IMG/VR virus record: IMGVR_UViG_3300037264_003978
Location: 1 to 33,120 of that record
DNA: 33,120 nucleotides
Source: a virus
Strand: one strand, 5' to 3'
A program made the position numbers and the translations under genes. Positions 1-33,120 of the stretch are shown here, in pieces. The first letter of the stretch is position 1. Each line of letters opens with the position of its first letter. The notes beneath the pieces were generated by a model that saw only the letters and a list, made by a program, of their open reading frames with translations, was not told the DNA's origin and did not search any database.

Positions 1-758
1 CTGACACTGGTTATAGTGGGCGTAAGATAGGGAGAATTCAAACATTGGAGGCGGGAGTATATAGACCAGTTGTGATGGAATTTGAATCAGCAGATGCTAA
101 TCATATAACTACGTCAGTTGTAGGAAGTTTGACGCTTACTCAGCGCGCCCAACTTTATTGGTCGTTTGGCGCTCATCCTCGTATTTTGTGGGGTACTACT
201 GCTCCTACTTCAGATACAAATTATGATGCAACAATAGTAACGGCGCGTAAGCCTGTAGTTGCTGCTATTACTGTTGCAAACACTACCACCGAGACTACGC
301 TTGGTACGGCAAGTAATATATCGCGTAGAACATGGTTCAAAGATAGTGCTACTGTAAGAATGACAGCATGGGGGACCGTTCTAAAAAACAATGCTTCGAC
401 CGGCGATTTGGATTTCACGTTGTGGCCACAGGACGCTACCGCACCGGCCACGATCCGTGTTGTATTTCTTCAAGCATCGTTGGCTGATTCAGCTACACGA
501 TATTTTTGGAAGGCCGAAGGCATTATTAATGCCGTTTCGTCTGGCGTTTTGCAAAAAGGTTATTTGCGTGTTACAATTGCAACTGCGGGTGGTTCAGATG
601 TGGTCACTCGTTCACAATACGAAACAGGATGGGCCGAAAATATGACTATGACTGATTGGACACTATCTTCATCTATATTATTTCGTACAAAATGGTCGGT
701 GGCCCACGCGAACCTGTCGGTTATTTGTGAGAATGTCTTTTTTGAGGAAATCGCCTAA
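1..758 (+). CDS. Beta-rich virion-like protein, 5' end missing
   Basis: The reading frame is open to the left edge (first full codon at base 3), so the gene starts outside the window; the in-frame TTG at 45 is probably internal. About 250 residues are visible. They are rich in Thr, Ser, Val and Ala, with alternating hydrophobic patterns typical of beta-sandwich domains in phage tail fibres and minor tail proteins. Short phrases such as TVRMTAWGTVLKNN and YLRVTIATAGG look like strands. There is no signal peptide or transmembrane segment in the visible part. Its position before accessory genes fits the end of a structural module continuing from the left. A virion or tail role is inferred from composition only; no catalytic motif is visible. 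Confidence 0.6.
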   Translation, partial: DTGYSGRKIGRIQTLEAGVYRPVVMEFESADANHITTSVVGSLTLTQRAQLYWSFGAHPRILWGTTAPTSDTNYDATIVTARKPVVAAITVANTTTETTLGTASNISRRTWFKDSATVRMTAWGTVLKNNASTGDLDFTLWPQDATAPATIRVVFLQASLADSATRYFWKAEGIINAVSSGVLQKGYLRVTIATAGGSDVVTRSQYETGWAENMTMTDWTLSSSILFRTKWSVAHANLSVICENVFFEEIA

Positions 759-759
759 A

Positions 760-1431
760 ATGCTTAATGATATGGGAAATGATAATGACTTGATTGATGC
801 TTTGGCGTTGGTTGAAGCTGGGTGGGACCCAAATAATACCAAAATAACGGTTGAGGATGCCGTAATTGCTGTTGAGGCTATAACGGTCGAATTGGCTCAA
901 CTGCGTGCTGAAACTACTGTTGAAGCTGAAGAACAATTTTCGGTGCGGGCAATGCCAATTCGTTATGCTGGAGCGACTCCTAATACTGAAGCATTAGCTG
1001 CTTTAGCCACAATGAGTCGGGAAGATGGATTGGCTTTGTTGCCTGATGTTCTTGTTCAGGTTCATGGCGCTTTTGGTGCTAAATTTGATAAGGATGGAAA
1101 TCCGACCCTTAGGGATCATTTTGGGCCTCCGGTTCCTGCGTCTGCAATGACAGGAACTATACTTGAAGGTAGGGGGCCATGCAATAAGGTTGCTTGGATA
1201 AATGCCAATAATCCATATTTTGAAGTTAAGTTAATTCAGGAGTTTGATCCTGCTGGTATTTGGTGGTGGGTTCAAATTCGTGATAGATTTACGGGCGCAA
1301 TAGTGGGTGAAACTCGCGATGAATTATTAGGAAATCCTGAGTGGACATTGCGCGGGGCGATGGAATGTGAAGCCTGTGTTGATAATGTTCTAACTTTCCT
1401 TCTGGCCTGGACAGGCGCTTTAATTTCTTGA
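760..1431 (+). CDS. Unknown acidic protein, 223 aa
   Basis: I do not recognise this family. The ATG at 760 lies one base after the previous stop and has a GAGGAAA ribosome-binding site at about 744-750, so it is preferred to the in-frame GTG at 727. The N-terminal 70 residues are acidic and helical (Glu/Ala/Val-rich, possibly a short coiled coil). The middle has a Pro/Gly stretch (FGPPVPASAMTG). The C-terminal third has a Trp cluster (GIWWWVQIRDRF) and two cysteines in ECEACVD. The tight coupling to the virion-like gene suggests co-expression, so it may be a virion accessory or chaperone-like protein. No domain can be named. Confidence 0.7.
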   Translation: MLNDMGNDNDLIDALALVEAGWDPNNTKITVEDAVIAVEAITVELAQLRAETTVEAEEQFSVRAMPIRYAGATPNTEALAALATMSREDGLALLPDVLVQVHGAFGAKFDKDGNPTLRDHFGPPVPASAMTGTILEGRGPCNKVAWINANNPYFEVKLIQEFDPAGIWWWVQIRDRFTGAIVGETRDELLGNPEWTLRGAMECEACVDNVLTFLLAWTGALIS

Positions 1432-1456
1432 ACTTGACTCCCCGCCGTGGTATAAT
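1428..1456 (+). promoter_or_regulatory. Sigma70-type promoter with extended -10
   Basis: TTGAAC at 1428-1433, a 17-nt spacer and TATAAT at 1451-1456 preceded by TGG. The -35 overlaps the stop of the upstream gene. Transcription would start near 1463, giving a roughly 60-nt leader to the gene at 1522. The leader has a short possible hairpin (CCTCGG pairing with CCGGGG) and then a GGGAGTGAT Shine-Dalgarno region. Confidence 0.7.
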
Positions 1457-1521
1457 CGGGTGGGCACCTCGGGATGGTTTCCGGGGGAATCACAAAATAT
1501 TAAAATTGGGAGTGATAAATA

Positions 1522-1743
1522 ATGCGTAAAGTAGGAGTTGTTTTAGGAGCTAGTGTAGCGGCATCCGTTGCATTGGCATTAGTAGGTGCATTTTATGGGT
1601 GGCTTGTGATGCTTGGTGTTGGCATCGGACATAGCATTTGGGGTTGGTCAACAATTGAATTCTTTCCATCGGCATGGGGGTTGGGCGTCATTTCGATATT
1701 CTTTCTTGGCGGTAGTTCAGCCGTAGCCCAGTCTAAGAAATAA
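1522..1743 (+). CDS. Small membrane protein, 73 aa
   Basis: A 73-residue hydrophobic protein with a basic start (MRKVG). Predicted membrane segments lie around residues 5-35 (possibly long or kinked, Ala/Val/Gly-rich) and 47-66, and it ends in a Lys pair. A GGGAGTGAT ribosome-binding site lies 8-13 nt before the ATG, and a good promoter lies about 70 nt upstream, so it appears to be expressed on its own. Size and topology would suit a holin or a small inner-membrane host-interaction protein, but no endolysin is adjacent and no diagnostic motif is present. The function is unknown. Confidence 0.7.
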   Translation: MRKVGVVLGASVAASVALALVGAFYGWLVMLGVGIGHSIWGWSTIEFFPSAWGLGVISIFFLGGSSAVAQSKK

Positions 1744-1753
1744 TTATATTTGA

Positions 1754-1782
1754 TTTACAAATAATCTCAAAAATGATATCAT
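1754..1782 (+). promoter_or_regulatory. Promoter giving a leaderless ferredoxin mRNA
   Basis: TTTACA at 1754-1759, a 17-nt spacer and TATCAT at 1777-1782. Only six bases separate the -10 from the ATG at 1789, so the expected start site is the A of the start codon. No Shine-Dalgarno sequence fits in that gap. Confidence 0.7.
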
Positions 1783-1788
1783 GATTAA

Positions 1789-2034
1789 ATGAAGGTTTGG
1801 ATTGACCAGGACTTATGTACAGGCGACGGATTGTGTACCGAGATATGCCCCGACATATTTTATATGCACGATGACGGGCTTGCTTATGTCAAGAATATGG
1901 ATGAGGATGCGACCGATCCGCCACGATTGCAAATGGCGACGGGATTAGCTGACGTATCCGAATCATTGGAGGCAGCCACAATTGAGTCTGCTGAGGAATG
2001 TCCCGGCGAATGTATCTTTATTGAAATTGAATGA
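1789..2034 (+). CDS. Single-cluster [4Fe-4S]/[3Fe-4S] ferredoxin
   Basis: An 81-aa ferredoxin. The cluster motif is C10-x2-D13-x2-C16-x3-C20-P near the N-terminus plus CPGEC near the C-terminus. In Pyrococcus furiosus ferredoxin the equivalent Asp replaces the second Cys and ligates a [4Fe-4S] cluster. The first 25 residues (for example IDQDLCTGDGLC) also resemble short actinobacterial ferredoxins. It would carry single electrons in the cytoplasm to a partner that is not identifiable here. Cytochromes P450, a thioredoxin-type reductase or another redox enzyme are possible. It has its own promoter and is probably translated from a leaderless mRNA. Confidence 0.93.
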   Translation: MKVWIDQDLCTGDGLCTEICPDIFYMHDDGLAYVKNMDEDATDPPRLQMATGLADVSESLEAATIESAEECPGECIFIEIE

Positions 2035-2060
2035 TGTTCTTGATGGAAAACGGGAGTAGA

Positions 2061-2089
2061 TTGCGCTAAAAATCAATATATGCTATTCT
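2061..2089 (+). promoter_or_regulatory. Sigma70-type promoter with extended -10
   Basis: TTGCGC at 2061-2066, a 17-nt spacer, then TGC plus TATTCT at 2084-2089. It leads into a roughly 46-nt leader with a strong GGAGGAAAA ribosome-binding site before the ATG at 2143. Confidence 0.68.
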
Positions 2090-2142
2090 AGATAACGAAC
2101 CGGGCCTCACAAAAAGAGTGGACCGGGCGTGGAGGAAAAGAC

Positions 2143-2394
2143 ATGGCTCTTTATGCAGGTGCCACAGTTATTTACAAGACAGCTACAGGATTTGTTCCAG
2201 CCATTACAACGGCTCATTATACTGCGGGAGTGCAAGCCGATACGGCTGCAGCTTCTGTAGATACAGCCGATTTGGCTATTGTTGGCCTTAATGGCACCGG
2301 GACGTTTCTTGGTGGAGTAACTCGTTTTACGGGTACCACCACTTTTGCAGCTAGGAATGCAGTAACTACTGGTCAATATTACATTCCTACATAA
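2143..2394 (+). CDS. Small Ala/Thr-rich protein, possible virion decoration protein
   Basis: An 83-aa protein rich in Ala, Thr, Gly and Val, without Cys, Trp or charged clusters and with short beta-like stretches (for example VTRFTGTTTF). It has no signal peptide. It is a single-gene unit with its own good promoter, a strong GGAGG ribosome-binding site 8 nt before the ATG, and a perfect palindromic hairpin just after its stop, which suggests high expression. That arrangement and composition resemble small head-decoration or fibre proteins of phages. The role is an inference, and no family is recognised with certainty. Confidence 0.7.
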   Translation: MALYAGATVIYKTATGFVPAITTAHYTAGVQADTAAASVDTADLAIVGLNGTGTFLGGVTRFTGTTTFAARNAVTTGQYYIPT

Positions 2395-2420
2395 TAAATG
2401 TAGAGAATATAAGAATATAT

Positions 2421-2448
2421 AACAAAACAGGCCTAGGCCTGTTTTGTT
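2421..2448 (+). terminator. Perfect 28-bp palindrome, likely terminator
   Basis: The 28 bases form a perfect inverted repeat centred on GGCCTAGGCC, with arms ending AACAAAACA and TGTTTTGTT. The T-rich 3' arm runs into TGTCTT. As RNA it forms a GC-core hairpin followed by U-rich sequence, which fits an intrinsic terminator for the gene ending at 2394. Because it is fully symmetric it could also act on the other strand or bind a dimeric protein. Confidence 0.7.
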
Positions 2449-2468
2449 GTCTTATCTGGAAGTGTTTG

Positions 2469-2720
2469 ATGAATCGTTCTTATGATGAGAGAAAGCATAA
2501 TCGCCATTATAAAGGTATGAGACGTATTCGTGAAGATCGTGCCCAACATGGCAATGATCATAGTTGTCTTTGTTTTAAAACAAATGGATGGGGCAAAGTA
2601 TTTTCTAGGTTTGCAGATAATCCTCAGGTATGCAGTAAGGAATGTTGTGGTAATCAGAGAAAATATGAGGGCCTAACTATACAGGAAGAAAAAGGGCCAA
2701 GTATTAATGACTGGCTTTGA
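2469..2720 (+). CDS. Small basic Cys-rich protein, possible zinc binder
   Basis: An 83-aa protein. The ATG at 2469 is preferred to the TTG immediately before it, because GGAAG at 2458-2462 is better spaced. The N-terminus is strongly basic (RKHNRHYKGMRRIRED). Cysteines occur as C-x-C around residue 34 and C-x3-C-C around residues 55-60, a spacing that could hold one zinc ion. It could bind nucleic acid, but no named domain is evident. It follows the palindromic hairpin and precedes a 51-aa ORF. Confidence 0.65.
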   Translation: MNRSYDERKHNRHYKGMRRIREDRAQHGNDHSCLCFKTNGWGKVFSRFADNPQVCSKECCGNQRKYEGLTIQEEKGPSINDWL

Positions 2721-2757
2721 ATCCGCTCGATAAGAGCCTTAACGAAAGTGAATTAAA

Positions 2758-2913
2758 ATGATTTGGGAATCATTTCTTGGGGTGTGGGCGCAAAGGGCCA
2801 TGTTGTCTGGAGAGAAAGTTGATTTCTGTCCTATTGGATCAATGGCGCATATGGATGCTTTGCCAAGTGCAGCTATAAGACTAAAGGGTTTACAAATTTC
2901 ACAAAAGACTTAG
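2758..2913 (+). CDS. Small hypothetical protein, 51 aa
   Basis: An ATG-initiated 51-residue ORF (begins MIWESFLGVW, ends LQISQKT) that fills the gap between its neighbours. Its stop lies 10 nt before the next start, and its codon use resembles surrounding genes. The ribosome-binding site is weak (AACGAAAGTG upstream). It is amphipathic with one cysteine and no membrane segment. I do not recognise it; it could be a small regulator or an inhibitor peptide. Confidence 0.5.
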   Translation: MIWESFLGVWAQRAMLSGEKVDFCPIGSMAHMDALPSAAIRLKGLQISQKT

Positions 2914-2923
2914 GGGAGGGATT

Positions 2924-3277
2924 GTGAGTACATTTTTAATAGATGGTGCTGAACTAACTGATGATGATCTTGGGACCTTAGCGCAACGTGTAGCCGATAT
3001 TGTAAGTTTCAATGTTGTAGTTGGTATTCCAAAAAGTGGATTAAGATTTGCAGATAAATTAAGACAATTTTGTGATCCTCTCGCGAAACATACATTAGTT
3101 GTAGATGATATACTTACGGGAGCAGATTCTCTGTTACAGGAAATAAAGGTTCAGGAACAAATCGCTACAAAAGTAACGGGACTTGTCATTTTTGCCAAAG
3201 GCAAATGTCCTAAGAATGTTGTCCCCCTTTTTCAGGAAAATTTTAATAGTTTGATTAATTCAAATGGTGATATATAA
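2924..3277 (+). CDS. Mini type I phosphoribosyltransferase-like protein
   Basis: A 117-aa protein with the PRPP-binding signature of type I phosphoribosyltransferases at residues 59-68 (VVDDILTGAD) and a pyrophosphate-loop-like GIPKSG at 34-39. It starts at GTG 2924, four bases after a GGGGAGGG ribosome-binding site. Typical members are 170-240 aa, so this is a reduced core missing most of the variable hood that selects the base. It could salvage a purine or pyrimidine base with PRPP, or be a non-catalytic PRPP sensor. The substrate cannot be assigned. It lies just upstream of a tRNA gene. Confidence 0.8.
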   Translation: MSTFLIDGAELTDDDLGTLAQRVADIVSFNVVVGIPKSGLRFADKLRQFCDPLAKHTLVVDDILTGADSLLQEIKVQEQIATKVTGLVIFAKGKCPKNVVPLFQENFNSLINSNGDI

Positions 3278-3278
3278 T
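3251..3278 (+). promoter_or_regulatory. Putative tRNA promoter
   Basis: TTGATT at 3251-3256, a 16-nt spacer and TATAAT at 3273-3278. The mature 5' end of the tRNA lies only nine bases downstream of the -10, so transcripts would start almost at the tRNA 5' end. The sequence overlaps the end of the phosphoribosyltransferase gene. Confidence 0.5.
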
Positions 3279-3286
3279 ATATTAAT

Positions 3287-3357
3287 GCCTTGGTAGTTAA
3301 ATGGTATAACAATAAGCTTGTAATTTATTATTGGGGGTTCGATTCCCTCCCGAGGCT
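3287..3357 (+). tRNA. tRNA-Thr (anticodon UGU)
   Basis: A full cloverleaf can be drawn by hand. The acceptor stem is GCCTTGG with CCGAGGC (one G-T pair), the D arm is GTTA/TAAC around AATGGTA, and the anticodon stem is ATAAG/TTTAT with loop CTTGTAA. The T arm is GGGGG/CCCTC with loop TTCGATT. Loop bases 34-36 read TGT, so it decodes ACA (threonine). The variable loop is four bases, the discriminator is T and no CCA is encoded. ACA is a common Thr codon in this AT-rich genome, so the tRNA probably supplements the host pool. Confidence 0.9.
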
Positions 3358-3366
3358 CAATAAAAA

Positions 3367-3395
3367 TTGCGCGAGGTCTTTTGCCGCGATATAAT
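3367..3395 (+). promoter_or_regulatory. Orphan sigma70-type promoter
   Basis: TTGCGC at 3367-3372, an exact 17-nt spacer and TATAAT at 3390-3395. The -35 hexamer is identical to the one at 2061. The next gene has its own -10 about 55 bases further on, so this site either adds to it or makes a short leader or non-coding RNA; only a 13-codon ORF lies directly after it. Confidence 0.55.
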
Positions 3396-3446
3396 GATAT
3401 TGAGCGATGTGTTAAAAAATTTTGTTTCGGCATAAAACGTTGAAAA

Positions 3447-3455
3447 TGGTATAAT
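3447..3455 (+). promoter_or_regulatory. Extended -10 promoter of the glycan operon
   Basis: TGG plus TATAAT at 3450-3455. Two tandem ATGs follow at 3458 and 3461. The second is five bases beyond the -10, so the mRNA would be leaderless or nearly so. No convincing -35 is seen, as is allowed for extended -10 promoters. Confidence 0.6.
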
Positions 3456-3460
3456 AAATG

Positions 3461-3703
3461 ATGACTCCGATTTCTGTGGCTGAATGTGATGATTGTGGGA
3501 AATTTTTAATTTTTGATCCCGAATCTATTTGTTTTTTTGTTCTTGGAGATACGATAACTGGTGTATGTGTTTGTTCATTTTGTGATGGCCCTGTTATTTG
3601 TGAGGTTGATGTGGAGATAGTACATTCTATAGTGAGCAAAGACGCTAAAATGTTTTCTTGGGAAACCGGAGAACAAATTCCCCTTAGCGATTTAAGACAG
3701 TAG
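3461..3703 (+). CDS. Small zinc-ribbon protein, first gene before the glycan cassette
   Basis: An 80-aa protein (81 if the ATG at 3458 is used). It has two CxxC knuckles, CDDC near residue 9 and CSFC near residue 39, about 27 residues apart, the spacing of a zinc ribbon. It is acidic overall and ends SDLRQ. There is no Shine-Dalgarno sequence, and the start lies directly behind a TGGTATAAT element, so a leaderless transcript is likely. The stop is one base before the start of the first glycosyltransferase, so it probably heads that operon. A regulatory role is possible but not shown. Confidence 0.75.
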   Translation: MTPISVAECDDCGKFLIFDPESICFFVLGDTITGVCVCSFCDGPVICEVDVEIVHSIVSKDAKMFSWETGEQIPLSDLRQ

Positions 3704-3704
3704 A

Positions 3705-4697
3705 TTGAAACGGTTAAGCTGGTTCACCTTGCCCGCGGGAACATTTATGGGTTATGGTTATTCTGCTGTATGTTTAATTCAAGCTTTGCAGAGACGTGAA
3801 ATTATTGTTAACTTCTTGGACCCAAAGGCTTATGTACATATTTCTTTTGTTCAACCTGAATATTATCAAACTATTGATAATCAATATCGAATAGGTTATA
3901 CACCATGGGAATCTACGGAAATTCCAATTGCGTGGGTAGACATGATGAAGGACCGAGATGAGATATGGACAACCTCTAAGTTCTGTCAAGATGTATACAC
4001 TAGTTATAATATAGAATCTATCGTTATTCCTCATGGCATAGACCCAGAGACATATAAAATTTATGATAGAACGTGTAATAATAGATTTATATTTCTTCAT
4101 ATTGGTAGTCCGACTGAACGTAAAGGTTCTCAGTTAGTTGTTGATGCTTTTGTGAAATTATTTGGCAATAGAGATGATGTCGGCTTAGTGATGAAGTCTA
4201 GTGGGCCAACTAATGCCAGGTGGATTGATGGAGAAGAATATTATGGGAACGCTGGTAATCACCCACGCATCAATGTGATTGAGCATGATCTTGAATTAGA
4301 AGATATGGCGAAGTTGTATAATGCTGCACATTGTTGTGTATATCCTGGAAATGGAGAAGGCTTTGGGCTCATCCCATTTCAGGCTATTGCTACGGGGTTG
4401 CCAACTATTGTTACGGACTTAACAGGAACAGCAGATTTTGCTCATTATTCCATGCCCTTAAAAGCAACATGGGGGCCGGGGGAAGGAATACATCTAGGAG
4501 ATTGGGCTATTCCTGATTTTGATCATCTATGTGAGTTGATGGAGCATGTGGTCAATAATTGGGAAGATGAAAAAAAGAAGGCCATGCATTCGGCCAATAT
4601 TATTCATAATACTCAAACATGGGACCATGTAATTGATCAGATGATAAACTTGTTAGGAGAGAAGGTAGAACAGTATGCTGAAGGATGGGAAGATTAG
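3705..4697 (+). CDS. GT-B glycosyltransferase, group 1 (GT4-like)
   Basis: A 330-aa retaining-type glycosyltransferase that would move a sugar from a nucleotide-sugar donor to a glycan or protein acceptor in the cytoplasm. The N-terminal Gly-rich loop is GTFMGYGYSA (12-21), IPHGID is at 108-113, and the donor-domain start GSPTERKG is at 134-141. The nucleotide-sugar motif GNGEGFGLIPFQAIATG is at 215-231. Family members usually have EX7E; here E218 is kept but the second Glu is Gln226. The TTG start at 3705 is needed to include the first beta strand; the ATG at residue 15 would cut into the Gly loop. It overlaps the next gene by 23 nt. Confidence 0.88.
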   Translation: MKRLSWFTLPAGTFMGYGYSAVCLIQALQRREIIVNFLDPKAYVHISFVQPEYYQTIDNQYRIGYTPWESTEIPIAWVDMMKDRDEIWTTSKFCQDVYTSYNIESIVIPHGIDPETYKIYDRTCNNRFIFLHIGSPTERKGSQLVVDAFVKLFGNRDDVGLVMKSSGPTNARWIDGEEYYGNAGNHPRINVIEHDLELEDMAKLYNAAHCCVYPGNGEGFGLIPFQAIATGLPTIVTDLTGTADFAHYSMPLKATWGPGEGIHLGDWAIPDFDHLCELMEHVVNNWEDEKKKAMHSANIIHNTQTWDHVIDQMINLLGEKVEQYAEGWED

Positions 4698-5364
4698 TTG
4701 TATCTTAACGAGTTATAATAGACCCGTCTGGCTTGACCAGGCTATTCAGTCTGTTGTTGATCAGACATATGATAATTGGGAATTGTTAATTATGGATGAT
4801 AATTCTTCTGATCCGCAAGTGGATAAAACTTTGGATGTTTATTCTACCCATAAAAAAATTAGAATATTTAAGTCTCATGTCCATTCGCTTGAAAGAATGG
4901 ATGTATGTAGATATGCCTATTTAATTAACGAGGGCTTTAGAGCGGCATCTGGAAAATATATTACGTATTTAACAGACGATGATTATTATTTACCCAAAAG
5001 ATTTGAAATTATGACCTCAAAGCTAGAGAGTGATTATTTTATTCATATTGTATACGGTTGGCAACAATTGCAATATGGGGATGACCCGCCTCACTCGGAG
5101 CGGGTTTATACAAGAGTATTAGATGATGCTTATGATATTGTAGATCATAATTCGGTGATGCACGATACAGAGCTTTTTAGGGAAGTTGGTGGATGGAATA
5201 TTTCTTCAGAATATTGGAGAGGGGCCGATGGGATTTTCTGGAGAAAGTTAACTAATGCTGGATATAAATTTTATCCGGTGAATAAATTTACAGATGTCCA
5301 TAGATTTCATGTTGGATCTGTAAGACATAAACTGTTGGAGCAGGGGTTGACAGACTTAAACTAA
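4675..5364 (+). CDS. GT-A family 2 glycosyltransferase
   Basis: A 229-aa inverting GT2-type enzyme. The first strand is KISCILTSYNRP, the nucleotide-binding DDNSSD is at 41-46 and the metal-binding acidic motif TDDDYYLP is around 100-107. A later GGWNISSEYWRGADG resembles the acceptor-side ED/GAD region, followed by a His-containing C-terminal loop. The start ATG at 4675 overlaps the previous gene by 23 nt and has AAGGTAG six to seven bases upstream, so it is translationally coupled. Donor and acceptor cannot be assigned. Confidence 0.9.
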   Translation: MLKDGKISCILTSYNRPVWLDQAIQSVVDQTYDNWELLIMDDNSSDPQVDKTLDVYSTHKKIRIFKSHVHSLERMDVCRYAYLINEGFRAASGKYITYLTDDDYYLPKRFEIMTSKLESDYFIHIVYGWQQLQYGDDPPHSERVYTRVLDDAYDIVDHNSVMHDTELFREVGGWNISSEYWRGADGIFWRKLTNAGYKFYPVNKFTDVHRFHVGSVRHKLLEQGLTDLN

Positions 5365-5365
5365 G

Positions 5366-5905
5366 ATGATAGGACTAATAGTTCCCACAATATCTAAAAC
5401 AACTTTGCCGGGAGCTATTCAATCTTTATATAATCAATCCAATCCGGATTGGAAGGTCATTGTTTGTGGAGATAGCCATATACCAGATTATCAATTTTTA
5501 GATGATAGGGTAAAAATTGTAGGTATACAACGTAAAGCTGAAGCTGGGTTGGTAAGAAATTATGGCGCACATTTATTAGATACGGAGTGGGTGGGATTTT
5601 TAGACGATGATGATGAACTATATCCCGAATATGTACAGACATTTTATGATAATCAAAAAGATACAGATGTATTAATTTATAAAATGATTAACTATGGTTC
5701 TATTATTCCTGATCAACCAATTATTCGCCATGGTCTTGTGGGGATTAGTTTTGCCCTAAAGAGAGAGATATTCTTGGATCATCCTTTTGATGGTCAGGGT
5801 GCGGGAGAGGATTATAGATTGTTATATACATTGGAAAAATTGGGGTATAAAATTAAATTTTTAGACTATGTTGGTTATCATGTTAGAAAGTATTTGGAGG
5901 ATTAA
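5366..5905 (+). CDS. Compact GT-A family 2 glycosyltransferase
   Basis: A 179-aa GT2-like enzyme, short for the family (usually 220-350 aa). It begins with the strand IGLIVPTISKTTL, has VRNYG at 63-67 typical of the segment before the metal site, and the acidic metal motif FLDDDDELYP at 78-87. The late GQGAGEDYRL resembles the catalytic-base ED motif. One base separates it from the upstream stop, and its own stop overlaps the next start (TAATG). The reduced length leaves little C-terminal acceptor domain. Confidence 0.87.
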   Translation: MIGLIVPTISKTTLPGAIQSLYNQSNPDWKVIVCGDSHIPDYQFLDDRVKIVGIQRKAEAGLVRNYGAHLLDTEWVGFLDDDDELYPEYVQTFYDNQKDTDVLIYKMINYGSIIPDQPIIRHGLVGISFALKREIFLDHPFDGQGAGEDYRLLYTLEKLGYKIKFLDYVGYHVRKYLED

Positions 5906-6498
5906 TGTTTGATGTAGTTGTTGTTTATCATTCAGAAACTAATTATCAGCAGCATCTGGTGGTTGTAGATAGACTTAGACAACATGCAGAGGGGCCATAT
6001 AATTTATATGTTCACGATAATTCTCAGGACAATATAGGTTTTGGTCCAGCATGTAATATAGAAGTTGCTAAGGGTCACTATCCTTTTATTGCTTTGCTCA
6101 ATCCAGATTGTTGGGTAGAAGGCCCATTTTTTGGAATAGTTCTAGATGTCTTTGCAGATCCAAGGATTAAGATTACTGGTGGAAATTTCAATAAGAACCC
6201 TGTGGAAATAAAAGATTGGGGATGTAAGGATTGGGTGTGCGGAGCGGCAATGTTTGTTCGCAGAGACTGGTGGAACGAAATGGGGGGATTTGACCCGCAG
6301 TTTGTGTGGAGCCATGAAGAAACTGATTTGATTCGTCGTAGCGAAACTGCTGGTGGTGTGGTAAAATCATTGGGGCCGGAAGAGTTGCCAATACTTCATT
6401 CGTCCCCCGCCATAGAGTCCCCGGAGGATTCTGCATATAAACAATATTGGATGGGAGAAGGAGCCCGACGTTTTCACGAAAAATGGAACCAAAAATAG
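5905..6498 (+). CDS. Rhamnosyltransferase-like GT2 glycosyltransferase
   Basis: A 197-aa GT2 enzyme of the rhamnosyltransferase-like type. The order is DNS at 38-40, GFGPACN at 45-51, the metal-site equivalent LLNPDCWV at 64-71, CGAAMFVRRDWW at 112-123, GGFDPQF at 127-133 and the general-base region HEETDL at 137-142. These spacings are typical of the WcaA/RfbF-like group. The start codon shares one base with the previous stop (TAATG). The sugar is likely a deoxyhexose or similar, but this is not provable here. Confidence 0.88.
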   Translation: MFDVVVVYHSETNYQQHLVVVDRLRQHAEGPYNLYVHDNSQDNIGFGPACNIEVAKGHYPFIALLNPDCWVEGPFFGIVLDVFADPRIKITGGNFNKNPVEIKDWGCKDWVCGAAMFVRRDWWNEMGGFDPQFVWSHEETDLIRRSETAGGVVKSLGPEELPILHSSPAIESPEDSAYKQYWMGEGARRFHEKWNQK

Positions 6499-7154
6499 CA
6501 TTAATGGTGATTACCGATGGTAGATATGACTATTTACATCAAACCATGGAATCAGCTACTAAAAATTTAATAGATATCTTTTATACTAAAATTATGGTAG
6601 ACGATAATCCTGTCGATGGATCTGACTCTTATTTAAGAAAACAATTTTCAGATTTTGAGGTGGTTCGTCAAGACAAGAAGTTGGGATTGGCGGGTGCAGT
6701 ACAATTGGGTTGGTATAGTATTCCAGAAGAAGTAGATTATATTTTTCATCTTGAAGAAGATTTTATTTTTAATACAAAGATTAATCCGTATTGGTTGGTT
6801 TCTATTTTAGAATTGCATCCATATCTATCTCAAGTAATTTTGAAAAGACAGCCATGGAGCGCAGAAGAGATTGAGGCTGGTGGGTATATTGAGATGAATC
6901 CCCAATCTTATATTGATCATGACGATGGAACTGGATTGATTTGGTGGTTAGAGCATCGACTATTTTTCTCTTTAAATCCAGGGGTATATAGAAAGTCTAT
7001 AACGAGAGATAGTTGGCCAAATGGCAACGAAGCGGAATTCACGGCTATTTTGAATGCCGATATGAACAATAGATTTGGCGTTTTTGGGAAACGCAATGAC
7101 CCCCCTCGCATAACACATATTGGTGGGGCTAGAAGCCCAGATTGGAAACTCTAA
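6483..7154 (+). CDS. GT-A glycosyltransferase-like protein
   Basis: A 223-aa protein. The ATG at 6483 is chosen over an upstream TTG at 6447 because MEPKIALMVITDGRYDYL gives the normal first strand at the N-terminus. VDDNPVDGS (39-47) matches the GT-A nucleotide site and FHLEEDFIF (88-96) the metal motif, as EED rather than DXD. The C-terminus has Trp-rich segments and GVFGKRNDPPRITHIGG. It overlaps its upstream neighbour by 16 nt and shares TAATG with the next gene. It is probably an active transferase of unknown sugar. Confidence 0.8.
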   Translation: MEPKIALMVITDGRYDYLHQTMESATKNLIDIFYTKIMVDDNPVDGSDSYLRKQFSDFEVVRQDKKLGLAGAVQLGWYSIPEEVDYIFHLEEDFIFNTKINPYWLVSILELHPYLSQVILKRQPWSAEEIEAGGYIEMNPQSYIDHDDGTGLIWWLEHRLFFSLNPGVYRKSITRDSWPNGNEAEFTAILNADMNNRFGVFGKRNDPPRITHIGGARSPDWKL

Positions 7155-7789
7155 TGTATGATCAAACATTTTTTGACCAAATTAATGAAGGATCTATAAG
7201 ATCAGCCCGTATAATTTTAAAAGAATTTTTTGACGGATTAGGATATATTCCAAACTCTATAGTTGATATAGGTTGTGGCGAAGGTGCTTGGCTCTATGTT
7301 GCTGAACAGATGGGAGTTTCGGATATTTTTGGATATGACGGATCTTACATAGATCCAGATAGATCATTAATTAGATCAGATCAATTCCTTCCTGCCGATC
7401 TTTCAAAATTGGGTTGGCCACATACAGAAGAAAAATTTGATATAGCCATTTCTTTGGAAGTTGCTGAACATCTTCCGGAATCAAGTGCTGATCATTTTGT
7501 AGAAATGTTATGTGAGTTTAGTGATATTATATTATTTTCTGCTGCCATTCCGGGTCAAGGTGGAGTTGGTCATATCAATGAACAGTGGCCGTCTTATTGG
7601 GTTAAAAAGTTTTGGAAGAGTGGATATTCCGGTACTGATTTATTGAGATGGATCATATGGGATAATCCAGATGTAGAAAATTGGTATAAACAAAATATTA
7701 TTGTATTTAGAAAATCTGACATTCCTGGTAAAATTCTAGATGTTGTGCATCCGGCAAATTGGAAAGCTCACTATTTGGATAAACTATGA
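7154..7789 (+). CDS. Class I SAM-dependent methyltransferase
   Basis: A 211-aa methyltransferase. SAM-binding motif I is VDIGCGEGAW at 37-46, the acidic end of strand 2 is in GYDGSYID around 60-67, and SLEVAEHLPE at 100-109 is the motif IV/post-motif typical of Methyltransf_11/23 enzymes. ATG 7154 overlaps the preceding TAA by one base; an upstream in-frame TTG at 7142 is unnecessary. Within this cassette it most likely methylates a sugar hydroxyl or an amino or carboxyl group on the glycan. The target is inferred from context. Confidence 0.9.
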   Translation: MYDQTFFDQINEGSIRSARIILKEFFDGLGYIPNSIVDIGCGEGAWLYVAEQMGVSDIFGYDGSYIDPDRSLIRSDQFLPADLSKLGWPHTEEKFDIAISLEVAEHLPESSADHFVEMLCEFSDIILFSAAIPGQGGVGHINEQWPSYWVKKFWKSGYSGTDLLRWIIWDNPDVENWYKQNIIVFRKSDIPGKILDVVHPANWKAHYLDKL

Positions 7790-8469
7790 GCAATCATCTA
7801 ATTTTTGTCGGGGCTGGTGGTCATGCAAAAGATATAATGAGTATTGTAGAGGCCCAAAATCAAAAGTTTAGATATTGGGCTGCTCATTGCTTTATTAGTG
7901 ACGACCCAAACTATTATAATAATAAATATCAAATATCCGGAACAGTGGATGATTTGCCAACTATAGAAGCATCTATTATGGAAGGCAGATTGATGTTTGC
8001 AGGGGATTTGTGGGCGGTTTATTATGTGGTTGCCATTAATGATTCACATATTCGAAAAACAATAACCCACAGAATTAGAGAAAATATGCCAACTCTTAGG
8101 GGGGTGACATTAGTTCATCCAACAGCTTGCTTATCTCGCGATATTAATGAATCACAATTTGTAGATGTAGTGATAGGACCAAATGTAACAATGACTGGTG
8201 GAGTTCGAATAGGTGCTGGAACTCATATTAATTCGTGTGTATCTATTAATCAAAGTTCTATAATCGGAGATTTTGTTACCATAGGTCCTGGCGCTAGAAT
8301 TTGTGGAGATGTAACTATTGAAGATGAAGTGCAAATAGGTGCTGGAGCTATTATTATTAATACCAAAACAGTTGGTGCTGGAGCTATTGTTGGGGCGGGG
8401 GCAGTAGTTATTGACAACATTCCCCCTGGCGAAACTGTAGCTGGAGTACCCGCTCGGAGTATACATTAA
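7786..8469 (+). CDS. NeuD/PglD-like sugar O/N-acyltransferase
   Basis: A 227-aa protein with the two-part build of NeuD/PglD enzymes. The N-terminal Rossmann-like domain has FVGAGGHAKD (7-16), and the C-terminal left-handed beta-helix of hexapeptide repeats spans about 128-210 (for example IGPNVT, IGAGTH, VGAGAI), ending in the typical VPAR near 221-224. It would transfer an acetyl group from acetyl-CoA to an amino sugar. Unusually, the position of the catalytic His in PglD/NeuD (family pattern IDHDC) reads INQSS here, with Gln156, and the later conserved FVHIAPGA reads FVTIGPGA. Its ATGA overlap with the upstream gene shows tight coupling. Confidence 0.88.
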   Translation: MSNHLIFVGAGGHAKDIMSIVEAQNQKFRYWAAHCFISDDPNYYNNKYQISGTVDDLPTIEASIMEGRLMFAGDLWAVYYVVAINDSHIRKTITHRIRENMPTLRGVTLVHPTACLSRDINESQFVDVVIGPNVTMTGGVRIGAGTHINSCVSINQSSIIGDFVTIGPGARICGDVTIEDEVQIGAGAIIINTKTVGAGAIVGAGAVVIDNIPPGETVAGVPARSIH

Positions 8470-9146
8470 TGTTTATTGTTCCTTGTAAATTTGATGCTGC
8501 GCATCCATATATTTTTGAATGTGTCAAAAATATTAGAGATAACCATCCAAAGGAGAAAATAGTTGTGGTTGATAGCAATTCTGAAGATTTATCTTATAAG
8601 GACTATATTGAAAAAAAATATGGCGCAGAAACTATTGTAGCTAAAAATATTAATTATGGTACCAATGCGTTTTATATAGCTTATTCTAAAAATTCTTGTG
8701 AAAATTATTATTATTGCTTATATGATTCTCTTATAGTTTATGATAATCTTTATGATTTACAAAAATATAATGTTACGGCAATTAGATATTTTCGTACACC
8801 TCCCACCGGATGGGGATATGACAAGGATGGAATAAGCTTGAAAGATTGGGCACAGGAAGAATTTGTTCGTTTCCAAATGGGACCCATTCCGGAAGGATTC
8901 TTTGGTATAATGGGACCAATGTTCGTAGCCAGTAATGAAGTTATGGGAAGGCTAGAAATGAGTGGTATATTTTCTATAAAGCCTACCGACAAATATCAGC
9001 TATGTGCTATGGAAAGAATGTATGGCATAGTGCTAGAAAACATGGGGCATGATTTTTGGACCCACTCCCTTCAGGGGGAGATGGGAGATTTTTTTGATAA
9101 TTATGAAAGTTCGAGGGTGAAAAAAATTAATGCAGCAAGAATGTAA
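8469..9146 (+). CDS. Probable GT-A-like protein of unknown activity
   Basis: A 225-aa protein. KIVVVDSNSED (30-40) resembles the nucleotide-binding strand and loop of GT-A transferases, and YYYCLYDSLIVYDN sits where the metal motif should be, but with a single Asp. The centre has a Pro/Gly loop (GPIPEGFFGIMGPMF) found in acceptor-binding regions. The start shares TAATG with the previous stop. I judge it a divergent glycosyltransferase on fold-like features and location. It might be inactive or use a metal-free mechanism. Confidence 0.65.
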   Translation: MFIVPCKFDAAHPYIFECVKNIRDNHPKEKIVVVDSNSEDLSYKDYIEKKYGAETIVAKNINYGTNAFYIAYSKNSCENYYYCLYDSLIVYDNLYDLQKYNVTAIRYFRTPPTGWGYDKDGISLKDWAQEEFVRFQMGPIPEGFFGIMGPMFVASNEVMGRLEMSGIFSIKPTDKYQLCAMERMYGIVLENMGHDFWTHSLQGEMGDFFDNYESSRVKKINAARM

Positions 9147-10509
9147 GCTTATTGTTTTTGATCTTGATGGTGTTTTAGTTGAGGCTAAAGATTTACATTT
9201 TCTTGCTCTTAATATGGCATTAGGCGATATAGATAAAGAATTTATTATCAGTGAAGAAGAACATCTTCTTAAATATGATGGTTTGCCAACCATAAAGAAA
9301 ATGGAGAAATTAGTTGAAATAGCTGGATTTCCTAAAAGCAAAGTGAAGTTGGTAGCTGAGAAAAAACAGCTTTATACAAAAAAATTAATTAAACAAAATA
9401 TTAAGCCTAATTCTCAAATATCCAATACATTATCATTTTTAAAAAAGGAAGGCTATACTGTGGCTGTTGCATCTAATTCCCTGTGGGCATCTATACAGCA
9501 AATGTTGACCGCTGCCGATCTTTTGAAACATGTAGATTATATTTTAGGAAATGACAATGTGAAACATCCAAAGCCAAATCCGGAAATCTATCTAAAATGT
9601 ATGATAGAATTCGGGGTGGGGCCACAGGAGACTTTGATTGTAGAGGATTCTGAGGTAGGTAGAAAGGCCGCTGCGGCGTCGGGAGCAAGAGTGTGTCCAG
9701 TTAATGCCCTGGAAGATGTTAGTAGAGATTATATTATGTCTTATATTGAAGATATTAAAATTAAACCACCAAAATGGAGGGACAATAAATTGAATATATT
9801 AATACCTATGGCTGGAGAAGGCAGTAGATTTGCCAAGGTTGGATATACTTTTCCAAAGCCATTAATAGACATCAATGGTAAGCCTATGATTCAAGTTGTT
9901 GTAGAAAATTTAAATATTGATGCTAGATATATTTTTATAGTTAAAAAAGAGCATTATAACAAATATAATTTAAAGCAGGTTCTTAATCTGATTGCCCCTG
10001 GGTGTGAGATTGTAATATTAGATTTTCCAACAGATGGTGCAGCCATAACAACTTTAGCTGCCGAAAAATTAATTGATAATGACAATCCATTATTAATTGC
10101 CAATTCAGATCAATATTTGGAGTGGGACAGCTCTAATTTTATGTATGCCGCAACGTCTTCTAAATGTGATGGTTATATTCCTGTTTTTGAAGCAACACAT
10201 CCAAAGTGGAGTTTTGTTAAACTAAATGAAAAGGGGTTGGTTATCAAGGTTGCCGAAAAGAGTCCTATTTCTAATTTAGCAACCGCTGGACTATATTATT
10301 GGAAGCGAGGAAGTGACTATGTTAAATATACCTATAAAATGACAGATAAAGATATCAAAACAAATGGGGAATTTTATATAGCTCCAGTTTATAATGAGGC
10401 AATAGCCGAACATCAAAAAATAGGAGCATATCATTTTGATAAAATGTGGGGGTTAGGAACTCCAGAAGATTTGCAATATTTTTTGCAAAATTTTTCTAAA
10501 AGACAATAA
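9130..10509 (+). CDS. Fused HAD phosphatase and sugar-phosphate nucleotidyltransferase
   Basis: A 459-aa bifunctional protein. The N-terminal HAD domain (about 1-210) has motif I DLDGV at 11-15 (Asp11/Asp13), motif II VASNS at 113-117, the motif III Lys in HPKPNPE near 146-152 and motif IV VEDSEVG at 171-177; it looks beta-phosphoglucomutase-like. The C-terminal nucleotidyltransferase (about 220-459) has IPMAGEGSRF at 225-234, FPKPL at 241-245 with Lys243, and ANSDQYL at 324-330. Together they suggest dephosphorylation or mutase action followed by NDP-sugar, or CDP-polyol-type, activation. The start overlaps the upstream gene by 17 nt. The nucleotide and sugar are not assignable. Confidence 0.9.
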   Translation: MQQECKLIVFDLDGVLVEAKDLHFLALNMALGDIDKEFIISEEEHLLKYDGLPTIKKMEKLVEIAGFPKSKVKLVAEKKQLYTKKLIKQNIKPNSQISNTLSFLKKEGYTVAVASNSLWASIQQMLTAADLLKHVDYILGNDNVKHPKPNPEIYLKCMIEFGVGPQETLIVEDSEVGRKAAAASGARVCPVNALEDVSRDYIMSYIEDIKIKPPKWRDNKLNILIPMAGEGSRFAKVGYTFPKPLIDINGKPMIQVVVENLNIDARYIFIVKKEHYNKYNLKQVLNLIAPGCEIVILDFPTDGAAITTLAAEKLIDNDNPLLIANSDQYLEWDSSNFMYAATSSKCDGYIPVFEATHPKWSFVKLNEKGLVIKVAEKSPISNLATAGLYYWKRGSDYVKYTYKMTDKDIKTNGEFYIAPVYNEAIAEHQKIGAYHFDKMWGLGTPEDLQYFLQNFSKRQ

Positions 10510-10511
10510 AA

Positions 10512-11213
10512 ATGATTACAGAAAATAATAAATATACAAAAATGCAACGGGATGAATATAATAGAGATGCACATATAATGAAAATAGATAATCATTCTAT
10601 TCATAATAATAATCCAGATTATTGGAACATTCTTTTGAAACCAATTTTAGATGATCTAAATAAATGGGAAGACAAAGTATCTTTAGATTTTGGGTGTGGA
10701 ACTGGTAGAAATATTCACAATCTTTTGCAAGCGGCAAAATGGGAACAAGTTGATGGTGTAGATATAAGTGCAAACAATATTTCTTGGGCAGAGACTATTT
10801 TATGTGAACAGGGGCACGATAGAAGTAAATATGAATTATATATTAACGACGGAGTAACTCTTCCAATGAAAGACGAAAAATATGATTTTGTTATGTCTAC
10901 TATTGTATTTCAACATATATGTGTCTATGAAATTAGGAAAAATCTTTTGAAAGAAATATATCGTGTTTTAAAATATGGAGGACTTTTTAGTTTTCAAATG
11001 GGATTTGGTATAGGACATCCAAGTACACAACATTATTATGAAAATTATTATGATGCTATAGGGACCAATAGTCAAATGGATGTCAGGGTAGAAGACCCAG
11101 AACAAATAATTAATGATTTATCAGATATGGGATTTAAAAGAAGTAAATATATTATTTCCAATTCATGGTCGGATAGTCATCTAGAATGGATATTTGTTGA
11201 GGCATTTAAATGA
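10512..11213 (+). CDS. Class I SAM-dependent methyltransferase
   Basis: A 233-aa methyltransferase. Motif I is LDFGCGTGRN at 58-67, the acidic strand-2 end is VDGVDIS at 80-86, and the motif IV-like MSTIVFQHI lies around 136-144, followed by EIYRVLKYGGLFSFQ, a classic post-II/III segment of Methyltransf_11 enzymes. It has an Asn- and Asp-rich N-terminal extension of about 55 residues. A two-base gap separates it from the nucleotidyltransferase gene, and its stop overlaps the next start (ATGA). It is likely a sugar methylase within the glycan pathway. Confidence 0.92.
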   Translation: MITENNKYTKMQRDEYNRDAHIMKIDNHSIHNNNPDYWNILLKPILDDLNKWEDKVSLDFGCGTGRNIHNLLQAAKWEQVDGVDISANNISWAETILCEQGHDRSKYELYINDGVTLPMKDEKYDFVMSTIVFQHICVYEIRKNLLKEIYRVLKYGGLFSFQMGFGIGHPSTQHYYENYYDAIGTNSQMDVRVEDPEQIINDLSDMGFKRSKYIISNSWSDSHLEWIFVEAFK

Positions 11214-11944
11214 TTGCTTATATTTTCTATGTGCATAATACCATGACCCTTTTCCAAATAGAGATGGCAATCAAAAGTATAGACAAATCAAAAGATATAT
11301 CTGGAGATTTATGGCTACATAATTCATCTGATGAGTTTTCTGAATCTGAAATATTGGAGAAACTAGATATAGTCAAAGGTCGTTTTAATCAAATAAGATG
11401 GATAAATAACAAAGATAGTTCGGTGGCTGGTGATATTTCCAATCAGATTAATGTTATTGATGGATATGATCAATATTTTTGTCATAAGGCAGATTTTTAT
11501 TTAAGTCCATTTTCATTTACCAATAGTATTAATAAGCTTCAAAGCTCTGCAGTAGATCCAATGTATATAAATTTCTGTAAATTTGATTTAAGGGAGAACT
11601 TTAATTATGATATAATTGGAAAAATATCAAATTTAGCTTTTGATAAAATTTTAGACAAAAAATGGGCATGTGATATGACTGACAGTATGCCAGAAGATTT
11701 TGGTATTCACTATGAGGCCATGGGTTATAGGGGGGTGGATGGAGTTATGCATTCATATAATGAAAAAGCTAGAGAAAAGCTAATTGTAAGTACATATTGG
11801 GAACAATCTTCTGTAGATTTAAATAAATTGAATGGGATAAATATGCTATATGGAATAAAAGATATTTATGCGTTTCATATATTCCACGAAATTCCGGGTG
11901 GCCGTATAGCGGATGTAAAAAATATAGAAGGATATAGGTTTTAA
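11210..11944 (+). CDS. Probable GT-A-like protein, unknown
   Basis: A 244-aa protein starting with a strand (MIAYIFYVHN) followed by LWLHNSSDEFSE, similar in layout to the nucleotide-binding half of a GT-A fold, and YFCHKADFYLSP at 89-100 where a DXD-like motif would lie. The C-terminal half ends GIKDIYAFHIFHEIPGG, with a His pair reminiscent of metal-binding C-terminal histidines. I do not recognise a named family. It is linked by ATGA and TAATG overlaps to a methyltransferase and a glycosyltransferase, which supports a role in the same glycan. Confidence 0.62.
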   Translation: MIAYIFYVHNTMTLFQIEMAIKSIDKSKDISGDLWLHNSSDEFSESEILEKLDIVKGRFNQIRWINNKDSSVAGDISNQINVIDGYDQYFCHKADFYLSPFSFTNSINKLQSSAVDPMYINFCKFDLRENFNYDIIGKISNLAFDKILDKKWACDMTDSMPEDFGIHYEAMGYRGVDGVMHSYNEKAREKLIVSTYWEQSSVDLNKLNGINMLYGIKDIYAFHIFHEIPGGRIADVKNIEGYRF

Positions 11945-12708
11945 TGACACAAAAAGTATATGCAATTTCTATGGTAAGAGATGAGAAAGATATTATTAAA
12001 TATAGTATTAATTATTTAATGTCACAAAATATAGATGGTATGATTATAGCTGATAATATGTCAGAAGATGGTACGCAATTTATTTTGTCTAGATTGCAAG
12101 AAAAATGGGGAGATATGCTAACTATTGTTCAAGACAATGAGCCTGCATATTATCAATCCCAAAAAATGACAGACTTGGCCCATTTGGTTCATAAAGATTT
12201 CGGGGCAGAATGGATTATCCCATTTGATGCCGATGAATTTTGGTACTCTAAGCATGGCAAAATAGGCCCTGTATTAAAGAATACAGAAGAAGATGTTGTG
12301 ATTGCACCAGTATGGCATATGGTTTTAAAAAATTCTGATGATATGAATTTGCCACCACAAGCAAGGATGAATTATAGAAGGGAACAACCAGAACAATTTC
12401 CGGTCGTAGCATTTAGATATAATTCTGATATCATTATTCATCAAGGCAATCATGATGTTGATCATGCCGGGGCCAGAATTCATGGTACAATAGAAGTAAA
12501 ACATTATCAATATAGATCATTTTCGCAGTTTGTACATAAAGTTAGAAATGGTGCTGAAGCATATAATGCCACAGATTTACCATATGGACAAGGCCAACAT
12601 TGGAGAGAGTATAGTGCTATGTCAGATGAAGACTTACAAAAGGAGTGGGATCAAATGAGCAATGAAGTTAATCTTGTATATGATCCATTGAGCTATGTGG
12701 GTAATTAA
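11944..12708 (+). CDS. GT2-type glycosyltransferase (Glyco_tranf_2_4-like)
   Basis: A 254-aa transferase. The N-terminal MVRDEKDIIKYSINY (10-24) is the hallmark of the Glyco_tranf_2_4 subgroup. IIADNMSEDGT at 34-44 is the nucleotide site, and IPFDADEFW at 92-100 is the metal-binding DXDE motif. Later YRREQ and HQGNHDVDHAG add conserved basic and His residues, and VKHYQYRSFSQFVHKV is typical of the family's C-terminus. The start shares one base with the previous stop. It is probably active; the donor is unknown. Confidence 0.9.
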   Translation: MTQKVYAISMVRDEKDIIKYSINYLMSQNIDGMIIADNMSEDGTQFILSRLQEKWGDMLTIVQDNEPAYYQSQKMTDLAHLVHKDFGAEWIIPFDADEFWYSKHGKIGPVLKNTEEDVVIAPVWHMVLKNSDDMNLPPQARMNYRREQPEQFPVVAFRYNSDIIIHQGNHDVDHAGARIHGTIEVKHYQYRSFSQFVHKVRNGAEAYNATDLPYGQGQHWREYSAMSDEDLQKEWDQMSNEVNLVYDPLSYVGN

Positions 12709-12711
12709 ATA

Positions 12712-13269
12712 ATGTATAGTGACGAACTATCTGAGGCTAGGTGGACACCCCCTAGTGATTTTTGTAAAAATCCCCAATACTGGCATTCTGATGATAATGA
12801 ATCTACGGAGCATGAAGTGACGGCGCTTGTGGCGGCTTTTATTGTGGGGCTTCAACCGGAGTTTGTATTGGAAACGGGCACAGCTTTTGGCCAAACAGCC
12901 TTTGCTATTGGTAAAGCTCTTCAGCAAAATGGGCATGGCGCTTGTGTATCAATAGACACAGATGGTGGACGATTAGATTTGGCTGTTAGTAGATGTCTGG
13001 GCTTACCTGTAAGTTTTTGGGGAGGCAATGCCCTAGATTATAAACCTTCAGAATTAATAGATTTTGCATGGGTGGACACAGGTGGCAATAGGGCCGTTGA
13101 GCTAGAAACTATGCATAAATTTTGTAATAAAGGTGCTATTGTAGGTATACATGATACTGGTCCGCAACATTTGGTGCGGGTGAGTTTGGAGCCTATTTTT
13201 AATCAAGGATTATATAGGCCAATCTTTTTAAGAACGCCAAGGGGCGTATGTTTTGCTGAGGTCCTATGA
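12712..13269 (+). CDS. Class I SAM methyltransferase (Methyltransf_24-like)
   Basis: A 185-aa protein. Motif I is FVLETGTAFGQTA at 51-63, where Glu replaces the more common Asp, and the strand-2 acidic end is CVSIDTDGG at 78-86. DFAWVDTGGN and GIHDTGPQ further on match the metal and product loop of Methyltransf_24 O-methyltransferases. The base composition is less AT-rich than its neighbours over parts of the gene, for example around 12820-12950. It follows the upstream gene after three bases and overlaps the next by ATGA. Methylation of the glycan is a likely role. Confidence 0.85.
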   Translation: MYSDELSEARWTPPSDFCKNPQYWHSDDNESTEHEVTALVAAFIVGLQPEFVLETGTAFGQTAFAIGKALQQNGHGACVSIDTDGGRLDLAVSRCLGLPVSFWGGNALDYKPSELIDFAWVDTGGNRAVELETMHKFCNKGAIVGIHDTGPQHLVRVSLEPIFNQGLYRPIFLRTPRGVCFAEVL

Positions 13270-13988
13270 AATATGTTGGTATAGTGATGCCCACGTTGAC
13301 ACAGTTTGAATTAGGGCTTAAAGCTTTACAATCTGTGGTGACCAAACATCGTTGGACGCCATTTATAATTCCCAATTGGGAAAAGAGGATGGCCGTTACA
13401 GTCAGTTGGAATTTGGGAATAAATCAAGCTATTAGAAAAGGAGCAGATTATATATTGGTAGTAAATGATGATATTTTATTTAGTCCGTGGACAATAGATG
13501 GTCTTGTCAGTTATTTTGAATCAGCGGATGATTCCATAGCAATAGTAACTGGACACAATGTGCGTGGGCAAATAGAAAATCCAGATGATATATTCTCATG
13601 GCCTTGTCCAGAGTTTCCCAATGTTGATGAAGAACACCCAGATTTTGCATGCTTTATGATTAAACCATCTACGATAGAAAACATAGGAAATTTTGACGAG
13701 AATTTTACACCGGCTTATTTTGAAGATAATGATTATCATCGAAGAATAAATTTATTGGGATATAAAGCTAGATTTACAGCATCTGCCCCATATTATCATT
13801 ATGGTTCCAGGACACAAAATAACGATTCTAATATTCCGGTTGTCCCCCCCTTTGCTTTTGAATTAAATAGAGCATATTACATTAATAAATGGCAAGGAGA
13901 TGTAGGGTCGGAAACGGCATTACATCCATATGGAAATGAAAGTTTGTCTCCTAAGCACTGGATAGATGAAAATGGCAACTTGCATTAG
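13266..13988 (+). CDS. GT2-type glycosyltransferase, last gene of the cassette
   Basis: A 240-aa transferase. The first strand is YVGIVMPTLTQ (3-13), SWNLGINQAI is at 47-56 (the equivalent of the RN-aG segment), and the metal motif is VVNDDILFS at 65-73. GNFDENFTPAYFEDNDYHRR holds the GGFDE-like and general-base ED motifs, and SAPYYHYGSRT is a typical C-terminal His loop. These spacings match N-glycosyl/rhamnosyltransferase-like GT2 proteins. It ends the run of fourteen coupled genes and is followed by 196 nt of non-coding sequence. Confidence 0.9.
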   Translation: MKYVGIVMPTLTQFELGLKALQSVVTKHRWTPFIIPNWEKRMAVTVSWNLGINQAIRKGADYILVVNDDILFSPWTIDGLVSYFESADDSIAIVTGHNVRGQIENPDDIFSWPCPEFPNVDEEHPDFACFMIKPSTIENIGNFDENFTPAYFEDNDYHRRINLLGYKARFTASAPYYHYGSRTQNNDSNIPVVPPFAFELNRAYYINKWQGDVGSETALHPYGNESLSPKHWIDENGNLH

Positions 13989-13995
13989 AATAGAG

Positions 13996-14032
13996 GGCAG
14001 AAAGTTTTGATATTTTTTTTATCAATTCTGCC
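13996..14032 (+). terminator. Imperfect hairpin after the glycan operon
   Basis: A seven-base-pair outer stem (GGCAGAA with TTCTGCC) and a five-base-pair inner stem (TTGAT with ATCAA) are separated by a four-base bulge on the 5' side. The loop is A followed by eight Ts. The place is right for a terminator, but the T-run sits in the loop and not after the stem, so function is uncertain. Confidence 0.4.
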
Positions 14033-14103
14033 ATGACCTCTAGGCGCTGGTAAAAAATTTTCAATGTTCCTAGGGAGCGTAGCTGGCTTTCGTGGGGCTG
14101 GAT

Positions 14104-14112
14104 TGGTACAAT
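14104..14112 (+). promoter_or_regulatory. Weak extended -10 before the reductase gene
   Basis: TGG plus TACAAT at 14107-14112 differs from consensus by one base, and there is no recognisable -35. A start near 14119 would give a leader of about 66 nt to the GTG at 14185. Confidence 0.35.
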
Positions 14113-14184
14113 AGAGATGTTGAACTTAGGGACCACTAGACGGCTACCCTTATTTATTTTTTCACTTTTTTAGAATGGAGCAAT

Positions 14185-16191
14185 GTGGGATCTGATCATT
14201 TATCTTTTCATCTTAGCGATGAATTTGTTAATAAATATAAAAACGTAAAGCCTAGTTGGGGATTTCCTATAGGCGCTAATAATAGTTTAGGTGAGTTAAC
14301 CTATATTACTAAGTACGCTCGCATTAAAGATAATGGGCAGAAAGAACGCTGGTTTGAGTGTACCAGGCGGGTCATTGAAGGAATGTATTCTATTCTTAAA
14401 GATCATTGCATAGAAAATAAAACTCCATGGAATCATCCCAAAGCACAGCGAAGTGCTGAAGATGCTTTTGATAGAATGTTTAATTTTAAATGGACACCCC
14501 CTGGACGGGGGTTATGGATGATGGGTACAAAATTTATAAGTGAACACTTATCTGCTAGTTTACAAAATTGTGGGTTTCAATCCACCCAGCACTTGGGAGT
14601 GAGGAATCCTACCAGACCTTTTGTACGTCTTATGGAAATGTCTATGCTTGGTATTGGTGTGGGCTTTGATACTCAGGGTGCAGGAAAATTGGCAATCTAC
14701 AGTCCCAACGCAGATAAAGTGGAAACCATAGTGATAGAAGATTCAAGGGAGGGGTGGTGTGAATCTGTAGATAGATTATTGCAATCATATTTATTGCCTC
14801 ATCAAAATGCAGTAGAATTTAATTATTCTTTAATTCGTAAGGGTGGTTCTCCCATTAAGGGATTTGGAGGTATAGCTGCCGGGCCAGAGCCATTAATAGC
14901 TTTGCACCAAAGGCTTTCATTATTGCTTGATAATAGAAACTCTGAAAAAATAACATCTACTGATATAGTAGATATCATGAATATGATTGGGTTGTGTGTT
15001 GTGTCTGGAAATGTTCGACGCTCTGCTGAGTTGGCTCTTGGGGATGCAGATGACAAAGATTTTTTGACCCTTAAGGATTGGCGAATTAATCCAGAAAGGA
15101 TGGGGCCATCTGGTTGGGGGCATTTATCAAATAATTCTATTTTTGCACACTCTGGTGAGAATTATAATCATTTGATTGAATCAATAGTGCTTAATGGAGA
15201 ACCTGGATTAATTTATATGGACATAACTAGGGGGTATGGAAGATTGATAGACCCCAAAAATAATAAAGACTATAGAGTGGCAGGAGTAAATCCTTGTGCC
15301 GAACAGAGTTTAGAGGATCAAGAATTATGCACCTTGGTAGAAACTTATCCTATTAAGCATGAATCATTGGAAGATTATTTGGCAACCATTAAAGTTGCAT
15401 ATTTATATGGCAAGGCAGTTACTATGTTGCCTACTCATTGGCCAGAGACTAATGAAGTAATGACTAGAAATAGAAGAATTGGAACGTCAATGTCGGGAAT
15501 CGTACAATTTGCAGAAAGATATGGATGGGAACAACTTCGTAAATGGTCGGATACTGCTTATGCAGAGATAAATCGGCGGGATCAAAAATACTCCGAATGG
15601 CTAGGCGTCAGAGAGTCTATTAAGACCACCACAATCAAGCCTAGCGGTACTGTGTCGCTATTGGCGGGAGTTACTCCTGGTGTTCATTGGCCGGTGGCAG
15701 CCGATTATTATATTAGGCGGCAAAGATTTTCTAAGCATGATGGTGCTGTTCCAGTTTTTATTGATGCTGGTTATCATGTAGAGCCAGATGCCGTGGATGA
15801 TGAAAATACAGTAGTGATAGAGTTTCCTACAATTGGACCTTCGGTTAGGTCAGAAAAAGATGTATCGGTATGGGAGAAGGTGGCTTTGGCTGTATTGATG
15901 CAAAGACATTGGGCTGACAATGCTGTTTCAGCTACGTTCACCTTTAGAGAAGATGAGCATAGTGAGATTGAAGCTGTATTGAGAGCTTTTGCTGGACAGC
16001 TAAAATCTGTATCATTTCTTCCTATATATGATGGGGGCGCATATAAGCAAATGCCATATGAGCCTATTGAAGAAGATGTGTATAGAACTATGATAGAGGG
16101 TCTAAAGCCTATTGATTGGAAAAGGTTATATAGGTCAGGAGTAGAGGCCGAGGGAGAGAAATTTTGCACAAATGATACTTGTCTAATATAA
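14185..16191 (+). CDS. nrdJ: Adenosylcobalamin-dependent (class II) ribonucleotide reductase
   Basis: A 668-aa class II ribonucleotide reductase of the monomeric Lactobacillus type. It reduces ribonucleotides to deoxyribonucleotides using a B12-derived radical and needs no second subunit or oxygen. Key residues align by spacing with the L. leichmannii enzyme: redox Cys129 (QNCGFQST) with Cys382 (QELCTL), thiyl-radical Cys371 inside NPCAEQ with Asn369 and Glu373, and the C-terminal relay pair Cys661/Cys666 (CTNDTC). The PSGT phosphate loop is at 486-489. The GTG at 14185 has GGAG four bases before it; no ATG in frame is nearby. It depends on cobalamin made or imported by the host. It lies between the glycan cassette and the head genes. 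Confidence 0.95.
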   Translation: MGSDHLSFHLSDEFVNKYKNVKPSWGFPIGANNSLGELTYITKYARIKDNGQKERWFECTRRVIEGMYSILKDHCIENKTPWNHPKAQRSAEDAFDRMFNFKWTPPGRGLWMMGTKFISEHLSASLQNCGFQSTQHLGVRNPTRPFVRLMEMSMLGIGVGFDTQGAGKLAIYSPNADKVETIVIEDSREGWCESVDRLLQSYLLPHQNAVEFNYSLIRKGGSPIKGFGGIAAGPEPLIALHQRLSLLLDNRNSEKITSTDIVDIMNMIGLCVVSGNVRRSAELALGDADDKDFLTLKDWRINPERMGPSGWGHLSNNSIFAHSGENYNHLIESIVLNGEPGLIYMDITRGYGRLIDPKNNKDYRVAGVNPCAEQSLEDQELCTLVETYPIKHESLEDYLATIKVAYLYGKAVTMLPTHWPETNEVMTRNRRIGTSMSGIVQFAERYGWEQLRKWSDTAYAEINRRDQKYSEWLGVRESIKTTTIKPSGTVSLLAGVTPGVHWPVAADYYIRRQRFSKHDGAVPVFIDAGYHVEPDAVDDENTVVIEFPTIGPSVRSEKDVSVWEKVALAVLMQRHWADNAVSATFTFREDEHSEIEAVLRAFAGQLKSVSFLPIYDGGAYKQMPYEPIEEDVYRTMIEGLKPIDWKRLYRSGVEAEGEKFCTNDTCLI

Positions 16192-16192
16192 T
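16164..16192 (+). promoter_or_regulatory. Sigma70-type promoter inside the end of nrdJ
   Basis: TTGCAC at 16164-16169, a 17-nt spacer and TATAAT at 16187-16192, overlapping the nrdJ stop. A start near 16199 gives a short leader containing AAAGGG before the ATG at 16216. Confidence 0.55.
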
Positions 16193-16215
16193 GAATATAT
16201 GGATAAAGGGATATT

Positions 16216-16365
16216 ATGCAAATAGGAACTTATCGAGGGGTTGAATGCGATGAGGCTTTTGATATTTCACCAGCCCCCTCCAAATTTGCTACATATATTT
16301 ATTGCGATGAGTGTCGAGAAGTGCATATTTTTTTATTAGAGGGCCATATCGAGATAGAGAATTAG
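16216..16365 (+). CDS. Small Cys-containing protein, 49 aa
   Basis: A 49-residue ORF (starts MQIGTYRGVECDEAF, ends HIEIEN) with a good AAAGGG ribosome-binding site six to seven bases before its ATG and a promoter-like sequence overlapping the end of nrdJ. It has one CxxC knuckle (YCDEC near residue 30) plus a single Cys at 11, so it could bind a metal ion or form a half zinc ribbon. It is acidic. The function is unknown; position and signals support real coding. Confidence 0.6.
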   Translation: MQIGTYRGVECDEAFDISPAPSKFATYIYCDECREVHIFLLEGHIEIEN

Positions 16366-16382
16366 TTTTAATATAAAAAGTG

Positions 16383-16391
16383 TGCTATAAT
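16383..16391 (+). promoter_or_regulatory. Extended -10, leaderless start at 16399
   Basis: TGC plus TATAAT at 16386-16391 with seven bases between it and the ATG at 16399. No Shine-Dalgarno sequence fits between them and no good -35 is seen. Confidence 0.6.
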
Positions 16392-16398
16392 AATTCAT

Positions 16399-16731
16399 AT
16401 GTCGGCACTAAAAGGCGTTAAGCGTGATCATGTCATTGAATCATCCTACGGGGTTTGCCTTTGGGACATAGAAGGCAAATATTTGTCTGATGGTGATGGA
16501 TATCTTTCTTTGGAGGGGTTTGTGGGAGACGTAAAGGTGGAAGAAAAAATGCGCGCAGCGGCATATTATTGGTTGGAAGAAAATAAAGGACATCCTAAAT
16601 GGATTCCAGGGGTTAGGAAAATTTCAGACATAGAATGGAAAGAGCAACAAGATAGATTAGTAAATGGTCTAATTCCAGATCCTTTAGAAGAAATTAAATT
16701 AGCCGCACAGCGTAGGCAGGGGAAATTATAG
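16399..16731 (+). CDS. Unknown protein upstream of the portal gene, 110 aa
   Basis: A 110-aa protein with an N-terminal beta-like region (SSYGVCLWDIEGKYLSDGDG), a Trp-containing helix (AAAYYWLEENKG) and a charged C-terminal helix (PLEEIKLAAQRRQGKL). There is no membrane segment. The TAG stop lies one base before the portal start, so the two are likely on one mRNA, and the presumed promoter makes this gene the leaderless first gene of the portal unit. The shape (short, charged tail) could suit a small packaging or portal-associated factor, but I do not recognise the family. Confidence 0.72.
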   Translation: MSALKGVKRDHVIESSYGVCLWDIEGKYLSDGDGYLSLEGFVGDVKVEEKMRAAAYYWLEENKGHPKWIPGVRKISDIEWKEQQDRLVNGLIPDPLEEIKLAAQRRQGKL

Positions 16732-16732
16732 A

Positions 16733-18382
16733 ATGCCACATACTGCAGAATTAGTAGAAGAAAATTTGATTACTGATAATGATACTGTTGTATATCTAAA
16801 TGATATTGATATAGAAATGTTGCATGATGATATGGAAGCAGTTTCGAATGATCCTTTTTTAAAAATTAACAAATCTAGCCTTAGTCGTAAAAGTAAAGCC
16901 AAGTGGTCTAGATTACAAAAAAAGCTAGAAGGTACTGGCGGTGCCGAAACAAAGTATGTAGATCCAGAGGCAGTAACGGCATATGCTATTTTTGATTTAG
17001 CGGTTCCTCCTTTTGATCTAGACGCTCTGGCCGCACTGTTTGAAGAAAATGCTATTTTGCAAGCCGCTGTTACTGCTAGAGCAATGAACACGGTTGGATT
17101 GGGATTTTCTTGGGCTCCAAATATTAAGGCTCAAAAGCAAACTGAAAAATCTTCTTTGTCTGCCATGAAAGCCGATAAGACTAGGACTTTTCATCAGAAG
17201 CATATGGAAGGTCTATATGAAATGTTTGAAGGATTTAATGATGAAGAAACTATGGTGGAAACATTAATTAAAGTTTGGACAGACACTTTGGTATTGGGAA
17301 ATGGATATTTAGAAATTGGTAGACAGCGTAATGGTAAGGTAGGATATGTAGGCCATATTCCTGGTCATTTGATGAGAATCAGAAAAGCGCGTGATGGTTT
17401 TGTACAAAGTGCCAATCAGACAAATATATTTTTTAGAAATTTGGGAGATGCGGAAACACCAGATCCAATTAATGATGATGATAGTCCCAATGAAGTTATT
17501 AATTTTAAAATGTATTCACCCAGAAATTCATATTATGGAGTGCCACCTAGCGTTTCTGCATTATCTGCTTTAGTGGGTGATAAATTTGCACAAGAGTATA
17601 ATATTGATTACTTTGAAAATAAGGCCATACCTAGATATGCCATTATTTTGAAGGGGTTCAAATTATCAGAGAAAAGCAAAAAAGAATTAATTAGCTATTT
17701 TAGAAATGAGCTTAAGGGAAAAAGCCATGGAACATTGGTAGTTCCAATACCAGCCACTATCGGAAGCAATACGCAGACTGATGTAAGATTTGAAAAACTT
17801 GAAGCTGGTTCACAAGATTCGTCTTTTGATAAATACAGAAAAGCCAATAGAGATGAGATTGTAGTTGCATATCGTGTTCCCCCAACTAAAATTGCTATTT
17901 TTGAAAGTGCCAACTTGGCGATTGCTAGAGACGCAGATAAAACTTTTAAGACCCAGGTGGTGGGGCCTGATCAACATACAATTGAGAGGAAACTGGATAG
18001 GGTTGTTAGGGAGTTCTCAGATTTGTTTACATTTAAATTAAATCAATTAGATATTGTTGATGAGGATATTCAATCTAGAATTAATGATAGATATTTGAGA
18101 ACAGAGGTAATCACTCCAAATGAGGCTAGACAGTCTATCAATAAGCCACCTATTGATGGAGGCGATGCGGTATTGCCGTATCCCGTTAAAGCTAAAATGG
18201 AAGCAGATAAAAACAATGTCTCTAGTCCTGGGGCACCTATCGGTAATGCGAATTCAGCGGCTACCAATCCGCCCAAATCGGGGGAAGACAATAAAACTAT
18301 ACCTAGCGATAAGGATGTAGTTGGTGAAAACGCGGTAGATGGGCAAGTTCAAGACTCTAAAGGGGTTAGAGAAAAAGAATAG
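16733..18382 (+). CDS. Phage portal protein
   Basis: A 549-aa portal subunit (HK97/SPP1-like phage_portal superfamily). As a dodecamer it forms the ring at one vertex of the procapsid, gates DNA entry and anchors the neck. A variable acidic N-terminus (1-60) leads into the wing and stem; LGNGYLEIGRQRNG, MYSPRNSYYGVPP and SALSALVGDKFAQEYNIDYF are typical core segments. VAYRVPPTKIAIFESANLA is the conserved region near the clip and crown. The last 50 residues are Pro/Asn/Gly/Asp-rich and likely disordered. AGGGGAA lies eight bases before the ATG. No terminase is beside it, which is unusual for this gene order. Confidence 0.93.
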   Translation: MPHTAELVEENLITDNDTVVYLNDIDIEMLHDDMEAVSNDPFLKINKSSLSRKSKAKWSRLQKKLEGTGGAETKYVDPEAVTAYAIFDLAVPPFDLDALAALFEENAILQAAVTARAMNTVGLGFSWAPNIKAQKQTEKSSLSAMKADKTRTFHQKHMEGLYEMFEGFNDEETMVETLIKVWTDTLVLGNGYLEIGRQRNGKVGYVGHIPGHLMRIRKARDGFVQSANQTNIFFRNLGDAETPDPINDDDSPNEVINFKMYSPRNSYYGVPPSVSALSALVGDKFAQEYNIDYFENKAIPRYAIILKGFKLSEKSKKELISYFRNELKGKSHGTLVVPIPATIGSNTQTDVRFEKLEAGSQDSSFDKYRKANRDEIVVAYRVPPTKIAIFESANLAIARDADKTFKTQVVGPDQHTIERKLDRVVREFSDLFTFKLNQLDIVDEDIQSRINDRYLRTEVITPNEARQSINKPPIDGGDAVLPYPVKAKMEADKNNVSSPGAPIGNANSAATNPPKSGEDNKTIPSDKDVVGENAVDGQVQDSKGVREKE

Positions 18383-18383
18383 A

Positions 18384-18392
18384 TGTTATAAT
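18384..18392 (+). promoter_or_regulatory. Extended -10 directly after the portal stop
   Basis: TGT plus TATAAT at 18387-18392 starts two bases beyond the portal stop. The transcript would begin near 18399 and carry a GGGAG ribosome-binding site before the ATG at 18420, so this unit is leadered. Confidence 0.6.
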
Positions 18393-18419
18393 ATAATATA
18401 ACATTGAGATGGGAGAAAT

Positions 18420-18656
18420 ATGGAAGGCGATATTATAGCTTCTGGCGTAGTTACTACTGGTAATTCTGTCACTATAACAGATAGATCGTTTTTATGGATG
18501 GTTGCTATTCATACTGCAGTTGTTACTACAGTAATTTTTAATGACAGATATACGGTGACTATACCAGCAGCGTTGAATGAATTTGTAACGGTACCTGGAA
18601 ATTATCAAAAAATAACAGTTTCTGGGGCTCAGGTTGATTATATAGTTATTGGATAA
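18420..18656 (+). CDS. Small beta-rich protein between portal and protease, 78 aa
   Basis: A 78-residue protein with a Val/Thr/Ile-rich beta-sheet pattern (GVVTTGNSVTITD, YTVTIPAALNEFVTVPG) and no Cys or membrane segment. GGGAG lies four bases before the ATG. Its composition and its place in the head module suggest a small virion component such as a head-decoration or head-fibre subunit. This is inferred from context; I cannot assign a family. Confidence 0.65.
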   Translation: MEGDIIASGVVTTGNSVTITDRSFLWMVAIHTAVVTTVIFNDRYTVTIPAALNEFVTVPGNYQKITVSGAQVDYIVIG

Positions 18657-18663
18657 AATTGCA

Positions 18664-18692
18664 TTGATATGGTTTAGATGATATGATATAAT
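18664..18692 (+). promoter_or_regulatory. Strong promoter before the protease-scaffold gene
   Basis: TTGATA at 18664-18669, an exact 17-nt spacer and TGA plus TATAAT at 18687-18692. It is the best match to consensus in the window. Only four bases separate it from the ATG at 18697, which again suggests a leaderless message. Confidence 0.75.
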
Positions 18693-18696
18693 AAAT

Positions 18697-20145
18697 ATGC
18701 CAATACAGCCATGTAGTAAAGAGGGAAAGCCTGGATATCAATATGGTGATAGTGGCATATGTTATACTGACAAAGATGCTAGAGCAAAAGCAGAAGCCCA
18801 GCGTCAAGCTATATTGGCTAGTGGCTATAAGGAGAATAAAGTGGCGGGAGCACCTTTACTTTTAAATTTTCCAATTCAAAAGGTAGATAAAAAGCAAAGA
18901 GTGATTACTGGAGTTGCTACAGCAGATAATGTTGATCCAGAGGGCGATAAGATTGATTTCAATGCTTCAATACAAGCTTTTGGAGATTGGGTTGGCAATA
19001 TAAGAGAAATGCATGAGCCAAAAGCCGTTGGTAAAGCCATGAATTATAAACAAGTTAGCGTACCATATGAAGGTGATATCTATAATGGTATAGAAGTTAA
19101 AGCACATATTTCAAAAGGTGCCGAGGATACTTGGCAGAAAATTTTGGATGGAACGCTAACTGGTTTTTCTGTTGGTGGAAAAATTTTAGATAAAACTCAT
19201 TATTTTGATGAGGATAAAAATCAACCAATTCGCATTATTAGAAAATATGAGTTGGGGGAATTAAGTTTGGTGGACAATCCGGGCAACCCTGCCGCTCGAA
19301 TCAATTTAGTAAAAAGAGCAGGAGATGGAACTCTTCAATGGGTTTTAAGGAAGGATTATGCACTATATATTTCCAGAAAAGAGCAGGATGTATATGTTGA
19401 TCCTACACAAGATAAGATAGACGCAAATGATTTAGTTTTGGTGGGTACAGTAAATGAATTGGGTGCAGATATAGTAGAAAAAGTTATAACAAGCACCTTG
19501 GTCACTAACCCTGCTATGGAGGTTAAAAATACTATGGATAATTTGCAAAATAATGATGAAACTGATATTGTTGCCAATATGGATCTTACTCCAGAGCAGC
19601 AGGATGGTGTCATTACAAAGTTTAAGAGTGTACTATTTGGTAATAGTACTGCGGGGTCATATACAACATCTTCAGGATTAATACCGAATATTAATATTTA
19701 TAATCATCCAGATCCGGTCGAAAAGGCCGCTTCTGCTGTTTTGGAAGTAGAAGAAGATTCCATTGTGTCAGAAGATGCAATGGACGATGGAGGTACAGAA
19801 GTGGATATCGAACAGATAACGGAAGTCCTCAGCTCGCTTCTTGATGAAAAGTTGACTAAGGTTAAGAGTGAAATCTCTGAAGACTTGGACACTAAGATTG
19901 AAGAGAAAGTGGAAGAAATTCAGAAGTCTGTTTCGGACATTTCTGAAAAAGTTGAGGCAACCGAAAGTTCGCTTGAAGAAGTGAATGATAAAGTTGAGCA
20001 AGTTGAGAAATCTGGAGCGATTAAGAAGTCAGTCGATGCAACAGATGAAGATGACACTCTTGAGAAGAGTGTTGAAACGGAGTCTTTCTGGGGTAACAAG
20101 TTTGTCCCCAAAGAGGTTATTGAAGCTTGTGGCTATAGTTCATAA
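18697..20145 (+). CDS. Prohead protease with C-terminal scaffold-like coiled coil
   Basis: A 482-aa protein. Residues about 55-205 form a herpes/HK97-fold prohead protease (XkdF-like). ITGVATADNVDPEGDKI is the first strand region, His106 is in REMHEPKAVG, Ser158 is in TGFSVGG, and the third acidic position lies in LSLVDNPGNP (190-197). The protease matures the capsid by cutting itself and head proteins. A long C-terminal segment (about 370-440) is a Glu/Lys/Val coiled coil like a scaffolding delta domain, so protease and scaffold appear fused. The first 23 residues carry two Cys in a Gly/Tyr-rich motif (CSKEGKPGYQYGDSGICYT) seen in other phage proteins. The mRNA is likely leaderless. Confidence 0.88.
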   Translation: MPIQPCSKEGKPGYQYGDSGICYTDKDARAKAEAQRQAILASGYKENKVAGAPLLLNFPIQKVDKKQRVITGVATADNVDPEGDKIDFNASIQAFGDWVGNIREMHEPKAVGKAMNYKQVSVPYEGDIYNGIEVKAHISKGAEDTWQKILDGTLTGFSVGGKILDKTHYFDEDKNQPIRIIRKYELGELSLVDNPGNPAARINLVKRAGDGTLQWVLRKDYALYISRKEQDVYVDPTQDKIDANDLVLVGTVNELGADIVEKVITSTLVTNPAMEVKNTMDNLQNNDETDIVANMDLTPEQQDGVITKFKSVLFGNSTAGSYTTSSGLIPNINIYNHPDPVEKAASAVLEVEEDSIVSEDAMDDGGTEVDIEQITEVLSSLLDEKLTKVKSEISEDLDTKIEEKVEEIQKSVSDISEKVEATESSLEEVNDKVEQVEKSGAIKKSVDATDEDDTLEKSVETESFWGNKFVPKEVIEACGYSS

Positions 20146-20165
20146 GCAGGAGGTTATTATTTAAA

Positions 20166-21194
20166 ATGGGTAATAAAGAATTATTAGAAAAAGTAGTAAG
20201 CACGTCGCAAATCGGTGCTGGTGGCGGGGGTCTTTTAAATGCAAAGCAGGCTAACAAATTCCTAGATTTTGTTGTTAATCAGTCTGTTCTTGTTGCAGAC
20301 ACTCGTTTTGTTCGTATGAATGAGCCAACGCAGGATATTGATAAAGTCAATATTGGTGCTAGGATTATGCGTAAGGCAACTGAGGCTATTGATGATGGCG
20401 TCAATGCTGACCCTACATTTTCAAAGATTAGTTTAACAACCGTTAAGCTTCGTTTGGACTGGGAGCTTTCTAGTGAAGGCTTGGAAGACAATATTGAGGG
20501 AGACTCTTTGGAGGATCATGTTGCTTCGTTAATGGCTCGTCAAACAGCTAATGACTTAGAAGATTTGGTGATTCATGGAGATACAACTTCAACCAATTCA
20601 TTGCTAAAGGCTCTTGATGGCTACAGAAAACTTGCGCGAGCAAATGCGCGTGTTGTTGATGCCGCTGGAGCGAATCTAACCAGATCTACATTTGACAAGG
20701 CTCTTAGGAGTCTGCCAAATAAGTATCTGCAACGTAGAAGTCAACTTAAGTGGTACACTAGCTCTAGTTTAGTTCAGGACTACATTTGGTCATTAACATT
20801 GACTGGAACTGCCGGTATTATTGATGGTACTGGCGCTCCGTCACCTGGATCAACATTGGGTGATCTGATCGTTAATGCTGGATCAGGTGCTGCCTCTGGT
20901 GGGGCAACTGGCAATACAGGCATACGTCCGTTTGGTATTCCTCTATGGGAGATTCCTCTTATGGAAGAGACTGAAGCTGGTACATATTCTGCTGCTGCTG
21001 GTAATCACGGAGTTTTGGAGCTGACATTCCCGCAAAATAGAATTATTGGGGTGCAGCGTGAAATTACAGTTTATCGTGAGTTTAAGCCGAAGAAGGATAC
21101 AATCGAATATACACAATTTATGAGAGTTGCTGCACAGATTGAGCATGCCGATGCATATGTGCATGTGCGTAATGTTAAGGTTAGAGCTACTTAA
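20166..21194 (+). CDS. Major capsid protein, HK97 fold
   Basis: A 342-aa protein. An N-terminal helical arm (NAKQANKFLDFVVNQ) is followed by RMNEPTQDIDKVNIGARIMRKAT (E-loop-like), a spine region (EGDSLEDHVASLMARQTANDLEDLVIHGD), and a Gly/Ser/Ala-rich insertion near 225-255 before a beta-rich C-terminus (HGVLELTFPQNRIIGVQREIT). It is the main shell subunit. AGGAGG sits 12 bases before the ATG, a little far, and the gene is followed by a strong hairpin, which fits very high expression limited to this gene. The neighbouring protease-scaffold supports the call. Confidence 0.9.
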   Translation: MGNKELLEKVVSTSQIGAGGGGLLNAKQANKFLDFVVNQSVLVADTRFVRMNEPTQDIDKVNIGARIMRKATEAIDDGVNADPTFSKISLTTVKLRLDWELSSEGLEDNIEGDSLEDHVASLMARQTANDLEDLVIHGDTTSTNSLLKALDGYRKLARANARVVDAAGANLTRSTFDKALRSLPNKYLQRRSQLKWYTSSSLVQDYIWSLTLTGTAGIIDGTGAPSPGSTLGDLIVNAGSGAASGGATGNTGIRPFGIPLWEIPLMEETEAGTYSAAAGNHGVLELTFPQNRIIGVQREITVYREFKPKKDTIEYTQFMRVAAQIEHADAYVHVRNVKVRAT

Positions 21195-21221
21195 AAAATT
21201 GTTAATTTAATTGAATGAAGG

Positions 21222-21248
21222 CAAAAGCCCCCTTTATGGGGGCTTTTG
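21222..21248 (+). terminator. Strong intrinsic terminator after the capsid gene
   Basis: A perfect 11-bp stem with five consecutive GC pairs (CAAAAGCCCCC with GGGGGCTTTTG) and a TTTAT loop. The T-rich 3' arm is followed by TGTTAT. It would insulate the abundant capsid message from the genes downstream. Confidence 0.85.
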
Positions 21249-21257
21249 TGTTATAAT
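21249..21257 (+). promoter_or_regulatory. Extended -10 immediately after the capsid terminator
   Basis: TGT plus TATAAT at 21252-21257 starts one base after the terminator stem. Six bases separate it from the ATG at 21264, so the start codon is at the expected +1. No -35 is possible inside the hairpin's GC stem. Confidence 0.65.
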
Positions 21258-21263
21258 ATATTA

Positions 21264-21530
21264 ATGATGCAATCTGCCGTTGATATAATGAACATAAAGC
21301 AGAATATAGATAGTATAAAGGAAGTGCCATGTGTTGTACCATTAAATATGGATGATAGAGTTGTTCTACATATGCATACAGGATGTGGATATAGTACAGC
21401 AAATGGTGTTATTTTTTCTGAAAAACATCCATTTCAATTGGTATATGCATCAGAAGCTACTGTTTTATTAGAAACTAATCGTTTTTGTATAGCAGAAAGA
21501 GAAGACGTAAAGGCGTTTTATAATTTATAA
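21264..21530 (+). CDS. Unknown small protein in the head-neck module, 88 aa
   Basis: An 88-aa protein starting MMQSAVDIMNIKQNI; the second ATG at 21267 is an alternative. It is mixed alpha/beta with DRVVLHMHTGCGYSTANG and two further Cys (EVPCV, NRFCIAE). There is no signal peptide or membrane segment. It is probably translated from a leaderless transcript beginning after the capsid terminator. I do not recognise the family; a minor head or neck role is plausible from position. Confidence 0.65.
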   Translation: MMQSAVDIMNIKQNIDSIKEVPCVVPLNMDDRVVLHMHTGCGYSTANGVIFSEKHPFQLVYASEATVLLETNRFCIAEREDVKAFYNL

Positions 21531-21531
21531 A

Positions 21532-21540
21532 TGATATAAT
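21532..21540 (+). promoter_or_regulatory. Extended -10, leaderless start of the connector gene
   Basis: TGA plus TATAAT at 21535-21540, then six bases to the ATG at 21547. It overlaps the stop region of the upstream gene and has no clear -35 or Shine-Dalgarno sequence. Confidence 0.6.
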
Positions 21541-21546
21541 GGTACT

Positions 21547-22596
21547 ATGGCTAATATTCAAAACTATGTTGAACGAAACAATTCTTATATATCGAATTTG
21601 ACATTTGCGGGGGCCGACGCTGATCAAATTATCGGTGTATACCAGGTATATATATCAGCTATGCATGAATGGGGCACACCTACATTTGAGCATTCTCAGC
21701 TATATAAAGAATCAGGAGTCGGTGATACTGTTATTGTTGTAGATGATGGAACGGATTTTGCAGCCAACGATCATATAGTGTTATGGAGTGGTAATATTGA
21801 ATATGCCACCATATTTAGTAAGAATGGGAATGAGCTTACTTTACTTGTTCCTCTTGTATATTCTCATTCTATTAATTCATTTGTTTCAAAAGAACGATTA
21901 GCAACGAGAACAAGTGCTAATAATTATACATACACTATATCGGCTGCAAATTTATATTCATCTGGGGCGTATAAGATTAAGTGGCGATATATTCAATCTA
22001 CAATTTCTAAAACTGTAGATCAAAGCATAAATGTTTATCAACCTTATATTTCTCAACAAGAATTTTTCACTATTTATACTGAATTGTCTAATGACTTTGA
22101 TACAAAGTTTAGTCATTTTGAAAGATTGGCAAGAGATATAATCAATACTATATGTGGGCAAAGTTTTGATTATTATGAAAATAAAATTTTATCCTTTGAT
22201 GGTACAGGAAAAGATAAGTTATATTTGTATACTAGAATAGAAGATATTTTAGAAGCAACATTATTGCCAAATACTGATATAACAGAAATAGTTCGTGTAG
22301 ATACTTCTTCATCCTTTTTTATTGTGATACCAGATGATTGGAATATGGATTCTATTTATTCAATAAGAGGCAATTGGGGATGGTCTATAGTTCCTAGAAA
22401 TATCACAGAAGCTGCAGGTATATTAGTAGCTGATTTGATGAATGATGACTCAGCCTATCCTCAACATCATGTTGCTGAAGTTTATTATGATACACATAGG
22501 TTAAGATTTGATGATTCTGCATTCTTTGGCAGTGGTAATCTAGAAGTTGATACTCTATTAATGGATTATATAATATTTACTATGGAGATGATATAA
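21547..22596 (+). CDS. Head-tail connector (adaptor) protein
   Basis: A 349-aa protein. The N-terminal half is a beta-rich domain with GVGDTVIVVDDGTDF and a following barrel-like segment. From about residue 170 (SQQEFFTIYTELSNDFDTKF...FERLARDIINTICGQ) it has the helical pattern of phage head-tail adaptors such as HK97 gp6-like proteins, then a beta hairpin and a C-terminal helix. It would bind under the portal ring. The following genes (stopper, minor tail/neck, terminator) are in the classic order. It is likely expressed from a leaderless message. The N-terminal domain is extra compared with the usual roughly 110-aa adaptor. Confidence 0.72.
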   Translation: MANIQNYVERNNSYISNLTFAGADADQIIGVYQVYISAMHEWGTPTFEHSQLYKESGVGDTVIVVDDGTDFAANDHIVLWSGNIEYATIFSKNGNELTLLVPLVYSHSINSFVSKERLATRTSANNYTYTISAANLYSSGAYKIKWRYIQSTISKTVDQSINVYQPYISQQEFFTIYTELSNDFDTKFSHFERLARDIINTICGQSFDYYENKILSFDGTGKDKLYLYTRIEDILEATLLPNTDITEIVRVDTSSSFFIVIPDDWNMDSIYSIRGNWGWSIVPRNITEAAGILVADLMNDDSAYPQHHVAEVYYDTHRLRFDDSAFFGSGNLEVDTLLMDYIIFTMEMI

Positions 22597-22950
22597 ATGT
22601 ATACTGTTTTAAGGCATAGGGCAGATATTTATAATAAAACTGCAGTTGTATCTGCTTCTGGACAAAAGAAGCCCAATTGGAGTCTAGGCTTTTCAGATAT
22701 ACAATGTCATTTTATCCCAAGAAGAGCCACAGTTAGATTGCAGCCTACTTATGACGAGACAGAGCATGTGACATTGTTTTTTCAATCTACAGCGCCAGTT
22801 GACTATGGCAAGAGAATATATAATGTTAAAGATAAATTTGGTAATATCATTGAAGCTGGACCTATGGAAATTGTGGCTGTTTTGAAGCACCCTGGGTACA
22901 CCGGCAAAATACGTCATATTTTTGTAACGGCGAAGAGGGTAATAGAATGA
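22597..22950 (+). CDS. Head-tail stopper / head-closure protein
   Basis: A 117-aa beta-rich protein (HRADIYNKTAVVSASGQKKPNW, then SDIQCHFIPRRATVRLQ and a late FGNIIEAGPMEIVAV strand set). Size, order (just after the adaptor) and strand pattern fit the phage head-closure (SPP1 gp16/HK97 gp7-like) stopper family. It would seal the portal channel after packaging and form the tail docking site. The ATG follows the upstream TAA without a gap. No single diagnostic motif exists, so gene order carries much of the call. Confidence 0.72.
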   Translation: MYTVLRHRADIYNKTAVVSASGQKKPNWSLGFSDIQCHFIPRRATVRLQPTYDETEHVTLFFQSTAPVDYGKRIYNVKDKFGNIIEAGPMEIVAVLKHPGYTGKIRHIFVTAKRVIE

Positions 22951-23363
22951 AAGGCAGTGTTAAGAATATACAAGGCCCCCAGAAATTAGCACATAAAATA
23001 CATATGAAAAAAGCCATGTTTAGGGCTGATATAGCTACAGCGGCGGTGACGGCTCAAATGGCAATTAGGCAGGGGCTGCATGCCATATTGGGAAGTGGGG
23101 CTGAACATTTTGCAGTATTGAATCGTGGAAATCAATTTGGCAATACCATTGTAGTAAGTGCGATAGACGATGTGGGCACCTATATTTACTATGGAACTGC
23201 CCCCCATCAGATATATCGTAAAAATGCTCGGGCGTTGGGGTCTATGGAAAGACAATTTGGCCCAGTTGATAGTGTTTCACATCCGGGCACACCGGCGAGA
23301 GGACCAGAAATAGATGCTGAGGTACGATATGTCTTGGCTAAAGTTCTGATGATATTTAAATAA
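22947..23363 (+). CDS. HK97 gp10-like neck / minor tail protein
   Basis: A 138-aa protein. It has an N-terminal helix pair (ATAAVTAQMAIRQGLHAIL) and YIYYGTAPHQIYRKNARAL followed by DSVSHPGTPARGPEI near the C-terminus. The YGTxPHxI...HPGTxxRP pattern is the signature of HK97 gp10-family proteins that join tail and head. The start overlaps the previous stop (ATGA) and the stop shares TAATG with the next gene. It is typically a single-ring neck component. Confidence 0.85.
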   Translation: MKGSVKNIQGPQKLAHKIHMKKAMFRADIATAAVTAQMAIRQGLHAILGSGAEHFAVLNRGNQFGNTIVVSAIDDVGTYIYYGTAPHQIYRKNARALGSMERQFGPVDSVSHPGTPARGPEIDAEVRYVLAKVLMIFK

Positions 23364-23782
23364 TGGCTATCTATATTTATGATATTAACAATATAATCAA
23401 AACAGATACAACTTTGAAGACATTGGCTGGTGATGTGACTACAAATGTTGTTATGTACCCTACAGTTGGGTATGAGGATACTGAGCCTCCATTTATATTA
23501 TATTGGTTTTTTCCTGGCATAATGGAAAAAGAGCTTTATTTTGTGCGAGTAGATCAAATTCAATATACAATATATGATACAGATTCAGATAGATGTTATA
23601 ACATGGGACAAAGGGTGATAGATATAATGAACAAGGGGGACTCTATAGCTGGAACTATCCCATCATCAATTGGGCGGGCCTTATGGTCGTTTCTTATCAG
23701 GGCCAGGCAAGATAGCCCCATCCAGAGAGAAGGATTTTATGCCTATGAACTTTTATTCGAGGTCGGGTATGTTCCCCTATAG
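23363..23782 (+). CDS. Tail terminator protein
   Basis: A 139-aa protein in the standard position between the gp10-like protein and the tail tube. It has a mixed alpha/beta layout: early helix INNIIKTDTTLKTL, a strand with EPPFILYWFFPG, a long helix CYNMGQRVIDIMNKGD and C-terminal strands GFYAYELLFEVGY. This matches tail-terminator proteins (lambda gpU/SPP1 gp17-like) that cap the tube and set the joining end. The family is divergent, so order and fold pattern are the main support. Confidence 0.72.
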   Translation: MAIYIYDINNIIKTDTTLKTLAGDVTTNVVMYPTVGYEDTEPPFILYWFFPGIMEKELYFVRVDQIQYTIYDTDSDRCYNMGQRVIDIMNKGDSIAGTIPSSIGRALWSFLIRARQDSPIQREGFYAYELLFEVGYVPL

Positions 23783-23825
23783 TTGCTTTATAAGCGAGAT
23801 TAGGATAATATAAAGGGGAAGGCCA

Positions 23826-24017
23826 ATGGATATGGCAATAACATATATTGGAAAAAGTCCAGGATTTGTAGCCAAAATTGGCAACAAGATTTATGATTTC
23901 GAGTGGCAAAAATCACTAGGGATTGGTAATAGAATAAATGAGGTAGATCCGAAACATTCTGTCATTTTATCAAAATGGCGGGACCGAATGGGACGTAAAA
24001 TGTTTGTTTTGGAATAG
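23826..24017 (+). CDS. Unknown small protein before the tail tube gene, 63 aa
   Basis: A 63-aa protein (ITYIGKSPGFVAKIGNKIYDFEW, then LSKWRDRMGRKMFVLE). It starts with two beta strands and ends in a basic helix. GGGGAAGG lies three bases before the ATG. It sits 11 nt before the tail-tube gene, likely on one mRNA. Small proteins at this spot occur in other phages, but I cannot name a function; a tail assembly or structural role is plausible. Confidence 0.68.
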   Translation: MDMAITYIGKSPGFVAKIGNKIYDFEWQKSLGIGNRINEVDPKHSVILSKWRDRMGRKMFVLE

Positions 24018-24028
24018 GAGGATTTTAA

Positions 24029-24574
24029 ATGGCAGTTACATTTACAAGTATTTTAGTAGGTGAAGGTACGATTTTTGTAGGCACAACGGCTGGTAATGCA
24101 GTAGATGTGGGATCAACACAAGATGGAGTCTCAATCTCTTGGGAGCCTAGCATGGTTGATATTGAAATTGACCAGTTTGGTGATGCCGCAAGAGTGGTGC
24201 AATCAAGAGTTAAAGTTATGGCAAAAACGACGTTGGCGGAAGCCACTTTGGTTAACTTGGCTTTAGGTTGGGGATACGCAACAGGCGTAACCGCAACCCA
24301 ACCAGGTTTGCAGACGGGTGGACTTATTTTCAACTTTGGTTTGCATGGTGTTTATCCAGAAGAGAAATACATGAAGATTGTGGGTAATGCCCCCGGTTCT
24401 ACGGCCACCATTATTAAGACAAGAACATATGAGAATAATCGAGTGGTTCAGTATGGTTCTTCTGAGCATTCATTGCAAAGAGCCGACAATGTGAAAATTC
24501 CGGTAGAGTTTAGAATCTTGCCCCAAGTATCTGCGACGGGTAAAGAGTACGGAACAATCACAGATCAACCCTAA
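24029..24574 (+). CDS. Major tail (tube) protein
   Basis: A 181-aa protein with a typical tube-protein beginning (VTFTSILVGEGTIFVG, then STQDGVSISWEPSMVDIEID) and repeated beta strands ending NVKIPVEFRILPQ. It polymerises into hexamer rings around the tape measure. AGGAGG lies about seven bases before the ATG. The gene is followed by a strong long hairpin that would keep tube expression above that of the chaperones, as usual for tail modules. I put it in the lambda gpV/SPP1-like tube group from layout and length. Confidence 0.82.
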   Translation: MAVTFTSILVGEGTIFVGTTAGNAVDVGSTQDGVSISWEPSMVDIEIDQFGDAARVVQSRVKVMAKTTLAEATLVNLALGWGYATGVTATQPGLQTGGLIFNFGLHGVYPEEKYMKIVGNAPGSTATIIKTRTYENNRVVQYGSSEHSLQRADNVKIPVEFRILPQVSATGKEYGTITDQP

Positions 24575-24631
24575 TAGTTTGGTCTAATATAAAGATTTGT
24601 GGTAATATATACTATATGCGCACAAAATAGA

Positions 24632-24680
24632 AAACCCCGAATCCCTAGTATCCAAAGTGATGCTGGGGTTTTCGGGGTTT
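24632..24680 (+). terminator. Long two-part hairpin after the tail tube gene
   Basis: The outer stem pairs AAACCCCGA (24632-24640) with TCGGGGTTT (24672-24680). An inner ten-base-pair stem pairs CCCTAGTATC with GATGCTGGGG, including two G-U pairs, around the loop CAAAGT. In total 19 bp are broken by a small internal loop. The 3' side ends in T-rich sequence, so partial termination or attenuation is likely. Confidence 0.75.
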
Positions 24681-24718
24681 CTAGCCATAAAAATAAAAAA
24701 ACATAAGGAGTGAGTTTA

Positions 24719-25042
24719 ATGCCAAAGACATTAAGGCCAGGAGTTAAGATTATATTTGAGGACGGGGATACTAGAGAAGTTAAGCCTTTAACTATCAAGC
24801 AACTAAGAAGATTTGTTGTTGCTATTGAAGGTTTGGACACTGAAAAGGCTAATCTAAGCTCAGAAGATATTGATAGAATGACTGAAGCTGTTTCTATTGC
24901 TTTGGAGAAAGCTGATCCAGAATTATCTCAGGACAGAGAAAGGCTGGAGGATGTTTTAACTATCCAGCTATTTAATGAGATTTTGGCAGCAGCTATGGGC
25001 GCAGACCCAAACGCGTTAGCGGCAGCGACGACGGAGGTATAG
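24719..25042 (+). CDS. Tail assembly chaperone, short form (gpG-like)
   Basis: A 107-aa protein (starts MPKTLRPGVKIIFEDGDTRE, with helical middle TIKQLRRFVVAIEG and a long acidic helix). The ATG at 24719 has AAGGAG eight bases upstream; the GTG nine bases earlier is less likely. It matches the role and position of lambda gpG-type chaperones that keep the tape measure soluble and recruit tube protein. The zero-frame stop is 25040-25042. Ribosomes that slip at CCCAAAC (25006-25012) make the longer form. Confidence 0.88.
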   Translation: MPKTLRPGVKIIFEDGDTREVKPLTIKQLRRFVVAIEGLDTEKANLSSEDIDRMTEAVSIALEKADPELSQDRERLEDVLTIQLFNEILAAAMGADPNALAAATTEV

Positions 25043-25314
25043 CTTTTGATGATCTGCCTTTAGTAGATTATGAAAAAGAAGTTTTTGCGGAATGTGGAGC
25101 TTGGAAGAATTTTGATGAGCTAGAAGATTTTTTGACATTAGAAGAATTGATGGCATTGTATGATATATCTTCTGAGCGACAAATGAGATTGGCGAGAATA
25201 ATTGCAGGATCAATGGGTGCTGAATTGGATGAGACGGGATCAAGCCAAAATGTAGTAAAGGATGGCGCAGATCTTGCTGGCTTGCCAATCGGTATAGGTT
25301 ATACAAAAGGATAG
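24719..25314 (+). CDS. Tail assembly chaperone, -1 frameshift form (gpGT-like)
   Basis: The full-length product is made by a -1 shift at the end of CCCAAAC: 24719-25012 joined to 25012-25314, about 198 aa. The -1 frame is open from 24979 to the stop at 25312-25314 and encodes an acidic T-like domain (SDDGGIAFDDLPLVDYEKEV, DELEDFLTLEELMALYDISS). It has no good start of its own near 25020-25100; the ATG at 25132 is internal. In lambda and most siphophages the G and GT forms are both needed for tail assembly at a fixed ratio. The tape measure gene begins three bases after the stop. Confidence 0.88.
25006..25012 (+). promoter_or_regulatory. Canonical -1 ribosomal frameshift heptamer CCCAAAC
   Basis: The heptamer reads C CCA AAC in the zero frame, exactly the X XXY YYZ form. 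It lies 30 nt before the zero-frame stop and inside the region where the -1 frame is open. The reverse-complementary AGCTAT/ATAGCT pair at 24991 and 25039 flanks it, but no strong classical pseudoknot was recognised downstream. Confidence 0.88.
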
Positions 25315-25317
25315 CTT

Positions 25318-28300
25318 ATGGCTGAAAAAGAAGTTTCTACTATAGAACTTAAGGGCGTAATGACCGGCATAGAATCTATGACGGGGGCTCTTAAGGAAAT
25401 ACAAAAGGAACTTAAGAGTGTAGCCACAGCTATGACTAAAGTTTCTGGCGATTTTTCAAAATTTAGTCAAACAATGGGAAAAGTTGTCAAAGCTGGCAAA
25501 GAAAATATTGATTCTCTTAAGAAGCAAGAGAAGGCTCATGAAAAAGCAGCAAAGAAGGCTCAAGAGCATGCCAAGATAGAGCTTACCGCTGCCCAAAAAG
25601 TCAATGCGGCTTGGGCGCAATTTTCGCAAGAAAAGGCCCCGCCTAGAAAAAAAGAGAATGAGCGAATATTAGAAAAGAATACTCTTAGGGGATTCCAGAG
25701 GGGCATGAAAGAAATAATGCCCAGCGCCGATTCTAAAACATTGTCGGGAGCTATTTCTAACTGGAAGAGTTTTAATAAGGTTGTAGATAGTGTTGCTCTG
25801 AGTGGTATAGCAACTAAACAGTCTTTAGACGGGCTAAATACAGGCGTGGGCATGGGGGATTTCAAGCGGGGTATAACTAATGCTGAAAAATTCCGTTTAA
25901 AGATGGATAATTTAGGGACCGTGACTAAGGCGTATGGCCAGCATATGCGTGGCCTAGGTACACAGATGCAATGGACCGGTCGTCAAATGATGGTTGGTAT
26001 GGCATTACCTATTGCTTTGCTTGGCATGAAAACTGTCACAACATTTACTTCAATCAATACAGAATTTACTAGAATGAGAAAGGTTTTAGATAAAGACGTT
26101 ACTCCTAAAGTTTTTGAAAGATTGAAGCAAGAGGCTATGGATGTAGGTACAATTTATGGAAATACTACAAAAGATACTGGCAAGATATTTGCTGACCTAG
26201 CAGCACAGGGTATTCCTACTGATCAACTTAAAGGCTTTACAGATGAAATATTAAGAATATCAGCACTTGGCGATATAGACACTTCAGCCGCTAATGAATT
26301 TTTCAGAATCGTAAAGTCTACGTTCGTACAGTCTCCACATTGGGAAGGGGACAAGCTTGTTGAGGGCACAGAAGATTTGGGACAGGCACTAGCTGAAACT
26401 AAAGATATTATGAATCAATTCAATGCTATTGAAAATGCAACAGCATTGAATTTGAAAGATATGGCAGAGGCATTCCCAGAAGTTGCCAATGCTGCTAACC
26501 TATTTGGCTTAAGTGCTGCAGAAACTGCTGCTGTTCTGGCTGGTATGTATAGTCAGGGTATTGACGCCGTTGAAGCTGCACATTCATTAAAGTTTGTTCT
26601 AGGTAGAATAGTTGATCCTACAGATACGGCTGCAAAAGCGTTTCAAGAATTAACTGGTGGTTTTGATCTTAATACATTGGCTCGGGGCAGAAAGGGATTA
26701 GAGCAACTTGCAGATATAATTTTAAAGTTGGGTCCAAAAGCTCAGATGAAATTGTTGGGCGATATTGGTGGCTTAAGACAAGCCAACAGGGTTATTGTCG
26801 CTTTAAGAGAAATTAGGCAAGGTGCTGAACAAATTCCTAGAGCTTTGAAGGCAATGGCCGCTGGGAAAACCATGTCAGAGGCTACATCTGGAATGAACGA
26901 CTATAGTAAGGCTACTATAGCTGCTGCTCAAGATACAAGCATTTTGGCTGCCAAGGCGGGAGAAGAAGTTGATATTGTTATTGATTCTCCAGAAGTACAA
27001 TTTAAGAGATTGCAAAATCAATTTCAAAACTTTTTATATAATATTGGTTCTCTTATTATGCCTGCAGTTATTTCTACATTAATTAAATTTATAAAGATGT
27101 TAGATAGAATTCAAAAGCTTCCAGATCCTATCAAAAAGTTTATTGCTGGATTTATTGCAGCATTGGCAGTATTAGGACCATTGGTTTATGTAATAGGACA
27201 ACTTAGCATTGGATTTGGAGTTTTAACACTTTTTACTGGAAAATTAATCCCATCTTTAAAGGCTTTTGCGGGTGGTGCTGAATTAGCGGCTGGTAAGGTT
27301 GCTTTAGTAGGTAATGAAGCTAAAATATTAGGCTCTCGCAATCCATTTAAAAGATTTTTTGCCATATGGCAAGGTGAAACTAATAGTACCACCCTAGCCA
27401 TTGGACGTTTAGAAACAATCCTTAAAACTCAAACCGCGACAATGACAGAAGCTGCGGCTGGCACTAGTGTTTTAGGCGCTGCTCAAAATAAAGCAACAGC
27501 AGATGCTATTGCTTTGGCAGCTGCCAATCAAGCAGTAACAGATTCGGTTGTTTTTGACCCAAGGATGGGTTCCAATCGTAGCAAAGCAACAGGGCAATTG
27601 GTGGGTCCAGTTCCTGCCCCTTCAGTTCCGCGATCGCGTGATGCAACAACGGGTAGGTTTATTAAATCTGAAGCCAAACAAATTGAAGCCGCGACCGCGC
27701 AAGGAATAAAGAGTGGGGCAAGCAAAGCGGCTAGAGGTGGTGGTATAAAGTCTTTATTCTCAAATATATTAAGTCTAGCGACATTTTCCGGATTGTCGGC
27801 AGGTATGGGTAAAGCCTTTAGTAAATTTAAGGGGCTCTTTAGTAAGGGGCCTCTCGCTGCAGCAGAAACGAAGGCTTTTTCTATTTCGTCAATTTTCACA
27901 AAAATGGGGGCTAGTCTTAAGGGTTTGTTTGGTGGTGGTGCTGCCTCTGGTGCTGGTGGGGGTGGAGCATTAGCGGGTTTCTTTGGCTCTAATCCTGTTG
28001 GATGGATTTTGGCCATAATTGCTGTTATTTTAATACTTATTCCTGTTTTTGCGAAATTAACAGGCCATTGGGATGATTTCTATAGAGGAATGAAAAACGG
28101 TATAGACAGAATCAAAGAGGCTTTTAGCACTTTTGGAGCTAGAATCAAACCGGCGTTGGACGCATTGGGAGACGCATTTCAAAAAATCAAGGACGCCTTT
28201 GGGACGATAGGGCGTGCTATATCTGCGGCATTTGCTCCTTTATTTGAGGGGAGCAATGATCCCAAAAGGCCAGCGGATAATGCCAAAACGGCATGGGAAG

Positions 28301-31300
28301 AAACAGGGCGAGTTTATGGGGATATTGCTACAGGCATAGCTAATGTAATTACATGGACGGCTAATGTTGTTGGTGCAGCTATAGAAGTAATAGCATTGGC
28401 GATAGAAATTATTGCTGTTGCTATTAGGGCAACAGCCCCGCTTTTTGGATTTTGGGCTAGAGTATTTGCCAATACTTTTGGTTTTATAGTGTCACTACTG
28501 ACAGGCCATTGGGCTAACGCTTGGGCATATTTTGTTCGTATTATGGCAGCCTATTTGGCTCCAGTAATAGCTATAGCGGAATTTATAGTGGATGCTATTT
28601 TTATGATTCCAAGAGCTGTAGCCGCTATGTTCAGAGGAATGGGTGGATTACCAATAGTAGGTAAATGGTTTAGGCAATTGGGAGACTCTATACCAACAGA
28701 AGCTATCAAAAAATTCCAGCAGTTTAGTTTAAATTCTTGGTTAGATAAAAATCTTCCTAAGCCAGGGGCCATTTTTGATTTTGGGGGATTTGGTGATTTT
28801 GAGATACCGCACATAAAGCCTGAACCACCAGGTCAGCCAAAAGAAGATGGTCGTGGTGTTGGTCAAGATTTTGGAGAAGGTGTTGGTGAAGGAGCGGCAG
28901 ATGAATTAGCCAAGCAGGGGACAAGCATTTTTGATAATTTCTTATCGGCCCTAAAGAGCAGATTAGATAAAAATATTAATGCCATGAAAGACTCTGTGGT
29001 GAATGCACTAAAGAAGAGTCATGAAGCACATTTGAAAGTGTTCGATGAACAAATTAAAAGCATAGAGAAAGTAGAAAAAGCTGAAGAAAAATTGCGTAAA
29101 ACACAAGAGTATATCCAAAAACGTAAAGAAATGATAGATCAGCAATCTTTGGACGCCGAAAATTATAGAAGGAATAGGGCTCTTGCAATATACGAAGGTC
29201 GTACCGATGATGCCAGAATGCTTGATCTTGAGTTTAGAAAAACCACAAAAGATGGTACTAAAGCATTGGTTGAATTAGATAGAGATAGGGCTAGAGCTTT
29301 ATTAGATGACGAAAGAGAGGCAGAAAAAGAAAGAATCAATATTAGAAAAGAAGCTGCCGCCCAGCGTTATCAAATTGAAGAAGACGCATTAAAGAAGAGC
29401 TTAGATCTTCTCACAGAATACACACCTAGAACTTTAGGTGAAATGCAAAATATGATAGATGGTGTTAATGAACTTTTAAGGAAATATGGATTAAAGACAC
29501 TTAAGGGAGGATTCGCAACTGCGTTTGGCGCATATAAATTAGCTGTAAAGGAAACTAAGGTTGACTTAGATAATGAATTTTTCTGGTCTGGAGAAGATGC
29601 GAGAGCGGCATGGCTTGCTGGATTTGCAGGAGTACCATTAGCTACACTTCTTAAGCCATTATTTGATGCTGCCGCTGCTGCTGGTGGAGGCGCTGGTGGA
29701 GATGTTGGTGGGGCCGACATAGGTGGAGGTGGCGCTGGTGCTGGTGGACTGGAGGAGATCCCAGAAACAAAGATGCCGAAGATGCCCGACTTCAAGCTAA
29801 AGCTACCTGATTTTACGGGTATAGGGAAAGAGATTGCCGCTAAGCTTGGATTAGCAATTATTGGAGGAATTATTGGATTTATGGTGGGTGGTCCTGTTGG
29901 CGCAGCGATTGGTGCATTCATTGGACTTATATTAATAGATTTAGGTAAAGCTTCTTGGAAATTAATGCAAGCGGGTTGGCAACTTATACAAGACTTGTGG
30001 GATGGAATATTAAGTGCTGCCCCCAAAATTTGGAATTGGTTTAAAGAATTGCCTGGAAAGATAGTAGATTTTATATCAGAGAATGCACCAAAGATTTGGA
30101 ATTGGTTTAAAGAATTGCCCGGCAAAATAGTGGGGTTCCTGACGAGTTTGCCAGGTAAGCTTGCCTATTGGATAGGTTTTGCTCTAGGTACAGTTGCGAG
30201 AATAGTATTGGGTTCAGGTAAAGTATTATATAGAGGTGCTGTAAAATTAGGTAAAGCTCTTTGGAGAGGTATAAAAGAGATTGGACCAAAAATTTGGCAT
30301 TGGATGAAAGAGGTAGGACCTAAAATATTTAATGCAATTAAAAAAGGTGGAGAAAAATTAATAGCGGCTGGTAAATGGATTATAAAAACATTATTTAATG
30401 CTGTAAAAGAAGCTCCTAAAAATCTTGCAAATATTGGTAAATGGGTTGTAGGCGCTTTGTGGGGAGCTATAAAAGCAGCATTCAGCACTGCTGTAAATAT
30501 TGGTAAATGGATTTTCAATGCAATTAAAAAGGCTGTAAGTGATCCAATCGGAACAGCCAAAGCCATTGGTGGTGCCGGGAAAGATATCGTAATAGCTCTA
30601 GTAAATGCTATAAAGAAAAATGCTCCCAAAATTTGGAATTGGTTTAAAAAGTTGCCTAAAAAAGTCGTAAAAACTATTGGAAGCGCATTACAGAACGCAT
30701 GGGATGCCATTGTTAATGTTGCTGGTAATTTTATTAATGGCTTCTTGGACGGGTTAACCGGAAAAACGGGGACTGATTTAAAGCCTTGGCTAAAGGAATT
30801 GCCAGGTAAAATTATACGTTGGCTAGGCGATGTAGCTTTATGGTTGGTAGACACAGGTTGGAAGTTGATAAAAGGTCTATTCAATGGTATTAAAAACTTT
30901 GTTACTGAAAAGCTTCTACCATGGATGGGTAAGCTTAACCAGAAGCTTGGCAAAGCCATTAGGAAAGGGGCAAAGGCTTTAGTGGGTGTTGGTGGGTGGA
31001 TACTCAAGCAAATAAGAAAGGGTGTAACGGAGTGGCTTCCCAATATACTAAAGTGGTTTGTTTCCTTACCAGGAAAAATGGCAAGGAGCATTAGACAAAG
31101 CATACAGAAACTTAAGACTGTAGGTGGATGGATTTTACGCAAAATAAGGGATGGGATAAAAGACTGGGCTAGAAATTTGTGGGAATGGTTTACAGGTTTA
31201 CCGGGTATAATCAGAAATGCAATAGGTTGGGCAAAGCAGAAATTTATAGATGTAGGTAAAGCTATAGGTAATTGGATTAAGGATGGTATAAAGGAAACAG

Positions 31301-31782
31301 CATGGGATATAATAGGTGGAGGGGACCGGGGGATTAATCCGCTTAAATGGCAAAATTGGGTTCCTGGAATTCCTTACACATCCAAAGGGGGGCCAGTTTC
31401 TGCAAATGAACTTAGGGTTGTAGGAGAAGAGGGTCCAGAATTCTTTATACCCAATATTAATGGACGGGTATTATCTAATCCAGATAGTAAAGCTTTGATG
31501 TCTAAAATGACCCAAGTACAAAAATATAATGCACCTAAAGCTATTGGCAATATGAAATTCTATGGACCAGAAGAAAGAATGGCTGCACATCAGGGTGCAG
31601 GCCAGAGTGGTGGAGATAATGTCAATATATATGTTGATACATTTATAGGACAAAGAGAATGGTTTGATAAAATGTTGAAAGACTATAATATAATGGTTTC
31701 CCCGCATAAACAACGGGCGAGGGGCTCTATTAATAGATCTATAAGTTCATATACAGATAATAACGTTAGGTATAGGGAGTAA
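25318..31782 (+). CDS. Tape measure protein, 2154 aa
   Basis: A very long tape measure that sets tail length and is ejected with DNA. Residues about 10-130 are charged helix and coiled coil. Residues 205-560 form the TP901-type core (GLGTQMQWTGRQMMVGMALP, MDVGTIYGNTTKDTGKIF). Hydrophobic segments lie near 605-640, 893-915, 1015-1062 and 1506-1547. There is a Glu/Lys/Arg coiled coil at about 1215-1362, a Gly/Ala-rich linker near 1455-1480, and a Trp/Lys/Pro repeat region at about 1550-2020 with two near-identical KIWNWFKELPGKIV copies 22 residues apart and a diverged third. The C-terminus has GGPVSANELRVVGEEGPEFF, common in tape measures. At about 0.15 nm per residue the tail would be roughly 320 nm. 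Confidence 0.95.
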   Translation: MAEKEVSTIELKGVMTGIESMTGALKEIQKELKSVATAMTKVSGDFSKFSQTMGKVVKAGKENIDSLKKQEKAHEKAAKKAQEHAKIELTAAQKVNAAWAQFSQEKAPPRKKENERILEKNTLRGFQRGMKEIMPSADSKTLSGAISNWKSFNKVVDSVALSGIATKQSLDGLNTGVGMGDFKRGITNAEKFRLKMDNLGTVTKAYGQHMRGLGTQMQWTGRQMMVGMALPIALLGMKTVTTFTSINTEFTRMRKVLDKDVTPKVFERLKQEAMDVGTIYGNTTKDTGKIFADLAAQGIPTDQLKGFTDEILRISALGDIDTSAANEFFRIVKSTFVQSPHWEGDKLVEGTEDLGQALAETKDIMNQFNAIENATALNLKDMAEAFPEVANAANLFGLSAAETAAVLAGMYSQGIDAVEAAHSLKFVLGRIVDPTDTAAKAFQELTGGFDLNTLARGRKGLEQLADIILKLGPKAQMKLLGDIGGLRQANRVIVALREIRQGAEQIPRALKAMAAGKTMSEATSGMNDYSKATIAAAQDTSILAAKAGEEVDIVIDSPEVQFKRLQNQFQNFLYNIGSLIMPAVISTLIKFIKMLDRIQKLPDPIKKFIAGFIAALAVLGPLVYVIGQLSIGFGVLTLFTGKLIPSLKAFAGGAELAAGKVALVGNEAKILGSRNPFKRFFAIWQGETNSTTLAIGRLETILKTQTATMTEAAAGTSVLGAAQNKATADAIALAAANQAVTDSVVFDPRMGSNRSKATGQLVGPVPAPSVPRSRDATTGRFIKSEAKQIEAATAQGIKSGASKAARGGGIKSLFSNILSLATFSGLSAGMGKAFSKFKGLFSKGPLAAAETKAFSISSIFTKMGASLKGLFGGGAASGAGGGGALAGFFGSNPVGWILAIIAVILILIPVFAKLTGHWDDFYRGMKNGIDRIKEAFSTFGARIKPALDALGDAFQKIKDAFGTIGRAISAAFAPLFEGSNDPKRPADNAKTAWEETGRVYGDIATGIANVITWTANVVGAAIEVIALAIEIIAVAIRATAPLFGFWARVFANTFGFIVSLLTGHWANAWAYFVRIMAAYLAPVIAIAEFIVDAIFMIPRAVAAMFRGMGGLPIVGKWFRQLGDSIPTEAIKKFQQFSLNSWLDKNLPKPGAIFDFGGFGDFEIPHIKPEPPGQPKEDGRGVGQDFGEGVGEGAADELAKQGTSIFDNFLSALKSRLDKNINAMKDSVVNALKKSHEAHLKVFDEQIKSIEKVEKAEEKLRKTQEYIQKRKEMIDQQSLDAENYRRNRALAIYEGRTDDARMLDLEFRKTTKDGTKALVELDRDRARALLDDEREAEKERINIRKEAAAQRYQIEEDALKKSLDLLTEYTPRTLGEMQNMIDGVNELLRKYGLKTLKGGFATAFGAYKLAVKETKVDLDNEFFWSGEDARAAWLAGFAGVPLATLLKPLFDAAAAAGGGAGGDVGGADIGGGGAGAGGLEEIPETKMPKMPDFKLKLPDFTGIGKEIAAKLGLAIIGGIIGFMVGGPVGAAIGAFIGLILIDLGKASWKLMQAGWQLIQDLWDGILSAAPKIWNWFKELPGKIVDFISENAPKIWNWFKELPGKIVGFLTSLPGKLAYWIGFALGTVARIVLGSGKVLYRGAVKLGKALWRGIKEIGPKIWHWMKEVGPKIFNAIKKGGEKLIAAGKWIIKTLFNAVKEAPKNLANIGKWVVGALWGAIKAAFSTAVNIGKWIFNAIKKAVSDPIGTAKAIGGAGKDIVIALVNAIKKNAPKIWNWFKKLPKKVVKTIGSALQNAWDAIVNVAGNFINGFLDGLTGKTGTDLKPWLKELPGKIIRWLGDVALWLVDTGWKLIKGLFNGIKNFVTEKLLPWMGKLNQKLGKAIRKGAKALVGVGGWILKQIRKGVTEWLPNILKWFVSLPGKMARSIRQSIQKLKTVGGWILRKIRDGIKDWARNLWEWFTGLPGIIRNAIGWAKQKFIDVGKAIGNWIKDGIKETAWDIIGGGDRGINPLKWQNWVPGIPYTSKGGPVSANELRVVGEEGPEFFIPNINGRVLSNPDSKALMSKMTQVQKYNAPKAIGNMKFYGPEERMAAHQGAGQSGGDNVNIYVDTFIGQREWFDKMLKDYNIMVSPHKQRARGSINRSISSYTDNNVRYRE
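30022..30134 (+). repeat. Direct repeat inside the tape measure gene
   Basis: Two near-identical segments of about 45 nt, coding for KIWNWFKELPGKIV, start near 30022 and 30088, a 66-nt (22-residue) period. A third diverged copy lies near 30622-30660. They probably arose by local duplication in the C-terminal Trp-rich region. Confidence 0.75.
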
Positions 31783-31784
31783 TC

Positions 31785-32177
31785 ATGGCACTAAGTCAAT
31801 TAATCACCATTGGTGGTACTATATTTACAGATCAAGGTAGAACTTTCTCTGAGGACAGAGACGAGAGAGCTGTAATGGTAGAATTAGCTAGTGGTAAATT
31901 GAAAAAATATATTAAGGCCGAAAAAAGAAAATTTACTGTTGCATGGACTTGGTTACCACTAACGGCGTCTGCTACTTCTGATGGGAAGGAAGCTAGAACG
32001 GCGTTGAGAACTATATGCTATAATGGGGCAACCACTACTCTGGCAGTAAAAAATAGTGTGGGCGGTTCAGAACAATATACAGTGTTTGTCTCAGACTATA
32101 GTGAAAGCATTATACAAAGAGATCCTATAAATGGAAATATATTTTTTGATATTAAAGTAGAACTTTTGGAGCAATAA
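31785..32177 (+). CDS. Small tail protein after the tape measure, 130 aa
   Basis: A 130-aa mostly beta protein (ALSQLITIGGTIFTDQG, then KFTVAWTWLPLTAS and a C-terminal strand pair FVSDYSESIIQRDPINGNIFF). Position after the tape measure and length suggest a distal-tail or tail-tip minor protein. The family cannot be confirmed, but the LITIGGT start and the strand pattern fit a baseplate or tube-end jelly-roll-like protein. It starts two bases after the tape measure stop and shares TAATG with the next gene. Confidence 0.7.
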   Translation: MALSQLITIGGTIFTDQGRTFSEDRDERAVMVELASGKLKKYIKAEKRKFTVAWTWLPLTASATSDGKEARTALRTICYNGATTTLAVKNSVGGSEQYTVFVSDYSESIIQRDPINGNIFFDIKVELLEQ

Positions 32178-33120
32178 TGCAAAGTATCGCCCCCGCAACC
32201 ACAACGGCCATTAATGCCTCTAGTCAAGTTGTCCTGCCCCGAGTCAGAGCAGAGTGGGTTAGTGGTAGATATGTTACTACATTAAGAACATTCACTAGTG
32301 CAGATAGATATGTAAATAAAACATTAGAAATGGACCCACAGGTATATTGGAGATTAAATGAACTTCAATATCAGGCTCAAGTAGTTGCTGATGTTCCGAT
32401 TAGTTATTGGAAGTTGGATGAAACTTGGACTAATCCATTAGGTAGTCAAAACTTTGATACCGATATTCTTAATTGGGTTGCTCAAACTAACTGCACAGTA
32501 ACTAGGCAAACTACCCCTACCCCTCAGAGTGGATCGGGCCTTTTGAGAATAGCCCAGACTGGTACAGGGAATACTCAAATTTGTAGTTGTGCTGATACTG
32601 TGGCTGCAACCGTACAAGCTAGTGGTTTTCCAGTTGTTGCTGGAAGAAAATATACTGCATCGGCTTGGATTTCGAGAGCCTCTGGTACAGGTAGAGTTTG
32701 TACTATGTATATGCGTTGGTTCAATAGCGCCGGGACATTTTTATCCGAAAGTACTGTAGAGTCACTTACTTCTACTACAGCTTGGCAATATTTAACTGGA
32801 GGGGGATTTCCTGCTTCTCCTAATCTCGGGGTTGCCGATACGGCCCCTGCTAGTGCTACTTATATGACTATTAGAATAATAGTGACAGGACAAGCTGAAC
32901 ATCACTATGTTGATAGTTTTTTTGTAGCCACAGCAGACATGGTAGACACTATGGGATTCCAGAATGGATTTTATAGGACTACTGATGGAATTACGAGTGG
33001 TTATACTTTAAATCAGGCATCTACATTAGAAGCAGGGACTAGCGTTAATTTTAATGGATCAACTGGATGGGCGTCTGTTCCAAATCATTCTGAATATTCA
33101 GGAACTTTTTCCGTAGAGGC
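32177..33120 (+). CDS. Tail-tip / receptor-binding protein with LamG domain, 3' end cut
   Basis: The open frame runs off the right edge; about 314 residues are visible. The ATG shares one base with the previous stop. After a variable start, the paired phrases VYWRLNE and ISYWKLDE occur (about 54-84). A carbohydrate-binding-module-like beta sandwich follows (about 90-250; VVAGRKYTASAWISR and TYMTIRIIVTG). A LamG/concanavalin-like domain then begins (SVNFNGSTGWASVPNHSEYS near 290-309). Such proteins sit at the tail tip and bind host glycans. The carbohydrate-binding assignment rests on motif-level resemblance. Confidence 0.78.
   Translation, partial: MQSIAPATTTAINASSQVVLPRVRAEWVSGRYVTTLRTFTSADRYVNKTLEMDPQVYWRLNELQYQAQVVADVPISYWKLDETWTNPLGSQNFDTDILNWVAQTNCTVTRQTTPTPQSGSGLLRIAQTGTGNTQICSCADTVAATVQASGFPVVAGRKYTASAWISRASGTGRVCTMYMRWFNSAGTFLSESTVESLTSTTAWQYLTGGGFPASPNLGVADTAPASATYMTIRIIVTGQAEHHYVDSFFVATADMVDTMGFQNGFYRTTDGITSGYTLNQASTLEAGTSVNFNGSTGWASVPNHSEYSGTFSVE

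Follow-up and report, generated by a model that had tools for sequence, protein, structure and literature searches.

A mosaic cassette of 14 glycan-building genes is encoded by an uncultured aquatic relative of Streptomyces phages; 13 of these genes are inserted between two core genes that are otherwise adjacent, those for a GT4 glycosyltransferase and a class II-type ribonucleotide reductase (RNR). The phage is represented by an IMG/VR fragment, here called the window, whose 33,120 nucleotides cover part of an incomplete genome. The inserted mosaic, an evolutionary finding, is what is new here; to our knowledge, a few mycobacteriophages are the only phages in which glycosylation of the virion has been demonstrated, and the genes involved are few in each case. 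The best explanation of the cassette appears to be that soluble enzymes encoded by the virus glycosylate virion proteins step by step, a reading to which we assign a probability of about 0.6.

Components of the cassette

The cassette consists of 14 open reading frames, all on the plus strand, that span positions 3705-13988 (Table 1). The ORF coordinates and the distances between neighbors (in order, -23, +1, -1, -52, -13, -4, -1, -17, +2, -4, -1, +3 and -4 bases) confirm the tight packing described in the original prediction, the largest intergenic gap being 3 bases. Each of the 14 frames is intact, with translational coupling throughout; three have TTG start codons, with downstream ATGs present in two of these. 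Searches against Pfam, NCBIfam and PHROGs assign one GT4 enzyme, six GT2-type proteins, two transferase-like candidates, three methyltransferases, a NeuD-like acyltransferase and a fusion of HAD and nucleotidyltransferase domains (HAD-NTP). The predicted single GT-B enzyme and three methyltransferases are thus borne out, whereas of the eight predicted GT-A proteins six are of the GT2 type and two (GT_e and the protein without a family match) are candidates. The annotated neighbors agree with the predicted position between a zinc-ribbon gene and the reductase and head genes. The view of a glycan-building cassette set among the structural genes of an actinophage-like genome was right.

Table 1. 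Features of the cassette and its surroundings in the window.
Feature	Coordinates	Strand	Evidence or remark
tRNA-Thr(tgt), upstream of unit	3287..3358	+	ARAGORN, Rfam
Extended -10 promoter-like site, TCGGCA-17-TATAAT, directly before zinc-ribbon start	3427..3455	+	consensus scan; candidate by sequence alone
Small CxxC zinc-ribbon-like gene	3458..3703	+	adjoins GT4 in relatives, conserved
GT4 (GT-B), conserved core gene	3705..4697	+	Glycos_transf_1 41 bits, phrog_2170 162 bits
GT2a, LTDDD motif	4675..5364	+	Pfam GT2 72 bits, above cut-off
GT2b, DDDD motif	5366..5905	+	Pfam GT2 39 bits, above cut-off
GT_c, GT2-like, NPD...GGFD...ED motifs	5905..6498	+	hhalign 97% to GT_g
GT2d	6447..7154	+	Pfam GT2 26 bits, above cut-off
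MTa, SAM methyltransferase (Methyltransf_23/11)	7142..7789	+	Pfam; 47% to L170
NeuD/PglD-like hexapeptide acyltransferase	7786..8469	+	Pfam PglD_N + Hexapep; NCBIfam TIGR03570
GT_e, GT-A-like candidate, partner of HAD-NTP gene	8469..9146	+	Pfam GT2 14.6 bits; best homolog E = 4.5e-4
HAD (beta-phosphoglucomutase-like) + sugar-1-phosphate nucleotidyltransferase fusion	9130..10509	+	Pfam, NCBIfam
MTb, SAM methyltransferase	10512..11213	+	Pfam
Unknown protein, GT-A-like candidate	11210..11944	+	no family match
GT2f	11944..12708	+	Glyco_tranf_2_4 47 bits, above Pfam cut-off
MTc, SAM methyltransferase (Methyltransf_24)	12712..13269	+	Pfam
GT_g, GT2-like, NDD + FEDND motifs	13266..13988	+	hhalign 97.7% to GT2a; phrog_29879 galactosyltransferase 75 bits
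Class II-type RNR, right border of insertion	14185..16191	+	
Portal protein	16733..18382	+	
Head maturation protease	18697..20145	+	
Major capsid protein	20166..21194	+	putative glycan acceptor
Ig-domain major tail protein	24029..24574	+	putative glycan acceptor

GT_e is probably a GT-A-like protein, with a poor AlphaFold model (pLDDT 47). The protein encoded downstream of MTb is possibly GT-A-like as well; its AlphaFold model is also poor (pLDDT 38), and searches of phages, of viral contigs and of all ORFs retrieved found no relatives. The predicted acyltransferase holds with respect to its PglD-N/hexapeptide fold but lacks the usual catalytic residue: the histidine found in PglD and VioB-type enzymes is replaced by glutamine at the aligned position both in the window and in the related locus L170, and the match to TIGR03570 (136.5 bits) is below the cut-off of 160.8. 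Histidine at this position is the usual catalytic residue of PglD. The HAD-NTP fusion is widespread in aquatic phages and SAR11 and therefore is not an activation enzyme special to this set, as had been proposed. Its nucleotidyltransferase domain is covered by phrog_3980, one of the protein families labelled unknown for which the cassette suggests functional hypotheses. An MTb gene comes after the HAD-NTP gene in a further 30 loci. The base composition of the cassette (GC3 of 0.26 vs 0.30 in the other genes, p = 0.07) makes a weak case for foreign DNA, and this line of argument was set aside; MTb and the adjacent gene without a family match have low GC (0.29-0.30). The TATAAT of the promoter-like site recurs at the equivalent place in L166, L167 and L168 in an upstream comparison.

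Insertion site and mosaic evolution

GT4 and RNR are separated by 9,487 bases and 13 genes in the window, compared with 6-127 bases in 84 of the 84 other loci that hold both genes, a set that includes some loci overlapping on one contig. Since the junction is closed in all of these, the placement of the cassette appears to reflect more than chance. GT4 and RNR were neighbors ancestrally, whether or not a cassette is present. In the Stanwilliamsviridae (LukeCage gp43, Coruscant, and Faust gp18-gp19) and in the Rhodococcus phage Grayson (gp62), homologous GT4 proteins (30-37% identity) are encoded directly upstream of RNR; in LukeCage, Faust and Coruscant, the head genes follow, and the block of GT4, RNR, portal, protease and capsid genes in the window is homologous to and collinear with theirs. 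The difference is that these phages encode only one or two transferases and have no cassette in the junction. The nearest isolates for the capsid (54% identical to that of Streptomyces Stanwilliamsviridae), portal and GT4 are Streptomyces phages. RNR is nearest to that of Actinomycetia phage DSL-LC01, in which a neighboring gene annotated as a beta-mannosyltransferase is unrelated to any transferase of the window.

The cassette itself is a mosaic of gene blocks. The blocks GT2b-GT_c-GT2d, MTa-NeuD, GT_e-HAD-NTP and HAD-NTP-MTb recur in other phages. GT2d and GT2f are recurrent partners: in five loci (L474, L475, L477, L481, and L482) they are adjacent or separated by no more than one gene, next to terminase, portal or tape-measure genes. 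Such recurrence near head, packaging or tail genes of unrelated phages speaks for a virion role. For eight of the 13 internal junctions, no counterpart was seen elsewhere. In a close relative (L166, capsid 77% identical), the order GT4-GT2b-GT_c-GT2d-GT2f-GT_g is kept, which accounts for five of the 13 inserted genes, whereas GT2a, the block from MTa to the gene without a family match, and MTc are missing. The same lineage and gene families are represented in L170, L389 and L169, where the set is placed several kilobases upstream of GT4. These related loci supply natural gene-content variants for comparison.

The mosaic make-up and the few conserved junctions would also be expected if loosely selected genes had gathered at an insertion hotspot without a joint product, or if the product were a small soluble glycoside or glycolipid that serves some other purpose. 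The orphan gene and the NeuD-like protein devoid of its usual catalytic residue fit such a scenario, which we nevertheless consider improbable: every frame is intact and coupled to its neighbors, every assignable gene fits one functional theme, and the order of five genes is kept in L166 despite protein identities of only 39-50%, which indicates selection to keep them.

Tentatively, and with a good deal less confidence than in virion glycosylation as such, block exchange at the fixed GT4-RNR site could be the means by which this lineage switches the type of its virion glycan, a phage counterpart of capsule-locus switching. GT4 then would be the conserved founder transferase, and the particle would carry a methylated oligosaccharide with as many as about nine sugars. 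A recombining 14-gene cassette at a fixed site, if such is the case, would make glycan switching on phage particles testable.

Proposed virion glycosylation and alternative functions

The unit is located between GT4 and RNR, just upstream of the portal, protease and capsid genes. No convincing transmembrane segment is present in any of the 14 proteins (maximum 19-residue hydropathy of 1.61), which suits a soluble acceptor better than a glycan linked to lipid. The structural location, the lack of membrane proteins and the kinship in kind to gp108-gp110 of mycobacteriophage Che8 together favor virion glycosylation. Glycosylation of the capsid is reported to require Che8 gp110 and Corndog gp38, respectively (PMC12363180, citing Freeman 2023; the results of that study are cited here through PMC12363180, PMC12619734 and PMC11256854). 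Like the cassette, the three Che8 genes are coupled, overlapping by 4 bases. They encode a GT2 domain fused to Methyltransf_24, the family of MTc (gp108), a GT2-like protein (gp109) and a GT25 protein (gp110). GT2b is closest to the GT2 domain of gp108, a weak match (hhalign 92.7%, blastp E 7.6e-4), and GT_g is 32% identical to gp109. Against a virion role, gp110 has no homolog in the window. The Che8 genes also differ in lying near the right end of the genome, and none of the three encodes a GT4, acyltransferase or nucleotidyltransferase. This comparison with virion-acting transferases covered the Che8 genes. For the phage cluster of Grayson, virion glycosylation has been suggested by its authors (PMC13313380).

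The proposed pathway would be cytoplasmic and would build a branched or long, O-methylated oligosaccharide stepwise during assembly, most likely on the capsid and/or tail-tube protein. The HAD domain may yield a sugar-1-phosphate by mutase or phosphatase action, which the fused nucleotidyltransferase would convert to an NDP-sugar, with the remaining donors coming from the host. GT4, the sole transferase retained in all relatives, would start the chain on the virion protein or add one of its early sugars; GT2a, GT2b, GT_c, GT2d, GT2f and GT_g, perhaps also GT_e and the protein without a family match, would extend the chain, MTa, MTb and MTc would O-methylate it, and the NeuD-like protein, if active, would acylate it. 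Gain or loss of blocks between lineages would alter the surface glycan. The small soluble transferases and methyltransferases could be of use for glycan engineering. The capsid contains an insert rich in G/S/T at about residues 210-250, relative to Streptomyces phages; the idea of a cassette-specific acceptor loop was rejected because the loop is found across the aquatic lineage, with the cassette known or not. No structural gene was found whose presence tracks the cassette.

Virion glycosylation, as originally envisaged, remains the best-supported reading, but related blocks are also found at a distance from virion genes, next to a DnaB-like helicase gene (L470/L471) and near ThyX and endolysin genes (L169/L170). 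The endolysin-associated set, remote from head genes, is compatible with the main rival, in which the enzymes alter the polysaccharide on the host surface while infection is under way, for instance to keep other phages from adsorbing or progeny from rebinding, the host glycan being extended or decorated in the cytoplasm and exported by host machinery. In SAR11 genomes, the HAD-NTP fusion is found in regions resembling cell-surface polysaccharide loci, beside a GDPD-like gene, and the pelagimyophage host recognition cluster, a variable, glycosyltransferase-rich island in the structural region of an aquatic phage, encodes transferases in a comparable position that were interpreted as modifiers of the host O-chain (PMC7029224). 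This rival nonetheless appears rather unlikely given that the unit sits among structural genes next to the conserved GT4, and that the 14 proteins lack membrane segments and include neither a flippase or polymerase nor an initiating phosphoglycosyltransferase or a membrane protein of the GtrA/GtrB type. Wzx/Wzy-type hallmarks are absent from the 14 genes, and no Pfam family of Gtr-type systems (GtrA/GtrB/GtrX; membrane flippase, polyprenyl-phosphate transferase) scores above cut-off in the cassette. No integrase or repressor was recognized in the 33 kb of the window either, which makes lasting serotype conversion less plausible.

The proximity of RNR raises the alternative that modified bases of the phage DNA are glycosylated as a protection against restriction; phage enzymes that transfer sugars to DNA are known and can attach a range of glycans (Pyle 2024, as cited in PMC12619734). 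This is very unlikely, considering that the ancestral GT4-RNR adjacency does not depend on the cassette, that a set with three methyltransferases and an acyltransferase would be unusual for such a role, and that among the scanned proteins of the 33-kb fragment, part of an incomplete genome, neither a base hydroxymethylase nor another base-modifying enzyme was recognized.

The claim that the set is unusually large holds against cultured relatives, with their one or two transferases, and Che8, with its three genes, but not against cyanophages with comparable sets or pelagimyophages with their islands (PMC7029224). Cyanophages (Kyanoviridae; S-CAM9, B23) encode the same HAD-NTP fusion, 50% identical over its length, amid closely packed transferase genes; these clusters differ in belonging to T4-like genomes and in their transferase families. 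The pelagimyophage cluster is likewise T4-like, with tail fibers, and is GT8-rich (PMC7029224). A functional analogy is offered by chlorovirus PBCV-1, in which several virus-encoded, mostly soluble transferases and a methyltransferase build the capsid glycan in the cytoplasm (PMC5408694), although this is a large virus of eukaryotic algae with scattered genes and an unrelated capsid. Finally, a link between the upstream tRNA-Thr gene and O-glycosylation of threonine was rejected, as other relatives have mixed tRNAs or none near GT4; a tRNA-Thr gene does lie near GT4 in LukeCage, Faust, Coruscant, the window and L166.

Gene content of the cassette

The window is a complete IMG/VR record of 33,120 bases and is taken to cover only part of its phage genome. 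The 14 cassette ORFs are all on the plus strand, and the distances between neighbours range from -52 to +3 bases. Family profile searches identify one GT4 glycosyltransferase, four GT2 proteins over the Pfam cut-off, three methyltransferases, a NeuD-like hexapeptide protein and a fused HAD-nucleotidyltransferase; GT_c and GT_g group with the GT2s in profile comparison (hhalign 97-98%), and GT_e is probably a transferase. One protein (11210-11944) has no family among the profiles and no relative in phages, viral contigs or any ORFs of the fetched loci. Thus, the original prediction of 14 genes is right, and so, overall, is its gene list, in which GT_e and the latter protein can be kept only as putative transferases.

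In GT4, the EX7E motif takes the form E218...Q226, with the Gln invariant in all five aligned relatives, which suggests an active-site variant shared by the whole family. Gln also replaces the usual catalytic His in the NeuD/PglD-like proteins of this phage and the related L170, so that this protein is either inactive or works by another mechanism.

The HAD-nucleotidyltransferase retains the DxDG and GxGSRF motifs of the respective domains, is 50% identical over the full length to cyanophage proteins, and has relatives encoded in at least 583 viral stretches. In phages, the upstream gene usually encodes a GT-A-like protein of ~215 residues, and the downstream one is often GDPD-like or similar to MTb, one of the cassette methyltransferases; in SAR11 genomes, the gene adjoins a small GDPD-like gene. 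The simplest reading of this neighbourhood is that one sugar would be activated, transferred and sometimes methylated. The sequence does not reveal which sugar this would be: 4evw, the best relative with a solved structure, has no annotation more specific than nucleoside-diphosphate-sugar pyrophosphorylase. The GDPD-like proteins (140-150 residues, HRGN...EN motif) adjoin or lie near the HAD-nucleotidyltransferase gene in both SAR11 and phages, which suggests a common pathway.

Features of the cassette, its flanks and the compared loci
Feature	Locus	Position	Remark
GT4	window	3705-4697	E218...Q226
NeuD/PglD-like protein	window	7786-8469	Gln for His
NeuD/PglD-like protein	L170	3961-4575	Gln for His
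Noncoding, 196 bases	window	13989-14184	T runs
RNR	window	14185-16191	
RNR, other type	L166	6229-8256	Ribonuc_red_lgC/lgN
RNR, other type	L167	4988-6895	Ribonuc_red_lgC/lgN
Ser/Thr-rich protein	window	3-758	fragment end
Ser/Thr-rich protein	window	32177-33118	fragment end
GDPD-like protein	L331	7568-8011	near HAD-NTP gene
GDPD-like protein	L334	7571-8002	near HAD-NTP gene
GDPD-like protein	L169	2944-3387	near HAD-NTP gene
GDPD-like protein	12 phage loci		near HAD-NTP gene

A fixed site with variable content

The distance between GT4 and the ribonucleotide reductase (RNR) gene is 6-127 bases (median 71) in all 84 other loci with GT4 and a matching RNR, some of which overlap on one contig; here, it is 9,487 bases. 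Of the cassette carriers, L166 has the most similar capsid protein (77% identity; portal and GT4 61% each); its genes run in the order GT4-GT2b-GT_c-GT2d-GT2f-GT_g, matching that of the window, and are followed by a different RNR type. Compared with L166, the window has additional genes at three places: GT2a behind GT4, the block from MTa to the 11210-11944 protein between GT2d and GT2f, and MTc ahead of GT_g. The common transferases are 39-50% identical, compared to 61-77% for GT4, portal and capsid, so that the cassette appears either to evolve faster than the core or to have been exchanged.

Among the 13 internal junctions, HAD/NTP-MTb recurs in 30 other loci, GT_e-HAD/NTP in three, MTa-NeuD in two, and GT2b-GT_c and GT_c-GT2d in one each; the remaining eight have no match in the loci surveyed. 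GT2f directly follows GT2d in eight loci and comes after NeuD in seven, and NeuD follows GT2d in six, so the site of the largest additional block accepts insertions elsewhere as well. In several cases, the phage carrying the locus has different packaging or tail genes (terminase: L475, L481 and L482; portal: L477; tape measure: L474); the exceptions are L470 and L471, with a DnaB-like helicase alongside and, in L471, also RNR.

Related sets in L170, L389 and L169 are located several kb upstream of GT4, close to ThyX and endolysin; no cassette-like set is present within the fetched stretches of L167, L168, L171 and L172. Several tRNA genes of mixed types occupy the interval between the upstream cassette and GT4 in L169, L170 and L389, apparently marking it as a variable region. 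The RNRs of L166 and L167, the closest relatives by GT4, yield no phmmer match to that of the window and only partial blastp identity of 23-24%; a distant RNR may have displaced another at this fixed position.

Predicted acceptor

The 14 cassette proteins lack any convincing transmembrane segment and include neither a flippase nor a polymerase nor a lipid-linked initiating enzyme; thus, the acceptor of the predicted glycan should be cytoplasmic. The location next to head genes, the retention of GT4 in relatives and the likeness in kind to mycobacteriophage Che8 gp108-gp110 point to virion proteins as the candidate acceptor (probability about 0.6). In two secondary sources (PMC12363180, PMC12619734), the Che8 and Corndog transferases are reported to be essential for capsid glycosylation, with glycan sites at the C-termini of capsid and tail-tube subunits. 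The main alternative, clearly less likely, is modification of the host surface, in keeping with the interpretation proposed for pelagimyophages (PMC7029224). In chloroviruses, capsid glycosylation takes place in the cytoplasm and involves a methyltransferase together with several virus-encoded transferases, most of them soluble (PMC5408694); with virion proteins as acceptors, the cassette would be alike in mode of action, without belonging to that system. The cassette is best described as a newly found, large variant of actinophage glycosylation loci with a putative acceptor, of interest for its fixed site, nested gain and loss of genes, and the testable possibility that phage particles switch their glycans.

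Likely host and flanking sequence

The major capsid protein shares 54% identity with those of Stanwilliamsviridae Streptomyces phages, and the gene order GT4, RNR, portal, protease, capsid is found also in LukeCage, Faust and Coruscant. In these three phages, RNR is separated from the head genes by endolysin and LamG genes, which the window does not have at this place. The nearest relative of the RNR is from the lake Actinomycetia phage DSL-LC01 (52.5%). A TATAAT box, present also in L166, L167 and L168, ends just upstream of the start of the zinc-ribbon gene preceding GT4, a placement that would be consistent with a transcript with little or no leader. Together, these features make an aquatic actinobacterial host likely. 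The noncoding stretch separating the cassette from RNR may hold a candidate terminator and a new promoter. The Ser/Thr-rich proteins at both fragment ends (S+T 23-24%, T 14%) are possibly virion proteins.
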